A model generated the notes under the pieces. That model made no database searches, was not told the origin of the DNA, and saw only the letters and a list, made by a program, of their open reading frames with translations. Shown here in pieces: positions 1 to 64,000 of a stretch of DNA of 64,000 nucleotides. The stretch is from Pseudokineococcus lusitanus (GTDB lineage Bacteria > Actinomycetota > Actinomycetes > Actinomycetales > Quadrisphaeraceae): positions 62,001 through 126,000 of the forward strand of contig NZ_RJKN01000009.1 of NCBI RefSeq assembly GCF_003751265.1, given 5' to 3'. A program made the position numbers and the translations under genes. Every line of letters begins with the position of its first letter. Within the stretch, counting starts at the first letter, position 1.

Positions 1-636
1 GGCGACGCCGCGGACCTCGTCGCCGAGGTGCTCGAGGAGGCGGCCCCGCAGGTGACGACGCTCGTGCGGGGCACCCTCGACGTCCTGCGGGAGCGCGCGC
101 CGGGCGTCGCCGCGCGGCTCGTCGGCGGCGACGACTGGGACTTCTTCTGGACGGGCGCCGCACCGCCGGAGCCCGTCCCGGGCGAGGAGGACGTCGCCCG
201 GCTCGCGGTCGGCGGGGCCTCTGGCTGCGGCGCCGACGACGCCGCGGTCGGCGCGCTCCTCGCCGTCGCCAGCGACCGCCCGTCGGCCCGCCCCGGTGAC
301 GCCCACGCCGGACGCTGGTGGGGCGTCCGCGGCACCTGCGGGCTGCTCGCCTGCGTGGCCGCGACGACGGAGGACGGCGGGCCGGCGCCGCACCTCGCCG
401 CGCTGGCCACCCACCCGCGCCACCGGGGCCGGGGCCTCGGCGGGGCGGTGACGGCGGCGGCCACCCGCGACCTCCTCGCCACCCACCCCGTCGTCACGCT
501 CGGCATGTACGCCGACAACGTCCGCGCCCGCCGCGTCTACGAGCGGTTGGGCTGGCGCTGCTCGCACCGCTTCAGCTCGCGCCTCGTCCGCGGCGCCCGG
601 CGGGCCCCGGTACCGGGCTCGCCGCGCCCGGCCTGA
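1..636 (+). CDS. GNAT-family N-acetyltransferase, probably 5'-truncated
   Basis: The reading frame is open from the first base of the window, so the true start may lie upstream. The first start codon inside the window is a GTG at 28, which would give 202 residues. The C-terminal half carries the GNAT acetyl-CoA loop HPRHRGRGLG at about residues 129-138 of that version. It is followed by the usual helix, then a strand with GMYADNVRARRVYERLGW, the standard end of a GNAT fold. The N-terminal part (DDWDFFW) is not one I can assign, and the acceptor substrate is unknown. The gene stops 23 bases before the start of the AAA+ ATPase gene on the same strand. Confidence 0.75.
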   Translation, partial: GDAADLVAEVLEEAAPQVTTLVRGTLDVLRERAPGVAARLVGGDDWDFFWTGAAPPEPVPGEEDVARLAVGGASGCGADDAAVGALLAVASDRPSARPGDAHAGRWWGVRGTCGLLACVAATTEDGGPAPHLAALATHPRHRGRGLGGAVTAAATRDLLATHPVVTLGMYADNVRARRVYERLGWRCSHRFSSRLVRGARRAPVPGSPRPA

Positions 637-659
637 CGGCGCGGACGTACGGTCGGGAG

Positions 660-2150
660 GTGACGTCCCCGGCAGAGCCCGCCCCCCTCTCCGCCTCCCC
701 CGCCCCGGTCGACGCGACCGAGCTGCTCCTCGACCCCGTCCCGCCCGCCGACCTGCCGACGACCCTCGGTGCCCTGCGGGCGTCGGGCCACGTGCTGCGC
801 GGCGTCCGCGAGGAGATGCGCGAGAACCTCCTCGCCGCCATGCGCGCCGGCACGACCGCCTCGGAGCGCTTCCCGGGCGTCGTCGGGTACGAGGACACGG
901 TGCTGCCCGAGGTCGAGCGGGCGCTGCTCGCCGGCCACGACCTCGTGCTGCTCGGCGAGCGCGGCCAGGGCAAGACCCGCCTCGCCCGCACGCTCGTCGC
1001 GCTGCTCGACGAGTGGACGCCCGTCGTCGCCGGCAGCGAGCTCCACGACCACCCCTACGCGCCCGTCTCGGCCCGCGCCCGCGCGCTGGCGGCCGAGCAC
1101 GGCGACGACCTCGAGGTCGGCTGGCTGCACCGCAGCTCGCGGTACACGGAGAAGCTGGCGACGCCGGACACGAGCGTCGGCGACCTCGTCGGCGACGTCG
1201 ACCCCGTGAAGGTCGCGCAGGGCCGCAGCCTCGGGGACCCGGAGACCATCCACTTCGGGCTCGTCCCCCGCGCCCACCGCGGCATCTTCGTCGTCAACGA
1301 GCTGCCCGACCTCGCCGAGCGCATCCAGGTCGCCCTGCTCAACGTGCTGGAGGAGAGGGACATCCAGGTCCGCGGGTACGCGCTGCGCCTGCCGCTGGAC
1401 CTTCTCGTCGTCGCCACGGCCAACCCCGAGGACTACACCAACCGCGGGCGGATCATCACGCCGCTCAAGGACCGCTTCGGGGCCGAGGTCCGCACGCACT
1501 ACCCGCTCGACGTCGAGGCGGAGGTGGCGCTCGTCCGCCAGGAGGCGGCGCTGGCGGCCGAGCTGCCCGACGTCCTGCTCGAGGTCCTCGTCCGCTTCAC
1601 CCGGGCGCTGCGCGAGTCGCCCGCCGTCGACCAGCGCTCGGGCGTCTCGGCCCGCTTCGCCGTCGCGGCGGCGGAGACGACGGCGGCCGCGGCCCTGCGC
1701 CGCTCGGCGCTCGTCGGGGAGAGCCCCGCCGTCGCCCGCGTCGGGGACACGACGTCGGTCGTCACCACGCTGCGCGGCAAGGTCGAGTTCGAGGCCGGCG
1801 AGGAGGGGCGCGAGCACGACGTCCTCGAGCACCTGCGGCGCACCGCCGTCGCGGAGGTCTTCCGGCGGCGCACCCGCGGGCTCGACCTGTCCGGCATCAC
1901 CGCGGTGGTCGCCGAGGGCGCCACGGTGGAGACGGGCGAGCTCGTCCCGTCCGCCGACGTCCTCGCGTCGGTCGGCACCGTGCCGGGCCTCGCCCAGGTG
2001 CTCACCGCCTTCGGCTTCGGCGACGAGCCGAGCGCCCCCCAGGCGGCCTCCGCGGTCGAGCTCGTGCTCGAGGGGCTGCACCTGCTGCGCCGCCTCGGCA
2101 AGGAGGTCGTCGACGCGCCCGGCGGCGCCCGCACGCTCTACGGCGGCTGA
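660..2150 (+). CDS. MoxR/magnesium-chelatase-I-like AAA+ ATPase
   Basis: This is a 496-residue AAA+ ATPase of the ChlI/MoxR type. I chose the GTG at 660 because the frame upstream of it only shadows the GNAT gene. The Walker A motif GERGQGKT lies at about residues 98-105. A Walker B-like stretch, IFVVNELPDL, lies near 210, and the sensor-1 segment VVATANPEDYTNRGR near 255 precedes the second-region arginines. ATPases of this kind act with a VWA-domain partner as chaperones or metal-insertion motors. The very next gene encodes such a partner, which supports the call. No chelatase H subunit is nearby, so tetrapyrrole metallation is unlikely. The natural client is unknown. Confidence 0.85.
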   Translation: MTSPAEPAPLSASPAPVDATELLLDPVPPADLPTTLGALRASGHVLRGVREEMRENLLAAMRAGTTASERFPGVVGYEDTVLPEVERALLAGHDLVLLGERGQGKTRLARTLVALLDEWTPVVAGSELHDHPYAPVSARARALAAEHGDDLEVGWLHRSSRYTEKLATPDTSVGDLVGDVDPVKVAQGRSLGDPETIHFGLVPRAHRGIFVVNELPDLAERIQVALLNVLEERDIQVRGYALRLPLDLLVVATANPEDYTNRGRIITPLKDRFGAEVRTHYPLDVEAEVALVRQEAALAAELPDVLLEVLVRFTRALRESPAVDQRSGVSARFAVAAAETTAAAALRRSALVGESPAVARVGDTTSVVTTLRGKVEFEAGEEGREHDVLEHLRRTAVAEVFRRRTRGLDLSGITAVVAEGATVETGELVPSADVLASVGTVPGLAQVLTAFGFGDEPSAPQAASAVELVLEGLHLLRRLGKEVVDAPGGARTLYGG

Positions 2151-2195
2151 CGCCGCTCCCACCGCTCCCGCACCGCCGCACCACCGGAGGTCGTC

Positions 2196-4217
2196 ATGGC
2201 CCGCTTCTCCTACGGCGCCTGGGCCGGCGGGCCCGACCCGCTGGCCGGACCGCTCGACGTGCGCGCCGCCGTCGACGCCCTCGGCCGCGAGGTCATGGAG
2301 GGCCGCAGCGTCCGCGAGGCCCTGCGCGACCTCCTCGAGCGGGGCGCCGACGGCCGCCGCGGCCTGCGCGACCTCGCCGCCCGGGCGGCGCGGCGGCAGA
2401 AGGAGCTCCGGCGCTCGGGCGACCTCGCGGGACCGCTCCGCCGGGCGCGCGAGCAGCTCGCCGCCGCGCTGGACGCCGAGCGCGAGGCCCTGGCCATGGA
2501 CGACGACCAGGGGGCGCGCGACCGCGAGCAGCGCCTCGACGACCTCCCCCGGGACACCGCCGAGGCGGTCCGCGAGCTCGAGGACGACGCGTGGCGCAGC
2601 CCCGCCGCGGAGGCGCTGTACCGCGAGGTGCGCGAGCAGCTGCGCGACGACGTCCTCGGCGCCCAGTTCGCCGGGCTCCGCGACGCCCTGGCCGCGGCCC
2701 GCGAGGCGCGCCGCGCGGCCGCCGAGGGCGGGGACGCCGACGGCGCGCGCGCGGAGCAGGCCGCCGCCATGGCGGCGACGAAGGACATGCTCGCCGACCT
2801 CAACGCGCTGCTGTCCGCGCACGCCCGCGGCGAGGACACGGACGCGCAGTTCCGGGACTTCATGGACCGCCACGGCGAGGTCTTCGGCGACGACCGGCCG
2901 GGGACGGTCGAGGAGCTCGTCGACGAGCTGGCGCGCCGGCAGGCGGCGACCGCCCGGATGCTCGCGTCGCTGTCGCCCCAGCAGCGCGCCGAGCTGTCCG
3001 ACCTCATGGCCGACGCCCTCGGCGACGCCGGGCTCGAGGCCGAGATGGCGGCGCTCGCCGACAGCCTGCAGGCGCTGCGCCCCGGCCTGGACCGCACCTC
3101 CCGCGAGCGCTTCCGCGGCGGGCAGCCGATGTCGGTCGGCGAGGGCACCGACGCGCTGGCCGAGCTGGCCGACCTCGACGACGTCGGGCAGTCCCTGGGC
3201 CAGGACTACCCCGGCGCGACCCTCGACGACGTCGACGTCGAGGCCGTGGAGCGCCAGCTGGGCGCGGGCGCGGCGGCGGACGTGAGGGCGCTGCAGCAGC
3301 TCGACGCCGAGCTCCGCCGCCAGGGCTGGCTGGCCCGGGACGGGGCCGACGGCCTGTCCCTCACCCCGAAGGCGCTGCGCCGCCTGGGCCAGACGGCGCT
3401 CGACGCCGTCTTCTCCCGCCTGCGCGGCGGGGACCGCGGCGGCCACGACGACCGCTCGGCCGGCGCGGCGGGAGAGGCGACCGGCAGCTGGCGCGAGTGG
3501 CAGTTCGGCGACGAGCAGCCGCTCGACGCCGTCCGCACCGTCCAGCGGGCGGTCCTGCGGACGGCCGGCGAGCAGCAGACGACCCGGTCCGGGGCCGTCG
3601 CGCTGGAGGTCGAGGACTTCGCCGTCGTCGAGACCGAGCGCCGTACGGCGGCCGCGGTCGCGCTCTGCGTCGACCTGTCCTTCTCGATGGTGCAGGAGGG
3701 CCGCTGGGCGCCGATGAAGCAGACGGCGCTCGCGCTCGCCCACCTGCTCGCCACGCGCTACCCGGCGGACCAGCTGCAGGTCATCGGCTTCGGCCGCACG
3801 GCCGTCGAGCTGACGACGGCCGAGCTGGCCGCCGTCGAGCCGTCCGGCGTGCAGGGCACCAACCTCCAGCACGCCCTCGCCCTGGCCCGGCGGCACGTGG
3901 CGCGCCACCCCGGCCTCGACCCGGTCGTCCTCGTCGTCACCGACGGCGAGCCGACGGCGCACCTCGAGGACGGCGAGGCGGTCTTCTGGTGGCCGTCGCT
4001 GCCGGAGACCGTCGAGGCGACCGTCCGCGAGGTCGACGCGCTGACCCGGATGCGGACGCCGATCAGCACCTTCGTCCTCGGCGACGACCCGGGCCTGCGC
4101 CGCTTCGTCGACGCCCTCGCCCGCCGCAACGGCGGCCGGGTGCTGGCGCCGTCGGCGGACCGGCTCGGGGAGTACGTCGTCAGCGACTACCTGGCCTCCC
4201 GCGCCGGGGGCCGCTGA
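2196..4217 (+). CDS. VWA-domain protein, partner of the upstream AAA+ ATPase
   Basis: The product is 673 residues. The ATG at 2196 follows a good ribosome binding site (GGAGG). The first two thirds are charged and helical, rich in Arg, Glu and Ala, and look like coiled coil. The last 190 residues form a von Willebrand A domain with an intact MIDAS: DLSFS (DxSxS) near residue 490, the threonine in GTNLQHAL, and the aspartate in VTDGEPTAH. This architecture and gene order match the ChlI/ChlD and MoxR/VWA pairs, where the VWA subunit recruits or senses the client. There is no signal peptide or membrane segment, so it is probably cytoplasmic. Confidence 0.85.
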   Translation: MARFSYGAWAGGPDPLAGPLDVRAAVDALGREVMEGRSVREALRDLLERGADGRRGLRDLAARAARRQKELRRSGDLAGPLRRAREQLAAALDAEREALAMDDDQGARDREQRLDDLPRDTAEAVRELEDDAWRSPAAEALYREVREQLRDDVLGAQFAGLRDALAAAREARRAAAEGGDADGARAEQAAAMAATKDMLADLNALLSAHARGEDTDAQFRDFMDRHGEVFGDDRPGTVEELVDELARRQAATARMLASLSPQQRAELSDLMADALGDAGLEAEMAALADSLQALRPGLDRTSRERFRGGQPMSVGEGTDALAELADLDDVGQSLGQDYPGATLDDVDVEAVERQLGAGAAADVRALQQLDAELRRQGWLARDGADGLSLTPKALRRLGQTALDAVFSRLRGGDRGGHDDRSAGAAGEATGSWREWQFGDEQPLDAVRTVQRAVLRTAGEQQTTRSGAVALEVEDFAVVETERRTAAAVALCVDLSFSMVQEGRWAPMKQTALALAHLLATRYPADQLQVIGFGRTAVELTTAELAAVEPSGVQGTNLQHALALARRHVARHPGLDPVVLVVTDGEPTAHLEDGEAVFWWPSLPETVEATVREVDALTRMRTPISTFVLGDDPGLRRFVDALARRNGGRVLAPSADRLGEYVVSDYLASRAGGR

Positions 4218-4223
4218 CGCCGG

Positions 4224-5024
4224 TCAGCGCGAGAGGTCGTCGCGCCAGGCCAGCCACTCGCGCAGCGGGCCGAGGTCGAAGTCGGGCCCGCCGGTGCCCA
4301 CGGTGAAGAGGGTCACGCCGGCTCCGAGCAGCGCGTCGCCCGACGCAGCCGGGTCGCCCTCGACGCCCGCCGACCGCTCGACCTCGCGGGGGTCGCGGCC
4401 GAGGTCGCGGCAGTAGCCGTCGAGGACCTCGCCCTTGCGGGCGACCGTCGCGGGGTCGCCGAAGGAGTGCCAGATGTCGGCGTGACGGGCGACCAGCGGC
4501 AGCGTCTTCTTCTCGCCGCCGCCGCCGATCATCACGGGGATGTCCCGCAGCGGTGCCGGGTTGAGGGCCGCCCAGCGGGCCTCGATGCGCGGCATCGCCG
4601 TCGCGAGGTCGGCGATCCGCCCCCCTGCGGTGCCGAACTCGAAGCCGTACTCGTCGTAGTCGCGCTGGAACCACCCGGAGCCGATGCCGAGGAGCAGCCG
4701 GCCGTCGCTGACGTGGTCGACCGTCCGCGCCATGTCGGCCAGCAGGTCGGGGTTCCGGTAGGAGTTGCAGCTGACGAGCGCGCCGATCTCCACGCGCTCG
4801 GTGGCCTCGGCCCAAGCGCCGAGCATCGTCCAGCACTCGAAGTGCTTGCCGTCGGGCTCGCCGTACAGCGGGAAGAAGTGGTCCCAGTTCATGACGAGGT
4901 CGACGCCGGCCTCCTCCGCGGCCGCGACGGCCCGGCGGATCTGCGGGTAGTCGGCGTGCTGCGGCTGGACCTGCACGCCGATGCGCACGGGACGGCTGGG
5001 CGGGGGGACGGCGTCGTCGCTCAC
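4224..5024 (-). CDS. LLM-class F420-dependent oxidoreductase
   Basis: The product is 266 residues and belongs to the luciferase-like monooxygenase superfamily, the branch that uses coenzyme F420 in actinobacteria. The N-terminus has a beta-strand RIGVQVQPQH. This is followed by NWDHFFPLYG, the TIM-barrel strand carrying the WDH motif seen in this branch, and by DHVSDGRLLLGIGSGWFQRD, the superfamily hallmark. A later GGGGEKKTLPLVARHADIW is typical of the F420 group. The substrate is unknown. The gene is convergent with the VWA gene, with only six bases between the stops, and is probably monocistronic. The GTG at 5024 is the only upstream start before the frame closes. Confidence 0.85.
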   Translation of the reverse strand: MSDDAVPPPSRPVRIGVQVQPQHADYPQIRRAVAAAEEAGVDLVMNWDHFFPLYGEPDGKHFECWTMLGAWAEATERVEIGALVSCNSYRNPDLLADMARTVDHVSDGRLLLGIGSGWFQRDYDEYGFEFGTAGGRIADLATAMPRIEARWAALNPAPLRDIPVMIGGGGEKKTLPLVARHADIWHSFGDPATVARKGEVLDGYCRDLGRDPREVERSAGVEGDPAASGDALLGAGVTLFTVGTGGPDFDLGPLREWLAWRDDLSR

Positions 5025-5053
5025 GCGGCCGACAGTACGAGCGCCGGGACGAC

Positions 5054-5106
5054 GACGGGGCGGCCGGACGCCGACGGACGTGCCGTCGTCGTGCCGCCGC
5101 CCCGTC
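5054..5106 (-). terminator. Putative intrinsic terminator downstream of aspS
   Basis: An 11-bp arm GACGGGGCGGC (5054-5064) pairs with GCCGCCCCGTC (5096-5106). A smaller nested hairpin, GACGG/CCGTC, sits in the loop. The structure lies ten bases after the aspS stop codon on the minus strand. There is no U-tract, as is usual for very high G+C actinobacteria. Confidence 0.5.
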
Positions 5107-5115
5107 GGGGACCTG

Positions 5116-6951
5116 TCAGCTGGTGCCGCCGCGCTCCGGCGCCGTCGGGGACGCCGCCCCCGGGGCCGGCTCGGGACGCGCGTCGACGCCGGCCTCCTTG
5201 CGCTGCTGCGCCGTGATGGGCGCCGGCGCCGCGGTCAGCGGGTCGTAGCCGCCGCCGCTCTTGGGGAAGGCGATGACCTCGCGGATCGAGTCGGCGCCGG
5301 CGAGCAGCGCGACGATCCGGTCCCAGCCGAAGGCGATGCCGCCGTGCGGCGGGGCGCCGTAGGCGAAGGCGTCGAGGAGGAAGCCGAACTTGACGCGCGC
5401 GTCCTCCTCGGCGAGGCCCATCACCGCGAAGACCCGCTCCTGCACCTCGCGGGTGTGGATGCGGATCGAGCCGCCGCCGATCTCGTTGCCGTTGCAGACG
5501 ATGTCGTAGGCCTGCGACAGGGCCGCGCCCGGGTCGGACTCGAAGCGGTCGCGCCACTCCGGCGTCGGGGCCGTGAAGGCGTGGTGCACCGCGGTCCAGG
5601 CGCCGGCGCCCACGGCGACGTCGCCGGACGCCGTGGCGTCGTCGGCCGGCTCGAACAGCGGCGCGTCGACGACCCAGACGAAGGCCCAGGCCTGCTCGTC
5701 GACGAGGCCGCAGCGACGGCCCACCTCGAGGCGGGCCGCGCCGAGCAGGCCCCGGGCCGACGTCGCCGGGCCCGCCGCGAAGAACACGCAGTCGCCGGGG
5801 ACGGCGCCGACGTGCGCGGCGAGCCCGGCGCGCTCGTCCTCGGAGATGTTCTTGGCCACCGGCCCGCGGAGCTCGCCGTCCTCGCCGACGAGCACGTACG
5901 CCAGACCGCGGTGACCGCGCTGCTTGGCCCAGTCCTGCCACGCGTCGAGCTGCTTGCGCGGCTGCGAGGCGCCGCCGGGCATGACGACGGCGCCGACGTA
6001 GGGCGCCTGGAAGACCTTGAAGGGGGTGCCGGAGAAGTAGTCCGTGCAGTCGACGAGCTCCTGCCCGAAGCGCAGGTCCGGCTTGTCGCTGCCGTACCGC
6101 GCCATGGCGTCGGCGTAGGTCATGCGAGCGATCGGGCCGGAGATCTCGTGGCCGATCAACCGCCACAGGGCCGTCAGCACCTCCTCGGCGAGGGCGATGA
6201 CGTCGTCGGCGTCGACGAAGCTCATCTCGACGTCGAGCTGGGTGAACTCCGGCTGCCGGTCGGCGCGGAAGTCCTCGTCCCGGTAGCAGCGGGCGATCTG
6301 GTAGTACCGCTCGACCCCACCCACCATGAGCAGCTGCTTGAACAGCTGCGGGCTCTGCGGCAGCGCGTACCAGGAGCCCGGCGCGAGGCGGGCGGGCACG
6401 AGGAAGTCGCGGGCGCCCTCGGGCGTCGAGCGGGTGAGGGTCGGCGTCTCGACCTCGGTGAAGGCATGGCCGTCGAGGACGCCGCGGGCGGCGCGGTTGA
6501 CGGCGCTGCGGAGGCGCAGCGCGGCGGCCGGGCCGGAGCGGCGCAGGTCGAGGTAGCGGTGCTTGAGCCGGACCTCCTCGCCCACCTCGCCGGCGCCGGA
6601 CGCCTCGACGGGGAAGGGCAGCGGGTCGGCGGTCGCGAGGACGGTGAGAGCCGTCGCGAGCACCTCCACCTCGCCGGTCGGCAGGTCGGGGTTCTCGTTG
6701 CCCTCGGGGCGACGTCGGACCTGCCCCGTGACCTGGACGACGTACTCGCTGCGCAGGTCGTGGGCGCCGGAGGAGTCGAGCAGCTCGTCGCGCACGACGA
6801 CCTGGACGACGCCGGAGACGTCGCGCAGGTCGAGGAAGGCCACGCCGCCGTGGTCGCGGCGCCGGGCCACCCAGCCCGCCAGCACGACGGTGGGGTCCTC
6901 GGCGGCGGAGTGGTCGGCGCGCAGGCTGCCGGCCTCGTGGGTGCGCAGCAC
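5116..6951 (-). CDS. aspS: Aspartyl-tRNA synthetase
   Basis: This class II aminoacyl-tRNA synthetase charges tRNA-Asp in the cytoplasm. At 611 residues it has the length of the bacterial-type enzyme with a GAD insertion. The N-terminal OB fold ([20 protein letters not shown]) binds the anticodon. Motif 2 is [18 protein letters not shown] and motif 3 is [16 protein letters not shown], both intact. The gene follows hisS in the usual actinobacterial order hisS-aspS, although several genes now lie between them. I cannot tell from the sequence whether the enzyme also mischarges tRNA-Asn; finding gatCAB and asnS elsewhere in the genome would decide that. The start is a GTG at 6951. Confidence 0.97.
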
Positions 6952-7127
6952 GGGGTGCGGTCCTCTCGTCGGGGGTCCGCCCGCGGCGGGCGGACGGCCC
7001 GGCGATCCTACGGGCGCGCCGCCGCCCGGCCCCGACGGCGACCGCCCCGGTCGCGGGCGGGGCGCCCGGCTCCGACGATGGCGCGGCAGGCCGGGCCCGA
7101 CCCGGCCACCGAGCGAGAGGAGCGGCC

Positions 7128-7667
7128 GTGAGCGACCGCGGAGTCATCGACCCCTACGAGCACCTGCCGCAGGTGCCGTCCTTCACCGTCACGAGCGAGG
7201 ACGTCGCGGAGGGCGAGCGCCTGCACGACCGGCACGCCAGCGGCGCCTTCGGCGTCGAGGGCGGCGAGGACGTGTCGCCGCAGCTGTCCTGGGAGGGCGC
7301 CCCCGAGGGCACGAAGAGCTTCGCCGTCACCGTCTACGACCCGGACGCGCCGACGGCGTCCGGCTTCTGGCACTGGGCCGTGGCCGACCTGCCCGCCACG
7401 ACGACGTCGCTCCCCCGCGGTGCCGCGACGGGCGGGCTGCCCGACGGCGCCGTCCAGCTCCGCAACGACGGGGGCTTCGCGGGCTTCGTCGGGGCCGCCC
7501 CGCCGCCCGGCCACCGGACCCACCACTACTGGGTCGTCGTCCACGCCGTCGACGTCGAGAGCCTCGGCCTCGACGCCGACGCCCCGCCGGCGCAGCTGGG
7601 CTTCAACCTCTTCCCGCACACGCTCGCCCGCGCGACGCTCGTCGCGACGTACGACCGCCCCGCCTGA
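7128..7667 (+). CDS. YbhB/YbcL-type PEBP (Raf kinase inhibitor-like) protein
   Basis: The product is 179 residues of the bacterial phosphatidylethanolamine-binding-protein family (YbhB/YbcL). Recognisable segments are [19 protein letters not shown] and [20 protein letters not shown], where the conserved DPDAP and HW residues line the anion-binding pocket. [11 protein letters not shown] follows and is also typical. Bacterial members are small cytoplasmic or periplasmic proteins of unclear role. There is no signal peptide, so this one is probably cytoplasmic. A GAGAGGAGCG ribosome binding site precedes the GTG at 7128. The gene is divergent from aspS. Confidence 0.9.
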
Positions 7668-7688
7668 CCGCCTGACCCGCCCCCCTTC

Positions 7689-7790
7689 CGACTTCGCTGC
7701 CGACGTCGTCGGACGCGGCCCTCCCCGGCCGACTTCGCTGCCGAAGTCGTGGGAAGGGGCGCCCGACGGCCGACGTCGGCAGCGAAGTCG
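7689..7790. repeat. Three-copy 20-bp intergenic repeat with inverted arms
   Basis: Three related 20-mers lie between the PEBP gene and the AlkB-like gene. Copy 1 (7689-7708) and copy 3 (7771-7790) are perfect reverse complements of each other. Copy 2 (7730-7749) reads CGACTTCGCTGCCGAAGTCG and is itself a hairpin with 8-bp arms and a CTGC loop. Copies 1 and 3 could form a long stem around copy 2. The array ends about 50 bases before the SOS box of the downstream gene. It may act as a terminator for the PEBP gene or as a protein-binding array. Confidence 0.7.
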
Positions 7791-7843
7791 TGGACGGAGG
7801 TGCTCTCCGACGTCGGCCGAGTTGCGGTGAACTCGGAACGCTT

Positions 7844-7859
7844 TCGGACAGGTGTTCGA
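7844..7859 (+). promoter_or_regulatory. Probable LexA (SOS) box upstream of the AlkB-like gene
   Basis: TCGGACAGGTGTTCGA differs at one position from the actinobacterial LexA consensus TCGAAC-N4-GTTCGA. It ends nine bases before a TAACCT -10 element and so overlaps the -35 region, where LexA binding would block RNA polymerase. Confidence 0.65.
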
Positions 7860-7868
7860 CGGACGGAG

Positions 7869-7874
7869 TAACCT
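7869..7874 (+). promoter_or_regulatory. Probable -10 element (TAACCT), leaderless start
   Basis: TAACCT fits the TAnnnT -10 pattern. It sits six bases before the ATG at 7881, the spacing expected when transcription starts on the start codon. Confidence 0.5.
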
Positions 7875-7880
7875 TCGTCC

Positions 7881-8537
7881 ATGGTGCTGACGACGCAGCC
7901 CTCGCTGCTCGACCTCGGTGACGACGCCGACGACGCTCCCGCCTGGTCGCTCGGCGCGGTCGCCGACGGGCTCGAGCGGCACGTGCTCGCGCAGGGCGCC
8001 TGGGTCGACGTCCGTCGTGGCTGGCTGCGTGGGTCCGACGGCATCCTCGCCACCCTCCTCGCCGAGGTGCCCTGGCGGGCCGAGCGCCGGCAGATGTACG
8101 AGCGCGAGGTCGACGTGCCGCGCCTCCTCCGCTTCTACGGCGAGGAGGAGGTCCTCCCGCACGCCTGCCTGGCGGCCGCCCGCGACGCCCTCTCGGCGCA
8201 CTACGCCGACGACCTGGCGGCGGCCGGGCCGCTGCGGACGGCAGGCCTGTGCCTCTACCGGGACGGGCGCGACGGCGTCGCCTGGCACGGGGACCGCACC
8301 GGCCGCAGCCGGCGCGAGGACACGGTCGTCGCCATCGTCTCCTTCGGCGCCCCGCGTCCCCTCCTGCTGCGCCCGGCGGGCGGCGGCCCGACCGTGCTGC
8401 GGGTGCCGGTGGGCCACGGCGACCTGCTCGTCATGGGCGGCTCCTGCCAGCGGACGTGGGAGCACGCGGTGCCGAAGACGACGCAGCCCGTCGGCCCGCG
8501 CGTCAGCGTCCAGCTGCGGCAGCGCGGCGTCCGCTGA
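7881..8537 (+). CDS. AlkB-like 2-oxoglutarate/Fe(II) dioxygenase (DNA alkylation repair)
   Basis: The product is 218 residues of the AlkB family, which oxidatively removes alkyl groups from DNA bases using Fe(II) and 2-oxoglutarate. The metal triad is visible: HGD in GVAWHGDRTG (about residues 138-140) and the distal His in TWEHAVPK near 196. RVSVQLRQR near the C-terminus supplies the arginines that hold 2-oxoglutarate. The N-terminal half is typical of actinobacterial AlkB-like proteins (REVDVPRLLRFYG). A near-consensus LexA box and a leaderless promoter lie directly upstream, so induction by DNA damage is likely. The gene is convergent with the radical SAM gene, which also has an SOS box. 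Confidence 0.9.
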   Translation: MVLTTQPSLLDLGDDADDAPAWSLGAVADGLERHVLAQGAWVDVRRGWLRGSDGILATLLAEVPWRAERRQMYEREVDVPRLLRFYGEEEVLPHACLAAARDALSAHYADDLAAAGPLRTAGLCLYRDGRDGVAWHGDRTGRSRREDTVVAIVSFGAPRPLLLRPAGGGPTVLRVPVGHGDLLVMGGSCQRTWEHAVPKTTQPVGPRVSVQLRQRGVR

Positions 8538-8560
8538 GCGCGACCGGTCCCGACCTCGGA

Positions 8561-8577
8561 GCCCCGGACGTCGGGGC
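8561..8577. terminator. Weak hairpin between convergent genes
   Basis: GCCCCG and CGGGGC are separated by five bases and lie between the convergent AlkB-like and radical SAM genes. The hairpin is short and has no U-tract. It is the only candidate terminator in this 48-base gap. Confidence 0.3.
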
Positions 8578-8585
8578 CCCGGACG

Positions 8586-9698
8586 TCAGAGCCCCAGCGC
8601 CAGCTGGTCCCCCGCCGCCGCCGGGACGGACGCCGGCCGCGGCGCCCGTGACGTCGGCATGCTGCCCGTGGGGAAGGACGCGCCACCGCCGTCGTCGACG
8701 ACCTCGTCCGGCCGGCGCAGCGCCCCGCCGCGGCCCGCGAGCCCGTGGCGCTCGAGCACCGGCGCGAGCCGCTCGTGGAGCCACGCCCGGTAGGCGGCCG
8801 GGACGTACGCGCCGCGCCCGTAGAGGTCGCGGTAGCGAGCCACCAGCGCCGGGTGCTCGCGCGCCAGCCAGGCCAGGAACCACTCCCGCGCCCCCGGCCG
8901 CAGGTGCAGCGGCACGACGGTGACGCCCGTCGCCCCGGCCGCGGCGACCCGGCCGACGGCCTCGTCGAGGTGCTCCTCGCCGTCGGTCAGCCAGGGGAGG
9001 ACGGGCGCCACGAAGACGCCGCACGGCAGCCCGGCCGCCCGCACCCGGCGGACGAGCTCGAGCCGGGCGTGCGGCGAGGGGGTGCCCGGCTCCAGCGCCG
9101 CGTGCAGGCGCTCGTCCCACACCGCCAGCGAGACGCCGACGCCGACCGGGACCTCGCGGGACGCCGCCGCCAGCTGCGGCAGGTCGCGCACGAGCATCGT
9201 GCCCTTGGTGAGCACCGAGAAGGGCGTCCCGGAGCCGGCGAGCGCGGCGACGACGCCGGGCATGAGCGCGTAGCGCCCCTCCGCCCGCTGGTACGGGTCG
9301 GTCCCGGTGCCGAGCGCGACGTGCTCCCGCGCCCACGAGGGCCGCGCGAGCTCGCGGCGCAGCACCTGCGCCACGTCGGTCTTGACGACGACCTCGCGGT
9401 CGAAGCCCTCGCCCGTGTCGAGGTCGAGCCACGCGTGGGTGCCGCGGGCGAAGCAGTACACGCAGGCGTGGCTGCAGCCGCGGTACGGGTTGACCGTCCA
9501 CCGGAACGGCATCGAGGAGTCCGCCGGCACGGCGTTGAGGACGCTCCGCGCCCGCACCTCGTGGAACGTCATGCCGGCGAAGGCCGGCGGCCGGACCGTC
9601 CGCTGCAGGCCGGGGATCGACGCGGCGAGGGCGCCCGCCGGGCCGAGACCGGGCAGGGCGCCGTCGTCGGCCGCCGTCGTCTGGCCGCTCCACCGCAC
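8586..9698 (-). CDS. Rv2578c-family radical SAM protein
   Basis: The product is 370 residues from the GTG at 9698. The radical SAM cluster motif CSHACVYC (CX3CX2C) lies near residue 75. ALGTGTDPYQRAEG and later strands match the Rv2578c family of mycobacteria and its relatives, which are distant cousins of spore photoproduct lyase. The role is unknown but repair is suspected, because the M. tuberculosis member belongs to the LexA regulon. I chose this start because the product then opens with VRWSGQ, as relatives do, and because a TTGACA promoter with a perfect LexA box ends right before it. The frame extends further upstream, but that part only shadows hisS. Confidence 0.9.
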   Translation of the reverse strand: MRWSGQTTAADDGALPGLGPAGALAASIPGLQRTVRPPAFAGMTFHEVRARSVLNAVPADSSMPFRWTVNPYRGCSHACVYCFARGTHAWLDLDTGEGFDREVVVKTDVAQVLRRELARPSWAREHVALGTGTDPYQRAEGRYALMPGVVAALAGSGTPFSVLTKGTMLVRDLPQLAAASREVPVGVGVSLAVWDERLHAALEPGTPSPHARLELVRRVRAAGLPCGVFVAPVLPWLTDGEEHLDEAVGRVAAAGATGVTVVPLHLRPGAREWFLAWLAREHPALVARYRDLYGRGAYVPAAYRAWLHERLAPVLERHGLAGRGGALRRPDEVVDDGGGASFPTGSMPTSRAPRPASVPAAAGDQLALGL

Positions 9699-9704
9699 GA
9701 GGGT

Positions 9705-9734
9705 ATCGAACGCCTGTTCGACGGCGCCTGTCAA
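9705..9734 (-). promoter_or_regulatory. SOS promoter: TTGACA -35, LexA box, TTCGAT -10
   Basis: On the minus strand, TTGACA (9734-9729) is followed after 18 bases by TTCGAT (9710-9705). The GTG start lies six bases further on, so the transcript would be leaderless. The perfect palindrome TCGAAC-N4-GTTCGA occupies 9706-9721, inside the spacer and the -10. This is an ideal position for LexA repression. Confidence 0.8.
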
Positions 9735-9757
9735 CCCCGTGGCCCGGTCGGTCGGGA

Positions 9758-11170
9758 TCAGGCGGGCGCGTCGCCCTCCCACCGCACCGAGGGCCGCAGG
9801 TCCTCGGCCGGCGGTGCCCACGTCGCCGGGTCGGCCGCCACCTGCTCGCCGGAGCGGATGTCCTTGACCTCGTGCGTGCCGTCCTCCTGGACGAACCACA
9901 CGAAGGGCACCGAGCGCCGGTCCGCGTGCTTGATCTGCTTGCCGAAGCGGGCCGCCGTCGGCGCGATCTCCGTGGCCACGCCCCGGGCGCGCAGCGCCGC
10001 CGCGACCGCGGCCGACGCCGGCCGGTGCTCCTCGTCCGCCACGGCGACGAGGACGGCGGTGGGCGTCGGGCGGGACGCCCGCAGCAGCCCGCGCTGGAGC
10101 AGCGGCACGAGGAGGCGCGTGACGCCCAGGGAGATCCCGACGCCCGGGTACGTCGTCCGGCCGTCGTCGGCCAGGGCGTCGTAGCGGCCGCCGGAGGACA
10201 CCGAGCCGAGGTGCTCGAAGCCGGTCATGCGGGACTCGTAGACCGTGCCCGTGTAGTAGTCGAGCCCCCGGGTGATCGACAGGTCCGCGACGACGCGGAA
10301 GCGGTCCTCGCCGACGCCGCCGGCGCGCGCCTGGTCGGTCACCCCCGTGACGACGGCGGCGAGCTCGTCGAGCCCCTGCTCGAGCAGGTCGTCGCGGACG
10401 CCCAGCCCGCGGACCGCCGCGACAAAGCCGGTGCCGGCCTGCCGGTCGGCCGTGAGGGCCGCCAGGCGCAGGGCCGCGTCGGCCTCCCGCTCCCCCAGGC
10501 CGACGGCGCCCACGAGCGACGCCCGGACCCGCTCCGGCCCGACCTTGTCGAGCTTGTCGACCTCGCGCATGACCGCGGCCGTGTCCTCCACGCCGAGGCC
10601 CCGGTAGAAGCCCTCGACGAGCCGCCGGTTGTTGACCTGCAGGACGAGCGGCGGCAGCGGCAGGCCCGCGAGGACGTCGGCGAGGACGAGGGGCACCTCC
10701 ACCTCGTGGTGCGGCGCCAGCGCCCCCGCGTCGACGACGTCGACGTCGGCCTGGCGGAACTCGCGGAAGCGCCCCTCCTGGGGGCGCTCCCCGCGCCACA
10801 CCTTCTGCACCTGGTACCGGCGGAAGGGGAAGAGCAGCTTCCCGGCGTTCTCGAGGACGTACCGGGCGAAGGGCACGGTGAGGTCGTAGTGGAGCGCGAG
10901 GACGTCGTCGGCCAGCGCCCCCTCGGCGCCCTCCCCCGTCGCCGTGCCGGCCGTCATCTCCGCGAGGCGCCGGACGGCGTAGACCTCCTTGTCGATCTCG
11001 CCCTTGCGCAGCAGCACCGAGAGCGGCTCGACGGCGCGGGTCTCGACGTGGGCGAAGCCGTGCCGCGCCGCGACGTCGCGGAGCACCTGGAGGAGGTGGT
11101 CCTCGACGACCTGCTCGCCCGGCAGCAGCTCGGGGTAGCCGGACAGGGGGCGGGGCGTGCGGGCGGCCAT
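9758..11170 (-). CDS. hisS: Histidyl-tRNA synthetase
   Basis: This class II synthetase of 470 residues charges tRNA-His. Diagnostic segments are GLDYYTGTVYESR (the histidine A motif), SSGGRYDAL, and the motif 2 region RYQVQKVWRGERPQEGRFRE. The C-terminal anticodon-binding domain contains ATEIAPTAARFGKQIKHAD. The ATG at 11170 shares one base with the stop of the upstream hydrolase (TGATG), so the two are translationally coupled. The longer open frame upstream of this ATG is only the hydrolase gene read in another frame. The order hydrolase-hisS is common in actinobacteria. Confidence 0.97.
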   Translation of the reverse strand: MAARTPRPLSGYPELLPGEQVVEDHLLQVLRDVAARHGFAHVETRAVEPLSVLLRKGEIDKEVYAVRRLAEMTAGTATGEGAEGALADDVLALHYDLTVPFARYVLENAGKLLFPFRRYQVQKVWRGERPQEGRFREFRQADVDVVDAGALAPHHEVEVPLVLADVLAGLPLPPLVLQVNNRRLVEGFYRGLGVEDTAAVMREVDKLDKVGPERVRASLVGAVGLGEREADAALRLAALTADRQAGTGFVAAVRGLGVRDDLLEQGLDELAAVVTGVTDQARAGGVGEDRFRVVADLSITRGLDYYTGTVYESRMTGFEHLGSVSSGGRYDALADDGRTTYPGVGISLGVTRLLVPLLQRGLLRASRPTPTAVLVAVADEEHRPASAAVAAALRARGVATEIAPTAARFGKQIKHADRRSVPFVWFVQEDGTHEVKDIRSGEQVAADPATWAPPAEDLRPSVRWEGDAPA

Positions 11171-11982
11171 CAGCGGGGCTCCGTGTCGTCGTCGTCGGTG
11201 GTGCGGGCGGGCCGGGCGGCGGCCTGCAGGAGGTAGGGGTTGGTGCGGCGCTCGTGCGCCACCGTCGTCGCGGGGCCGTGGCCGGGGACGACGAGCGCGT
11301 CGTCGGGCAGGGCCAGGACGACGTCGCGCAGCGTGCGAGCCATGAGGGCGCCGTCGCCACCGGGCAGGTCGGTCCGGCCGACGGAGCCGGCGAAGAGGAC
11401 GTCGCCGGCCAGCACCGTCGTCGTCAGGCCCGCCGGGAGCCGCCCCGTCCCGTCGGGGAGCCCCCCGGCCGCCACGGAGGCGGCGTCGGGGACGTCGTCG
11501 ACGACGTAGAGGGTCGAGCCCTCGGTGTGGCCCGGGGCGTGGACGGCGCGCAGGCGCAGGTCGCCCGCGACCACCTCGTCGCCGTCGGCGAGCCGCCGGA
11601 CCCGCTCCGGCGGGGTCCAGGCGACCGGGCCGACCGAGGCGAGCAGCGCGGCCCGCAGCTGCGGCCCGAGACCGCCGACCGGGTCCTCGAGCCGGTACGC
11701 GTCGTCGGCGTGGAGGACGACCTCGCACCCGTGCTCGCGCGCGAGCTCGGCGGCCTCGCCCACGTGGTCGAGGTGCCCGTGGGTGACGAGGACGGCGACG
11801 GGACGCAGCCGCAGGTCCGCCAGCAGGGGGCGCAGACGGTCGAGGACGCCGAGGCCGGGGTCCACGACGACGCACGGGGCGGGGTCCCCGGACGGCGCAC
11901 CGGGCCCGCCGGACGGCGTCCCGGCGGCGAGGACCGTGGTGTTGGTGCCGAGCACGGCGGCGGGGTCGGTCCGGAGGAGCAC
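11170..11982 (-). CDS. Metallo-beta-lactamase-fold hydrolase (glyoxalase II-like)
   Basis: The product is 270 residues. The zinc motif VTHGHLDHVGEA (HxHxDH) lies near residue 75. HAPGHTEGSTL supplies the next metal ligand, GDVLFAGSVGRTDLPG the bridging aspartate, and VPGHGPATT the last histidine. This arrangement is that of glyoxalase II-like thioester hydrolases. The true substrate of the copies found next to hisS and rel is not established. A TAGGCT -10 element six bases before the GTG at 11982 suggests a leaderless transcript that continues into hisS. Confidence 0.9.
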   Translation of the reverse strand: MLLRTDPAAVLGTNTTVLAAGTPSGGPGAPSGDPAPCVVVDPGLGVLDRLRPLLADLRLRPVAVLVTHGHLDHVGEAAELAREHGCEVVLHADDAYRLEDPVGGLGPQLRAALLASVGPVAWTPPERVRRLADGDEVVAGDLRLRAVHAPGHTEGSTLYVVDDVPDAASVAAGGLPDGTGRLPAGLTTTVLAGDVLFAGSVGRTDLPGGDGALMARTLRDVVLALPDDALVVPGHGPATTVAHERRTNPYLLQAAARPARTTDDDDTEPR

Positions 11983-11988
11983 CGGGCG

Positions 11989-11994
11989 AGCCTA
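11989..11994 (-). promoter_or_regulatory. Probable -10 element (TAGGCT) for the hydrolase-hisS transcript
   Basis: TAGGCT on the minus strand lies six bases before the GTG at 11982 and matches the TAnnnT pattern of leaderless actinobacterial promoters. I see no clear -35 element. Confidence 0.45.
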
Positions 11995-12109
11995 CTGACA
12001 GCCGTGTGCCGCATAGACTCCGCGACGGTCCGCCGCGGGCGCCGCCCCCGACGCCCCAGGCGCGGGTCGGTCACCGCGGGCAGCGAAGGAGCACCCGGGA
12101 GGTCGAGCG

Positions 12110-12934
12110 GTGGCGACCGGCAAGCGCGAGCGCGACGAGGAGCGGCGGCGGCGTGCCGCCGAGCTGCGGCGCCGTCAGGAGCAGGAGGCCGCCCGGCAGC
12201 GCCGGAAGCGCCTGCTGCTGGCGGTGGGCGGCGGTGTCCTCGCCGTGGCGCTCGTCGTCCTCGTGGCGGTGACCGTCACGGGCGGCGACGACGACGAGCA
12301 GGCGGCGTCCCCCACGCCGTCCGCGTCCGCGCTCCCCTCCTCGAGCCCCTCTGCCGTGCCCGCGGACAACCCGTGCCCGGTGCCGGAGCAGGACGCCGTG
12401 ACGGACCCGCCGTCCTTCGACGCCGCCCCCGAGCCCGGGTCGAGCGACGCGACGTCGGCCGTCATCGCCACGTCGTGCGGCGACATCACCGTGGAGCTGT
12501 ACCCGGCCGAGGCGCCCCAGGCGGTCGCGAGCTTCGACTTCCTCGCCGGCGAGGGCTACTTCGACGGCACCGCGTGCCACCGCCTCGTCACGTCCGGCAT
12601 CTACGTCCTCCAGTGCGGCGACCCGACGGCGACCGGCACGGGCGGTCCCGGCTACACCTTCGGGCCCGTCGAGAACGCGCCGGCGGACGACCTCTACCCC
12701 GCCGGCACCCTCGCCATGGCCCGCGTGGGCGGCGACGGGGACAGCAACGGCAGCCAGTTCTTCCTCGTCTACGAGGACTCGCCCATCCCGAGCGACGAGG
12801 CCGGCGGCTACACCGTCTTCGGCCGCGTGACGGAAGGGCTCGACATCGTGCAGACCATCGCCGAGGGCGGCAACGCCGCCGACGGGACCGCTCCCGCGCG
12901 TCCCATCAGCATCGAGGGAGTGACGACCCAGTGA
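12110..12934 (+). CDS. Membrane-anchored cyclophilin-type peptidyl-prolyl isomerase
   Basis: The product is 274 residues. The N-terminus is a highly charged helix (residues 1-34, mostly Arg, Glu and Gln). It is followed by one membrane segment, about residues 35-56 (LLLAVGGGVLAVALVVLVAV), and a Ser/Pro linker. The catalytic domain, about 110-270, is a cyclophilin: FDGTACHRLV is the equivalent of FHRVI, and GSQFFLVYEDS and YTVFGRVTEGLD follow. The enzyme should sit outside the membrane and assist proline isomerisation in exported proteins. The gene overlaps the DUF349 gene by four bases. Actinobacteria often carry this cyclophilin between rel and hisS. Confidence 0.92.
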   Translation: MATGKRERDEERRRRAAELRRRQEQEAARQRRKRLLLAVGGGVLAVALVVLVAVTVTGGDDDEQAASPTPSASALPSSSPSAVPADNPCPVPEQDAVTDPPSFDAAPEPGSSDATSAVIATSCGDITVELYPAEAPQAVASFDFLAGEGYFDGTACHRLVTSGIYVLQCGDPTATGTGGPGYTFGPVENAPADDLYPAGTLAMARVGGDGDSNGSQFFLVYEDSPIPSDEAGGYTVFGRVTEGLDIVQTIAEGGNAADGTAPARPISIEGVTTQ

Positions 12935-14916
12935 GCGAGCCCGCAGGCCGCCCCGAGGACGAGGCCACCACGGCCACCGAGCCCACCGAGCCCACCGGGC
13001 CCGGGACGACGGAGGAGGAGCCCGTGACGACGACGGCCGACGCCACGCCCGACGCGACGCCCGGCGACGACGCCGCGGCCGCGCCGACGGAGCCCGCCAC
13101 CACGCCGGCGGAGGTCGACGCCGCCGCGGCGGCGGACGGCGGCACGGGGAGCCCCGAGGCGGCCGAGGCCGCGGCGGGGCACGACACGCCCGCGGCCCCC
13201 ACCGAGGACGCCTCCGCGGCGCCCACCGAGGGCGTCACCGCGCCGTCGGCCGGCCCGACCGACGAGGCCGCGACGGCGGACGCGGCACCGGCCGACGGGG
13301 TCGCGGACGCACCCGCCGGGACGGACGCCGCACCGACCGCCGACGGGACCGCCGACGGGACCACCGAGGGCGCCACCGAGGGCGCCACCGAGGGCGCCAC
13401 CGAGGGCGCCACCGAGGGCGCCACCGAGGGCGCCACCGAGGGCGCCACCGCCGCGACCCCGGGCACCGCTCCCCGCCCGGCGCCCGGGCCGCGGCCCACG
13501 CCCGGCCGTGGCGCCCCCCGCCCCACGCCCGCGAGCACCGGTCCCGGCCGTCCGGCGCCGGGCCCGCGCGGGCCCGGCCGGCCGGGCGCGGCGCGCCCCG
13601 GCCGCCGGCGGGACGAGGAGCAGGGCGCGCCCGCCGTCACGGCGGAGCACGCCCCCGAGGACACCGCCCGCTGGGGCCGGGTCGACGCCGACGGCGTCGT
13701 CCACGTGACGACGCCGGACGGCGAGCGGGTCGTCGGCTCCTACCCCGACGTGCCGGCCGACCAGGCGCTCGCCTACTTCGGCCGCCGCTTCGCCGACCTC
13801 GTCGCGCAGGCCGACCTCGTCGAGCAGCGCCTCGCCGTCCCGGACGCGCCCGTCGGCGAGCTCCGCTCCGCCCTCGCCAAGGTCGGGCGTGCCGTCACGG
13901 ACGCGACCGCCGTCGGCGACCTCGCGGCGCTCGGCGCCCGCGTCGAGGAGCTGGGGCAGCGCGTCACGCAGCGCGAGCGGGAGGCGAACATCGCCCGCGA
14001 GGAGGCGCGCACCGAGGTGCGCGCCCGCCGCGTCGCGCTGGTCGAGGAGGCCGAGGCGCTGGGCGAGGCCGACCCCGCGGGCGTGCAGTGGAAGTCGTCG
14101 GGCGAGCGGCTGCGCGCCATCTTCGAGGAGTGGCGCGAGCAGCAGCGCGCCGCCGGCACCGCCCGCCTGCCCAAGGGCGAGGAGGACGAGCTCTGGCGGC
14201 GCCTCAAGCACGCGCGCAACCGCTTCGAGCGCCACCGCCGGCACCACTTCGCCGAGCTCGACAGCCGTCACGGCGAGGCCAAGGCCGTCAAGGAGGGGCT
14301 CATCGCCGAGGCCGAGGCGCTGTCCTCCTCCCGCGAGTGGGGCCCGACGTCGACGGCGTACCGCCAGCTCATGGACCGCTGGAAGGCGGCCCCGCGGGCG
14401 GCGCGCAAGGACGACGACGCCCTCTGGACCCGCTTCCGGGCGGCCCAGGACGTCTTCTTCGCCGCGCGCGACGAGAAGGACGCCGAGCAGGACGGCGCCG
14501 AGCGGGAGAACCTCGTCGTCAAGGAGGCCCTCCTCGTCGAGGCCGAGGCCCTGCTGCCCGTCAAGGACCCGCGGGCCGCGACGGCGTCGCTGCGCGACAT
14601 CCAGGACCGGTGGGAGGCCGCCGGGCGCGTCCCGCGGGCCGACCTCGGCCGGGTGGAGAAGCGGCTGCGCGACGTCGAGCAGGCCATCCGCGACGCCGAC
14701 TCCGAGCGGTGGCGCCGCACCAACCCGGAGGGGCGCGCCCGCACGGACAGCGCGCTCGGCCAGCTGCAGTCGTCCATCACGGCGCTCGAGGGCGAGCTGG
14801 AGCAGGCCCGCGCGGGCGGCGACCAGCGCGCCGTCCGCCGGGCGGAGGAGGCCCTCGAGGCCCGTCGCGCCTGGCTCGAGCAGGTCCAGCGCGCCGCCGC
14901 CGACTTCGGCGGCTGA
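12931..14916 (+). CDS. DUF349-domain protein with low-complexity N-terminus
   Basis: The product is 661 residues from the GTG at 12931, which overlaps the cyclophilin stop (GTGA). Residues 1-240 are low complexity, rich in Ala, Thr, Glu, Pro and Gly, and include seven perfect EGAT repeats. From about 245 the protein becomes ordered. Three or more DUF349 repeats follow, recognisable by WKSSGERLRAIFEEWREQ, WGPTSTAYRQLMDRWKAAP and AATASLRDIQDRWEAAGRVP. The rest is predicted coiled coil. DUF349 proteins are cytoplasmic and of unknown function. A 12-bp stem terminator follows the gene. Confidence 0.85.
   Translation: MSEPAGRPEDEATTATEPTEPTGPGTTEEEPVTTTADATPDATPGDDAAAAPTEPATTPAEVDAAAAADGGTGSPEAAEAAAGHDTPAAPTEDASAAPTEGVTAPSAGPTDEAATADAAPADGVADAPAGTDAAPTADGTADGTTEGATEGATEGATEGATEGATEGATEGATAATPGTAPRPAPGPRPTPGRGAPRPTPASTGPGRPAPGPRGPGRPGAARPGRRRDEEQGAPAVTAEHAPEDTARWGRVDADGVVHVTTPDGERVVGSYPDVPADQALAYFGRRFADLVAQADLVEQRLAVPDAPVGELRSALAKVGRAVTDATAVGDLAALGARVEELGQRVTQREREANIAREEARTEVRARRVALVEEAEALGEADPAGVQWKSSGERLRAIFEEWREQQRAAGTARLPKGEEDELWRRLKHARNRFERHRRHHFAELDSRHGEAKAVKEGLIAEAEALSSSREWGPTSTAYRQLMDRWKAAPRAARKDDDALWTRFRAAQDVFFAARDEKDAEQDGAERENLVVKEALLVEAEALLPVKDPRAATASLRDIQDRWEAAGRVPRADLGRVEKRLRDVEQAIRDADSERWRRTNPEGRARTDSALGQLQSSITALEGELEQARAGGDQRAVRRAEEALEARRAWLEQVQRAAADFGG
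13366..13449 (+). repeat. 12-bp in-frame tandem repeat, seven copies
   Basis: Seven perfect copies of GAGGGCGCCACC encode seven EGAT units in the disordered N-terminus of the DUF349 protein. The copies are identical at DNA level, which points to recent slippage expansion. Copy number probably varies between strains. Confidence 0.9.
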
Positions 14917-14938
14917 CGCCCGACCACCGCACGGCCCC

Positions 14939-14978
14939 GGGGCCGTCGTCGCCGTCGAGGGGTGGGGACGACGGCCCC
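14939..14978 (+). terminator. Putative terminator after the DUF349 gene
   Basis: A 12-bp arm GGGGCCGTCGTC (14939-14950) pairs with GACGACGGCCCC (14967-14978) around a 16-base loop. An alternative 16-bp palindrome, ACGGCCCCGGGGCCGT, overlaps it at 14931-14946. Confidence 0.5.
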
Positions 14979-15009
14979 GCGGCGTCCCGGGGCACGCCAC
15001 CCTGGGGGC

Positions 15010-15603
15010 GTGACGACGACCACCGCCCCGCCGCCGCCCGACGTCGGGACGGACCCGCTCAGGCGGGTGTGGACGGCGACGCACGCGACCCGCGGCGAGC
15101 TGGCGGCCCTCGTGGCCGAGGGGCTGCTCGTCCCCGCCCTGCCCGGCGTGTGGCTGCCGGCCGACCTCGTCCGCTGCCGCACCGCCCGGGCGGCCGCCGT
15201 GGCCGCGCTCCTGCGCACCGCCGGGGTCGGGACGACGACGGCCGGCCGGTCGGCCGTCGTGGCCGGGGCCGCGGCGGCGTGGGTGCACGGCTGCGCACGG
15301 GCGCCGCGCCGCGTCGACGTCCTCGTGCCCCGCGGCACGGGCGCGCGGGACGTCGGGCCGCACGTGCGGCTCCAGCGCGTGGCGGACCCGGTGGCCGGCG
15401 CCGTCCTCGTGGGCACGGCGGACGGCCCGCCGCTGGCGCTCACCGGACGCCGGCGGACCGCCGACGACCTGCGCGCCGCCGGCGCGGGACGCGTCTGCGC
15501 CGACCTCCGCGCCTGGCTGGCCGCGGAGGGCGCACTGCCTCCGCTCCCCCGTCAGCCCTCGGCGGAGCCCGTGGGCTGCTCGGCGCGGCCGCCCGCCCGG
15601 TAG
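15010..15603 (+). CDS. Orphan AbiEi-antitoxin-like protein
   Basis: The product is 197 residues from the GTG at 15010. The N-terminal third resembles the winged-helix start of actinobacterial type IV antitoxin (AbiEi)-like proteins: [22 protein letters not shown], where a helix-turn-helix is followed by a short wing. Then comes [22 protein letters not shown], matching the usual segment ending in a basic strand before the DUF559-like C-terminal region. Here the C-terminus is short and the endonuclease-like part is absent. No AbiEii-type nucleotidyltransferase toxin is adjacent. The last 52 bases overlap the 3' end of rel on the other strand. The family assignment is tentative. Confidence 0.55.
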
Positions 15604-17933
15604 ACGTCGAAGACCCCGTCGACCCGGCGCACCGCGCCCAGCACGTGGTCGAGGTGGCTGGGGTCGCCCATCTCGAAGGTGAACTTCGACAGGGCCACGC
15701 GGTCGCGCGACGTCGTCACCGACGCCGAGAGGATGTTGACGTGGTTGTCCGACAGGACCCGCGTGATGTCCGAGAGGAGCCGGGCGCGGTCGAGGGCCTC
15801 CACCTGGATCTGGACGAGGAAGACGCTGTCGGTGCCGACCGACCACTCCACCTCGACGACGCGCTCCGGCTCGTTCATGAGCCCGGCGACGTTGCCGCAG
15901 TCGCGCCGGTGCACGGAGACGCCGTGCCCGCGGGTGACGAAGCCGATGACCGGGTCGCGCGGGACCGGGGTGCAGCAGCGGGCCACCTTCACCCACACGT
16001 CGTCGACGCCCTTGACGACGACGCCCGGGTCGCCGGAGCGCCGGCGCGGGGCCGTCCGGGTCAGCGGCACGACCGCCTCGGCGAGGTCCTCCTCGGCGCC
16101 GCCCTCGCCGCCGAGGGCGGCGACGAGCTTCTGCACCACCGAGGCGGCCGAGACGTGCCCGTCCCCGACGGCCGCGTAGAGCGCCGAGACGTCGGGGTGG
16201 TGGAGGTCACGGGCGACCGCGACGAGGGAGTCGTGCGACATGAGGCGCTGGATGGGCAGGTGCTGCTTGCGCATCGCCTTGGCGATGGCGTCCTTGCCCT
16301 GCTCGATGGCCTCCTCGCGGCGCTCCTTGGAGAACCACTGCTTGATCTTGCTGCGCGCCCGCGGGCTGCGGACGAAGGTCATCCAGTCGCGGCTGGGCCC
16401 GGCGCCCTCGACGCGCGAGGTGAAGACCTCGACGACGTCGCCGTTGTCGAGCTCGGACTCCAGCGGGACGAGGCGCCCGTTGACCCGCGCTCCCATGGTG
16501 CGGTGCCCGACGTCGGTGTGGACGGCGTAGGCGAAGTCGACGGGCGTCGAGCCGGCGGGCAGCGCGATGGCGTCGCCCTTGGGCGTGAAGACGTAGACCT
16601 CGGCGGCGTTGATCTCGAAGCGCAGCGACTCGAGGAACTCCCCCGGGTCGGCCGTCTCCTTCTGCCAGTCGAGGAGCTGCCGCAGCCACGCCATGTCGGT
16701 GCCGTTGCTGCTGCCGCCGGGCAGCGAGCCCTTGGCGCCGGTGTCGGCCGGGTCGCCCCCGCTGCGCCCGGCGTCCTTGTACTTCCAGTGCGCCGCGACG
16801 CCGAGCTCCGCTCGACGGTGCATGAGGTGCGTCCGGATCTGGATCTCGACGGGCCGGCCGTTGGGGCCGATGACCGTCGTGTGGAGCGACTGGTACATGT
16901 TGAACTTCGGCATGGCGATGTAGTCCTTGAAACGCCCGGGGACGGGCGTCCAGCGCGCGTGCAGCGCGCCCAGGACGGCGTAGCAGTCGCGGACCGTGTC
17001 GACGAGCACCCGGACGCCGACGAGGTCGTAGATGTCGGCGAACTCGCGGCCCCGCACGATCATCTTCTGGTACACGGAGTAGTAGTGCTTCGGCCGGCCC
17101 GTGACGGTGGCGCGCACCTTGGCCTGCCGGAGGTCGGCGGCCACCTGGTCGCGGACGACGGCGAGGTACTCCTCGCGCGCGGGCGCCTGGGCGGCGACGA
17201 GCCGCACGATCTCCTCGTACACCCCGGGGTAGAGGGTGGCGAAGGAGAGGTCCTCGAGCTCCCACTTGATGGTGTTCATGCCGAGGCGGTGGGCCAGCGG
17301 CGCGTAGATCTCGAGCGTCTCGCGGGCCTTCTTCTCGGCGGAGGCGGCGGAGACGTACTTCCACGTCCGGGCGTTGTGGAGCCGGTCGGCCAGCTTGATG
17401 ACGAGGACGCGGATGTCGCGCGCCATCGCGACGACCATCTTGCGCACCGTCTCGGCCTGGGCCGCGTCGCCGTACTGGACCTTGTCGAGCTTGGTGACGC
17501 CGTCGACGAGCATCGCCACCTCGTCGCCGAACTCCGAGCGCAGCTGGGCGAGCGAGTAGGCGGTGTCCTCGACGGTGTCGTGGAGCAGCGCCGCGGCCAG
17601 CGTGGGGGCGGTCATCCCCAGGTCGGCGAGGATCGTCGTCACGGCGACGGGGTGGGTGATGTACGCGTCGCCGCTCTTGCGACGCTGCCCGCGGTGGCAG
17701 CGCTCGGCCACGACGTAGGCCCGCTCCACCATCGCGGTGTCGGCCTTGGGGTGGTTGGAACGGAGGCTGCGCAGCAGCGGCTCGAGCACCGGCGAGGTCG
17801 TCGACGGGCGCGAGCCGAGGCGGGCCAGGCGTGCTCGCAGGCCGCCCGCACCGCCGTCGTCGCCCCGCGCCGGGACCTGCTCGGGCTCGGGCCCGGTGGT
17901 CGTGCCCACCGCACCCGGGGTCTGCTCGGCCAC
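15552..17933 (-). CDS. rel: Bifunctional (p)ppGpp synthetase/hydrolase Rel
   Basis: The product is 793 residues. The HD hydrolase domain has HDTVEDT near residue 118, so the hydrolase is predicted active. The synthetase domain has YYSVYQKM, then [12 protein letters not shown] near 332, the RxKD motif typical of bifunctional Rel rather than Rel[18 protein letters not shown] follows. The TGS domain begins near 450 ([19 protein letters not shown]) and a C-terminal ACT domain ends the protein. It makes and degrades the stringent-response alarmone on amino-acid starvation. I chose the GTG at 17933 because GGAGGAGG lies just ahead at good spacing; the GTG at 17939 is too close to it. A possible -10, TACCCT, lies about 60 bases upstream. 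Confidence 0.96.
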
Positions 17934-18022
17934 GAGCACCTCCTCCACGCACCGGCCGGTGGGACGCCCCACGGACCGCTCCCCGCGAGGGTACGTCGTC
18001 CCGGGCGGCCGGCGCGGGGCGC

Positions 18023-18059
18023 ACGCCGGGCCGGGCACGCGCGGTGCCCGGCCCGGCGT
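18023..18059 (-). terminator. Strong terminator hairpin between the phosphoesterase gene and rel
   Basis: A perfect 16-bp stem (18023-18038 with 18044-18059) has a five-base GCGCG loop. It lies 13 bases after the stop of the phosphoesterase reading frame on the minus strand and would insulate rel. Confidence 0.7.
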
Positions 18060-18072
18060 CGTCACGCCCGCG

Positions 18073-20203
18073 TCAGCCCGCGGCGTCGGCCTCGAAGACC
18101 TCGGTGCGGAAGGCCTGCTCCGGGCGCTCCTCGGCCACCTCGAGCACGACCGTCGCGGTGTGCTCGCGCCCGAAGCGGTCGGTCGCCCGCACCGTGACGG
18201 GGAGCGGGCCCACCGGCAGGTCGGCCGGCAGGGGCGCCCGCCACAGGTGGGACGTCCGGTCGGCGACGTTGCGGCCCGGCTGCGCCGGCCCGGGCCCGAA
18301 CTGCGTGCCGCGGTAGAGCTGGTACCCCTGGGCGTCCTCGTCGCCCGAGGTGCTCTCGAAGCCGTGGCGCGCCACCTGCAGCTGCCGCGTCGCGGCCCAC
18401 GGGTCGGCCCAGGCGGCGCCGGCGCGGACCTTCTCGCCCCGCGCCTGCTGCGTCCGCTCGGCCTCGACCGGCTCGCGGTCGCCGACCTGCACCGTGACGC
18501 GCGAGCTCGTGGCACCCGGCCCAGAGGTTGGTCACGACCCAGCTGTCGCCCTGCAGGTCGTCCCGGTCGACGAGCCGTCGGTCCCCGAGGTCGTTCGCGT
18601 TGACGGGCGGGGGCGTGCGGCCGCCCGCCTCGGCGCTGCGCCGCCAGTCGTCGAGGGTGCGGAACCAGCGTCGCCACGTCGGGCTGCTCACCGAGACGGA
18701 CATCTGGTCGGCCTCGTCGCGGCCCACCCCGAGGAAGGTGTGCTGGTGCTCGGTGCCCTCGAGGTCGAGCGCGAGGTAGCCCGGGACGACGCCGTCGCGC
18801 TGCAGCGCCATCGGCAGGCCGTCGGCGTCGAGGTCGCCGGAGTACCAGTCACCGCTGACGGCGCCGGCCACGTAGTGGGGGAAGGGGAGCTCCCGGACGC
18901 CGACGGCCCGTCGCCAGCCGGCGAAGGAGTCGCCCGGCTCGAGCACCTCGAGGCTGTGGGTGTGGCCGGACAGGGCCATCGCCGGACGCCCCTCGAGCAG
19001 CGCGTATAGGTCGAGGACGTCGTCCGTCTGGTGCTGCGTCGACGTCGCGTCGGCGACCGAGACGAGCGGGATGTGCGTCGCCACGACGACGAGGTGGTCC
19101 TCGGGCACCTGCGCGAGGTCGGCCTCCAGCCAGGCCAGCTGCTCCTCGCCGATGACGCCGTTGTACGTCGGCCGGTTCTCGGGGTCGGCGCAGTGCGGAC
19201 GCGTGCCGTCCGCGTCGTCCTCCTCGGGCGTGCAGGGGTAGCGCACGTTGTTGAGCCCGACGACGTGCACCCGCCCGATGTCGGTGGACCAGTACTCCGG
19301 GCCCATCTCGCGCTTGTAGGTGTCGAAGGCGTGGTCCGGGTCCGTCGCGTCGAAGTCGATGTCGTGGTTGCCGGGGACCGAGCGGACCGGGACGTCGAGG
19401 ACGCCCATGGTCTGCTTGATGCGCGGGTACAGGCCGAGGTCGTCGCCCGCGACGTCGCCCAGCATGAGGACGCCGCAGGCGCCGACGTCGTCGCGCTCGA
19501 CGAGGTCCCGCACCGCGCCGTCGCGGGCGTGGCCCACCTCGGCCCCGGAGTAGGTCTGGACGTCGCCGAGGACGGCGCAGCGGAAGGCCTCGTCCGCGGC
19601 CGGCTCGGCCTCGCTCCGCGCGATGGGGAAGTTGACCGCGGTGGGGACCGGGCCGGTCGGCTCGAGCCCGCCGTAGCGCAGCGGGGGCGAGCCGGCCGGC
19701 AGGTGGTGGTAGTGGAACTGCGGCAGGCCGTCGGCGTCGACGGGCACGTCCCAGCCGGCCGGCTTGGTGACGAAGGCCGTCATGCCGTCCCGCACGGGCA
19801 GCTCGTAGCGACCGTCGGCGTCGGTGACGACGACGTCGAGCCCGTTGGAGACGGTGACGCCGGCGACGCCCTCCTCGTCGCGCGCCTGCCGCGAGTCGCG
19901 GTCGACGTCGTCGAAGACCGTGCCGCGCAGCACGTCCGCGGCAGCGGTGCCCACGTCGCGGACCACCTCGACGCCGCCGACGTAGGCGGTGGTGGACCCG
20001 GCCGCCCGCTGCACGGCCGGGGACGTCTCCCGCGCGACGGCCCGCTGCGCGACCGTGGTCGGCGCCGCGGCGACGTCCGCGGCGTCCTGCGGCCCGTCCT
20101 GCGGGACGAGGACGGAGCCCAGCAGCGCCGCCCCCAGGGTGGACGCGGCGCCCACGCGCCACCACCCTCCCCGGGCGGTACGGCGGACGAGGTCGTGGAC
20201 CAT
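18073..20203 (-). pseudogene. Secreted calcineurin-like phosphoesterase broken by a one-base frameshift
   Basis: The ATG at 20203 opens a protein with an N-terminal signal or membrane segment (GAALLGSVLVP). It has a MetallophosN-type domain (VFDDVDRDSRQARDEEGVAG) and a metallophosphoesterase core. GDVAGDDLG, SVPGNHDIDF, VVATHIPL and LSGHTHSLE are the metal-binding motifs in order. The frame is intact to VVTNLWAG at about 18516. It then continues in another frame with [12 protein letters not shown] and ends at 18073 ([12 protein letters not shown]), giving a normal MetallophosC-like C-terminus. One extra base near 18514 explains the shift. Read in the original frame, the tail becomes arginine-rich and runs to 18062. 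It is either a sequencing error or a recent inactivating mutation. The enzyme would hydrolyse phosphoesters outside the cell. Confidence 0.85.
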
Positions 20204-20244
20204 GGCGGGCTCCTCGGGTCGACGGCGCCACGGCCCGGGCGGGC

Positions 20245-20263
20245 GGGACGTCCGAGACGTCCC
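20245..20263. promoter_or_regulatory. Inverted repeat upstream of the phosphoesterase gene
   Basis: GGGACGTC and GACGTCCC are separated by CGA and lie about 42 bases ahead of the phosphoesterase start. The symmetry and position suit an operator, but I recognise no regulator for it. Confidence 0.4.
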
Positions 20264-20380
20264 TTTCGCGGCATGCGCCAGCCCACAGGAGGGGCGGTGA
20301 GGAGCGGGTGGACCGGAGGTGTCGGTCACGTGCCGGGCAGACGGCGGACCGGTACCGGCGCCGCGGGCGGCGGCGGACGG

Positions 20381-20935
20381 TCAGAGCCGGAGCAGGCTCC
20401 GGACGTCCCGGCCGTGCTCCTCGAGGCGGGCCCGTCCGGGGAGGGCCGCCAGCTCGAGGAGGAAGGCCACGGAGGCGACCTCTCCCCCGGCGCGCTCGAC
20501 GAGCCGGCAGGCCGCGTCCGCGGTGCCGCCCGTGGCGAGCACGTCGTCGCAGACGACGACCCGGGCGCCGGCGGGGAGCGCGTCGGCGTGCAGCTCCACC
20601 GTCGCGGTGCCGTACTCCAGCGCGTACTCCTCGGCGAGGACCTCGCGCGGCAGGCGGCCCGCCTTGCGGACCGGCACGAAGCCCGCACCGGCGGCCACGG
20701 CGACCGCCGCCCCGAGGACGAAGCCGCGCGCCTCGACACCGGCGACGTACTCGGTGCCCGCGGGCAGGGCGGCGGCCATGCCCTCGACCGCCGCGCGCAG
20801 GGCGCCGGCGTCGCCGAGCAGCGGGGTGATGTCCCGGAAGGTGACACCGGGGACGGGGTGGTCGGGGACCGCCCGGAGCAGCGGCAGGAGCCGGTCCTCC
20901 AGGAGCCCCGCCGGGGCCGGGGCGGCGTCAGCCAC
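20381..20935 (-). CDS. apt: Adenine phosphoribosyltransferase
   Basis: The product is 184 residues and salvages adenine to AMP using PRPP. The start region PDHPVPGVTFRDITPLL is diagnostic. VVCDDVLATGGTADAAC is the PRPP-binding loop, and YVAGVEARGFVLGAAVA precedes it. I chose the GTG at 20935, which gives the usual Apt length and overlaps the secF stop by eight bases; the open frame extends upstream only as a shadow of secF. The order secD-secF-apt-rel is standard in actinobacteria, but here the phosphoesterase lies between apt and rel. Confidence 0.96.
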   Translation of the reverse strand: MADAAPAPAGLLEDRLLPLLRAVPDHPVPGVTFRDITPLLGDAGALRAAVEGMAAALPAGTEYVAGVEARGFVLGAAVAVAAGAGFVPVRKAGRLPREVLAEEYALEYGTATVELHADALPAGARVVVCDDVLATGGTADAACRLVERAGGEVASVAFLLELAALPGRARLEEHGRDVRSLLRL

Positions 20936-21995
20936 GGTCGTCCGCGCCCGGGCGCGGGACCCGGGTGGAGCCACCGCTGCTCGCGGCGACGGGCTCGACG
21001 GGCTCACGGCCCTCCGCCTCGGCCGCCCGGTGCTCGGCCACGAGGGCGTCGTGCGCCGTCACCGTGCCGTCGCGGCCCTTGAGGAACGCCAGGAAGGCGG
21101 GCGCCACGAAGAGCGACGAGTAGGCGCCGACGATCGTGCCGACGAAGAGCGCCAGCGAGACGTCGCGGAGCGTGCCCGCCCCGAGCAGGAGGGCACCGAT
21201 GAAGAGGATCGCCGCGATGGGGAGCACGGCGACGACGGACGTGTTGATCGACCGGACGACCGTCTGGTTGACGGCGAGGTTGACCTGCTCGAGGTAGGTC
21301 CGCGTGCGCCCCTCGAGCACCCCCGACGTCTGCTCCCTCACCTTGTCGAAGACGACGACGGTGTCGTAGAGGGAGAAGCCGAGGATGGTGAGGAAGCCGA
21401 TGACCGACGCCGGCGTGACCTCGAAGCCGACGAGGGCGTAGATGCCCACCGTCAGCGCGAGGTCGTGCACGAGCGCCACCATCGCGGCCCCGGCCATGGC
21501 GACGTCGCGGAAGTAGACGGTGATGACGAGCGTGACGATGCCGAGGAAGATCGCGAGGCCGATGAGGGCCTGCCGCGTGATGTCCGCGCCCCACGTCGGG
21601 CCGACGAAGGACGACGTGACGTCGGAGCGGTCGACGCCGTAGGCCTCCGCGAGGGCGTCGCCGACGTCGTTGGTCTGGTCGTCGTCGAGCCGCTCGGTCT
21701 GCACGCGGACGCTGCTCCCGCCGATGGTCGTCACGACCGGGGGCTCGGCGTCGGGGACGACCTCGGCGACGGCGTCGCGCGCCGGCTGCTCCTCCGTCGT
21801 CGCGGTGCCGGAGATCCGGTACTCGGAGCCGCCGCGGAACTCGATGCCGGGGTTGAGGCCCTTGATCGCGACGACGAGGACGCTGGCCACGACGAGGATC
21901 ACGCCGAGGGCGAGCAGCCGGCGCCAGCGCCGGACGAAGTCGAAGGACGTCTTCCCCGTGTAGAGGTCGTTGCCGAGGGCGGCGAAGCTACGCAC
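20928..21995 (-). CDS. secF: Protein translocase subunit SecF
   Basis: The product is 355 residues with six membrane segments. The first is about residues 30-47 (LALGVILVVASVLVVAI). It is followed by NPGIEFRGGSEYRI, the SecD/F motif that begins the periplasmic domain. Five clustered C-terminal segments follow, including YDTVVVFDKVREQT and VRSINTSVVAVLPIAAI, both hallmarks of the family. SecF works with SecD as a proton-driven motor that pulls preproteins out of SecYEG. It lies three bases after secD, and its stop overlaps apt. Confidence 0.96.
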   Translation of the reverse strand: MRSFAALGNDLYTGKTSFDFVRRWRRLLALGVILVVASVLVVAIKGLNPGIEFRGGSEYRISGTATTEEQPARDAVAEVVPDAEPPVVTTIGGSSVRVQTERLDDDQTNDVGDALAEAYGVDRSDVTSSFVGPTWGADITRQALIGLAIFLGIVTLVITVYFRDVAMAGAAMVALVHDLALTVGIYALVGFEVTPASVIGFLTILGFSLYDTVVVFDKVREQTSGVLEGRTRTYLEQVNLAVNQTVVRSINTSVVAVLPIAAILFIGALLLGAGTLRDVSLALFVGTIVGAYSSLFVAPAFLAFLKGRDGTVTAHDALVAEHRAAEAEGREPVEPVAASSGGSTRVPRPGADDRG

Positions 21996-21998
21996 GGG

Positions 21999-24197
21999 TC
22001 AGCGCTCCGGGGTCGTCGTGGGGCCGGTCGGGCCGGTCGTGCCGTCAGGGGTGCCACCGGGGTCGTCGGTCCGGTCGTCGGCGCGCTCGTCGACGGCGAT
22101 CCCGCCGTCGCTCGTCCGCGTGGCCTCCGCCTCGCGGGCCGCCCGGGCCTCCGCGGCACGGCGCTCGGCGATGGTGAGACGCTTCGGCGCGCCCGAGGCG
22201 GACGGGTCGTCCGGGCCGCCGGTGACGACGTCGGACCCCTCGCTGCTCGGCGCGGGCCGGTCGTCCGTCCCCGGCGCGATCTCCCGGCCGGACGACGGCC
22301 CCCGCAGCCGGCCGCGGCCGGCGTAGGCGGCGACGGTCGCCCCGAGGTGCTCGGCGTCGAAGCCCGACAGCTTGTGGCCCTCGCCGAAGAAACGGGTGCG
22401 CGCCAGCAGGCTCATCACCGGGTGCGTGAAGAGCATGACGACCAGGAGGTCGATGATCGTCGTGAGCCCCAGGGTGAAGGCGAAGCCGCGGACGCCGCCG
22501 ACGGCGAGGACGTAGAGGATGACGGCGGCCAGCAGCTGGATGACGTCGGCGATGATGATCGTCCGCCGGGCCCGGGCCCAGCCGGTCTGCACCGCGGCGA
22601 CGACGGACCGGCCCTCGCGCACCTCGTCCCGGACGCGTTCGAAGTAGACGATGAACGAGTCCGCCGTGACGCCGATCGAGATGATGAGGCCCGCGACGCC
22701 GGGCAGGCTCAGGCGGTAGCCCGAGGTCCAGCTGAGCAGGAGGATCGCCCCGTAGGACAGCAGCGCCGCGACGACGAGGCTGCCGACCGTGACGAGGCCG
22801 AGCGCCCGGTACTGCGACAGCGAGTAGAGGACGACGAGCCCGAGGCCGATGAGGCCGGCGAGGATGCCCCGCTCGAGCTGCTCGACGCCGAGGGTCGCGG
22901 AGATCTGGCTCTCGGTCTGCACCTCGAACGACACGGGCAGGGACCCGAACCGCAGCTGGTTGGCCAGGGCCTCCGTCGTCGTCCGGGTGAAGGTGCCGGA
23001 GCCGCCGTCGCTGATCTGCGCGGTGCCTCCCGTGATGGGCTGGGCGACGCTGGGCGCCGAGATGACGAGGCCGTCGAGGACGACGCCGAACTGGTTCTGC
23101 GGCGGCGGGAGCTGGCTGATGCGGCTCGTGATGTCGGCGAAGGTCTGCCCGCCGGCGTTCGTGAAGTCGAGGGTGACGACCCAGCCGCCCGTCGTGAAGC
23201 CCTGGGAGTTGGTCTCCTGCGCCGACGTCGAGCCGGTGATGTCCGAGCCGGCCAGCTCCACCGGGCCGAGGACGTACTTGGCCTCGCCCGTCTGGTCGCA
23301 GGTGACGAGGACGGCGTCGTCGGCGGTCTGGACGCCGCCGGCCCGGTTGGCCGGGTCGGTGCAGTCGAGGGCCGCGAACTGCTCCGCGACCTCCGGGGTG
23401 ATCTGGGCGAGGTCGCTGCCCGTCCCCGTGGAGGGGTCGGCGGGCGCCGTCGGCAGGTCCGTCGGCAGGTCGGTGGGCGCGTCGGTCGAGCCCTCGGTCG
23501 GGGCGCCCGTCGTCGCGGGCGCGGGCTCGGCCGTCGGGACGGCCGGCGTCGCGGCCGCGAGGGCGGCGGGGACCCGGCTGCCGGAGGTCGACTCCGGGGT
23601 GGGCTCGGGGGCGGGCGTCTCGGTCGCGGGGGCCTCGGTCGCGGGGGCCTCGGTCGCGGGGGCCTCGGTCGCGGGGGCCTCGGTCGCCGGGGCCTCCGTC
23701 GCCGGGGCGTCGGTGGGCGCCTCCGTGGCGGGGGTCTCGACCGGCTGGCCGTCCTCGCCGAGGGGGGCGCCCGTGGTCGGGTCGACCGGCCCGGGCGCAC
23801 CGACGGTGAGGACAGGCCGGAAGGTCATCTGCGCCGACTGGCGGATGAGCTCGAGGGTCGCCTGCTGCTCCGTCGGGTCGCCGGGGAGCTCGACGAGGAT
23901 GTTCTGCTCGCCGAGACGCCCGACGGTGGCCTCGGAGATGCCGCTGCCGTCGACGCGCTGGCGGATGATCTCCACCGCGTCGTCGATGGCCTCGGGGGCG
24001 ACGGTGCCCTCCTGCCCCGGCTGCGCCACCGGCGTGAGGATGACCTCGGTGCCGCCGGCGAGGTCGAGCGCGAGGCCGGGCGTCCACGACGCGTCGGAGA
24101 AGCGCGTGCCGGCGGCGACGGCGCCGAACATCACGGCGAGGATCGCGCCCAGGGCGACGAGGGTGCGGATCGAGCTGGTGCGGGTGCTGGCTGCCAC
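21999..24197 (-). CDS. secD: Protein translocase subunit SecD
   Basis: The product is 732 residues from the GTG at 24197. The first membrane segment is about residues 11-30, followed by TPGLALDLAGGTEVIL, the SecD motif. The extracellular domain carries a long low-complexity insertion with six APATE-like repeats. Five C-terminal membrane segments follow, including GVTADSFIVYFERVRDE, the proton-path region of the family. The C-terminal 110 residues are an unusual charged, disordered tail. SecD partners SecF and YajC, both encoded next to it. The frame extends 114 bases upstream with no better start. Confidence 0.95.
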   Translation of the reverse strand: MAASTRTSSIRTLVALGAILAVMFGAVAAGTRFSDASWTPGLALDLAGGTEVILTPVAQPGQEGTVAPEAIDDAVEIIRQRVDGSGISEATVGRLGEQNILVELPGDPTEQQATLELIRQSAQMTFRPVLTVGAPGPVDPTTGAPLGEDGQPVETPATEAPTDAPATEAPATEAPATEAPATEAPATEAPATETPAPEPTPESTSGSRVPAALAAATPAVPTAEPAPATTGAPTEGSTDAPTDLPTDLPTAPADPSTGTGSDLAQITPEVAEQFAALDCTDPANRAGGVQTADDAVLVTCDQTGEAKYVLGPVELAGSDITGSTSAQETNSQGFTTGGWVVTLDFTNAGGQTFADITSRISQLPPPQNQFGVVLDGLVISAPSVAQPITGGTAQISDGGSGTFTRTTTEALANQLRFGSLPVSFEVQTESQISATLGVEQLERGILAGLIGLGLVVLYSLSQYRALGLVTVGSLVVAALLSYGAILLLSWTSGYRLSLPGVAGLIISIGVTADSFIVYFERVRDEVREGRSVVAAVQTGWARARRTIIIADVIQLLAAVILYVLAVGGVRGFAFTLGLTTIIDLLVVMLFTHPVMSLLARTRFFGEGHKLSGFDAEHLGATVAAYAGRGRLRGPSSGREIAPGTDDRPAPSSEGSDVVTGGPDDPSASGAPKRLTIAERRAAEARAAREAEATRTSDGGIAVDERADDRTDDPGGTPDGTTGPTGPTTTPER
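23617..23706 (-). repeat. 15-bp in-frame tandem repeat in secD, about six copies
   Basis: Six near-identical 15-bp units encode EAPAT repeats in the extracellular loop of SecD. The first and last units differ by one or two bases. The array is likely to expand and contract by slippage. Confidence 0.85.
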
Positions 24198-24258
24198 GGG
24201 GGTCGTCCTCCGGGAGGCGGGAGGTGGCGCTGCCCGCCCCTCCCGGTGAGGTGTCGGG

Positions 24259-24585
24259 TCAGGAGGAGCGGGGCGTCCCGTCGGGGCGCTCGTCGGTGAC
24301 GACGTGCTCATCGGCCACCTCGGCGTCCTCGGGGTCGGCCACGGGCTCGACCGTGCGGGCGATGGCCTGGCGCAGCCACCAGGTGCTGACGCCGGGGGCC
24401 ACCTCGATCTCGACGCGGTCGTCGGTGACCTGCGTGACGACGCCGAACTGGCCCGACGCGGTCATGACCTCGCGGCCCGGGGCGATCTCCGCCTGCATCT
24501 GGGCGACGGCCTTGCGCTGCTTGCTGCCCCGGAAGGCGATGAGCAGCAGCGGCACGAGGAGCAGGAGCAGGATCAGCGAGTCCAC
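24259..24585 (-). CDS. yajC: Preprotein translocase accessory subunit YajC
   Basis: The product is 108 residues. The N-terminus is a single membrane helix (LILLLLLVPLLLIAF, residues 4-18) followed by the charged RGSKQRKAVAQMQAEI. The core EVMTASGQFGVVTQVTDDRVEIEVA is the YajC fold. YajC associates with SecDF in the membrane. A possible -10, TAGAGT (24722-24727, minus strand), overlaps the ruvB stop codon, so yajC-secD-secF-apt may start its own transcript about 130 bases upstream. Confidence 0.95.
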   Translation of the reverse strand: MDSLILLLLLVPLLLIAFRGSKQRKAVAQMQAEIAPGREVMTASGQFGVVTQVTDDRVEIEVAPGVSTWWLRQAIARTVEPVADPEDAEVADEHVVTDERPDGTPRSS

Positions 24586-24724
24586 GGGTGCGGGCCTCCG
24601 GTCGTCGGGGCACGACCCCCGCCGGGGGCAGGGGGCGTGCGGCGCGGGGTCCCGCGCGGGCGGTCGTCAGGGCGCCCCGGAGGGCCCGGACGGACCGGGC
24701 ACCGGTGCGCCGCGCGGCGTCACT

Positions 24725-25963
24725 CTAACGGGACAGGCCGGGCGTCCCGGGACGTCCGGCGGCCCGCCCGTCGCGCCCGGGCGGCTCCTCCCCGGCCCCG
24801 TCGTCGGCCGCCGCGCCGGGCAGCCCCGGCAGCACGGCCTGCCCGGCCACAGCCGTCGGCGGCGGGACGAGGCCGAGGTGCTCCCAGGCCGCGGGCGTGG
24901 CGACGCGCCCGCGGGGGGTGCGGCCGAGCAGTCCCTCCCGGACGAGGAAGGGCTCGGCGAGGGTCTCGACGGTGTCGGGCTCCTCCCCCACCGCCACGGC
25001 GAGGGTCGACAGCCCGACCGGGCCGCCGCCGAAGCGGCGGCACAGCGCGAGCAGCACCGCGCGGTCGAGGCGGTCGAGGCCGAGCTCGTCGACCTCGTAG
25101 ACGGCCAGGGCCGCGCGGGCCGCCGCGAGGTCCACGACGCCGGTGCCCCGCACCTGCGACCAGTCGCGCACGCGGCGCAGCAGCCGGTTGGCGATGCGCG
25201 GGGTGCCGCGGGAGCGCCCGGCGACCTCGGCGCCGCCGTCCGCCGTCAGCTCGACGCCGAGCAGCGCGGCGGAGCGCCGCAGCACCCGCTCCAGCTCGTC
25301 CGGCGCGTAGAAGTCCAGGTGGCCGGTGAAGCCGAAGCGGTCCCGCAGCGGTGCGGGCAGCAGCCCGGCCCGCGTCGTGGCGCCGACGAGGGTGAAGGGC
25401 GGCAGCGGCAGGGGGATGGCCGTGGCGCCCGCCCCCTTGCCGACGACGACGTCGACCCGGAAGTCCTCCATGGCGACGTAGAGCATCTCCTCGGCCGGGC
25501 GCGCCATCCGGTGCACCTCGTCGACGAAGAGGACCTCGCCCTCCTCGAGGGAGGACAGGACGGCCGCCAGGTCGCCGGCGTGCTGGATGGCGGGCCCGCT
25601 CGTGATCCGCAGGGGCCGGCCGAGCTCCGCGGCGACGATCATCGCCAGCGTCGTCTTCCCGAGACCGGGCGGCCCGGACAGCAGGACGTGGTCCGGCGCG
25701 CGGCCGCGGCGCAGCGCCGCCTCGAGGACGAGCGACAGCTGCTCCCGGACGACGCGCTGGCCGACGAAGTCCTCGAGCGAGGTGGGCCGCAGCGCCGCCT
25801 CGGCCGCGCGGTCGTCGAGGTCCGCGCCCGCCCCGACGAGCCGGCCGTCGTCCCCGCCGACGGCACGTCCCGCGAGCGCGGCCTCCTCGGCGGCCGTGGG
25901 GGCGGCCGCGATGTCCAGCTCGTGCGAGCCGTCGCCGGCCCGACCTCCGGGCCCGCCGCTCAC
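24725..25963 (-). CDS. ruvB: Holliday junction DNA helicase RuvB
   Basis: The product is 412 residues. It has Walker [16 protein letters not shown], Walker [11 protein letters not shown] and sensor 1 [20 protein letters not shown], followed by the winged-helix domain ([20 protein letters not shown]). RuvB is the hexameric motor that drives branch migration with RuvA. Both ends are longer than usual: a 60-residue N-terminal extension and a disordered C-terminal tail rich in Gly, Ala and Pro. The GTG at 25963 overlaps the ruvA stop by four bases. Confidence 0.96.
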
Positions 25964-26577
25964 CGGCCCCGCCCGAGGTGCCGCAGCGCGTCGCGCAGGA
26001 CGCCCGCGACGTCGCGCGTCTCGACCTCGCCGTCGGCCGGCTGCACGGCGGCGACGGCGTCGGCGGCCGCGCGCGCCGACCAGCCGAGCCCCACGAGCGC
26101 CTCGACGACGGGCCCGCCGCCGGCCTCGGCGGCGGGCAGCGGCACGGTGGCCGGCGCGACGGGGGCGTCGCCCCGCGGCGGGCCGAGCCGGTCGCCGAGC
26201 TCGAGGACGAGCCGCTGCGCCCCCTTGCGCCCGATGCCGGGCACCCGGCACAGCGCGACGAGGTCCTCCCCCGCGACCGCGGCGCGCAGGCCGTCGGGGT
26301 CGTGGACCGCGAGCATGGCCAGGGCCAGCCGCGGGCCCACGCCGGTGACCGTCTGGAGCATCTCGAAGACGGACCGCTCGTCGTCGTCGGCGAAGCCGTA
26401 GAGCGTGAGGGAGTCCTCGCGAACCACCATGGAGGTCGCCAGCTCGGCGTCCTGCCCCTCGCGGAGCCCCGCGAGGACGGCCGGCGTCGCGTGGACGAGC
26501 AGGCCGACGCCGCCCGTGACGAGCACGGCGGCGTCGAGGCGGACGGCGGCGACACGGCCGCGCACGGAGGCGATCAC
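25960..26577 (-). CDS. ruvA: Holliday junction DNA-binding protein RuvA
   Basis: The product is 205 residues. The N-terminal OB fold is [12 protein letters not shown] through [17 protein letters not shown]. The helix-hairpin-helix segment is [19 protein letters not shown], then [21 protein letters not shown] short C-terminal domain ([18 protein letters not shown]) contacts RuvB. The tetramer holds the Holliday junction. The start is a GTG at 26577. The 76-base gap after ruvC holds a near-consensus LexA box, so ruvAB may have its own SOS promoter in addition to reading through from ruvC. Confidence 0.96.
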
Positions 26578-26629
26578 GGGGCTCCCCCTGGGGGCCGGGC
26601 GGGCGGCGGGCGCCGATCCGCCGGCGTCG

Positions 26630-26645
26630 TCGGACGGGTGTTCGA
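26630..26645 (-). promoter_or_regulatory. Possible LexA (SOS) box ahead of ruvA
   Basis: On the plus strand the site reads TCGGACGGGTGTTCGA, one mismatch from TCGAAC-N4-GTTCGA and with the same mismatch as the box at 7844. It lies 53 bases before the ruvA start. I see no convincing -10 downstream of it on the minus strand. Confidence 0.5.
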
Positions 26646-26653
26646 GCCGAAGG

Positions 26654-27256
26654 CTAGAGGGCGGGTCCGACTCCGGGCGGCAGGGCGGCGCCCTGGCGCG
26701 TCGGGCGCCGCGCGGCGGCCTCGGCGGCCGCCCACGCGCGCTGGGCCGCCGTCGGGCCCCCGGCCGCGGCGGCGGGCACGGGGGCGCCGCCTCGCCACAG
26801 GTGGCACAGGGCCAGGGCCAGGGCGTCGGCGGCGTCCGCAGGACGCGGCCGCTCGGCGAGGCCGAGGATCCGCGTGACCATCGTCGTCACCTGCTCCTTG
26901 CCGGCCCGGCCGGAGCCGGTGACGGCGGCCTTCACCTCGCTCGGCGTGTGCATCCCCACCGGGACGCCCGCGCGGGCCGCCGCCAGGAGCGCGACGCCGG
27001 ACGCCTGGGCCGTGCCCATGACGGTGCTGACGTCGTGCCGGCTGAAGACCCGCTCGACCGCCACGGCGTCCGGGCGGTACCGCTCGACCGCGGCCTCGAG
27101 CTCCACGGACAGCGCGAGCAGCCGCTCCGCGAGCGGCGCGTCGACGGGGGTGCGGACGACGAGGACGTCGACGAGCTCGGCCCGCCGCCCGGGCCGGCTG
27201 TCCAGGACGCCGACGCCGCAGCGGGTCAGCCCCGGGTCCACCCCCAGCACGCGCAC
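26654..27256 (-). CDS. ruvC: Holliday junction endonuclease RuvC
   Basis: The product is 200 residues. Catalytic residues are visible: the first Asp in [15 protein letters not shown] near residue 8, the glutamate in DAVAVERVF near 70, and the aspartate pair in [17 protein letters not shown] near 145. RuvC resolves Holliday junctions by symmetric nicking. I chose the GTG at 27256; the frame upstream only shadows yebC. The C-terminus is about 30 residues longer than the E. coli protein and disordered. A strong hairpin separates it from yebC. Confidence 0.96.
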
Positions 27257-27328
27257 GGCCCCACGGTCGCAGCCGGGGCCGCCGCCCGGCCGCAGGCGCG
27301 CGGGGCGGCGACGGGGCCCGGGACGACG

Positions 27329-27360
27329 ACGGCCGCCGCCCCGAGGGGGGCGGCGGCCGT
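27329..27360 (-). terminator. Terminator hairpin after yebC
   Basis: A 14-bp G+C stem (27329-27342 with 27347-27360) has a GAGG loop. It lies 22 bases after the yebC stop and ahead of ruvC on the minus strand. Confidence 0.65.
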
Positions 27361-27381
27361 GGTCGTGGTCCGTCGGGCGGG

Positions 27382-28131
27382 TCAGCCGACCTGCTCGAGC
27401 ACCTCGTCGCTGGCGTCGAAGTTGGCGTAGACGTTCTGGACGTCGTCGCTGTCCTCGAGCGCGTCGATGAGGCGGATGACCTTCTCGGCGCCCTCGACGT
27501 CGACCTCGACCTGCATCGAGGGCACGAACTGCGCCTCGGCGGAGTCGTAGTCGATGCCCGCCTCCTGCAGCGCGGTGCGCACCGCGACGAGGTCGGTGGC
27601 CTCGCTGACGACCTCGTAGACGTCGCCCACGGCGTTGACCTCCTCGGCGCCCGCGTCGAGGACGGCGACGAGGACGTCGTCCTCCTCCAGGCCCTCGGCG
27701 GGCACGGTGACGACGCCCTTGCGGGAGAAGAGGTACGAGACGCTGCCCGGGTCCGCCATGGCGCCGCCGTTGCGGGTGAAGGCGACCCGGACGTCCGACG
27801 CCGCACGGTTGCGGTTGTCGGTGAGGCACTCGACGAGGACGGCGATCCCGCCCGGGCCGTAGCCCTCGTACATGATCGTCTGGTAGTCGACCCCGCCGCC
27901 GTCGGCACCGGAGCCGCGCTTCACCGCGCGGTCGATGTTCTCGTTGGGCACCGAGCTCTTCTTGGCCTTCTGGATGGCGTCGAAGAGCGTCGGGTTGCCG
28001 GCGGGGTCCCCGCCGCCCGTGCGCGCGGCCACCTCGACGTTCTTGACGAGCTTCGCGAAGAGCTTGCTCCGCTTGGCGTCGACGACGGCCTTCTTGTGCT
28101 TCGTGGTGGCCCACTTGGAGTGGCCGGACAT
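27382..28131 (-). CDS. YebC/PmpR-family DNA-binding protein (TACO1 family)
   Basis: The product is 249 residues. The start [18 protein letters not shown] and the segment [16 protein letters not shown] are diagnostic, as is [16 protein letters not shown] in the middle domain. Members are annotated as transcription regulators. Recent work on the wider family also links them to translation of difficult proline-rich stretches, which is of interest here because the window encodes a strongly proline-repeated protein (37645-38883). The gene lies in the standard block with pdxT and ruvCAB. Confidence 0.95.
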
Positions 28132-28209
28132 GCGGTGACCTCCTGCGCGTGGGGCCCGCCGGCCGTCCGCCGGGGACCGTGCCGCGGGCCCGGGGCGCCG
28201 GTGGCGCCC

Positions 28210-28848
28210 TCAGGCCGTGCGGACGACCTCGGCGAAGAGCCGGTGCACCCGGGTGTCCCCGGTGATCTCCGGGTGGAACGACGTCGCGAGCAGGTTCCCC
28301 GCCCGCACCGCGACGACCTTACCGGCGGCGGGCCCCGTGCCCACCCGTCCCAGCACCTCGACCCCGGCGCCGACCTCCTCGACCCACGGGGCGCGGATGA
28401 AGACGGCGTGGACGGGACCGGTGTCCTCGGGGCCCGGCGCCTCCCACCCGCGGTCGCTGACGCCGGCCACCTCGAGGTCGGTCTCGAAGGAGTCCACCTG
28501 CCGGCCGAAGGCGTTGCGGCGGACGGTCACGTCGAGGCCGCCGAGCGTCTGCTGGTCGGCGGTGCCGTCGAGCAGCCGGTCCGCGAGGAGGATCATCCCG
28601 GCGCAGGAGCCGTAGACGGGCAGGCCCTCGGCGATGCGGGCCACGAGCGGCTCGCGCAGGTCGAAGGCGCGGAGCAGCTTGTCGATGACGGTCGACTCCC
28701 CGCCCGGCAGCACGAGCCCGTCGACCGCGGCGAGCTCGGCCGGCCGGCGGACGAGGACGGCGCGCGTCCCGGCGGCCGTCAGGGCCGCCAGGTGCTCGCG
28801 GGTGTCGCCCTGCAGGCCCAGGACGCCGACGACGGGGGACGCGCTCAC
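28210..28848 (-). CDS. pdxT: Pyridoxal 5'-phosphate synthase glutaminase subunit PdxT
   Basis: The product is 212 residues. [17 protein letters not shown] opens the protein. The glutaminase nucleophile is the cysteine in [11 protein letters not shown] near residue 81, and FHPEITGD near 190 carries the catalytic His and Glu. PdxT releases ammonia from glutamine for PdxS, which makes the vitamin B6 cofactor. PdxS is normally encoded immediately upstream in actinobacteria, but it is absent here. A TAGCCT -10 lies eight bases before the GTG at 28848. Confidence 0.96.
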
Positions 28849-28856
28849 GTGACGCG

Positions 28857-28862
28857 AGGCTA
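28857..28862 (-). promoter_or_regulatory. Probable -10 element (TAGCCT) for pdxT
   Basis: TAGCCT on the minus strand lies eight bases before the pdxT GTG. It fits the TAnnnT leaderless pattern and sits in the short divergent gap with kynU. Confidence 0.45.
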
Positions 28863-28892
28863 CGGCGCCCCGGGCGTGCGACGCTCCGCCGC

Positions 28893-30176
28893 ATGAGACC
28901 GGCCGGCCCCGCCCCCTCGGACGACGACGGCCCGGCGGCCGCGGCGCCCCTGCTCGCCCGCGCCCACGAGCTCGACGAGGCCGAGCCCCTGCGGCACCTC
29001 CCGGGGCGGTACCTGCTGCCCGAGGGGCTGCTCTACCTCGACGGCAACTCCCTCGGCGCGCTGCCCGCGGGCGTGCCCGACGCGGTGGCCGACGCCGTCC
29101 GGCGCCAGTGGGGGGAGGGGCTCGTCGCCTCGTGGAACACCGAGGGCTGGTGGGACGCGCCCCAGCGGGTGGGCGACGCCGTCGGCCGCCTCGTCGGGGC
29201 CGCCCCCGGCCAGGTCGTCGTCGGCGACTCGACGTCGGTCCAGCTCTTCCAGTGCTACGTCGCGGCCGCGCGGATGCGGCCGGGCCGGCGCGTCGTCGTC
29301 GCCGACCCGGACGCCTTCCCCACCGACCTCCACCTGCTCTCCTCAGCGGCCCGCCTCGCCGACCTCGAGGTGGTGCCCGCGCGGCCGCACGAGGTGCCCG
29401 CCGTGCTGGCGGCCCGCGGCGGGGAGGTGGCGCTGCTGGCCCTCGCGGAGGTCGACTACCGGACCGGCGAGCGCTGCGACGTGGCCGCCCTCACCGCCGC
29501 CGCCCACGAGGTGGGCGCCCTGGCCCTGTGGGACCTCGCGCACTCGGTGGGCGCGACGGACGTCGACCTCGACGCCGCCGGGGCGGACCTCGCGGTCGGC
29601 TGCACGTACAAGCACCTGTCCGGCGGGCCGGGCGCCCCGGCCTGGGTCTACGTCGCGGCCCGCCACCAGCGGGACGTCGACCCCCCGCTGACCGGCTGGC
29701 ACGGGCACGCGGACCCCTTCGCCATGGACGGCCGCTACGTGCCCGCCGACGACGTCCGCCGGATGCGGGTCGGCACGCCGCCCGTCCTGTCCCTCCTCGC
29801 GCTCGAGGCGGCGCTGGGGACCCTCGACGACGTCACCGCCGCGCAGCTGCGGGCGCGGTCGACGTCGCTCGTCGGGCTCCTCGTCGAGGCGCTGACGGCG
29901 CTCGTGCCGGAGCTGCCGCTCGCCGGCCCGGCCGACCCCGCCCGGCTCGGCGGCCACGTGGCCGTCCGCTCGCCCGACGCGTGGGGCGTCGTCCGGGCGC
30001 TCGCGGCGCGCGGCGTCGTCGGCGACTTCCGGGCGCCCGACCTCGTCCGGCTCGGCGTCGCGGCCACGACGACGACGCACGCCGACGTCGTCGGCGCCGC
30101 TCTCGCCCTGCGCGCGGTCCTCGACGCGGACGAGCACCGCGGCGCCGAGCACGCCGTCCGCTCGACGGTCACGTGA
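28893..30176 (+). CDS. kynU: Kynureninase
   Basis: The product is 427 residues of the PLP-dependent fold-type I family and should cleave kynurenine to anthranilate and alanine. [12 protein letters not shown] near residue 50 is the kynureninase signature. The [19 protein letters not shown] region follows. [20 protein letters not shown] near 240 contains the Schiff-base lysine. No other kynurenine-pathway gene (TDO or formamidase) lies in the window, so it may serve tryptophan breakdown encoded elsewhere or anthranilate supply. It is divergent from pdxT by 44 bases and overlaps the next SDR gene by four bases. Confidence 0.92.
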
Positions 30177-31213
30177 GCGCCGAACCCGCCGGGTCCGGGG
30201 CCGGTCGCACCGTCCTCGTCACCGGCGCCACCTCGGGCATCGGCTGGTACGCCGCCCGCGACCTCGCCGCGGCCGGCGCCCGCGTCCTCCTCGGGGCGCG
30301 CGACGCCGACCGCGGCCGCCGGGCGGCGGACGCCGTCCGCGCCCGGGTGCCCGGCGCGGACGTCGCCGTGGTCGTGCTCGACCTCGCCGACCTGCGCTCG
30401 GTCGTGCGCGGGGCGGCGGAGGTCGCGGACGCGGGGCCGTTGCACGCGGTCCTCGCCAACGCGGGCGTCACGGGCACGGACGGCCGCCGCACGAGCCCGC
30501 AGGGGCACGAGCTGATGCTCGCGACCAACCACCTCGGCCACGCGGCGCTCGTCGGGCTGCTGCTGCCGGCCCTCGTCGACGGCGGCCGCGGCTCGACGGA
30601 GGCCGGCCACGGCCCCGCCCGGGTCGTCGGCGCCGGCAGCATCGCCCACCGCTTCGTGCGCCCGCCGGCGGACGAGGACGGCTGGCAGTCGCGCGAGGAC
30701 TTCGCCTCCTTCCGGGCCTACTGCCGCTCCAAGCTGGCCGTCCTCCTCCACGCCGCCGAGCTCGACCGACGGCTGTCGGCGGCGGGCCTGCCGGTCCGCG
30801 CCCTGGCCTTCTCCCCCGGCTTCGCCGTCGACCTGCTCGACACCGCCGACCCGCAGCCGCTCGCCCGCGGCGGCCCGCCGGGACCGCTCGTCCGGCGGGC
30901 GCTCGGGCCCCCGGCCCGCCTCCTGCGGCGGGCGGACCTCCTGCAGGGCAAGGCGGACGGCGCCCGGCCGGCCGTGGCCGCCGTCCTCGGGCCCTCCGCC
31001 ACCCGCCCGTCCGGGGGCGCCGCCGTCGCGCACGTCGGCCCGCGGGGCCCCGCGGCCCTCGCCGGCCTCCCGGCGGTCCTGCCGACCGCGACCACGGTGG
31101 CCGACCGGGCTGCGGCGCAGCGGCTCTGGGACCTCACGGACGCCCTGGTCCGGCCCGTGACGGGCGCCGGACCGGGGCCGGCGGACGCTCCCGCGGGTAG
31201 CGTCGGCCCATGA
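30173..31213 (+). CDS. Short-chain dehydrogenase/reductase (protochlorophyllide-reductase-like subgroup)
   Basis: The product is 346 residues from the GTG at 30173. The Rossmann motif is VLVTGATSGIGWYAARDLA (TGxxxGIG) near residue 15. LDLADLRSV is the acidic segment, VLANAGVTG the NAG motif and YCRSKLAVLLHAAEL the YxxxK pair. It is longer than a classical SDR because of an extra C-terminal region, as in the retinol-dehydrogenase and WWOX-like subgroup. The substrate is unknown. It overlaps kynU by four bases and the LLM gene by four bases, which suggests one transcript. Confidence 0.85.
   Translation: MSAEPAGSGAGRTVLVTGATSGIGWYAARDLAAAGARVLLGARDADRGRRAADAVRARVPGADVAVVVLDLADLRSVVRGAAEVADAGPLHAVLANAGVTGTDGRRTSPQGHELMLATNHLGHAALVGLLLPALVDGGRGSTEAGHGPARVVGAGSIAHRFVRPPADEDGWQSREDFASFRAYCRSKLAVLLHAAELDRRLSAAGLPVRALAFSPGFAVDLLDTADPQPLARGGPPGPLVRRALGPPARLLRRADLLQGKADGARPAVAAVLGPSATRPSGGAAVAHVGPRGPAALAGLPAVLPTATTVADRAAAQRLWDLTDALVRPVTGAGPGPADAPAGSVGP
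31198..31203 (+). promoter_or_regulatory. Possible internal -10 element (TAGCGT)
   Basis: TAGCGT lies six bases before the ATG at 31210 and inside the 3' end of the SDR gene. It would give a leaderless transcript for the LLM gene in addition to read-through. Confidence 0.4.
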
Positions 31214-32217
31214 CCAGCGGTGGGCTCACGGTCGGCTACGCGGCGATGCTCGAGCAGCTGACGCCGTCGGACGCGGTGGCCCTCACGGCCCACGCCGAGG
31301 AGCACGGCTTCTCGGGGTGCATGGCCGGCGACCACTTCGCGCCGTGGGTGCCCCAGCAGGGGCAGGCCGCGAGCATCTGGCCCGTCCTCGCCGCCGTCGG
31401 CGAGCGCACGCGCGGCGACTTCGGCTCCGGCGTCGTCGCCCCGGGGTGGCGCTGGCACCCGGCCGTCGTCGCCCAGGCGTCGGCCACGCTCGCGGCGATG
31501 TACCCCGGGCGGCACTGGCTGGGCCTCGGGGCGGGCGAGGCGCTCAACGAGCACGTCGTCGCGCCGTACTGGCCCGAGGGCGGGGAGCGCTCCGCGCGGC
31601 TGTTCGAGGCGGTCGACCTCATGATCCGGCTCTTCGAGGCGTCCGCCGCCGGCAAGGACACGCGCTTCGAGGGCACCTACTACCGCCACGAGACGACGCG
31701 GCTCTGGACGATGCCGGAGCAGCGGCCCGACGTCCTCGTGGCGACGGCGGGCCCCCTCAACGCGGCCCGGACCGGCCGGCACGCCGACGGGATCATCACC
31801 GTCGGGGCGCCGGTCGAGAAGGTCGAGGGCCTCCTCGCCCGCTTCGACGAGGGCGCCCGCGCAGCCGGCAAGGACCCGGCGACGATGCCGAAGGTGCTGC
31901 AGCTGCACCTGTCGTGGGCGCCGACGCACGAGGAGGCGGTGCGGAACGCGCTCGTGGAGTGGCCGAACGGGGGCATGGCGTTCCCCAAGGCCGACATCCG
32001 CTCGCCGCACGACTTCGCGGCGATGGCGCGGCTCGTGCGCGAGGAGGACTTCGCCGGCCGGATGGTCATCTCCGAGGACCCCGACGTGCACCGCGCCGCG
32101 ATCCAGCGCTACGTCGACCTCGGGTTCGACCGCGTGTACCTCCACGACGTCGGCCGCGACCAGCGGCGCTTCCTCGAGGTCTTCGGCCGGGACGTCCTGC
32201 CGGCCCTGCACCGCTGA
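31210..32217 (+). CDS. F420-dependent LLM-class oxidoreductase (TIGR03557-like, FGD-related)
   Basis: The product is 335 residues, related to F420-dependent glucose-6-phosphate dehydrogenase. LTVGYAAMLEQLTPSDAV opens the barrel. AGDHFAPWVPQQGQAASIW is the FGD-type cofactor segment. GRHWLGLGAGEALNEHVV is typical of the TIGR03557 group, and TYYRHETTRLWTMPEQRPDV follows. Despite the similarity, many members are not glucose-6-phosphate dehydrogenases, and I cannot assign the substrate. The ATG at 31210 overlaps the preceding stop (ATGA). Confidence 0.88.
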   Translation: MTSGGLTVGYAAMLEQLTPSDAVALTAHAEEHGFSGCMAGDHFAPWVPQQGQAASIWPVLAAVGERTRGDFGSGVVAPGWRWHPAVVAQASATLAAMYPGRHWLGLGAGEALNEHVVAPYWPEGGERSARLFEAVDLMIRLFEASAAGKDTRFEGTYYRHETTRLWTMPEQRPDVLVATAGPLNAARTGRHADGIITVGAPVEKVEGLLARFDEGARAAGKDPATMPKVLQLHLSWAPTHEEAVRNALVEWPNGGMAFPKADIRSPHDFAAMARLVREEDFAGRMVISEDPDVHRAAIQRYVDLGFDRVYLHDVGRDQRRFLEVFGRDVLPALHR

Positions 32218-32241
32218 GGGGACCGGGCCGGCGGGACGGCC

Positions 32242-33663
32242 TCAGGCGTCGCCGCAGCCGCTGAGCTCCAGGCCCCGCTCCCCCGACGCCACCACCTCGC
32301 CCTGCCCGGCCCGCGCGTCCGCCCACGGGCCGAGCCCTGCCAGCAGCGCGTCGCGCCCGGCCGCCTCGTCGAGGAGGACGCGGACGGCGACGCAGACCCG
32401 CGCCGGGTCGTCGGGGTCGGTCCAGGCGGTCCACGCGTCGCCCGTCCACGCGTCGGTAACGACGTCGGCGGGGTCGAAGGCGTACCCGCCCTCCTCCCCC
32501 GTCCCCACCAGCGGCAGCAGGGTCAGGCCGAGCAGCCCGAGACCGCCCGTGCCGAGCGCCTCGGCGCCGTCCGGCACCGGCGGGGCCTCGACGGCCGCGG
32601 CCGGCTCGAGCCCCGTCGCCGCTCCCGGGTCCGGCACCGCCGCCAGCACCTGCTCCGTCGTCGTCAGCGGGGCGGCCAGCAGCGCGTCGACGGCCTCCGG
32701 CCCCTCCTCCGCGACCGCCTCGACCGGCAGGTACCCGTAGTCGTAGGGGAAGAAGGCGAGCGCGTCGGCGAGGGGGTCCCGGGCGCCGTCGTCGGGCGGG
32801 GCCTGCGCCGCGTCCGCCTCCAGCGCGGCGTCGTAGGCCGCCCGGCCGTCGGCGTCGAGCGCGTCGTACCAGGCCCAGGCGACCCGCTCGGCGCTGCCCT
32901 CGACGACGGCGACCTCCGCCGTCCACTGCTCCGGCGTCCGCGGCGCGTCGAGCCGGGCGTCGAGGTCGACCTGCTGGTCGTCGAGGGCGTGCGTCAGCTC
33001 GTGGACGAGCACGCGCTCGACGAGCGGCGTCCACTCCTGCCCGCGCAGGAGCACCGACCCGTCGGTGCCGTCGTAGAAGCCGACGACGTCGGCGTCGCCC
33101 GCCTCCGCCGCGGCCCGGAACGCGGCGGCCGACGGCGTGAGCCCCAGCGCGGCGTAGGCCTCGGCGCGGCCGCCCCCGGGGTCGTCGAGACCGGGCGGCC
33201 CGTCGACGAGCTCGCCGCCGGTGCCCCCGTCGGCGTCGGCGCCCTCGCCGCCCGCGTCCGTGCCCTCGAGGGCCGCGGCGAACGCGGCGTCGTCGAGCGC
33301 CTCGACCGGCACCTCCTCGCGCCACGCGACGCCGCGCTCGCGGGCCACGAGCTCGCGCAGGCGCGGCAGCTCGTCGGGCAGCGCCTCCGCGACGGTGCGG
33401 CCCCCGGCGCCGGCGCCGGCGGCCCCCTCCTCGGTGGGCGCGCCGGCCGTCCCGCGCAGCTCCGCGGCGAGACCGGCACCGGCGGAGCCGCCGACGACGA
33501 GGCCGACGCCCAGACCGGTGCAGCCGCCCAGGACGAGGCCGACGCCGAGGCCGCCCGCGACGAGGGGCCAGACGCGGCGCCGGGGCGCGACGGGCGACGC
33601 GGCGACGCCCGCGGCGCGGTCGTCGTCGGGCAGCCGGGGGTCCTCAGGCGTCGTCGCCCTCAC
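32242..33663 (-). CDS. Membrane-anchored zinc metallopeptidase-like protein (HExxH)
   Basis: The product is 473 residues from the GTG at 33663. The first 30 residues are cytoplasmic and a membrane segment spans about 31-60 (VWPLVAGGLGVGLVLGG). The extracellular part carries VHELTHALDDQ at about residue 220, an HExxH zinc-binding motif with the glutamate in place. DVVGFYDGTDGSVLLRG just before it is typical of this putative neutral zinc-peptidase group. The third metal ligand may lie in the GSAERVAWAWYDALD region, about 25 residues later. No peptidase substrate can be inferred. The start overlaps the SPOR-like gene by 20 bases. Confidence 0.7.
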   Translation of the reverse strand: MRATTPEDPRLPDDDRAAGVAASPVAPRRRVWPLVAGGLGVGLVLGGCTGLGVGLVVGGSAGAGLAAELRGTAGAPTEEGAAGAGAGGRTVAEALPDELPRLRELVARERGVAWREEVPVEALDDAAFAAALEGTDAGGEGADADGGTGGELVDGPPGLDDPGGGRAEAYAALGLTPSAAAFRAAAEAGDADVVGFYDGTDGSVLLRGQEWTPLVERVLVHELTHALDDQQVDLDARLDAPRTPEQWTAEVAVVEGSAERVAWAWYDALDADGRAAYDAALEADAAQAPPDDGARDPLADALAFFPYDYGYLPVEAVAEEGPEAVDALLAAPLTTTEQVLAAVPDPGAATGLEPAAAVEAPPVPDGAEALGTGGLGLLGLTLLPLVGTGEEGGYAFDPADVVTDAWTGDAWTAWTDPDDPARVCVAVRVLLDEAAGRDALLAGLGPWADARAGQGEVVASGERGLELSGCGDA

Positions 33664-33835
33664 GCCGGTCCTCCTCGTCCCAGGCGCGGGTGCGCTCGGC
33701 GGCGGCCTCGAGCGCGCGGGTCGCCTCCTCCCGGGTCTCGTAGGGACCCATGAGCGTGCGGCCCAGGCTCTGCGGCCCGTGCTCCACCTCGCCCGTCTGC
33801 ACGTTGTAGAACCACGCGGTCCGCTCGTCGGCCAT
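33644..33835 (-). CDS. Small SPOR-like protein, 63 residues
   Basis: The product is 63 residues, WFYNVQTGEVEHGPQS through LMGPYETREEATRALEAAAER. The pattern of a short strand followed by GPYETREEA and an alanine-rich helix is that of the SPOR-like small proteins common in actinobacteria. A C-terminal acidic tail (DEEDRREGDDA) ends it. There is no signal peptide. The ATG at 33835 is chosen because the open frame upstream is only the shadow of the phosphatase gene. Its 3' end overlaps the metallopeptidase start. Confidence 0.75.
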   Translation of the reverse strand: MADERTAWFYNVQTGEVEHGPQSLGRTLMGPYETREEATRALEAAAERTRAWDEEDRREGDDA

Positions 33836-33912
33836 GGGGCCATGGTGCCCCGGCGGGACGCCGGGCGGGCGGAGCCCGGGCCGTCGGCGTCCCCGCCCGC
33901 CGTGCGCGGGGA

Positions 33913-35736
33913 TCAGCGGCGGCGCACCGCCCGGCGAGGCTCGTCGCTGCGGCGCCCCAGCTCCGCGACAGGGCCGGTGATCCGCCGGGCGCCGCGCAGG
34001 GCCTGCCAGGAGCTCTCGTGGGCGGTCGTCGCCGTGGGGTCCAGCCGGGGGTCGACGACGAGGCCCTTGTCGCCGCCGGACCGGATGTAGTGGAAGTCCA
34101 CCTGCACCCGCTCGGGCGTCACGTCGAGGACGGCGAAGCCGTGGCCGATGCCCTCGAGGTGACGCACCCACGGGTTGCGCGCCTGGAAGGCCGCCGTCGT
34201 GCGCGCCGCCGCGGCCGCGGAGCCGAGGACCTCCTTGAACCCGTTGCTCGTCACCGAGGGGCAGACCATCTCCACGCCGGCCGAGCGACCGTCCGCCGCG
34301 TAGGTGGCGGGGTCGACGGGCAGGTCGACGGCCCACGAGGAGTGGATGTCGCCCGTGAGGACGACGGCGTCCGTCGACGCGGCGGCCATGGACGTGAGCA
34401 GCCGGGCCTGGTCGGCCTGGTAGCCGTCCCACTGGTCGGCGTTGAAGACCACCGGGGCGGTGCTGCCGGGCGCGTAGACCGGCGCGAGGACCGTCTGGTT
34501 GCCCACGAGGTGCCAGGCCTTGGTGCTGCCGGCCAGGGCGTCGACGAGCCAGTCCATCTGCTCCGGCTCGGGCAGGTGCCGCGACGGGTCGGCGAGGGCC
34601 GGGTTGGGCGCGCCCCCCACGGTGGCGGGGACCTGCTGCGAGCGGTTCTGCCGCGTCTCGACGACCGACAGGTCGGCGAGGTCGCCGAAGGAGAAGCGGC
34701 GGAAGAACTGGGTGCCGCGGTGGGCCGCGGGCTGCCAGCCCGCGGGCTCGCGGATCGGCATCCACTCCACGTACGCCTGGAGGGCGCGGTCCCGCCGCTC
34801 GAGGAAGTCGCCCTCGGCCCGCACGCCCTCCGGCTCGCCCGGCCCCGTGTACGGCGTGCCGGGGTCGTCCTGCTCCTCGTGGTTCTCCGCGCCCGTGGCG
34901 TACGCGTCGTTGGTGATCTCGTGGTCGTCGAAGATGACGACCCAGGGGTGCCGCGCGTGCGCGGCCATGGCGTCGGGGTCCGCCTTGTAGAGCGCGTGCC
35001 GCACCCGGTAGTCCTCGAGCGACACCATCTCGACCGCGGGCCGGTGGTCGCGCACGCCCACGAGCTCCGGGGGCCCGTAGCGGTCGCCGGACCCGGGGAC
35101 GCCCGGCTGCGCGGGCGTGTTGCCGTACTCGTAGACGTAGTCGCCGAGGTGCAGGACGAGGTCGAGGTCGTCCCGGGCGGCGATGCCGCGGTAGGCGGTG
35201 AAGTAGCCGCCCGTGTAGTTGCTGCACGAGGCGAAGGCCAGCCGCAGGGCGTGGGTCGTCCCGGGCTCGTCCGGCGAGGTGCGCGTGCGGCCCACCGGCG
35301 AGACGGCTCGCCGGACGCGGAAGCGGTACCAGTACTCCGTGTAGGGCTCGAGGCCGTCGACGACGACCTTGACGGTGTGGTCCCGGCTCGCGTCGGTCCG
35401 CGTGGTGCCGCGGCGGACGACGTGCCGGAAGGCCTCGTCGGCGGCGACCTCCCAGACGACGTCGCGGGCTGGGCCGCGACCGCTGCCCGGGACCGCGTAC
35501 GGCACCGGCGTGACGCGGGTCCACAGCAGCACCTCCGTGGCGGTCGGGTCGCCGCTCGCCACGCCGAAGCCGAACACCCCTCCACGCGAGGTGATGTCGC
35601 CGACCGCGGCCCGGGCGTCGGTCGTGGGGAGCCCCACGAGGCCGGCGGCGGCCCCGCCGAGCAGGACTCCCCGCCGTGACAGGTCGGGGCCCGTCCGGGC
35701 CGGGGCGGACGGGGCCGTGGGCAGCGCTGCGGTCAC
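33913..35736 (-). CDS. phoD: Tat-exported PhoD-type alkaline phosphatase/phosphodiesterase
   Basis: The product is 607 residues. The N-terminal signal has the twin-arginine motif [19 protein letters not shown] near residue 20, so it should be exported folded with its metals. [21 protein letters not shown] starts the PhoD N-terminal domain. [33 protein letters not shown] and LTGDIHSSW are the metal-site motifs in order. PhoD releases phosphate from phosphodiesters and monoesters outside the cell. A second secreted phosphoesterase gene (18073-20203) is broken, so this one may carry that load. The start is a GTG at 35736. Confidence 0.93.
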
Positions 35737-35886
35737 GTCCGAGGACGCTCGTCCGCCCCGACGTCCGCCGGGCGTCGCCGCGGTGAACGCCGGACGGCGG
35801 GCTCGCCACGGGTCGGGGCCGCGTGCCGGGCGGACGTCCGGCGGGTGACCGCGCCGCCCGACGGCGGACGGTGCTTGACTGCCGCC

Positions 35887-36774
35887 ATGGCCGTCCCGAC
35901 CACCGCGCCGCGCGGCGTGCTGCGACCCGGCACCGTCTCCCCGCGCCGTCCCGTGCCGGCGTCCGTGCCCCGCCCCGAGTACGTCGGCCGCCCGGAGCCC
36001 GCGCCGTCCACCGAGCCCGAGGTCAAGGACGCCGCCACCGTCGAGCGGATGCGGGTCGCCTGCCGGCTGGCCGCGCAGGCGCTCGCGGAGGTCGGGCGGC
36101 ACGCCGTGCCGGGCGCGACCACCGACGACCTCGACGCCGTCGGGCACGAGTTCCTCATCGGCCACGGCGCCTACCCGTCGACGCTCGGCTACCGCGGCTT
36201 CCCGAAGTCGTTGTGCACGAGCGTCAACGAGGTGGTGTGCCACGGCATCCCCGACTCGACGGTGCTGGCCGACGGCGACCTCGTCAACGTCGACGTCACG
36301 GCGTACGTCGTCGTCGACGGCGTCGGGGTGCACGGCGACACGAACGCCACCTTCTGCGTCGGCGAGGTCGACGAGGAGTCTCGGCTGCTCGTCGAGCGCA
36401 CCGAGGCGGCGACGCTCCGCGGCATCCGCGCCGCCGTCGCCGGCCGCGAGATCAACGTGGTCGGCCGCGTCGTCGAGTCCTACGCCCGGCGCTTCGGCTA
36501 CGGGGTCGTGCGCGAGTACACCGGGCACGGCATCGGCACGTCCTTCCACTCCGGCCTCGTGGTGCCCCACTACGACGCCGCCCCGCTGCACGACGAGACC
36601 ATCGAGGTGGGCATGACCTTCACCGTCGAGCCGATGCTGTGCCTGGGCTCCCCCGACAACGAGCTGTGGGACGACGGGTGGACCGTCGTCACGACCGACC
36701 GACGGCGCAGCGCCCAGTTCGAGCACACGGTGCTCGTGACCGAGGCCGGCCCCGAGATCCTCACGCTGCCGTGA
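35887..36774 (+). CDS. map: Methionine aminopeptidase, type I
   Basis: The product is 295 residues. It removes N-terminal methionine during translation. [19 protein letters not shown] is the family signature. The metal ligands lie in [31 protein letters not shown] and [10 protein letters not shown], and FEHTVLVTE ends the pocket. The N-terminal 40-residue extension ([20 protein letters not shown]) is the actinobacterial MapB type that binds the ribosome tunnel exit. The ATG at 35887 precedes this extension. The gene overlaps the glucokinase by four bases. Confidence 0.95.
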
Positions 36775-37571
36775 CCGCCACGACGGGCCACGAGGGCCTC
36801 CCCGCGCTGAGCGGCCGGGCGCTCGGCATCGACATCGGCGGCTCGGGCATCAAGGGCGCCCCCGTCGACCTGGCGGCCGGCGAGTTCGCCGAGGACCGCG
36901 TGCGGGAGGCGACCCCGCAGCCGTCCACCCCGGGCGCGGTCGCCGACGTCGTCGCCGGCATCGCGGCGCGCTGGCCCGAGGGCCCGCTCGGCGTGACCTT
37001 CCCGGCGGTCATCAAGCGCGGGGTCGCGCACACCGCGGCCAACGTCGACAAGGCGTGGATCGGCACCGACGTCGCCGAGCTGCTCCGGACGCTGACCGGC
37101 CGCTCGGTGCACGTCGTCAACGACGCCGACGCCGCCGGCGTCGCCGAGGCCCGCTACGGCGCGGCGAAGGGCGTCCAGGGGGTCGTCGTCGTCCTGACGC
37201 TCGGCACGGGCATCGGCACGGCGCTGCTCCACGACGGCGTCCTCGTGCCGAACACCGAGCTGGGGCACCTCGAGGTCGACGGCCACGACGCCGAGACGAA
37301 GGCCTCCGACGCCGCCCGGGACCGCGAGGACCTGTCCTGGAAGGACTGGGCCAAGCGGCTCCAGCGCTACCTCGAGACGGTCGAGGCGCTCCTGCAGCCG
37401 GACCTCCTCGTCGTCGGCGGCGGCGTCAGCAAGAAGAGCGAGAAGTTCCTGCCGCTGCTGGACCTGCGGACGCCGGTGGTGCCCGCCGGCCTGCTCAACT
37501 CGGCCGGCATCGTCGGAGCGGCGGCGCTGGCGGCGGAGGCGGCTGCGGCGGAGGGCGCCTCGGCCGGCTGA
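36771..37571 (+). CDS. ppgK: Polyphosphate glucokinase
   Basis: The product is 266 residues of the ROK family and phosphorylates glucose with polyphosphate or [20 protein letters not shown] is the phosphate-1 loop typical of Ppg[21 protein letters not shown] precedes the catalytic-base region [31 protein letters not shown] is the phosphate-2 loop. [14 protein letters not shown] has the actinobacterial form of the ROK motif without the zinc cysteines. The GTG at 36771 overlaps map by four bases. A 21-bp stem terminator follows. Confidence 0.94.
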
Positions 37572-37581
37572 CAGACCCCCT

Positions 37582-37625
37582 GACGACGAGAGGCCCCCAC
37601 CGGTCGGTGGGGGCCTCTCGTCGTC
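37582..37625. terminator. Strong bidirectional terminator after ppgK
   Basis: A perfect 21-bp inverted repeat (37582-37602 with 37605-37625) sits between the convergent ppgK and proline-rich protein genes. It has a short T-rich flank on neither side, but its symmetry would stop transcription in both directions. Confidence 0.85.
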
Positions 37626-37644
37626 GCGGGACGTGCTCCGGAGG

Positions 37645-38883
37645 TCAGGCGCGGGGCTCGCCCGTCGTCACGTCGTCCAGCGGGACGCGGACCAGACGGC
37701 TGCGCCGCAGCCACGGCGGCAGGAGCGCCACCGAGAGCAGCGCGAGGCCGTCGGCGTCGGTGGGCAGCTCGGCGTCGGGCTCCGGTGCGGGCTCGGCAGA
37801 CGGCGGGGTCGACGGCTCGGCGCTGGGCTCGGGCTCGGCCGGGGTCGAGGGCTCGTCGGTCGGCTCGGGCTGGGCCGGGGTGGACGGCTCGTCGGTCGGC
37901 TCGGGCTGGGCCGGGGTCGTCGGCTCGTCGGTCGGCTCGGGCTGGGCCGGGGTCGTCGGCTCGTCGGTCGGCTCGGGCTGGGCCGGGGTCGTCGGCTCGT
38001 CGGTCGGCTCGGGCTCGGCCGGGGTGGACGGCTCCGGCGCCGGGGTCTCGACGGGCGGGGCAGGAGGTGTCGCGACCGGGGGCTGCTCGGCCGGGGGCTG
38101 CTCGGCCGGCGGCTTCTCCGTCGGGGGATCCACGACGACCGGGGGCTCCTCGGCCGGCGGCTCCTCGGCCGGCGGCTTCTCCGTCGGGGGATCCACGACG
38201 ACCGGGGGCTCCTCCGTCGGCGGGTCCACGACGACCGGGGGCTCCTCCGTCGGCGGGTCCACGACGACCGGGGGCTCCTCCACAGGCGGCTCGACGACCG
38301 GGGGCTCCTCCACGGGCGGCTCGACGACCGGGGGCTCCTCCACGGGCGGCTCGACGACCGGCGGCTCCTCCACGGGCGGCTCGACGACCGGCGGCTCCTC
38401 CACGGGCGGCTCGACGACCGGCGGCTCCTCCACGGGCGGCTCGACGACCGGCGGCTGCTCGGGCGTGACCACCGGGGTGGTGGGCTCGGCGACCGGCGGC
38501 ACCGGGTCCGCGACCGGCACGACCGGCTTGTCCGTCAGAGGCCGGTCGCCCGCGCCGGGCGGCACCGGCGCGAGGAGGTCGCTCTGGGAGCCGCTCGCGT
38601 AGTAGCTCTGGATGTCGAGGGGCGTGTCGGGACGTCCGGTGGCCCAGCGGGCCTTCTCGCCGTCGGAGCCGCCCGGCGCCGCCGAGGGCGCGAGCACCGA
38701 CGCGGCGGTGGGCTGGGGGCGCGGGACGCCGTCCTCGGAGGCGAGCAGCGCGGTGTCGACGTAGACCATGCCGCCGGTCGCGGAGGCGACGGCGCCGTGG
38801 CCGGCGGCGACGAGGAGCACGATGCCGGCGCCGACGGTGACGACCTCGGCGGGGTTGCGACGACGGGCGCGTCCTGCGGCCAT
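37645..38883 (-). CDS. Proline/glutamate-rich repeat protein, membrane- or wall-associated
   Basis: The product is 412 residues from the ATG at 38883, which follows a GGGGAGG ribosome binding site. A signal or anchor helix covers about residues 12-33 (VVTVGAGIVLLVAAGHGAVA). An Ala/Val-rich region then leads to a long repetitive domain: PPVEEPPVVEPP units, then EEPPVVVDPPT units, then TPAQPEPTDEP units. The short C-terminus (LPPWLRRSRLVRV) is ordered and basic. I know no function. The extended polyproline character suggests a rod that spans the cell wall. The repeats include two exact DNA arrays, annotated separately. Confidence 0.85.
   Translation of the reverse strand: MAAGRARRRNPAEVVTVGAGIVLLVAAGHGAVASATGGMVYVDTALLASEDGVPRPQPTAASVLAPSAAPGGSDGEKARWATGRPDTPLDIQSYYASGSQSDLLAPVPPGAGDRPLTDKPVVPVADPVPPVAEPTTPVVTPEQPPVVEPPVEEPPVVEPPVEEPPVVEPPVEEPPVVEPPVEEPPVVEPPVEEPPVVEPPVEEPPVVVDPPTEEPPVVVDPPTEEPPVVVDPPTEKPPAEEPPAEEPPVVVDPPTEKPPAEQPPAEQPPVATPPAPPVETPAPEPSTPAEPEPTDEPTTPAQPEPTDEPTTPAQPEPTDEPTTPAQPEPTDEPSTPAQPEPTDEPSTPAEPEPSAEPSTPPSAEPAPEPDAELPTDADGLALLSVALLPPWLRRSRLVRVPLDDVTTGEPRA
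37850..38029 (-). repeat. 36-bp in-frame tandem repeat, five copies
   Basis: Five near-identical 36-bp units encode 12-residue PEPTDEPTTPAQ-type repeats in the proline-rich protein. Differences are confined to a few bases. Confidence 0.85.
38281..38460 (-). repeat. 30-bp in-frame tandem repeat, six copies
   Basis: Six 30-bp units encode ten-residue EEPPVVEPPV repeats. Most differ only at one base (GGGGGC or GGCGGC). The first unit has CACAGG for CACGGG. Confidence 0.85.
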
Positions 38884-39039
38884 GCGTCTCGCCTCCCCTC
38901 GCCCCCGAGCTGCCCGGGTGGCGGGCTCGACGGATCGAGAGTAGCCCGGCGACGTCCGCGGGACCGAGGGTTCCGGGAGGCCGACGCGCCGCCCGGGCGG
39001 CTCCCTCACCCGTTCGGCGCACCTCCCGGTGGCGCCGGT

Positions 39040-39067
39040 GGTCGCCCCGGGCGGTCCCGGGGCGACC
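39040..39067 (-). terminator. Terminator hairpin after the aldehyde dehydrogenase gene
   Basis: A 12-bp stem, GGTCGCCCCGGG with CCCGGGGCGACC, encloses a CGGT loop. It lies 16 bases after the aldehyde dehydrogenase stop on the minus strand. Confidence 0.65.
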
Positions 39068-39082
39068 CGGCGTCGTGCCTGC

Positions 39083-40624
39083 TCAGGCGCCCTGCGACCC
39101 CGTCGCCGGCGGCGCCGCCTCGAGGTGGACGGCCTTGAGCGACGTCAGCTCCCCGAGCAGGTCCGGGCCGAAGCCCCTCCCCTGCCCGCTGGCCCGGCGC
39201 GGGTCGGCCGAGCCCCCGGGCGCCCCGCCGAAGACGGCGTTCACCTTGACCGTCCCCACCTCCAGCGTCTCCGCGGCCTCGAGGGCGTGCGCCGTGCTGG
39301 GCGTCAGCACCGTCGCCGCGAGGCCGTACGCCCCCGCGTCGGCCAGCGCGAGGCCCTCGGCGAAGGAGGGCACGCGCGTCACGGCGGCCACGGGCCCGAA
39401 GGTCTCCTCCGTCATGACCGCCATGTCGGCCGTGCAGCCGTCGAGCACGGTCGCCGGGTAGAAGGAGCCCGGCCCGTCCGGCCGCGCCCCGCCCGCGAGG
39501 ACCCGTGCGCCGGCGGCCACCGCCGCGTCCACGTGCTGCTCGACGACGGCGCGCTGCCGCTCGTCGACGAGCGGGCCGAGACCGGTGCCCGGGTCGGCCG
39601 GGTCGCCGCAGCGCAGGCCGTCGGCGAGCGCGACGAGCTCGGCGAGGACGGCGTCGGCGACGTCCTCGTGGACGTAGACCCGCTCGACCGCGGTGCACAG
39701 CTGACCGGTGTTGGTGAAGGCACCGGTGGCGACCTGCTGCGCCGCCCACGCGGGGTCGACGCCCGCGTCGACGACGAGCGGGTCCTTGCCGCCGTTCTCG
39801 AGGAGGACGCGGGCCCCGCGGGCCCCGGCCGCCGCGGCGATCCGACGACCCGTCGCGGTGCTCCCCACGTGCGCGACGACGTGGACGCGCTCGTCGGCCA
39901 CGAGGGCCGCGCCGGTCTCCCCGTCCCCGACGAGCACCTGCAGCACGCCCTCCGGCAGCGCCTCGGCGATGCGCCGGCCCAGCTCGAGACCCGCCCTGGC
40001 GGAGCGCTCGGACGGCTTGTGCACGACCGTGTTGCCGGTGACGAGCGCCGCCGCCAGCAGGCCCGCGGCCGCCGGGTAGGGGTCGTTCCACGGGGTCAGG
40101 ACGGCGACGACGCCCCGCGGCTCCCGGCGGACGACGTCGACCGCGTCGACGGACCCGCCGAGGGAGCGGCCGGTGTCGAGGACGCCGGTGACGGCGGCCT
40201 CCTCGAGCAGCTCCGCCGCCACCTCCGCCGACGCCCGGGCCTGGCCGAGCAGGCGACCGGTGGTGCGCTGCAGCAGCGCCCCCAGCTCGTCGGCGTCGGC
40301 CCGGACGGCCGCGGCCGCGGCCCGCAGCGCGGCGGCACGGGCCGACGGCGCGGTCCGGCGCCAGGCGGCGCGGGCGGCCGACGCACCGGCCACGGCGGCC
40401 TCGACCTCGTCGGCCCCCGCGAGCCGCAGGGTCCCGGCGGCCTCCCCCGTCGTCGGGTCGACGACGTCGAGCGTCCGGTCCCCGCGCGCCGCGACGGCCC
40501 GTCCGCCGAGCACGTGCGTCGACGTCCCGGCCGGCCCGGCGGCGTCGCCGCCCGTCGTGCCGGGGGTGGCGACGGGGACGGCCGGTGCGGGCAGGGCGGG
40601 CTCGGGCGCCGAGGAGGAGGTCAC
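39083..40624 (-). CDS. NAD(P)-dependent aldehyde dehydrogenase
   Basis: The product is 513 residues. The catalytic cysteine is in FTNTGQLCTAVERVYV near residue 310, and the catalytic glutamate in LLENGGKDPLVVDAG. VLTPWNDPYPAAAGLLAAAL is the substrate-tunnel segment with the conserved N of the family. FGPVAAVTR near the C-terminus completes the cofactor site. The first 40 residues are a low-complexity Ala/Pro extension. It resembles succinate-semialdehyde or benzaldehyde-type members, but the substrate is open. The GTG at 40624 is divergent from the carbamoyltransferase gene by 112 bases. Confidence 0.9.
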   Translation of the reverse strand: MTSSSAPEPALPAPAVPVATPGTTGGDAAGPAGTSTHVLGGRAVAARGDRTLDVVDPTTGEAAGTLRLAGADEVEAAVAGASAARAAWRRTAPSARAAALRAAAAAVRADADELGALLQRTTGRLLGQARASAEVAAELLEEAAVTGVLDTGRSLGGSVDAVDVVRREPRGVVAVLTPWNDPYPAAAGLLAAALVTGNTVVHKPSERSARAGLELGRRIAEALPEGVLQVLVGDGETGAALVADERVHVVAHVGSTATGRRIAAAAGARGARVLLENGGKDPLVVDAGVDPAWAAQQVATGAFTNTGQLCTAVERVYVHEDVADAVLAELVALADGLRCGDPADPGTGLGPLVDERQRAVVEQHVDAAVAAGARVLAGGARPDGPGSFYPATVLDGCTADMAVMTEETFGPVAAVTRVPSFAEGLALADAGAYGLAATVLTPSTAHALEAAETLEVGTVKVNAVFGGAPGGSADPRRASGQGRGFGPDLLGELTSLKAVHLEAAPPATGSQGA

Positions 40625-40736
40625 GGGAGGCTGTTCTACCCGGTCGTCCCCCGGGGGCGCCCGTCGCCCGGGGCGCCGCGGGCCCCTGCGCGCCCGGTGG
40701 TCGGGGCCGTCGGTGCCGCACGGTAGGAAGTGCCCC

Positions 40737-42380
40737 ATGCGCGTCCTCGGCGTCAACGCCGTCTTCCACGACCCCGCCGCCGCCCTCGTCGTCGACGGCC
40801 GCGTCGTCGCCGCCGCCGAGGAGGAGCGCTTCTCCCGGCGCAAGCACGGCAAGCGGCCCGTCCCCTTCTCGGCGTGGGAGCTCCCCGAGCACGCCATGCG
40901 CTGGTGCCTCGAGGAGGCCGGGCTCACGCCCGCCGACCTCGACGCCGTCGCGTACTCCTACGACGCCTCCTTCTGCCGCCCGGCGGAGGAGATGGGGCTG
41001 CAGGACCCGTGGGACCACCTGCGCACCACGTACGCCGAGAAGGCCGCCGGCTTCCTCGCGACGGCGCTGCCGGGCCTGGACCGCGACAAGGTCGTCATGG
41101 TCCGCCACCACGTGGCCCACGCCGCCTCCGCCGGCCTCGCCGTCGCGGGCGACTCGAGCGTCCTCGTGCTCGACGGGCGCGGCGAGCGCGGCTCCCACCT
41201 GGCGGGCCGGTACGTCGGCGGCCGCCTCGAGACGCTCGTGACGACCGACCTGCCCGACTCGGTGGGCCTCGTCTACGAGTCGCTCACGGACCACCTCGGC
41301 TTCCTCCGCTCGAGCGACGAGTTCAAGGTCATGGCCCTCGCCTCCTACGGCGAGCCGCGCTTCGCCGACGCGCTGCGGCCCTCGCTGCACGCGACGGGCG
41401 ACGGCTCCTTCGTCGCCCGCGAGCCCGACTGGGAGCGCTTCGCGCCGCGGCGGGTCGACGACGGCACGTGGGGGGGCGCCCACGCCGACCTCGCCGCGTC
41501 GGTCCAGCTGCTCGTCGAGGAGCTGCTCGTCGACCTCGCCACGTGGCTGCACGGGCAGACGGGCGACCGGGTCCTCACGATGGCCGGCGGCATCGCCCTC
41601 AACTGCGTCGCCAACAGCCGGGTGTGGCGCGAGTCGCCCTTCGAGGAGGTCTGGGTCCAGCCCGCCTCCGGCGACTCCGGGACCGCCCTGGGCGCGGCCC
41701 TGCAGGTCACCGCGGACGCCGGCGTGGCCGTCGAGCCCATGCCGGGCGCCGACCTCGGCCGCTCCTGGTCCGACGAGGAGCTGGCGGCCTGGCTGCGGAC
41801 GGCGCGCGTCCCCTTCACGACGCCGGACGACCTCGCGGGCGAGGTGGCCGACGTCCTCGCCGCCGACGGGGTCGTCGCGTGGTTCGACGGCCGGGCCGAG
41901 TTCGGCCCCCGCGCCCTCGGCCGCCGCTCGCTCATGGCGCACCCCGGCAAGGCGGAGAACCTCGAGCGCCTCAACGACGTCAAGGGGCGCGAGCAGTTCC
42001 GCCCCGTCGCGCCGATGGTCCTCGCCGACCGGGCCGAGGAGATCTTCGCCGACGGGCCGTTCCCGAGCCCGTACATGCTCTTCGTCCACCGCGTGCGCGA
42101 CGAGTGGAAGGAGCGGCTGCCCACCGTCACCCACGTCGACGGGACGGCCCGCATCCAGACGGTCGACGCGGGGCGGACCCCCCGCGTGGCCGCGCTGCTG
42201 GAGGCCTTCGCCGAGCGCACCGGCCTGCCCGTCGTCGTCAACACGAGCCTCAACACCGCCGGCCGCCCCATGGTCGACGACCCGCGCGACGCCCTCGAGC
42301 TGTTCGGCTCGGCCCCCGTGGACGTGCTCGTGCTCGGCCCCCACCTCGTGCGTCGCGCGGACGCCTTCTCCGCCGCGTGA
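40737..42380 (+). CDS. Carbamoyltransferase, NodU/CmcH family
   Basis: The product is 547 residues. The N-terminal Kae1-like domain (MRVLGVNAVFHDPAAALV, then HHVAHAASAG near residue 124 with metal-binding histidines) activates carbamoyl phosphate. The C-terminal YrdC-like half has GRAEFGPRALGRRSLMAHP, the family signature, and VVVNTSLNTAGRPMVDDP. Members carbamoylate hydroxyls of sugars (as in nodulation factors) or of antibiotics. Its position at the head of a glycan locus, overlapping a GT2-phosphatase fusion by four bases, suggests carbamoylation of a heptose or other sugar. Start: the ATG at 40737, since the open frame upstream shadows the divergent gene. Confidence 0.92.
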   Translation: MRVLGVNAVFHDPAAALVVDGRVVAAAEEERFSRRKHGKRPVPFSAWELPEHAMRWCLEEAGLTPADLDAVAYSYDASFCRPAEEMGLQDPWDHLRTTYAEKAAGFLATALPGLDRDKVVMVRHHVAHAASAGLAVAGDSSVLVLDGRGERGSHLAGRYVGGRLETLVTTDLPDSVGLVYESLTDHLGFLRSSDEFKVMALASYGEPRFADALRPSLHATGDGSFVAREPDWERFAPRRVDDGTWGGAHADLAASVQLLVEELLVDLATWLHGQTGDRVLTMAGGIALNCVANSRVWRESPFEEVWVQPASGDSGTALGAALQVTADAGVAVEPMPGADLGRSWSDEELAAWLRTARVPFTTPDDLAGEVADVLAADGVVAWFDGRAEFGPRALGRRSLMAHPGKAENLERLNDVKGREQFRPVAPMVLADRAEEIFADGPFPSPYMLFVHRVRDEWKERLPTVTHVDGTARIQTVDAGRTPRVAALLEAFAERTGLPVVVNTSLNTAGRPMVDDPRDALELFGSAPVDVLVLGPHLVRRADAFSAA

Positions 42381-43939
42381 CGACGGCGCCCCCGGCGGGC
42401 GCCGGCACGCCGGCGGCCGTCGTCCACGACGTCGTCGTCCCGAGCATCGGGCGGCCCAGCCTGCTGGCCCTCCTGCGCAGCCTCGCCGCGCAGGAGGGGC
42501 CGGCCCCGGCCGAGGTGGTCGTCGTCGACGACCGGCGCGACGTGACCGAGGACGGCGCCCTCGAGGCCGAGCTGCTGGACGCCCTCGGCGGCGGCGGCGC
42601 CCTGCCGTGGCGGCTGCGGGTCGTCCGCAGCCGCGGCGGCGGGCCCGCGGCCGCCCGCAACCTCGGCTGGCAGGTCACCGCCTCGCCGTGGGTGGCCTTC
42701 CTCGACGACGACGTGCTGCTGCCGGCCGGCTGGTCCCGCGGGCTGGCCGCCGACCTCGCCGCGGCGGGCCCGGACGTGGGCGGCAGCCAGGGCCGCCTCG
42801 ACGTCCCCCTGCCCGCGGGCCGTCGCCCCACCGACTGGGAGCGCGGCACCAAGGGCCTCGAGACCGCCGCCTGGGCCACCGCCGACATGGCCTACCGCCG
42901 CGCCGCCCTCGAGGCCGTCGCCGGCTTCGACGAGCGCTTCCCGCGGGCCTACCGCGAGGACGCCGACGTCGCGCTGCGGGTCCGCCGCGCCGGGTGGCGG
43001 CTCGTGCGGGGCAGCCGCACGACGACGCACCCGGTGCGCCCGGCCGACCCCTGGGTGAGCCTGCGCGTCCAGGCGGGCAACCGCGACGACGCGACGATGC
43101 GGGCGCTGCACGGCCCGCGGTGGCGCGAGGTGGCCGAGGTCCCGCGCGGCCGCCTCCGGTGGCACGTGGCCACCTGCGCGGCAGCGGCTCTCGGGCTGGC
43201 CGGTGCCGTCGCCGGCCGACCGCGCCTCGCGGCCGCCGGCGTCGCGGGCTGGGCCGCCCTCACGGCCGACTTCGCCCGTCGCCGCATCGCCCCCGGGCCC
43301 CGGACCGCGGCCGAGGTGCGCGCCATGCTCGCCACGAGCGTGGCCATCCCGCCGGCCGCGCTCCGGCACCGCCTCGTCGGGACCCGCCGCGTGCGCGGCG
43401 GGCTGCCGTCCTGGCCGCCGCCCGTCGAGGCGGTGCTCTTCGACCGCGACGGCACGCTCGTCCACGACGTGCCCTACAACGGCGACCCCGCGCTCGTGGC
43501 CCCGGTCGACGGCGCCGCGGAGGTCGTCGCCGCGCTGCGGCGCGCGGGCGTGCTCGTCGGCGTCGTCTCCAACCAGTCGGGCGTCGCGCGCGGCCTGCTC
43601 ACCCGCGCCCAGGTGGACGCCGTCAACGCGGCCGTGGACCGCGCCGTCGGGCCCTTCGCCACGTGGCAGGTCTGCCCGCACGGCCCGGAGGACGGCTGCC
43701 GCTGCCGCAAGCCCGGGCCGGGCATGGTCGAGGCCGCCGCCGCGGCGCTCGGCGTCCCGCCGGCGGCGTGCGCGGTCGTCGGGGACATCGGTGCCGACGT
43801 CGGCGCCGCCCGCGCCGCCGGCGCCCGCTCCGTCCTCGTCCCCACCCCGGTCACCCGTCGCCGCGAGGTCGAGGACGCGCCGCTCGTCGCCGACGACCTG
43901 GCCGGGGCGGTGCGCCTGCTGCTGCCCGGGGTCCTGTGA
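42377..43939 (+). CDS. GT2 glycosyltransferase fused to GmhB-type heptose-bisphosphate phosphatase
   Basis: The product is 520 residues. The N-terminal half (about 1-330) is a GT2 glycosyltransferase: VVPSIGRPSLLALLRSL, a DDRRD acidic site, WVAFLDDDVLLPAGW with the DxD motif, and FPRAYREDADVALRVRRAGW as the ED acceptor loop. From about residue 350 it is a HAD-IIIA phosphatase: FDRDGTLVHDVPYN (DxDGT) near 355, SNQSGVARGL, then CPHGPEDGCRCRKPGPGM with the zinc-binding Cys/His set of GmhB. GmhB removes the 7-phosphate from heptose-1,7-bisphosphate. The two activities in one chain, next to GmhA-HldE, tie transfer to heptose supply. It overlaps both neighbours by four bases. Confidence 0.9.
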   Translation: MTTAPPAGAGTPAAVVHDVVVPSIGRPSLLALLRSLAAQEGPAPAEVVVVDDRRDVTEDGALEAELLDALGGGGALPWRLRVVRSRGGGPAAARNLGWQVTASPWVAFLDDDVLLPAGWSRGLAADLAAAGPDVGGSQGRLDVPLPAGRRPTDWERGTKGLETAAWATADMAYRRAALEAVAGFDERFPRAYREDADVALRVRRAGWRLVRGSRTTTHPVRPADPWVSLRVQAGNRDDATMRALHGPRWREVAEVPRGRLRWHVATCAAAALGLAGAVAGRPRLAAAGVAGWAALTADFARRRIAPGPRTAAEVRAMLATSVAIPPAALRHRLVGTRRVRGGLPSWPPPVEAVLFDRDGTLVHDVPYNGDPALVAPVDGAAEVVAALRRAGVLVGVVSNQSGVARGLLTRAQVDAVNAAVDRAVGPFATWQVCPHGPEDGCRCRKPGPGMVEAAAAALGVPPAACAVVGDIGADVGAARAAGARSVLVPTPVTRRREVEDAPLVADDLAGAVRLLLPGVL

Positions 43940-45090
43940 CGGCCCCCGCGGCGCCGCGCGGCCGGGTGCTCGCCGTCCGGCTCGACAGCGACGGCGACGT
44001 CCTGCTCACGGGTCCCGCCGTCCGCGCGCTCGGGACGGGCGCCGACGGGCGGCCGCGCGAGGTGGACCTGCTCGTCTCGCCCGACGGCCGCGGCGCGGCG
44101 GCGCTGCTGCCCGGGGTGGCGCAGGTGCACGTCGTCCGCGTGCCCTGGAGCGGGTACCGCCCCCCGCCGCTCGACCTCGCCGCGGTCGAGGAGCTGCTGG
44201 CCTGGCTGCGCGGGCGCGCGCACGAGGAGGTCGTCGTCGTGACGTCCTTCCACCAGAGCCCCCTGCCGATGGCCCTGCTCGCCCGGATGGCCGGCGCGCC
44301 GCGCGTCGTCGGGACGAGCGAGGACTACCCGGGCTCGCTGCTCGACGTGCGGCACCGCCGCGGCGGCGGCGCGGACGGCAGCGGCGGCGGGCACGAGGTG
44401 CTCGCCGCGCTGGACCTCGTGGCCGCCACCGGCCGCGCGGTGGACGCCGACGACCCCGCGACCACGCGGCTCGCGGTCCGCGACGACCTCGTCGACGCCG
44501 CGGCCGCCGCGCTGCCGGCCGACCTCGCCGCGCTCGAGGCGCCGGAGGGGCGGCGGCGGCTCGTCGTCGTCCACCCGGGCGCCTCGGTCCCCGCCCGCGC
44601 GCCGTCGCCCGCGGTGGCCGGCGAGGCCGTCGCGGCCCTCGTCGCCGACGGGTGGGACGTCGTCGTCACGGGCTCGCCGGGCGAGCGGGCGCTCGTCGCC
44701 GACGTCGTCGCGCACGCGGCCGACGCCCCGGCACCCGCTGCGGGTCGGGCCGGCGCGGCGACCGGCCGGCTCGTCGACGCGGCCGGCCGCACCGACCTCG
44801 CCGGGCTCGCGGCGCTCCTGCGGGCCGCGCGCGCCGTCGTCGTCGGCAACACCGGCCCGGCCCACCTCGCCGCGGCCGTGGGGACGCCGGTCGTGTCCCT
44901 CTTCTCCCCCGTCGTGCCCGCCGAGCGCTGGGCGCCCTGGGGCGTGCCGGTGGCGCTGCTGGGCGACCAGGCGGCGCCGTGCGCCCTCTCGCGGGCCCGC
45001 GAGTGCCCGGTCGAGGGCCACCCCTGCCTCGCGCTGCGCGGTGGCACGGTCGTGGAGGCCCTACGGTCTGTGGTCGGCGCGGCCCCGTGA
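43936..45090 (+). CDS. GT9 glycosyltransferase (heptosyltransferase-like)
   Basis: The product is 384 residues from the GTG at 43936. LAVRLDSDGDVLLTGPAVRAL is the GT9 N-terminus, equivalent to the RxxxxGDxLLxxP pattern. VVVHPGASVPARAPSP is the acceptor/donor segment with H and the serine-proline stretch. VVVGNTGPAHLAAAVGTPVV with LFSPVVPAERWAPWG is the C-terminal nucleotide-binding signature. GT9 enzymes transfer heptose from ADP-heptose, and here the full ADP-heptose pathway lies in the same operon. A 163-base gap follows before the next gene, with no gene that I recognise in it. Confidence 0.9.
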   Translation: MTAPAAPRGRVLAVRLDSDGDVLLTGPAVRALGTGADGRPREVDLLVSPDGRGAAALLPGVAQVHVVRVPWSGYRPPPLDLAAVEELLAWLRGRAHEEVVVVTSFHQSPLPMALLARMAGAPRVVGTSEDYPGSLLDVRHRRGGGADGSGGGHEVLAALDLVAATGRAVDADDPATTRLAVRDDLVDAAAAALPADLAALEAPEGRRRLVVVHPGASVPARAPSPAVAGEAVAALVADGWDVVVTGSPGERALVADVVAHAADAPAPAAGRAGAATGRLVDAAGRTDLAGLAALLRAARAVVVGNTGPAHLAAAVGTPVVSLFSPVVPAERWAPWGVPVALLGDQAAPCALSRARECPVEGHPCLALRGGTVVEALRSVVGAAP

Positions 45091-45253
45091 GGGCCCGTCG
45101 ACCGCGCCCGACCTGCCCAGCCCCCCGCAGGTCCGGCGCGTGCACGGCCGGCCCGGGTGGTGGAGAAGACGCTCCCCGCGGACGGCTCACCGCGATGGGT
45201 GCCCCGAGCAGCCGCCGCGGGCCCGGAGGTCTGCAGAGACGAGGGGAGGACGC

Positions 45254-46291
45254 ATGAGGGTCCTGCTGTGGCACGTGCACGGCTCCTGGACGACGTCGTT
45301 CGTCCAGGGCGACCACACGTACCTGCTGCCCGTCCTGCCCGACCGCGGGCCGGACGGCCGCGGGCGCGCGCGCACGTGGGACTGGCCGGCTGCCGCGCTC
45401 GAGGTCACGCCCGAGCAGCTCGCGGCGGACCCGCCGGACGTCGTCGTCCTCCAGCGCGCGCACGAGGCCGACCTGCTCCTCGCCTGGACCGGCCTGCGCG
45501 CCGGCGTCGACGTGCCCGTCGTGCACCTCGAGCACGACGCCCCCACGCAGCACGCCGCCCGCAGCCGCCAGCGCGCGGCCGACGGGCCGGACCTCGTCGT
45601 CCACGTCACCGCCTACAACGCGCTCATGTGGGACAACGGGTCGGCGCCGACGACGGTCGTCGAGCACGCCGTCGTCGACCCGGGGCCGCTGGCCACGGGC
45701 ACGCGGGAGAGCCTCGGCGTCGTCGTCAACGAGCCGGTGCGGCGCGAGCGCGTGGCGGGCACGGACGTCGTCCTCGACCTGGCCCGCGACCTGCCCGTCG
45801 AGGTCTACGGCATGGGCATGCCCGCGCTGGCCGCGCTGGCCGCCGAGCGGGGGGTCCCCGTCGGCGGCGGGGCCGGCCCCGCGGGGCTGCTGGGCCTGCA
45901 CGACGACGTCCCCCAGGCCGCCATGCACGCCCGGCTCGGCGAGCACCGCGCCTACCTCCACCCGTACCGGTGGACGAGCCTGGGGCTCGCCCTGGTCGAG
46001 GCCATGACCATCGGCCTGCCGGTCCTCGCCGTCGCGAGCACCGCGGCGGCCGACGCGGTCCCGCCCGCCGGCGGGGTCGTCTCGGCGGACCCCCGCGTGC
46101 TCGCCGACGCCGCCCGCCGCTGGCTCGTCGACCCGGCCGCGGCCCGCGAGGCCGGCGCCGCCGCCCGCGAGCACGCGCTGTCCCGGTTCGGGCTGGCCCG
46201 GTTCCTCGCCGACTGGGACGAGGTCCTCGACGCCGTCGTCGCCGGCGACCTGCCCCGCGCCGTCCGCCGCCGCACGGGGGTCGCCGCGTGA
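45254..46291 (+). CDS. Glycosyltransferase, GT4-like
   Basis: The product is 345 residues. The ATG at 45254 follows a strong GAGGGGAGGA ribosome binding site. MRVLLWHVHGSWTTSFVQG opens the N-terminal Rossmann half, with VVVLQRAHEADLL. The C-terminal half has HRAYLHPYRWTSLGLALVEA followed by AMTIGLPVLAVAS, where ExxxxG-like GT-B residues sit. It is more divergent than the next gene, and I cannot name its donor or acceptor. It overlaps the following gene by four bases (GTGA). Confidence 0.8.
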   Translation: MRVLLWHVHGSWTTSFVQGDHTYLLPVLPDRGPDGRGRARTWDWPAAALEVTPEQLAADPPDVVVLQRAHEADLLLAWTGLRAGVDVPVVHLEHDAPTQHAARSRQRAADGPDLVVHVTAYNALMWDNGSAPTTVVEHAVVDPGPLATGTRESLGVVVNEPVRRERVAGTDVVLDLARDLPVEVYGMGMPALAALAAERGVPVGGGAGPAGLLGLHDDVPQAAMHARLGEHRAYLHPYRWTSLGLALVEAMTIGLPVLAVASTAAADAVPPAGGVVSADPRVLADAARRWLVDPAAAREAGAAAREHALSRFGLARFLADWDEVLDAVVAGDLPRAVRRRTGVAA

Positions 46292-47529
46292 GGGTGGCGA
46301 TGGTCTCGGAGCACGCGAGCCCGCTCGCCGCGCTCGGCGGCGTCGACGCCGGCGGGCAGAACGTCCACGTCGCCCACCTGGCGACGGCGCTGGCCGCCCG
46401 CGGCCACGAGGTCACCGTCTACACGCGGCGCGACGCGGTCGACCTGCCCGAGCGGGTGCGGCTGGCCGACGGCGTGGACGTCGTCCACGTCGACGCCGGC
46501 CCGCCGACCGAGGTGCCCAAGGACGCGCTGCTGCCGCACATGGAGGCCTTCGGGCGGGAGCTCGCCGCCCACCTCCTCGAGCACCCGGCGGACCTCCTCC
46601 ACGCGCACTTCTGGATGAGCGGCGTCGCCGCGCGCCAGGCCGCCCGCTCCGTCGGTCTCCCGCTCGTCATCACCTTCCACGCCCTCGGCTCGGTCAAGCG
46701 GCGTCACCAGGGCGCGGACGACACGAGCCCGCCCTCGCGCGTGGCGGTCGAGGCCGGCCTCGTGGCCGACGTCGACGCCGTCCTGGCCACGTGCACCGAC
46801 GAGGTGCGCGAGCTGGTGGGCTCCGAGGGCCGCGACGGGCTCGGCGCCGACGGGGCGGCCGTGCACGTCGTGCCCTGCGGCGTGGACGTCGCCCGCTTCA
46901 CGCCCGAGGGCCCGGTGGGCGGTCCGCCGCGGCGGATGCCGCACCGCGTCGTCGTCGTCGGGCGCCTCGTCGAGCGCAAGGGCGTCGAGGACGTCGTGCG
47001 CGCCCTCGCGCTGGCGCCCGGCTCGGCGCTCGGCCGCACCGAGCTGGTCGTCGCGGGCGGGCCGCCCGCCGACCACCTGGCCATCGACGCCGAGGCGCAG
47101 CGGCTGCTCGCCGTCGCCGAGGAGGTCGGCGTGGCCGACCGGGTCCACCTGCTCGGCCGGGCCGACCACGGCGACCTGCCGGCGCTGCTGCGCAGCGCGG
47201 ACGTCGTCGTCGCCGCCCCCTGGTACGAGCCCTTCGGCATCGTCCCGCTCGAGGCGATGGCCTGCGGCCGTCCCGTCGTCGGGTCGGCCGTCGGCGGGCT
47301 GCTCGACACGGTCGAGGACGGGGTGACGGGGGTCCTCGTGCCCCCGCGCGACCCCGTCGCCCTGGCCGCGGCCCTGGCCCCGCTGCTCGACGACCCGGCG
47401 CGCCGGCAGGCCTGGGGCCGTGCCGCCCGGGAGCGCGCCGTCGCCCACTACGGCTGGCCCGAGGTGGCCGCCCGCACCGAGGACGTCTACGCGGGCGTCC
47501 TCGCCCGCACGAGGCTGGAGGCCCTGTGA
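46288..47529 (+). CDS. GT4 glycosyltransferase
   Basis: The product is 413 residues of the GT-B fold. The N-terminus VAMVSEHASPLAALGGVDAG with QNVHVAHLATALAARGHEV is typical of GT4 (PimA/sucrose-synthase-like). VVVVGRLVERKGVEDVVRAL starts the donor half. WYEPFGIVPLEAMACGRPVV contains the EX7E motif that binds the donor phosphate. It ends with PEVAARTEDVYAGVLA. The donor sugar is unknown. The GTG at 46288 overlaps the preceding gene and the stop overlaps the GmhA-HldE gene, so the order is coupled. Confidence 0.92.
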   Translation: MRVAMVSEHASPLAALGGVDAGGQNVHVAHLATALAARGHEVTVYTRRDAVDLPERVRLADGVDVVHVDAGPPTEVPKDALLPHMEAFGRELAAHLLEHPADLLHAHFWMSGVAARQAARSVGLPLVITFHALGSVKRRHQGADDTSPPSRVAVEAGLVADVDAVLATCTDEVRELVGSEGRDGLGADGAAVHVVPCGVDVARFTPEGPVGGPPRRMPHRVVVVGRLVERKGVEDVVRALALAPGSALGRTELVVAGGPPADHLAIDAEAQRLLAVAEEVGVADRVHLLGRADHGDLPALLRSADVVVAAPWYEPFGIVPLEAMACGRPVVGSAVGGLLDTVEDGVTGVLVPPRDPVALAAALAPLLDDPARRQAWGRAARERAVAHYGWPEVAARTEDVYAGVLARTRLEAL

Positions 47530-49796
47530 CCGACGCCCCGCAGCACCCGCGCCCCGCCGACCCGCTCGTGCCGACGGACCCGGCCTCCGCCGCGGCCGCC
47601 GCGCCCTGGCTCGACGGCCACGTCGACGAGCTCGTCGCCGCCCTCGGCCGCCTGCGGCCGAGCGCGGCCGTCCTCCACCGCTGGGGCGCCGAGCTCGCCG
47701 GCGTCCTCGCCGGCGGGGGCCGCCTGCTCGCGGCCGGCAACGGCGGCAGCGCCGCCGAGGCGCAGCACCTCACCGCCGAGCTCGTCGGCCGCTTCGTCGA
47801 CGAGCGGCGCCCGCTGTCGGCCATCGCGCTGCACGCGGACACCTCGAGCGTCACCGCCATCGGCAACGACTACGGCGAGCGGGAGGTCTTCGCCCGCCAG
47901 GTGCAGGCGCACGGCCGGCCCGGCGACGTCGTCGTCCTCCTGTCCACCTCGGGCCGCAGCCCCAACGTCCTCGAGGCGGCCGCCCGCGCCCGCGCCGGCG
48001 GGATGCGCGTGTGGGCCCTCACCGGCCCGCTGCCCAACCCGCTGGCCGAGCTGGCGGACGAGGTCGTCGGCGTCGACGCGCCGTCGACCTCGGGCGTCCA
48101 GGAGGGGCACCTCGTGCTCGTCCACGCCCTCTGCGCGGGCGTCGACACCGCGCTGGCCGCCGCGGACGCCGGCGGGCCCGTCCCCGCGGACGCCCCGGAC
48201 GCCCCGGACGCCCCGGACGCGGCCGCCACGGGCACGACGCCCGACGGGCCCGTGGTCGTCGAGCCGTCCGACGACGCCCCGTCGGTCCGTCGCGGCGGCC
48301 GCCGCCGGCGGGTCGTCGTCGTCGGCGACGTGGTGCTGGACCGCGACCTCGAGGGGGTCGTGGAGCGGGTGGCGCCGGACGCGCCCGTGCCCGTCGTCGA
48401 CCTCCGCCGCACGACCGAGAGCCCCGGCGGCGCCGGCCTCACCGCGCTGCTCGTGGCCTCGGGCCGGGCGGGCGGGGCGAGCCCCACGGCCGACGACGTC
48501 GAGGTCGTCCTCGTCGCCCCGGTCGGCGACGACGAGGACGGCGGCCGGCTGCGGGCCGCCCTCGTCGAGGGCACGGGCGACGGCGAGGGCCTCCGCCTGG
48601 TCGCCCTCCCCCACACCGGTCTGACCCGGACGAAGACCCGCGTCCGCGCGGCGGGGCAGTCCCTCGTCCGCGTGGACTCGGGCGGGCCGGGCACGCCCTC
48701 GGCGCCGGACCTCGACGAGCTGCGCGCGGTCCTGGCGTCCGCCGACGTCGTCCTCGTGTCCGACTACGGTGCGGGCACGACCCACGACCCCGGCGTCCGC
48801 GCGCTGCTCGGCGCGGCCGCCGCGTCCGTCCCCGTGGTGTGGGACCCGCACCCGCGCGGCGGCGAGCCCGTCCACGGCTGCGCCCTCGTCACGCCCAACC
48901 TCTCCGAGGCGGCCCGCGTCCTCGGCGGCGCCCCCCGGCCCGACGACGGCGCCGGCGCGCTCGCGCGCCGCTGGGCCGCGCGCGGCGTCGTCGTGACCGT
49001 CGGCGAGCGGGGCGCCTTCCTCGGCCTGCCGGGGACCGAGCCGCTCTACGTGCCCGCGCCCGTCGTCGCCGGCGGCGACCCGTGCGGCGCCGGCGACCGC
49101 TTCGCCGCCACGGCGGCGCTGGCCCTCGCCCGCGGCGCCGTCCTGCCCGAGGCCGTCGTCGAGGCCGTCGAGGACGCCTCCGCCTGGGTCGCGGGCGGCG
49201 GGGCCGCCGGCTGGCGGTCGCGCCGCGCCGCGGGCGCCCGTCCGGCACCGTCCGCCCCCGTCACCGCCCCGACGGCGACCGGCGGCGGCGACCCCGCCGA
49301 GCCGGCGCGCGCCGCCGACGTGGCCGGGCTCCTGGCCCGGGTGCGCGCCGCCGGCGGCACCGTCGTGGCCACGGGGGGCTGCTTCGACGTCCTCCATGCC
49401 GGGCACGTGGCGTGCCTCCAGGCGGCCCGCCGCCTCGGTGACGCCCTCGTCGTCCTCGTGAACTCCGACGCCTCCGTGCGCCGGCTCAAGGGCGAGGGCC
49501 GTCCGGTCCAGGCCCAGGCCGACCGGGTCCGGGTCCTGCAGGCGCTCGAGGCCGTCGACGCCGTCGCCGTCTTCGACGAGGACGACCCGCGCGAGGCGCT
49601 GCGCGTCCTGCAGCCCGACGTCTGGGCCAAGGGCGGCGACTACGGCGCGGCCGGCGCCGTCATGCCGGAGGCCCCCCTCGTCCAGGGGTGGGGCGGGCGG
49701 GTCGTCCTGCTGCCCTACCTCGACGGCCGTTCGACCACCGAGATCCTCCGTCGCGGGGCCCCCGCGACGGTCCCCGCCGAGCAGGAGAACCCGTGA
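47526..49796 (+). CDS. GmhA-HldE fusion: heptose isomerase, kinase and nucleotidyltransferase
   Basis: The product is 756 residues with three enzymes. Residues 25-210 are a SIS domain of the GmhA type (LLAAGNGGSAAEAQHLTAEL, then VVLLSTSGRSPNVLEAA). It isomerises sedoheptulose-7-phosphate. After a DAP-repeat linker, residues about 258-570 are a PfkB/HldE kinase, ending with GGDPCGAGDRFAATAALALA near 519, where the GAGD aspartate is the base. Residues 600-750 are a nucleotidyltransferase: ATGGCFDVLHAGHVACLQAA with HxGH near 617, then NSDASVRRLKGEGRPV. Together with GmhB in the GT2 fusion, this gives ADP-D-glycero-D-manno-heptose. The epimerase HldD is not seen in the window. Confidence 0.92.
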   Translation: MTDAPQHPRPADPLVPTDPASAAAAAPWLDGHVDELVAALGRLRPSAAVLHRWGAELAGVLAGGGRLLAAGNGGSAAEAQHLTAELVGRFVDERRPLSAIALHADTSSVTAIGNDYGEREVFARQVQAHGRPGDVVVLLSTSGRSPNVLEAAARARAGGMRVWALTGPLPNPLAELADEVVGVDAPSTSGVQEGHLVLVHALCAGVDTALAAADAGGPVPADAPDAPDAPDAAATGTTPDGPVVVEPSDDAPSVRRGGRRRRVVVVGDVVLDRDLEGVVERVAPDAPVPVVDLRRTTESPGGAGLTALLVASGRAGGASPTADDVEVVLVAPVGDDEDGGRLRAALVEGTGDGEGLRLVALPHTGLTRTKTRVRAAGQSLVRVDSGGPGTPSAPDLDELRAVLASADVVLVSDYGAGTTHDPGVRALLGAAAASVPVVWDPHPRGGEPVHGCALVTPNLSEAARVLGGAPRPDDGAGALARRWAARGVVVTVGERGAFLGLPGTEPLYVPAPVVAGGDPCGAGDRFAATAALALARGAVLPEAVVEAVEDASAWVAGGGAAGWRSRRAAGARPAPSAPVTAPTATGGGDPAEPARAADVAGLLARVRAAGGTVVATGGCFDVLHAGHVACLQAARRLGDALVVLVNSDASVRRLKGEGRPVQAQADRVRVLQALEAVDAVAVFDEDDPREALRVLQPDVWAKGGDYGAAGAVMPEAPLVQGWGGRVVLLPYLDGRSTTEILRRGAPATVPAEQENP

Positions 49797-50584
49797 GCAG
49801 CAGCACCACCGACCAGCCCACCACCGCCGGGGGGCAGGAGGCCGCCGTCGCGCTGCCGACCGGCCCCGCCGTGGGCCCCGAGGGCGGCATGGCCGGCCAG
49901 CGGGAGATCGGCACCGTCTACGTGACCGGCGGCTCGTCGGGCCTCGGCGCGGCCGTGGTCGAGGTCGTCCGCGCCCTCGGCGGCACCGCCGCGGTCATCG
50001 ACCGCGCCGCCCCGGCGGCCGACGTCCCCCACGCCCTCGCGGACGTCTCGGACGCCGCCGCCGTGGAGCGCGCCGTCGCCGAGCTCGTCGAGCAGGTCGG
50101 CCCGCCCACCGCCGTCGTCACGGCCGCGGGCACGGACGCCGTCGGGCGCCTCGAGGACGTCCCGGCCGACCGGTGGGCGCAGGTCGTGGGCGTCAACCTC
50201 ATCGGCACCGCGGCCGCCGTCCGCGCCTGCCTGCCGCACCTCAAGGCCGCGCGCGGCGTCGTCGTCACGGTGTCCAGCTCGCTGGGCCTGCGGGCCGCCA
50301 GCGATGCGAGCGCCTACTGCGCCAGCAAGTTCGGCGTCGTCGGGTTCACCCGCGCGCTGCAGCTGGAGCTCGCGGGCGAGGTGGGCGTGACGATGCTCGT
50401 CCCCGCCGGCATGCGCACCCACTTCTTCGACGGCCGCACCGAGCAGTACCGGCCGGGACCGGACGCCGACCTCATGGACCCGCGCGTCGTCGCCCACTCG
50501 GTCGTGCACGCGCTGCGGCAGCCCGTCGGCACCGAGGTGCGCGAGATGGTCGTCACCGTCTCGACCGAGCCCTCCTGGCCGTAG
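49793..50584 (+). CDS. Classical short-chain dehydrogenase/reductase in the heptose locus
   Basis: The product is 263 residues. A 35-residue disordered extension precedes VYVTGGSSGLGAAVVEVV (TGxxxGxG). ADVSDAA is the acidic motif, VVTAAGTDAVG the NAG-like segment, VTVSSSLGLRAASDASAYCA with the YCASK catalytic pair near residue 180. It is a classical single-domain SDR, not the extended HldD epimerase, so I do not equate it with ADP-heptose epimerase. It may reduce or oxidise the heptose or an acceptor. It overlaps the preceding gene by four bases, and the next starts three bases later. Confidence 0.85.
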   Translation: MSSSTTDQPTTAGGQEAAVALPTGPAVGPEGGMAGQREIGTVYVTGGSSGLGAAVVEVVRALGGTAAVIDRAAPAADVPHALADVSDAAAVERAVAELVEQVGPPTAVVTAAGTDAVGRLEDVPADRWAQVVGVNLIGTAAAVRACLPHLKAARGVVVTVSSSLGLRAASDASAYCASKFGVVGFTRALQLELAGEVGVTMLVPAGMRTHFFDGRTEQYRPGPDADLMDPRVVAHSVVHALRQPVGTEVREMVVTVSTEPSWP

Positions 50585-50587
50585 GCC

Positions 50588-51715
50588 GTGCGGACGGTCC
50601 CCCCGTCGCCCGAGGACGACCCCGGCACCCGTGCCGGGGTCGTCCTCGCGCTGCGCGCGCTCGGGCTGGGTGACGCCCTCACCGGGGTCCCGGCGCTGCG
50701 CGGCCTCCGGCGGGCCTTCCCCGGCGCGCACCTCGTCCTCGCCGGGCCCTCGGGACCCGGGGGGCTGCTGCGGCGCCGGGGGGTCGTCGACGACGTCCTG
50801 CCGGTCGACGGGGTGGCGGCGATCGCCGAGGACGCCGTCGTCGCCGCGGCGCACGAGCACCCTGCCGTGCTGCCGCCGGGCTGGCCGGTGGTCGCCGCGG
50901 TCAACCTCCACGGCCGCGGCCCGCAGAGCGCCCTCGCGCTGCGCGGGCTGCTCGACGAGCGCGGCGCCGACGGGGCCAGGCTCCTCGGGCACGCCTGCCC
51001 CGCCGCCGGTCTCGACGGCCCGGCCTGGTCGGACGACGTCGCCGAGGTCGAGCGGTGGGCCTCGCTCGTGCGGGCGACGACGGGCGCGCCCTGCGGGCCG
51101 GAGGACCTGCGGCTCGACGCCGCGGCGTGGCCGACGCCCCTGGCGCCCGAGCGGACGGCGCCGGGACCGGCGGAGGCGGCCCGCCCCGGACGCACCGTCG
51201 TCCTGCACCCGGGGGCCGCGTCGGGCTCCCGCCGCTGGCCGGCGTCGTGCTGGACGGCGCTCGCGGCGGCGCTCGTGGCGGGCGGGCGCGACGTCGTCCT
51301 CACCGGCTCGGCGGCCGAGGCGGACGTCACGGCCGAGGTGGCGGTGCGCGCCCGCGCCGTCGTGGCGCGCTCGGGCCCGACGTCGTGCGTGGTCGTCGAC
51401 ACCGCGGGCCGCTGCGACCTCGAGCAGCTGGCCGGGCTCCTCGCCGGCGCCCGCGCCCTCGTGTGCGGCGACACCGGGGTGGCCCACCTCGCCACGGCGC
51501 TCGCGACGCCGTCGGTCCTGCTCTTCGGGCCGACGAGCCCGGCGGCGTGGGGCCCCGCCGTCGACCACCACCTCCACCCGGTGCTGTGGCCCGCGCCCTC
51601 GGCGGCGTACCGCGGCGACCCGCACGGTGCCGCGGTCGACCCGGTGCTGGCCCGGACCACCGTCGACGACGTCCTCGGCGCCCTCGCCGCCCTGCCGGCC
51701 CGCCGCGCGGCCTGA
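50588..51715 (+). CDS. GT9 glycosyltransferase (heptosyltransferase-like), second copy
   Basis: The product is 375 residues. VVLALRALGLGDALTGVPAL is the GT9 start with GLGD. AAVNLHGRGPQSALALRGLL follows. VVLHPGAASGSRRWPASCWT is the HPGA-SxxRxWP signature of heptosyltransferases, and LVCGDTGVAHLATALATPSV with LFGPTSPAAWGP forms the donor site. It differs from the copy at 43936, so the two probably add heptose at different positions. The GTG at 50588 follows the SDR stop by three bases, and the AlkA-like gene starts one base after it. Confidence 0.92.
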   Translation: MRTVPPSPEDDPGTRAGVVLALRALGLGDALTGVPALRGLRRAFPGAHLVLAGPSGPGGLLRRRGVVDDVLPVDGVAAIAEDAVVAAAHEHPAVLPPGWPVVAAVNLHGRGPQSALALRGLLDERGADGARLLGHACPAAGLDGPAWSDDVAEVERWASLVRATTGAPCGPEDLRLDAAAWPTPLAPERTAPGPAEAARPGRTVVLHPGAASGSRRWPASCWTALAAALVAGGRDVVLTGSAAEADVTAEVAVRARAVVARSGPTSCVVVDTAGRCDLEQLAGLLAGARALVCGDTGVAHLATALATPSVLLFGPTSPAAWGPAVDHHLHPVLWPAPSAAYRGDPHGAAVDPVLARTTVDDVLGALAALPARRAA

Positions 51716-51716
51716 G

Positions 51717-52664
51717 GTGGACGACGCCGTCCTGCCGCCCCCGCTCGCCACGACGACGCTGCCGGCGCGGACGCCGCTGCACGTCGGGCAGCTGTTCGGC
51801 CACCTCGCCGCCACGGCGGTGCCGGGCGTGGAGAGGTGGGTGCCCGCGCCGGGCGGCGGCGCCCTCGTCCGCACGCTGGCGCTGCCGGGCGGCCCGGCCG
51901 TCGTCGCCGCGCACGCCCCGGCGGGCGACGACGCCCCCGGCGGCGTCCGCCTCGACCTCCTCGGGGGCGACCCGGCGGACCTCGACGCCGCGGCCCGGGT
52001 GGTCCGGTGGTGGCTGGACCTCGACGCCGACCCGGGCGCCGTCGACGCCGTCCTCGCCGCGGACGGCGCCCTGGCGCCCCTCGTCGCCGCGGTCCCCGGC
52101 CGGCGGGTGCCGCGGGCCTGCGGGGCGGCGGAGTCCGCCGTGCGGACGGTCCTCGGCCAGCAGGTGAGCACCGCCGCCGCCCGCACGCACACCGCCCGCC
52201 TCGTGGCCCGCCACGGCGAGCCCCTGCCCGTCCCGGTCGCCGGGGCGACGCACCTCTTCCCCACCCCGGAGCGCCTCGCGGCCCTCACGGCCGAGGAGCT
52301 CGCGCTCCCCCACGCCCGACGCCGCACCCTCCTCGGCGTCGTGGCCGCGCTGCGCGAGGGCCTCCTCGACGTCCCCGTCGGCCGCCTCGACCCCGGCGCC
52401 CGGGCCGAGCACCTCGCCGCCCTCCTCGCGCTGCCCGGCGTCGGCCCCTGGACGGCGTCGACCGTGGCCCTGCGCGCCCTCGGCGACGACGACGCCTTCC
52501 TGCCCTCCGACCTCGGCGCCGTCGCCGGCGCCCGCGCGCTCGGCCTCGCCGACGACGCCCGCGCCCTCGAGCGCCGCTCCGCGGTCTGGTCCCCCGTCCG
52601 CGGCTACGCCCTCCAGCACCTCTGGGGCGCGGTCCCCCACGCCATCAACGCCCTCCCCGCCTGA
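51717..52664 (+). CDS. DNA-3-methyladenine glycosylase II-like protein (AlkA family)
   Basis: The product is 315 residues. The N-terminal beta domain is the AlkA N-terminal fold. The HhH-GPD core begins at CGAAESAVRTVLGQQVSTAA. LLALPGVGPWTASTVALRAL is the helix-hairpin-helix, and DDDAFLPSDLGA carries the catalytic aspartate. The enzyme removes alkylated purines from DNA. It starts one base after a heptosyltransferase gene, so it is probably a passenger of the glycan operon. With the AlkB-like gene at 7881 it gives the window two alkylation-repair proteins. I chose the GTG at 51717 because the frame upstream shadows the GT9. Confidence 0.88.
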   Translation: MDDAVLPPPLATTTLPARTPLHVGQLFGHLAATAVPGVERWVPAPGGGALVRTLALPGGPAVVAAHAPAGDDAPGGVRLDLLGGDPADLDAAARVVRWWLDLDADPGAVDAVLAADGALAPLVAAVPGRRVPRACGAAESAVRTVLGQQVSTAAARTHTARLVARHGEPLPVPVAGATHLFPTPERLAALTAEELALPHARRRTLLGVVAALREGLLDVPVGRLDPGARAEHLAALLALPGVGPWTASTVALRALGDDDAFLPSDLGAVAGARALGLADDARALERRSAVWSPVRGYALQHLWGAVPHAINALPA

Positions 52665-52683
52665 CCCGCCGCCCCCCTCTCTC

Positions 52684-52917
52684 GGCACCTGGGCGCCCAT
52701 CTGCCCACCCCGGTCCCCTCACCCGGCACGTGGGCGCCCATCTGCCCACCCCGGTCCCCTGACCCGGCACGTGGGCGCCCATCTGCCCATCCCGGCGCCC
52801 TCACCCGGCACGTGGGCGCCCATCTGCCCACCCCGGCGCCCTCACCCGGCACGTGGGCGCCCATCTGCCCACCCCGAGCCCCTCACCCGGCACGTGGGCG
52901 CCCTCCTGCCCGTCGGT
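52684..52917. repeat. 41-bp tandem repeat array, five full copies plus a degenerate sixth
   Basis: Units begin at 52684, 52725, 52766, 52807, 52848 and 52889, each starting GGCACGTGGGCGCCCATC (first copy GGCACC). In every full unit GTGGGC at positions 6-11 can pair with GCCCAC at 20-25. The central TGGGCGCCCA is also a palindrome. Because 41 is not a multiple of three, the array does not encode a protein repeat. It follows the AlkA-like gene by 19 bases and could serve as a terminator, a set of binding sites, or a strain-variable VNTR. Confidence 0.9.
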
Positions 52918-52953
52918 GCGCTGGGAGGGCGGACGGGGCGGGGCGCGGCGAGC

Positions 52954-53298
52954 ATGGGGGGCGTGGACGAGGACCACCGCGCACACCTCCTGGCGCGCTA
53001 CCGCGAGCTCGTGCTCGACCGGCTCCCCGCGCGCGGGCGGGCGGAGGGGTGGGCGGTGCAGGTCGACCACTGCGTCGGCCGGGTCGTCCTCGACAACACC
53101 CTCGGCGGGGCCTGGCGCGAGGTGCTGCCCGCCGGCCGCGGCGCCGCGTTCACCCGGCTGCCCCCGGAGGCGCTCGAGCGGGCCGTGGCGCTCGCCGAGC
53201 GCATGGACGCCGAGGGCGCGCCGCTCGTCGCCGAGCTCGACGCCCGCAGCCTCGCGTGGCGCGGGAAGCCGCCGAAGCGGACCCGCGGCGCGGCCTGA
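52954..53298 (+). CDS. Hypothetical protein, 114 residues
   Basis: The product is 114 residues from the ATG at 52954; a GTG at 52963 is an alternative. It begins VDEDHRAHLLARYRELVLDR, then a compact alpha/beta stretch (WAVQVDHCVGRVVLDNTLGG, WREVLPAGRGAAFTRLPPEA), a helix (LERAVALAERMDAEG), and a basic end (WRGKPPKRTRG). I have seen similar small proteins in actinobacteria but know no function. There is no signal peptide or membrane helix. The gene sits right after the 41-bp repeats, whose last copy may overlap its promoter. Confidence 0.75.
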   Translation: MGGVDEDHRAHLLARYRELVLDRLPARGRAEGWAVQVDHCVGRVVLDNTLGGAWREVLPAGRGAAFTRLPPEALERAVALAERMDAEGAPLVAELDARSLAWRGKPPKRTRGAA

Positions 53299-53334
53299 CG
53301 CGGCCGACGGCGCCGCCCGGCCCAGGATGGGCGG

Positions 53335-54204
53335 GTGCACCCCGCCGACGACGACCTGCCCGCCTCCCTCGGCCCCGTCCGCTCCCGCCGTCCGCTCGGC
53401 GGGGGCGACGTCGGTGCCGCCGAGGAGGTGCGGCTCGCGGACGGACGCCGGGTCTTCGTCAAGCGGTACGCCCGCGAGGGCGGCGAGGAGATGGTGGCCT
53501 CGGAGGCGGCGGGGCTGCGGTGGCTCGACGAGGTCGACGGCGCCCCGCCCGTCCCCGCGGTCGTCGCCGCCGAGGGACGGGTGCTCGTGCTGGAGATGCT
53601 CGACGTCACCGGCGGCTCCTCGCTGGACGCCGCCGGCGAGGAGCTCCTGGGCCGAGGCCTCGCCGCGCTGCACGCCGCGGGCGCGGAGGCCTTCGGCGCC
53701 GTGCCGCCCGGTGCGTCGCCCGCGCTGGGCTCGCGCCGGCTGCCCGTCACCCCCACGTCGTCGTGGGCGTCCTTCTGGGGCGGCCAGCGCGTGCTCCCCC
53801 ACGCCCGGGCCGCCGCCGACCGGGGGCACCTGTCCCGCGCCGACCTCGCCGCCGTCGAGGAGGCCGTCGACCGCGCCGAGGAGCTCATGGGCCCGCCCGA
53901 GCCGCCCGCGCGCTGCCACGGCGATCTGTGGTGGGGCAACGTCGTGCGCACGGCCGACGGCCGCCCCTGGCTGCTCGACCCGTCCGCCCACGGCGGCCAC
54001 CGCGAGGCCGACCTGGCGCTCCTCGAGCTCTTCGGCGGGCTCCCCGCCCGCGTCGTCGCCGCCTACGAGGAGGTGACGCCGCTCGCGGACGGGTGGCGGG
54101 ACCGCGTCGGCCTCCACCAGCTCCCGCCGCTGCTGAGCCACGCCGTGCGCTTCGGCGGCTCCTACGGCCCCGCCGCCGGCGCCGCGGCCAGGACCGCGCT
54201 GTGA
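53335..54204 (+). CDS. Fructosamine kinase-family protein
   Basis: The product is 289 residues of the kinase-like fold. VFVKRYAREGGEEMVASEAA supplies the ATP-binding Lys and Glu. LVLEMLDVTGG is the hinge. PARCHGDLWWGNVVRTADGR near residue 195 is the catalytic loop (HGDLWxxN), and LLDPSAHGGHREADLA has the DPxxxxGxRExDLA signature of fructosamine-3-kinase relatives. Such kinases remove early glycation products from proteins or act on ketoamines. The GTG at 53335 starts it, and the stop overlaps the next gene. Confidence 0.9.
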   Translation: MHPADDDLPASLGPVRSRRPLGGGDVGAAEEVRLADGRRVFVKRYAREGGEEMVASEAAGLRWLDEVDGAPPVPAVVAAEGRVLVLEMLDVTGGSSLDAAGEELLGRGLAALHAAGAEAFGAVPPGASPALGSRRLPVTPTSSWASFWGGQRVLPHARAAADRGHLSRADLAAVEEAVDRAEELMGPPEPPARCHGDLWWGNVVRTADGRPWLLDPSAHGGHREADLALLELFGGLPARVVAAYEEVTPLADGWRDRVGLHQLPPLLSHAVRFGGSYGPAAGAAARTAL

Positions 54205-54551
54205 GCGGGCGTCCGTCCGCCGCGATGTGGGCGGTGCTCGTCGTGGCGGTCCTCGCCCTCGCGACGGGTCTCGTCCTGGCCGCCACGGGGAGCTCGTGGG
54301 GGCTCCTGCTCGGCCTGCTGGGGGCCGCGGTGCTCGTCGCGCAGGGCGAGGTGGACCGGCGTCGCCGACGTCAGGCCCCGCCGCCGACGCCCGAGGACCT
54401 CCGGGACCTGCCCGCGGTGCTGGCCGCCTCCGGGCGGACGGCCGCGGTCCGGGAGCTGCGGGGCCGGCGCCCCGACCTGTCGCTCGGGGACGCCGTGCGC
54501 GCCGTCGACGGTCTCGACGAGCCCGAGGAGGGCGTCGCCCCCGGACGCTGA
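54201..54551 (+). CDS. Small membrane protein, unknown function
   Basis: The product is 116 residues. Two membrane segments span about residues 9-29 (WAVLVVAVLALATGLVLAAT) and 33-48 (GLLLGLLGAAVLVAQ). A basic stretch RRRRR follows and should lie inside. The C-terminal half is soluble: DLPAVLAASGRTAAVRELRG with a final short helix, rather like the end of the small ribosome-binding-type segments seen in other actinobacterial proteins. I cannot name it. The GTG at 54201 overlaps the kinase stop by four bases. Confidence 0.8.
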   Translation: MSGRPSAAMWAVLVVAVLALATGLVLAATGSSWGLLLGLLGAAVLVAQGEVDRRRRRQAPPPTPEDLRDLPAVLAASGRTAAVRELRGRRPDLSLGDAVRAVDGLDEPEEGVAPGR

Positions 54552-54564
54552 GGCCGGGGACGAC

Positions 54565-54598
54565 GACGGGCGCCGCCCCGGCAGGGACGGCGCCCGTC
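54565..54598. terminator. Terminator between convergent genes
   Basis: GACGGGCGCCG (54565-54575) pairs with CGGCGCCCGTC (54588-54598), an 11-bp stem with a 12-base loop. It lies between the small membrane protein and the decarboxylase gene and can serve both strands. Confidence 0.65.
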
Positions 54599-54611
54599 GG
54601 GCGTGCGCGGG

Positions 54612-55628
54612 TCAGCGGGTCGGCGGGACCGCCCGGCCGGCACCGGGCACGACGGCGTCCCGGAACCACGCCACGGTGCGGGCCAGGCCGTCCGCCCAGT
54701 CGACCTCGGGCTTCCAGCCCAGCGCGGCCGCCGCGAGCGTCGTGTCGGGCCGGCGCACCTGCGGGTCGTCCACCGGCCGCCCGACGTGCTCGACCACCGA
54801 CGACGACCCGGTGGCCGCGATGACGTCCTCGGCGATCTGCCGGACCGTCAGCTCCGTCGGGTTGCCGATGTTGACCGGCCCGGCGTGGTCGGACGCCGCG
54901 AGGGCGAGGATGCCGCGCACGAGGTCGTCGACGTAGCAGACCGAGCGGGTCTGCTGCCCGTCGCCGGCCACGGTGAGCGGCTCGCCCGCCAGCGCCTGCC
55001 GGATGAAGGTCGGGATGGCCCGGCCGTCGTGCGGGCGCATCCGCGGGCCGAAGGTGTTGAAGATGCGGACGATGCCCGTGTCGACGCCGTGCGTCTGCCG
55101 GTACGCCGTCGTCAGCGCCTCGGCGTACCGCTTGGCCTCGTCGTAGACGCCGCGGGGCCCGACGGGGTTGACGTGGCCCCAGTAGTCCTCGGGCTGCGGG
55201 TGCACCTGCGGGTCGCCGTAGACCTCCGACGTCGAGGCCAGGACGAGCCGGGCGCCCTTGTCCTTGGCGAGCCCGAGGGCGTGCATGGTGCCGATCGAGC
55301 CGACCTTCAGCGTCTCGATCGGCAGCTTGAGGTAGTCCACCGGGGACGCGGGCGACGCGAAGTGCAGGACGAGGTCCACGTCACCGGGGACGTGGACGTA
55401 GTCGGTGATGTCGCAGCGCACGAGCCGCAGCCCGGGGTGCTCGGACAGGTGCGCGAGGTTCTGCGGCGTCCCGGTGAGGAAGCTGTCGAGGCCGACGACC
55501 TCGGTGCCGCGGGCCAGGAGCTCCTCGACGAGGTGGCTGCCGAGGAAGCCGGCGGCGCCGGTGACGACGGCCCGCCGCGGCGGGTCGGCCCGCCCGGGGG
55601 CGGTGGGGAGGGGTGCTGCGGTGCTCAC
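54612..55628 (-). CDS. UDP-glucuronate decarboxylase (UDP-xylose synthase)-like epimerase
   Basis: The product is 338 residues of the extended SDR family. VVTGAAGFLGSHLVEELLAR (TGxxGFxG) starts it. VVGLDSFLTGTPQNLAHL and DLVLHFASPASPVDYLKLPI are diagnostic of the UXS group. ASTSEVYGDPQVHPQPEDYW, then YDEAKRYAEALTTAYRQTHG carry the catalytic Ser and YxxxK, and RIFNTFGPRMRPHDGRAIP follows. It should convert UDP-glucuronate to UDP-xylose in the cytoplasm, which would supply pentose to a surface glycan. It follows a DUF2795 gene by 15 bases on the same strand. Confidence 0.9.
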   Translation of the reverse strand: MSTAAPLPTAPGRADPPRRAVVTGAAGFLGSHLVEELLARGTEVVGLDSFLTGTPQNLAHLSEHPGLRLVRCDITDYVHVPGDVDLVLHFASPASPVDYLKLPIETLKVGSIGTMHALGLAKDKGARLVLASTSEVYGDPQVHPQPEDYWGHVNPVGPRGVYDEAKRYAEALTTAYRQTHGVDTGIVRIFNTFGPRMRPHDGRAIPTFIRQALAGEPLTVAGDGQQTRSVCYVDDLVRGILALAASDHAGPVNIGNPTELTVRQIAEDVIAATGSSSVVEHVGRPVDDPQVRRPDTTLAAAALGWKPEVDWADGLARTVAWFRDAVVPGAGRAVPPTR

Positions 55629-55643
55629 GGGCGGGCCGGCGCC

Positions 55644-55841
55644 TCAGGCCTGGTCGGAGAAGGCGGAGCTGACGCCGCTCGGGCCCTCGTACTCGCGGTC
55701 GGGGATGCCGCGGAGCGCCTCGAGCACGTCGTCGGGCGCGCCGCTGTCCTCGGCCTTCTTGACGATGGCGTCCTTGCCGGCCGGGTAGTCGATGCCGGAC
55801 AGGTGCTTCTGGAGCTCGATGGGGTTCGGGCGGTTCGCCAT
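55644..55841 (-). CDS. DUF2795-domain protein, 65 residues
   Basis: The product is 65 residues from the ATG at 55841, with GGAGGA nine bases upstream. PNPIELQKHLSGIDYPAGKD and then IVKKAEDSGAPDDVLEALRG are the DUF2795 pattern, which folds as a small helical domain. The function is unknown. The longer open frame that covers this gene is only a shadow. It lies 15 bases before the decarboxylase and is probably co-transcribed with it. Confidence 0.85.
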   Translation of the reverse strand: MANRPNPIELQKHLSGIDYPAGKDAIVKKAEDSGAPDDVLEALRGIPDREYEGPSGVSSAFSDQA

Positions 55842-56002
55842 GGTGTCCTCCGGTGCTCGTGCTGGATGCCTGCGGTACGGCGGTGTCCCTGCGGTGCGGC
55901 GGGCCCCGCGGGGGCGGCCCGGCCACGGGCGGCCCGGGTGCAGGGGGCCGGCCGCGCGCCACTCTGCCGTCTCCCCCCGGCAGCCGCGCGGCGGGTGCCC
56001 GC

Positions 56003-56008
56003 TAGCGT
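56003..56008 (+). promoter_or_regulatory. Probable -10 element (TAGCGT) of the GT2 gene
   Basis: TAGCGT lies seven bases before the GTG at 56016 and matches the pattern of leaderless actinobacterial promoters. It is in the 174-base divergent region with the DUF2795 gene. Confidence 0.45.
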
Positions 56009-56015
56009 CCCCGCC

Positions 56016-56918
56016 GTGCCCGTCGAGCCCCCGTCCTCCCGCCCCGAGACCGCCGCAGGCCCCGCGCCGTCGGCGGGACGTCCTCTCGCGGAGCGCGTCA
56101 CCGTCGTCGTCGTGAGCAAGGACCGCCGCGACGAGCTGCTGGCCAGCCTGCGCCGCCACGAGGCGCCCGTCGTCCTCGTCGACAACGGCAGCAGCGACGG
56201 CACCGTCGAGGCCGTGCGGCGCGAGCTGCCGCACGTCGACGTCGTCGCCCTGCCGGCCAACCGGGGCGCCGCCGCGCGCACGCTCGGCGTCGAGCGGGCC
56301 CGCACCCCCTACGTCGCCTTCGCCGACGACGACTCCTGGTGGGCGCCGGGCATGCTCGCCCGCGTCGCCGACCTCTTCGACGCGAGCCCCCGCCTCGCGC
56401 TCGTCAACGCGCGCATCCTCGTCGGCCCGGAGGAGCGCCTCGACGGCATCTGCGAGGTCATGGCGCGCTCGGCGCTCGGCACGGACGACGACCTCCCCGG
56501 CCCGTCGCTCCTCGGCTTCGTCGCCTGCGCCGCCGCCGTCCGCCGGGACGCCTTCCTCAAGGTGGGCGGCTTCGACGACGTGGTGTTCTTCCCCGGCGAG
56601 GAGGAGCGCGTGGCCTACGACCTCGCGGCGGCGGGGCACGGCCTCGCGTACGTCGACGACGTCGTCATCCACCACCACCCCTCCCCCCGGCGCGACGTCC
56701 GCGACGAGCGCGCCGTCAAGGTCGCGCGCGCGGCGTTCCTCACGGCGGTCATGCGCCGCCCGTGGCCGCACGTGGCGGGCTCCCTCGTCCGCACCGCCCG
56801 GCAGCGGCCCCGCGCCCTCTGGCGCGCGCGCACGTCGGTGCCCGCGGCCCTGCGGCAGCGTCGCGTCAACCCGCCCGCGGTCGAGGCGGGGCTGAAGGTC
56901 CTCGTCGAGGCCGGCTGA
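56016..56918 (+). CDS. GT2-family glycosyltransferase
   Basis: The product is 300 residues from the GTG at 56016. VTVVVVSKDRRDELLASL begins the GT-A fold. VVLVDNGSSDGTVEAVRREL and LPANRGAAARTLGVERART are family segments. YVAFADDDSWWAPGML has the DxD metal site, and VVFFPGEEERVAYDLAAAG is the catalytic loop with the EE residues. The C-terminus is basic and may touch the membrane. The donor is unknown. It is opposite the UDP-xylose synthase-like gene, so UDP-xylose is one possibility. Confidence 0.9.
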   Translation: MPVEPPSSRPETAAGPAPSAGRPLAERVTVVVVSKDRRDELLASLRRHEAPVVLVDNGSSDGTVEAVRRELPHVDVVALPANRGAAARTLGVERARTPYVAFADDDSWWAPGMLARVADLFDASPRLALVNARILVGPEERLDGICEVMARSALGTDDDLPGPSLLGFVACAAAVRRDAFLKVGGFDDVVFFPGEEERVAYDLAAAGHGLAYVDDVVIHHHPSPRRDVRDERAVKVARAAFLTAVMRRPWPHVAGSLVRTARQRPRALWRARTSVPAALRQRRVNPPAVEAGLKVLVEAG

Positions 56919-56921
56919 GCC

Positions 56922-57572
56922 TCAGCCGAGCACGGGCGGACGGCCGGCGAGCGGTCCGTCGGCCGCGGGCAGCCGACCGGCCCCCTGCAGCAGCACCGTC
57001 ACGTCGTCACCGGGCACCGGACCGCCGACGAGCGCCTCGACGGTCGCCCGGCCCAGCGCCAGTGCCCCCGGCGGCACCGGGTGCTCGACGAGCAGGTCGA
57101 GCTGGTGGACGGCGTGCTCGACGGCCCACGTGGCGAGGAAGTCGCCGAGGAGCAGCACCTGCCCCTGCCAGGCCCGCGGGCCGTCGGGCGCCGAGGCCAC
57201 GCCCCGCAGCACCGCCGCGCCGACGTCGTGGAGCTGGGCCACGGCGGCCGAGGGCCGCCCGTACGCGGACGTCCGCCGCCGCTGGGCGGTGATCTCGGCC
57301 ACCGGGTCCTCGTCGGCCGCCGCGGCGGAGAAGGCCCGCCAGTACGTGGCCGCGTCGACCGTCGGGGCGTCGTCGACCGGGGACACGAGCCCGGCGAGGA
57401 CCTCGTGCCACCCGCCGAGCACGTGGACGACGACGTCGAGCCGCGTCCACCCGTGGCACCGCGAGGCGCCGAGGAGCGCCATCTCGTCGAGCCCGTCGAC
57501 GGCGGCGAGGAAGGCCTCGACCCCCGCGACGAGCGCGGGCCGGGCGACGTCGACCGTCACGGCGAGAGCCAT
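56922..57572 (-). CDS. Maleylpyruvate isomerase/TIGR03083-type metal-binding protein
   Basis: The product is 216 residues with a DinB-like four-helix bundle. RCHGWTRLDVVVHVLGGWHE supplies the first metal ligands. AVEHAVHQLDLLVEH near residue 150 supplies the last histidines of the bundle. This group includes mycothiol-dependent enzymes and maleylpyruvate isomerases, but many members are uncharacterised. The C-terminal part is the usual short SCP-like remainder. The ATG at 57572 is divergent from a small membrane protein gene. Confidence 0.82.
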   Translation of the reverse strand: MALAVTVDVARPALVAGVEAFLAAVDGLDEMALLGASRCHGWTRLDVVVHVLGGWHEVLAGLVSPVDDAPTVDAATYWRAFSAAAADEDPVAEITAQRRRTSAYGRPSAAVAQLHDVGAAVLRGVASAPDGPRAWQGQVLLLGDFLATWAVEHAVHQLDLLVEHPVPPGALALGRATVEALVGGPVPGDDVTVLLQGAGRLPAADGPLAGRPPVLG

Positions 57573-57655
57573 GGGCGGACCGTAGCCGCGCGGTCCGTCT
57601 GGGTGACCTCGCTGGGGACGCCCACGCAGGGCGACCCGGGCGGCATCCTGGGCGG

Positions 57656-57970
57656 GTGGACGACGTCGCAGCCCGCCCGACCGGCGCCGCCGGGCTCCCT
57701 CCCCTGCCGCCGGCGCCCCCGCCGGTGAGGGTGGCCGGCGTCGTCATGTCCGGCCTGCTGCTGCTCGTCCTGGGCGGTCTCCTGGGCGGGTACGACCTTC
57801 TCGCCGTGGAGGACTCGCCGGGTCGGGCCTTCGTCGCGGTGCTCCTCCTGGTGGTCGGCGCCGCCATGGCCGGCCTGGGGCTGTACGTCCTCCTCCGTCG
57901 CCTCGACACCGTGCTCATCGCGCGGCTGCCGGAGCCCCCTGTCGACCCCGGGACGTCGTCGACGCCCTGA
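57656..57970 (+). CDS. Small membrane protein, two membrane helices
   Basis: The product is 104 residues from the GTG at 57656. A proline-rich N-terminus leads to two membrane helices, about residues 27-47 (GVVMSGLLLLVLGGLLGG) and 58-80 (AFVAVLLLVVGAAMAGLGLY). RRLDTVLIARLP follows in the cytoplasm. I know no family. The stop lies nine bases before the glnE stop on the other strand. Confidence 0.72.
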   Translation: MDDVAARPTGAAGLPPLPPAPPPVRVAGVVMSGLLLLVLGGLLGGYDLLAVEDSPGRAFVAVLLLVVGAAMAGLGLYVLLRRLDTVLIARLPEPPVDPGTSSTP

Positions 57971-57979
57971 CCGGAGCCG

Positions 57980-60900
57980 TCAGCGGTCCGACGCCCCGCG
58001 CTCGTCGGCGTCGTCCCAGCCGAAGAGCAGCCGCTCGACGACGGCCCGCGCCCGCCGCGTCCGCCGGCGGTGCTCGTCGTCGAGCGCCCCCGCGGAGCCC
58101 GCGGGCATGCCGAGGAGGCGGGCCACGCCCTCGAGGTCGTCGACGTCGGTCGGGACGACGTCGGTCGGCCGTCCGCTCCACAGGACGAGCGCAGCCCGCA
58201 CCCGCGAGCACCACCGCCAGGCGTCGTCGAGGACCTCGGCGTCCTCGGCGCCCACGAGGCCCGCCTCCCGCGCCGCGGCCAGCGCCCCGAGCGTCGAGGT
58301 GGTGCGCAACGACCGCACGGCACCGGCGTGCTGCAGCTGGAGGAGCTGGACCGTCCACTCGACGTCGCTGATGCCGCCCGGACCGAGCTTGACGTGCCGC
58401 CGCGGGTCGACGCCGCGCGGCAGCCGCTCGGCCTCGACGCGCGCCTTCGTCGTCCGCACCTGCCGGACCTGCGCGTCGTCCAGCCCGTCGGCCGGGTAGC
58501 GCACGCCCTCGACGAGCGCCGTGAAGGCCGCGCCCAGCTCGGGGTCGCCCGCCACCGGCTCCGCCCGCAGCAGCGCCTGCGCCTCCCAGACGTCCGACCA
58601 CCGCCGGTAGTACGTGGCGAAGGACGACAGCGAGCGGGACAGCGGGCCCTGGCGGCCCTCGGGCCGCAGCGCGGCGTCGACCTCGAGCGGCGGCTCGGGA
58701 CCCAGCCCCTTGAGCAGCCGCTGCACCTCCGTGGCCACGGCGACGGCGACGCCCTGGGCGTCCGCCTCGGAGGCCCCCTCCCGCGGCTCGTGGACGAAGA
58801 GCACGTCCGCGTCGCTCGCGTACGTCAGCTCGTGCCCGCCGAGGCGGCCCATGCCGACGACCGCCATCCGCACGGGGAGCGGCTCCCCCACGCGCGCCGC
58901 GACCGAGCGCAGCGCGGCCGCGAGCCCGCCCTGCAGCACGGCCTGCGTCGCGGCGGTGAGCGCGTGGCCGACGCCCTCGAGGTCGAGGACCCCCGAGAGG
59001 TCGCCCACGGCCGTCCTCGTCATCTCGCGACGACGCACCGCGCGCGCCGCCATCGCGGCGCCGACCGGGTCCCGGTGGCGGGCGACGACGGCGCCGACCT
59101 CGGCCCGCAGCTGCGCGGCCGGCCGCGGCACGAGCTCGCTGTCCCCCTCGAGCCAGCGGGCCGCCTCCGGGGCCTGGAGCAGCAGGTCGGCCGCGAGCCG
59201 GCTGCCCGTGAGGAGGTTGGCCAGCCGCTCGGCGGCGACGCCGTCGTCCCGGAGCATCTGGAGGTACCAGTGGGTGCCGCCGAGCGACTCCGAGAGCCGG
59301 CGGAAGGACAGCAGGCCCGCGTCGGGGTCCGCGCCGTCGGCGAACCAGCCGAGGAGGACGGGCAGCAGCTGGCGCTGGATGGCCGCCCGCCGGCTCACCC
59401 CGCCGGACAGCGCCTCGAGGTGCCGCATGGCGCCCGCGGGGTCGCGGTAGCCGAGGGCCTGCAGGCGGGCCCTCGCGGCCTCCGGCGACAGCCTTGCGTC
59501 CTCGGTCGACAGCCGGGCGACGGCGCCCAGCAGCGGCCGGTAGAAGAGGCGCTCGTGGAGGCGCCGGACACGGGCCCTCGTCTCCTGCCAGCGCTCCTCG
59601 AGCGCCGCGGTGCCGTCGAGCCCGGCGGCCCGGGCCAGTCGGCGCAGGTCGTCCTCGGCCGTCGGCAGGACGTGGGTGCGCGTCAGGCGGGCCAGCTGGA
59701 TGCGGTGCTCGAGCACCCGCAGCCAGCGGTACCCGCGCTCCAGGGCCCCCGCGTCCGCGCGGCTGACGTAGCCGTAGGCCGCCAGCGCGTCGAGCGCGGC
59801 CAGCGTCGTGCCGCTGCGCAGGTGCGGGTCCGACCGGCCGTGGACGAGCTGCAGCAGCTGCACGCTGAACTCGACGTCGCGCAGCCCGCCCGGGCCGAGC
59901 TTCAGCTGCCGCCCGGCCTCCTTGGCGGGCACGTGCGCCTCGACCCGGCGCCGCATCGCCTGGACGGTGCCGACGAAGCCGGTCCGGCCGGCGGCGGTCC
60001 ACACCGCGGGACGGACGGCGTCGAGGTAGGCCGCGCCGACCTCGGCGTCGCCGGCGACGACGCGGGCCTTGAGCAGGGCCTGGAACTCCCACGTCTCGGC
60101 CCAGCGCTCGTAGTAGGCCCGGTGGCTGTCGACCGTCCGCACGAGCGGCCCCGCCCCGCCCTCCGGCCGCAGGGCCGTGTCGACCGGCCAGAGCGTGCCC
60201 TCGGCCGAGTACCCGGAGCAGTACGTGGCCAGGAGGCGGGCGAGCTTCTCGCCGACCGCCAGCGCGCGGTCCACCTCGACGCCCTCGGCGGGCTCGACGA
60301 CGTGGACGACGTCGACGTCGCTGACGTAGTTGAGCTCGCGGCCGCCGCACTTGCCCATGCCGAGGACGGCGAGCCGGGCGGCGGACGCGTCCTCGCCCAC
60401 GTCGCGCCGGGCCAGGGCCAGGGCCGTCTCCAGCGCCGCCGCGGCGAGGTCCGCCAGCTCGGCGCCGACGTCGCCGACGCGCCGCTCGGGCACCGGGTCG
60501 GCGAGGTCGCGGCCCGCGAGCGAGAGGACCCGGCGGCGGTAGGCGCGGCGCAGGTCGTCGCCCGTGGCGTCCTCGGCGGCGACGGGGGCGGCGTCGGCCG
60601 GGTCGGCCCCCACCCCGCGCAGCAGCTCGGCGCGCAGGCGGCCCGGCGGCACGGGCTCGTCGGGCTCGTGCAGGACGGCCGCGTCGCCGGGGTGCCGCAC
60701 GAGGCCGTCGGCCAGCGCGGCGGACGCGCCGAGCACCGCGACGAGACGCTCGCGCGCAGGACCCTCCCCCACGAGGACCTCGACGGCCGGGGAGCCGTCG
60801 TGCTCGGCCAGGCGCGCGACGGCGCGCAGGGCGGCGTCGGGGTCCGCGGCGCGCGCGAGGAGGCCGACGAGGCGGTCCACGCCCTCGTCGCCGAGGCGCC

Positions 60901-61006
60901 GCGCCAGCGCGGCGGTCCCGGGCTCGGCCAGGAGCCGCTGCGCCGCGGCCGGGTCCGCGAAGCCGCGCCGGGCGAGCAGCCCGGTCGGGACGGCGGGCGC
61001 CGTCAT
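57980..61006 (-). CDS. glnE: Glutamine synthetase adenylyltransferase/adenylyl-removing enzyme
   Basis: The product is 1008 residues, the full length of the actinobacterial enzyme. It has two copies of the adenylyltransferase fold. The first, with GMGKCGGRELNYVSDVDVVH near residue 217, is the deadenylylating half. The second, with VVGMGRLGGHELTYASDADV near 717, is the adenylylating half. Both GxG-x-D-x-D motifs are intact. It controls glutamine synthetase by adenylylating one tyrosine per subunit in response to nitrogen. The adjacent GlnA2-type enzyme appears to lack that tyrosine, so the substrate should be a GlnA1 elsewhere. The ATG at 61006 overlaps the next gene by four bases. Confidence 0.95.
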   Translation of the reverse strand: MTAPAVPTGLLARRGFADPAAAQRLLAEPGTAALARRLGDEGVDRLVGLLARAADPDAALRAVARLAEHDGSPAVEVLVGEGPARERLVAVLGASAALADGLVRHPGDAAVLHEPDEPVPPGRLRAELLRGVGADPADAAPVAAEDATGDDLRRAYRRRVLSLAGRDLADPVPERRVGDVGAELADLAAAALETALALARRDVGEDASAARLAVLGMGKCGGRELNYVSDVDVVHVVEPAEGVEVDRALAVGEKLARLLATYCSGYSAEGTLWPVDTALRPEGGAGPLVRTVDSHRAYYERWAETWEFQALLKARVVAGDAEVGAAYLDAVRPAVWTAAGRTGFVGTVQAMRRRVEAHVPAKEAGRQLKLGPGGLRDVEFSVQLLQLVHGRSDPHLRSGTTLAALDALAAYGYVSRADAGALERGYRWLRVLEHRIQLARLTRTHVLPTAEDDLRRLARAAGLDGTAALEERWQETRARVRRLHERLFYRPLLGAVARLSTEDARLSPEAARARLQALGYRDPAGAMRHLEALSGGVSRRAAIQRQLLPVLLGWFADGADPDAGLLSFRRLSESLGGTHWYLQMLRDDGVAAERLANLLTGSRLAADLLLQAPEAARWLEGDSELVPRPAAQLRAEVGAVVARHRDPVGAAMAARAVRRREMTRTAVGDLSGVLDLEGVGHALTAATQAVLQGGLAAALRSVAARVGEPLPVRMAVVGMGRLGGHELTYASDADVLFVHEPREGASEADAQGVAVAVATEVQRLLKGLGPEPPLEVDAALRPEGRQGPLSRSLSSFATYYRRWSDVWEAQALLRAEPVAGDPELGAAFTALVEGVRYPADGLDDAQVRQVRTTKARVEAERLPRGVDPRRHVKLGPGGISDVEWTVQLLQLQHAGAVRSLRTTSTLGALAAAREAGLVGAEDAEVLDDAWRWCSRVRAALVLWSGRPTDVVPTDVDDLEGVARLLGMPAGSAGALDDEHRRRTRRARAVVERLLFGWDDADERGASDR

Positions 61007-61836
61007 CGCCGCCCCCCGGACGCGTCGCGCGCGTCCCGCACGACGGCGACGAACGCCGCGGCCAGCCGGTCCGCCGCCGCGGCCAGCCCCGGTGCGGCGG
61101 CGTCGACCTCGGCCACGAGCGCGTCGGCGTCGAGCCCCTGGGACGCCACGTCGGCCCGCCCCTCCGGCGTCCGCCACCAGCCGTCGACGACGGCCGCGCC
61201 GGCCTCGGGGTGGTGCTGCAGCCCCCAGGCGGGGCCGACCCGGAAGACCTGCACGACACCGTCCCCCGCCGCCACGGCGGGGTCGCCGCCGCGGGAGCGG
61301 GCCAGGACCCTGCCCCCGGGGGGCACCGCGAGCACGGCGTCCTCGTGCGACTGCACGACCCGCCACGCCCCGCCGCCGGGCGGGCGGGCCGCGCCCACCA
61401 GCGGGTCGTCGTCGGCGCCCGGCTCGACGTCGACGGCCAGCAGCCCCGTCTCCGGGCCGCCGGGGCACCGGCCCGTCCGCCCTCCCGTGGCCGCCGCGAG
61501 GAGCTGGGCCCCGAGGCAGACGCCGAGGGCGGGCGTGCCGTCGTCGACGCAGGCGGCCAGGAGCGCGCGCACCGCCGGGAGCCACGGCCAGCGCGTGTCG
61601 TCGCCGGCACCGGCCGTCCCGCCGAGGACGACGAGGGCGTCGTGGGCCGCCGGCGGACGGCCGGGTCCCCGCCGGCCGAGGGCGGCGGGCAGCGGCACCC
61701 CGAGGTCCGGCCGCACGACGTCGACGACGGCGCCCGCCCGCAGGAGGGCGGGCAGCAGCATCCCCGGGGGGCAGCACTCCTCGTGCTGGACGACGAGCAC
61801 GCGGGGGGCGGGCCCCCCGACCCCGTCGGACGTCAC
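61003..61836 (-). CDS. Class I glutamine amidotransferase-like protein between glnE and glnA2
   Basis: The product is 277 residues from the GTG at 61836, which overlaps the glnA2 stop (GTGA). VLVVQHEECCPPGMLLPALL starts it. LVVLGGTAGAGDDTRWPWLP follows, with GTPALGVCLGAQLLAAATGG carrying the nucleophilic Cys (GxCxG), VVQSHEDAVLAVPPGG, and GLQHHPEAGA with the His-Glu pair. It resembles the GMP-synthase-type glutaminase subfamily. Its ammonia acceptor is unknown. The overlaps on both sides tie it to glnA2 and glnE, so a role in glutamine handling is likely. Confidence 0.85.
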   Translation of the reverse strand: MTSDGVGGPAPRVLVVQHEECCPPGMLLPALLRAGAVVDVVRPDLGVPLPAALGRRGPGRPPAAHDALVVLGGTAGAGDDTRWPWLPAVRALLAACVDDGTPALGVCLGAQLLAAATGGRTGRCPGGPETGLLAVDVEPGADDDPLVGAARPPGGGAWRVVQSHEDAVLAVPPGGRVLARSRGGDPAVAAGDGVVQVFRVGPAWGLQHHPEAGAAVVDGWWRTPEGRADVASQGLDADALVAEVDAAAPGLAAAADRLAAAFVAVVRDARDASGGRR

Positions 61837-63209
61837 AGCCAGGGCAGGAAGCGCTGCAGCTCGAAGGGGGTGACCTGGGCGCGGTAGTCCACCCACTCCG
61901 CCCTCTTGTTGCGCAGGACGAACTCGAACATGCTCTCCCCCAGCGTCTCCGCGACGAGCTCGCTCGCCTCGGTGAGCGCGATGGCGTGGTCGAGGCTGGC
62001 GGGCAGCTGCTCGATGCCCATGGCGCGACGCTCGGAGGACGTGAGGCGCGTGACGTCGTCCTCGGCCTCGTCGGGCAGCTCGTAGCCCTCCTCGACGCCC
62101 TTGAGCCCCGCCGCGAGGAGGACGGCCAGCGCCAGGTAGGGGTTGGCCGCCGAGTCGATGCCCCGGTACTCCACCCGCGCCGACTGCGCCTTGCCCGGCT
62201 TGTAGCGCGGCACGCGGACGAGGCCCGAGCGGTTGTTGTGGCCCCACGCGATGTCCGAGGGCGCCTCGGAGCCGCCCCAGAGCCGCTTGTAGCTGTTGAC
62301 GAACTGGCTCGTGACGAGCGACGTCTCCTTCGCGTGCCGCAGCAGCCCGGCGATGAACTGCCGCGCCGTCGTGCTGAGCTCGTACTGCGCGCCCGGCTCG
62401 TGGAAGGCGTTGCGGTCGCCCTCGAAGAGCGACAGGTGGGTGTGCATGCCGCTGCCGGGCTGGTCCGCGAGGGGCTTCGGCATGAAGGACGCGAAGGCGC
62501 CGTGCTGCAGGGCCACCTCCTTGACGACCGTGCGGAAGGTGACGATGTTGTCGGCGGTCGTCAGCGCGTCCGCGTAGCGCAGGTCGATCTCGTTCTGGCC
62601 CGGGCCGGCCTCGTGGTGGCTGAACTCCACGGAGATGCCCATCGCCTCGAGCATGGAGATCGCGTCACGCCGGAAGTCCTGGCCGGCGCCGCCGGGGACG
62701 TTGTCGAAGTACCCCATCGTGTCGACGGGGACGGGCGGGTGGACCGCCACGCCGGGCCGCCGGCCGTCGCCGACGCTGTCGGCCGGGCTGCCCTCGAAGA
62801 GGTAGAACTCGATCTCGGGGTGCGTGTAGAAGGTGAAGCCCTTCTCCGCGGCCCGGGAGAGCACCCGCTTGAGCACGTTGCGCGAGTCGGCCATCGCCGG
62901 CTCGCCGTCCGGGGTGAGGACGTCGCAGAACATCCGGGCGACGCCCCCGCTGCGGGGGTCGCCGCGCCACGGCAGGACCTGGAAGGTCGACGGGTCGGGC
63001 CGGGCGATCATGTCGGCCTCGGAGACGCGGGCGAGCCCCTCGATCGAGCTGCCGTCGAAGCCGATGCCCTCGGCGAAGGCGCCCTCGAGCTCGGCCGGGG
63101 CGATGGCCACGGACTTCAGCCCGCCCAGCACGTCGGCGAACCACAGCCGCACGAAGCGGATGTCCCGCTCCTCGATCGTCCGGAGGACGAACTCCTGCTG
63201 GCGGTCCAT
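61833..63209 (-). CDS. glnA2: Type I glutamine synthetase, GlnA2-like
   Basis: The product is 458 residues. GFDGSSIEGLARVSEADMIA near residue 50 and FTFYTHPEIEFYLFEG near 130 carry metal-binding glutamates. GPGQNEIDLRYADALTTADN, then SGMHTHLSLFEGDRNAF and RVPRYKPGKAQSARVEYRGI complete the active site. In the region where GlnA1-type enzymes carry the adenylylated tyrosine (NLYDLP), the sequence reads DDVTRLTSSE, so the enzyme is probably not under GlnE control, as in GlnA2 of mycobacteria. Its role may be glutamine or gamma-glutamyl-amine synthesis. The ATG at 63209 is clear. Confidence 0.93.
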   Translation of the reverse strand: MDRQQEFVLRTIEERDIRFVRLWFADVLGGLKSVAIAPAELEGAFAEGIGFDGSSIEGLARVSEADMIARPDPSTFQVLPWRGDPRSGGVARMFCDVLTPDGEPAMADSRNVLKRVLSRAAEKGFTFYTHPEIEFYLFEGSPADSVGDGRRPGVAVHPPVPVDTMGYFDNVPGGAGQDFRRDAISMLEAMGISVEFSHHEAGPGQNEIDLRYADALTTADNIVTFRTVVKEVALQHGAFASFMPKPLADQPGSGMHTHLSLFEGDRNAFHEPGAQYELSTTARQFIAGLLRHAKETSLVTSQFVNSYKRLWGGSEAPSDIAWGHNNRSGLVRVPRYKPGKAQSARVEYRGIDSAANPYLALAVLLAAGLKGVEEGYELPDEAEDDVTRLTSSERRAMGIEQLPASLDHAIALTEASELVAETLGESMFEFVLRNKRAEWVDYRAQVTPFELQRFLPWL

Positions 63210-63232
63210 GGGTCCCCTTCCACCGAGCGGGC

Positions 63233-63253
63233 GACGCGCGGGTCCCGCGCGTC
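63233..63253 (-). promoter_or_regulatory. Leader hairpin upstream of glnA2
   Basis: GACGCGCGG (63233-63241) pairs with CCGCGCGTC (63245-63253) around a GTC loop. It lies 23 bases before the glnA2 start and could form in its leader RNA. Whether it regulates is unknown. Confidence 0.35.
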
Positions 63254-63385
63254 GTCGTGCGCCGCGTGCGTCCGTCCGGGCGCCGGGCGGCGGCCGGCGC
63301 GCCGTCATCCTGCCAGCGGCGGCGCCGGTCCCGCGGCACGGCGTCCGGCCCGCGTCGCCGCCGCGCCGCCGCGCCGGGCCCGACC

Positions 63386-63391
63386 TACCGT
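63386..63391 (+). promoter_or_regulatory. Probable -10 element (TACCGT) of the MFS gene
   Basis: TACCGT ends six bases before the GTG at 63398. The intervening sequence contains GGAGG directly against the GTG, too close to act as a ribosome binding site, which favours a leaderless transcript. Confidence 0.4.
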
Positions 63392-63397
63392 CCGGAG

Positions 63398-64000
63398 GTG
63401 AGCGACGACCGGGCCGGGCGGCCCGCCACGCAGGACCCCACCCCCACCTCCTCCCCCGGCCGCACCGTCCCCGCCGGCGACCGCGGTGACGACGCACCGG
63501 ACCCGCGGCGCTGGAAGGCCCTCGCGGTCTGCCTCGTCTCCGGCTTCATGACGCTGCTGGACGTCTCGATCGTCAACGTGGCGCTGCCCTCGGTCCGTGC
63601 CGACCTCGACGCCAGCGGCAGCGACCTCCAGTGGGTCCTCTCGGGCTACGTCCTCGCCTTCGGGCTCGCGCTCGTCCCGGCGGGGCGTCTCGGCGACGCC
63701 CGCGGCCGGCGGAAGGTCTTCGTGGCCGGGCTCGTCGTCTTCACGCTCGGGAGCCTGCTGTGCGGGCTCGCGCCCTCGGCGGGGGCGCTGCTCGCGGCCC
63801 GGCTGCTCCAGGGCGTCGGCGGCGGCATGCTCCAGCCGCAGGTGGCCGCCTTCATCCAGTCGCTCTTCCGGGGGCCGGAGCGCGGCCGCGCCTTCGGTCT
63901 CCTCGGCACCTCCATCGGCGTCTCGACCGCCGTGGGACCGCTGCTCGGCGGGCTGCTGCTCACCGCGGACCCGGACCCGTGGGCGTGGCGGCTGGTCTTC
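63398..64000 (+). CDS. MFS transporter, DHA2 (EmrB/QacA) type, 3'-truncated by the window
   Basis: The first 201 codons are in the window and the frame is still open at the end. After a 38-residue charged N-terminus, membrane segment 1 is LAVCLVSGFMTLLDVSIVNV, with the DxSIVNVALP motif of the DHA2 drug/proton antiporters. LQWVLSGYVLAFGLALVPAG is segment 2, GRLGDARGRRKVF is the cytoplasmic A-motif loop, and AARLLQGVGGGMLQPQ follows. LLGTSIGVSTAVGPLLGGLL is the C motif typical of antiporters. The 14-segment enzyme would export small hydrophobic compounds. The substrate is unknown. Confidence 0.9.
   Translation, partial: MSDDRAGRPATQDPTPTSSPGRTVPAGDRGDDAPDPRRWKALAVCLVSGFMTLLDVSIVNVALPSVRADLDASGSDLQWVLSGYVLAFGLALVPAGRLGDARGRRKVFVAGLVVFTLGSLLCGLAPSAGALLAARLLQGVGGGMLQPQVAAFIQSLFRGPERGRAFGLLGTSIGVSTAVGPLLGGLLLTADPDPWAWRLVF

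Follow-up and report, generated by a model that had tools for sequence, protein, structure and literature searches.

The cwg operon of Streptomyces coelicolor (sco6179-6190) is denominated a putative cell wall glycan operon (Hong et al. 2002, as quoted in the available text of PMC6767563 and PMC5839063), and is counted among the cell-envelope stress operons of Streptomyces (PMC6767563, available text). Induction by vancomycin, partly dependent on the envelope-stress factor sigma-E, is reported in the accessible parts of this literature, where single cwg genes are already labelled phosphoheptose isomerase or putative heptosyl transferase. Tridomain isomerase/kinase/nucleotidyltransferases are one type of NDP-heptose biosynthetic enzyme according to the accessible part of PMC11573728, which also ties the Arg of the STTR5 motif to the promiscuity of the nucleotidyltransferase towards ATP, CTP and UTP. 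Gram-negative bacteria make the LPS-core heptose through GmhA, HldE, GmhB and HldD, and transfer it by WaaC and WaaF. Tridomain NDP-heptose synthetases of actinobacteria are reportedly the subject of Tang et al. 2022 (Sci China Life Sci).

The window, i.e. the whole stretch of 64,000 nucleotides of Pseudokineococcus lusitanus DNA that was analysed, hosts a tight operon on the + strand at 40737-51715. The locus is probably the Pseudokineococcus member of the cwg-type operons of actinobacteria, bearing heptose genes and most likely directing the formation of an envelope oligosaccharide or glycolipid. All the enzyme types named in the preliminary description are found within the operon. The run of overlapping genes described there is seen at five of the seven junctions, which feature 4-base stop/start overlaps, but is interrupted by gaps of 163 bases before 45254 and of 3 bases before 50588. 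Similarly, the GmhA, HldE and GmhB functions are present, but not as separate genes: GmhA and HldE are parts of one ORF of 756 aa, and GmhB is the C-terminal half of a GT2-GmhB ORF. The order is carbamoyltransferase, GT2-GmhB fusion, GT9a, GT4a, GT4b, GmhA-kinase-nucleotidyltransferase fusion, SDR and GT9b. Genes of the operon and linked genes are listed below. Counts refer to a set of 80 related loci; for those given with genera, aligned pieces were merged before presence was counted. Genes near these loci were called by a home-made codon-usage gene caller, and their starts are rough.

40737..42380, + strand: O-carbamoyltransferase of the NodU/TobZ type (Carb; cwgB-like by position); domain matches; 57/80 loci
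42377..43939, + strand: GT2 (residues ~1-340) joined to a GmhB-type D,D-heptose-1,7-bisphosphate 7-phosphatase (~345-520), 520 aa; domain matches and E. coli alignment
43936..45090, + strand: GT9 heptosyltransferase-like, GT9a (cwgE-like by position); domain matches
45254..46291, + strand: GT4-like glycosyltransferase, GT4a; best Pfam match 34 bits; 65/80 loci
46288..47529, + strand: GT4 glycosyltransferase, sucrose-phosphate-synthase/MshA-like, GT4b; domain matches
47526..49796, + strand: tridomain NDP-heptose synthetase (GmhA isomerase, heptose-7-P kinase, heptose-1-P nucleotidyltransferase), 756 aa; domain matches and E. coli alignment
49793..50584, + strand: short-chain dehydrogenase/reductase, SDR; domain matches; 46/80 loci
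50588..51715, + strand: GT9 heptosyltransferase-like, GT9b; domain matches
39083..40624, - strand: aldehyde dehydrogenase, divergent neighbour and probable module member; 26/80 loci, 11 genera
54612..55628, - strand: UDP-glucuronate decarboxylase/UDP-xylose synthase-like, UXS (cwgA-like by position in Streptomyces); 340 bits to 4gll; 41/80 loci, 17 genera
55995..56918, + strand: GT2 glycosyltransferase, GT2b (resembling the last two cwg genes); 26/80 loci, 13 genera

Loci to be compared with S. coelicolor were tied to this species through the promoter sequence. The published 29-base cwg promoter (PMC6767563, available text) was found, one mismatch being allowed, in 4 of 392 genomes of one genus, and in three of the four the same gene types lie downstream, organized as twelve genes. 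In L156 the promoter ends exactly 147 bases before the GTG, chosen by eye, that opens the first of the twelve genes, and this matches the promoter-to-start distance printed for cwg (PMC6767563, available text). The window shares with S. coelicolor cwg the order carbamoyltransferase, GT2, GmhB, GT9, GT4, GT4, GmhA, HldE, GT9 (nine types), and a UDP-xylose synthase and GT2b are also present in both. Families are those of sco6179-6190, the core in conserved order, but GT2-GmhB and GmhA-HldE are fused in the window, an SDR is inserted between HldE and GT9b, an aldehyde dehydrogenase lies divergently upstream, and UXS and one GT2b have moved downstream instead of marking the operon ends. Upstream of the window operon, no match to AAC-N15-19-CGTC was detected. 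A best-match scan for the 29-base promoter was negative in the window and unconvincing in relatives (best matches with at least 11 mismatches). As the promoter pattern was matched in just 3 of 12 Streptomyces loci, at differing places, the positive control of the scan is confined to close S. coelicolor kin. The genes are not new, since a related Streptomyces operon, presumed to direct the synthesis of a cell-wall glycan, has already been described. The unusualness initially attributed to the locus is thus not borne out, since both actinobacterial tridomain synthetases and the cwg operon are in print. Among open-licence papers, none was found by a search combining cwg, heptose and Streptomyces, terms that do not catch the wordings 'phosphoheptose' and 'heptosyl'.

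The HldE model matches the tridomain protein with 268 bits in a profile search, and the gmhA model with 144 bits. The rfaE_dom_II match (173 bits on the protein, 176.6 on the genome) falls just under the curated cut-off of 181.5, and PRK08942 (GmhB) scores 110 bits with the GT2-GmhB fusion. Matches of the heptose enzymes, as well as those of the GT9s and the carbamoyltransferase, all fall short of NCBIfam equivalog cut-offs. When aligned to the E. coli proteins, the GmhA domain is 36% identical to GmhA and retains E65, T120, Q172 and H180; the kinase/nucleotidyltransferase is 38% identical to HldE and retains HAGH and GAGD; the GmhB half is 36% identical to GmhB and retains the DxD and the C-x-H...C-x-C cluster. 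Catalytic roles of these aligned residues are presumed. Among related loci, H-x-GH is found in 80/80 and GAGD/GSGD in 79/80. The GmhA pattern Q-[ED]-x-H is absent from 18/79 loci, 11 of which are from Lentzea; in the six miss rows viewed the pattern probed a His other than that aligned to H180. DRDG is absent from 15/66 GmhB loci, but the DxD pair is retained in the eight miss rows viewed, because DRDD or DRDN replaces it. Among solved structures, the nucleotidyltransferase domain has as top match the 'putative cytidylyltransferase' 5x9q, and the GmhB half an unassigned HAD hydrolase, narrowly above a heptose-bisphosphate phosphatase.

As in the tridomain synthetases of actinobacteria, isomerase, kinase and nucleotidyltransferase lie in one open frame, the checked motif residues are retained, phosphatase activity is separate, and Arg occupies the fifth position of the STTR5-like motif, which here reads YLDGRSTT. 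The proteins differ because the first motif residue is Tyr here and Phe or Leu there, and because the phosphatase is here fused to a GT2. Homology and residue identity support the enzyme types assigned, along with their checked motif residues, and support the prediction that the locus encodes the enzymes of a complete route from sedoheptulose-7-phosphate to NDP-D,D-heptose. Of the ADP-heptose originally proposed the route is thus retained, but not ADP as obligatory donor nucleotide: CDP- and UDP-heptose may accompany ADP-heptose, given that the Arg linked to promiscuity is present in the nucleotidyltransferase. It is very unlikely that the GmhA-, HldE- and GmhB-like enzymes use another sugar phosphate, such as mannose or a different heptose, and that no D-glycero-D-manno-heptose is made. 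The missed equivalog cut-offs are in line with such a use, as is the acceptance in vitro of beta-mannose-1-phosphate by HldE nucleotidyltransferase domains (PMC10948575, available text), but all four steps are present together with the checked motif residues, and tridomain proteins are described as NDP-heptose enzymes.

The first four steps and the GT9 transferases are shared with the LPS-core pathway of Gram-negatives. In contrast, neither LpxC nor an HldD over cut-off was found. LpxC has no match in the Pseudokineococcus genome (the control was positive in 4 of 14 genomes, including E. coli), and Omp85 has none in a profile search of the same genome. A true HldD was dismissed, since the best of seven model matches reaches 80 bits and the cut-off is 274.6 (exceeded by the control in 2 of 14 genomes). 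NDP-D,D-heptose is therefore predicted to be made without LPS, in a bacterium in which no LPS marker was detected and in which LPS had been presumed absent at the outset.

The two GT9 enzymes score 64 and 92 bits with the GT9 model, and the genome has no further GT9 match. Some members of this family are enzymes other than heptosyltransferases. In forced alignments, GT9a and GT9b are just 26-29% identical to WaaC and WaaF, and the residue before [TS]-G-x-x-H is Asn in GT9a but Asp in the E. coli enzymes. The D/N-T/S-G-x-x-H motif is found in 67/69 GT9a and 66/76 GT9b sequences of related loci. The solved-structure match of GT9b (49 bits) covers the C-terminal part only. The GT4a match is weak (34 bits against a cut-off of 26.4). 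GT4b resembles sucrose-phosphate synthase and MshA, both of which act on soluble phosphates. The identification of GT4b with the mycothiol enzyme MshA was discarded, because GT4b scores 246 bits and a separate match in the genome, with 490 bits, is over the MshA cut-off.

The gene order was compared across actinobacteria, as had been suggested. Gene set and order recur in related loci, GT9a being found in 64/80 and the tridomain protein in 78/80. Genes of the window that do not belong to the module recur in 0 to 7 of these 80 loci, which argues against a chance assembly of the operon. Carbamoyltransferase C and N parts score 212 and 163 bits. In a phylum sample, a strong heptose nucleotidyltransferase was detected in 37/296 genomes. 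The same carbamoyltransferase is present in 24 of these 37, with 4.0 to 7.2 kb between both matches in 23 of the 24. Cwg kinship and these counts indicate that this kind of locus is known, widespread but patchy. The module extends past the operon to include the UXS-like gene and GT2b, starting 2.9 and 4.3 kb past the operon end, outside the overlapping run; the aldehyde dehydrogenase probably belongs to it as well. The UXS match 4gll is UDP-glucuronic acid decarboxylase 1, and one of the 41 UXS-positive loci was counted on a weak 27% match.

Solved structures closest to the carbamoyltransferase include those of TobZ, GdmN and the novobiocin enzyme, all antibiotic enzymes, and the carbamoyl-mannose disaccharide of bleomycin presumably resembles the product proposed here. 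Eight of the 80 loci, all from Nocardia, hold the tridomain gene in another setting, with distant carbamoyltransferase copies (included in the 57); in L077, of this type, GT9-like, radical-SAM-like and hydroxymethyltransferase-like genes were read by eye. In actinobacteria, the biosynthesis of septacidin and of hygromycin B is known to involve ADP-heptose. The operon could accordingly make a heptose-bearing secondary metabolite like these, or one carrying a bleomycin-like disaccharide, but this is unlikely: inspection of recurrent neighbours by eye gave no gene for aglycone synthesis, the strong nucleotidyltransferase is present in 13/13 family members searched, own genome included, the carbamoyltransferase tree groups by genus, and the Streptomyces counterpart is an envelope stress operon.

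For the favoured product, an envelope oligosaccharide or glycolipid, the following pathway may be proposed. The GmhB half of the GT2-GmhB fusion would take off the 7-phosphate, and the third domain of the tridomain protein would make ADP- (perhaps CDP- or UDP-) D-glycero-D-manno-heptose, to be transferred by the two GT9 enzymes. Further sugars, probably including xylose supplied by the linked UDP-xylose synthase, would be attached by GT2, GT4a, GT4b and GT2b. The carbamoyltransferase would O-carbamoylate a sugar, possibly the heptose. Carbamoylated heptose has a chemical precedent in the Pseudomonas LPS core (PMC8005017, available text). What is said of sugar identities, linkage order, carbamoylation site, acceptor and export, and of roles of SDR and aldehyde dehydrogenase, we infer. 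Of the carbamoylated, heptose-containing surface glycan or glycolipid first proposed, the glycan is likely; surface placement and acceptor go beyond what sequence tells. Surface location is assumed, because inspection by eye of the recurrent neighbours revealed no flippase, polymerase, initiating phosphoglycosyltransferase or wall ligase. Such a module, devoid of recognised transport or ligase genes, and the likeness of GT4b to sucrose-phosphate synthase and MshA would also suit a heptosylated molecule that is cytosolic or bound to protein (glycoprotein, soluble oligosaccharide); vancomycin induction and partial sigma-E dependence of the S. coelicolor operon make this rather improbable.

The locus joins two lines of research, on the vancomycin-induced cwg operon and on actinobacterial NDP-heptose synthetases. 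The heptose link gives the cwg glycan a candidate chemical signature of D,D-heptose, O-carbamoyl and probably xylose. We tentatively suggest, at somewhat less than even chances, that this carbamoylated glycan with xylose and D,D-heptose belongs to the envelope and is common to many actinobacteria, and that CDP- and UDP-heptose may be made besides ADP-heptose. If so, wall-antibiotic stress would raise NDP-heptose synthesis in Gram-positives in which sigma-E controls cwg. A good number of actinobacteria are predicted to make NDP-heptoses without LPS. NDP-heptoses activate the vertebrate sensor ALPK1 (PMC11573728, available part).

Fusions similar to those of the window occur among related loci. 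GmhA and kinase are fused in 19/80, and glycosyltransferases are joined to heptose enzymes in two ways, as GT2-GmhB (26/80) and as GT4b-GmhA (7/80).

The reading frames of the operon at 40737-51715 were translated and scanned against Pfam and NCBIfam, which gave the following assignments.

40737-42380, +, carbamoyltransferase
42377-43939, +, GT2 joined to a GmhB-type phosphatase
43936-45090, +, GT9 (GT9a)
45254-46291, +, GT4 (GT4a)
46288-47529, +, GT4 (GT4b)
47526-49796, +, GmhA-kinase-nucleotidyltransferase fusion (tridomain protein)
49793-50584, +, SDR
50588-51715, +, GT9 (GT9b)

Genes overlap by 4 bases at five of the seven junctions, and gaps of 163 and 3 bases precede GT4a and GT9b, respectively. 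The heptose glycan operon was spotted correctly in the preliminary description; it is well conserved, and is a known kind of locus, not a surprise.

In pairwise comparisons with proteins of E. coli K-12 (NC_000913), identity was 36% to GmhA for the isomerase domain (E65, T120, Q172 and H180 kept), 38% to HldE for the kinase-nucleotidyltransferase part (GAGD and HAGH kept) and 36% to GmhB for the phosphatase half, in which both the DxD pair and the cluster C, H, C, C are conserved. The residues kept are the catalytic and metal-binding ones. The nearest solved structures are phosphoheptose isomerases (140 bits), heptose-7-phosphate kinase 4e84 (81 bits) and the 'putative cytidylyltransferase' 5x9q (128 bits) for the three domains of the fusion; the phosphatase half is closest to the unassigned HAD hydrolase 3l8h (76 bits), followed by D,D-heptose-1,7-bisphosphate phosphatase 4pnh (75 bits). 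Solved matches of the carbamoyltransferase are TobZ, GdmN and the novobiocin enzyme. The nucleotidyltransferase ends with YLDGRSTT. In PMC11573728, (F/L)XXGRSTT is the mark of promiscuous nucleotidyltransferases; the window enzyme keeps the Arg of this motif, but differs at the first residue. A pattern scan of the best 80 of 355 related loci found GRSTT in 55 and another residue before STT in 6. Of the 19 loci missed by the pattern, one is from Thermomonospora, and the others carry GRSTS in Cellulomonas (2), GVSTS in Nocardia (9), ARST(T/S) in Arthrobacter (5) and Brevibacterium (1), and GYSSS in Mycobacterium (1).

The assembly hosting the operon measures 3.84 Mb in 19 contigs. Nearest named relatives of both the tridomain protein (82-83% identity in the best segment) and the carbamoyltransferase (93%) are from Pseudokineococcus. 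LPS had been presumed absent, and indeed neither LpxC nor Omp85 has a match in this genome, the controls being positive in 4 (LpxC) and 7 (Omp85) of 14 genomes, E. coli included. Matches to the HldD model in the genome are also far under cut-off (best 80 vs 274.6 bits), so the organism is expected to have neither L,D-heptose nor LPS. Only two GT9 matches were found in the whole genome, both within the operon.

All 13 genomes of the family that were searched, the own one included, have a strong nucleotidyltransferase match (E 2.7e-51 or lower). Related loci were collected by a similarity scan of genome contigs, and the best 80 of 355, a set biased to close relatives, were compared. The gene comparison across Actinobacteria suggested in the preliminary description shows a recurring gene set, the best 80 of 355 loci featuring kinase (80), nucleotidyltransferase (80), GmhA (79), GT4b and GmhB (66 each), GT9a, GT9b and GT4a (65 each), carbamoyltransferase (57), GT2 (50) and SDR (46); contig ends cut some loci, and the 57 carbamoyltransferases include 8 distant copies from Nocardia. 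In a less biased sample of 296 genomes drawn across the phylum, 37, the own one included, have a strong nucleotidyltransferase match (E up to 1e-40). A carbamoyltransferase match of some kind (E up to 1e-30) is found in 27 of these 37, and one at least 63% identical to that of the window in 24. The two genes lie 4.0 to 7.2 kb apart in 23 of the 24, and on different contigs in the remaining genome, G241. The module is therefore widespread, and far from universal. In the genus of genome G567, taken as Streptomyces on the strength of a promoter match, the carbamoyltransferase (E up to 1e-180) occurs in 41 of the 121 genomes sampled.

Rows cluster by genus in a carbamoyltransferase tree of 44 rows: the window plus 43 loci, selected from the 57 labelled ones by identity (>50%) and length (450-700 aa). 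The window sits beside Pseudokineococcus, next to which come Quadrisphaera and then Kineococcus. Some families are split, Lentzea being apart from other Pseudonocardiaceae and Thermomonospora from Actinomadura. A candidate for transfer is Dietzia, whose long, modestly supported branch (89/69) is adjacent to the Kineosporiaceae rows.

Every called gene of the window was used as query against the best 80 of 355 loci, and aligned pieces were merged. Operon genes were found in 45 to 78 of them; outside the operon, only three genes recur widely.

39083-40624, aldehyde dehydrogenase, 26 of the best 80 of 355 loci, 11 genera
54612-55628, UDP-xylose-synthase-like gene (UXS), 41 of the best 80 of 355 loci, 17 genera
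55995-56918, GT2 (GT2b), 26 of the best 80 of 355 loci, 13 genera

The remaining genes match 0 to 7 of these loci. Locus stretches extend no further than about 3 kb upstream and 8 kb downstream of the operon, which makes distant genes a weak control; the fair one is provided by the immediate neighbours (37645-38883, 51717-54551, 56922-57970), which likewise score 0 to 7 loci, the 7 pertaining to a small gene at 55644-55841. The limits 40737-51715 proposed initially thus hold for the operon, and are too narrow for the full module. A DNA-3-methyladenine glycosylase gene of the AlkA type (51717-52664), directly following the operon, was rejected as a member, since no more than 4 of the best 80 of 355 loci have it. 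The UXS protein matches solved UDP-glucuronate decarboxylases with 340 bits. A UDP-glucose dehydrogenase-type enzyme could feed it: the family has two matches elsewhere in the genome, and genes resembling it, assigned by eye, flank the operon in 15 of the best 80 of 355 loci, from 6 genera.

The operon resembles in gene types the S. coelicolor operon sco6179-6190, listed as cwg, 'cell wall glycan synthesis', in PMC6767563, where a sigma-E promoter is placed 147 bases ahead of its start codon. A search for the 29-base promoter across the genus of G280 (392 genomes) gave four matches; one is exact, and the other three carry a single mismatch each. Three of the four (loci L156, L158, L159) are followed by twelve module-type matches, all on one strand, in the order UXS, carbamoyltransferase, GT2, GmhB, GT9a, GT4a, GT4b, GmhA, HldE, GT9b, GT2b, GT2b. 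The gene caller finds exactly twelve genes in each of L156 and L159; in L158 it finds eleven, GT9a being evident there from the protein match only. The exact match ends 147 bases before a GTG, the same distance as in PMC6767563; this GTG was picked by eye, the gene caller having placed the start further in. The identical order is found in Streptomyces loci L093 and L103 as well. Taken together, these comparisons make the window operon a member of the cwg kind. The fourth match, L157 (G457:C1:6066500-6084500), keeps the promoter with one mismatch, is followed by GT2 and GT4b matches only, and is apparently a decayed operon.

What the window operon adds is a chemistry attached to cwg. Heptose-related names for single cwg genes are in print: in PMC5839063, phosphoheptose isomerase is the label of SCO6186 and bifunctional synthase/transferase that of SCO6187, and in PMC5882110 SCO6183 is a putative heptosyl transferase. 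The link may have been drawn already; a search of open-licence papers retrieved none joining cwg, heptose and Streptomyces.

Gene fusions support cooperation between glycosyltransferases and heptose enzymes. GT2 is fused to GmhB in 26 of the best 80 of 355 loci and GT4b to GmhA in 7. In the latter (L083, L085 and L125 of Kineococcus, L087 of Dietzia, L102, L128, L132), which represent a second type of fusion between a glycosyltransferase and a heptose enzyme, both are in one frame with no intervening stop. The product would be a glycan with a carbamoylated sugar; the identity of that sugar, the sugar order, the acceptor and the export route are matters of inference. A carbamoylated heptose is known from the Pseudomonas LPS core (PMC8005017).

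Ten loci (L089, L102, L106, L108, L112, L117, L119, L121, L127, L128) from Arthrobacter, Curtobacterium, Zafaria, Brevibacterium and Amnibacterium feature a module variant. Carbamoyltransferase and GT2 matches are absent from the stretch examined, a second, divergent kinase-nucleotidyltransferase is present, most have an extra GT9-like gene, and 9 of the 10 an aldehyde dehydrogenase. In eight Nocardia loci (L073-L078, L081, L082) the tridomain synthetase is found in a different setting, with no GT4 partners in the stretch examined and a distant carbamoyltransferase (34-36%). At L077:9992-19449, GT9-like, radical-SAM-like and hydroxymethyltransferase-like genes were noted by eye. The Nocardia loci look like heptose natural-product or glycan clusters. 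Elsewhere in the window, a proline-rich protein with PVEEPPV-type repeats (37645-38883, -) matches a Pfam extensin-like model under cut-off, and a large calcineurin-like phosphoesterase (18062-20203, -) lies, as judged by eye, between relA-like and apt-like genes.
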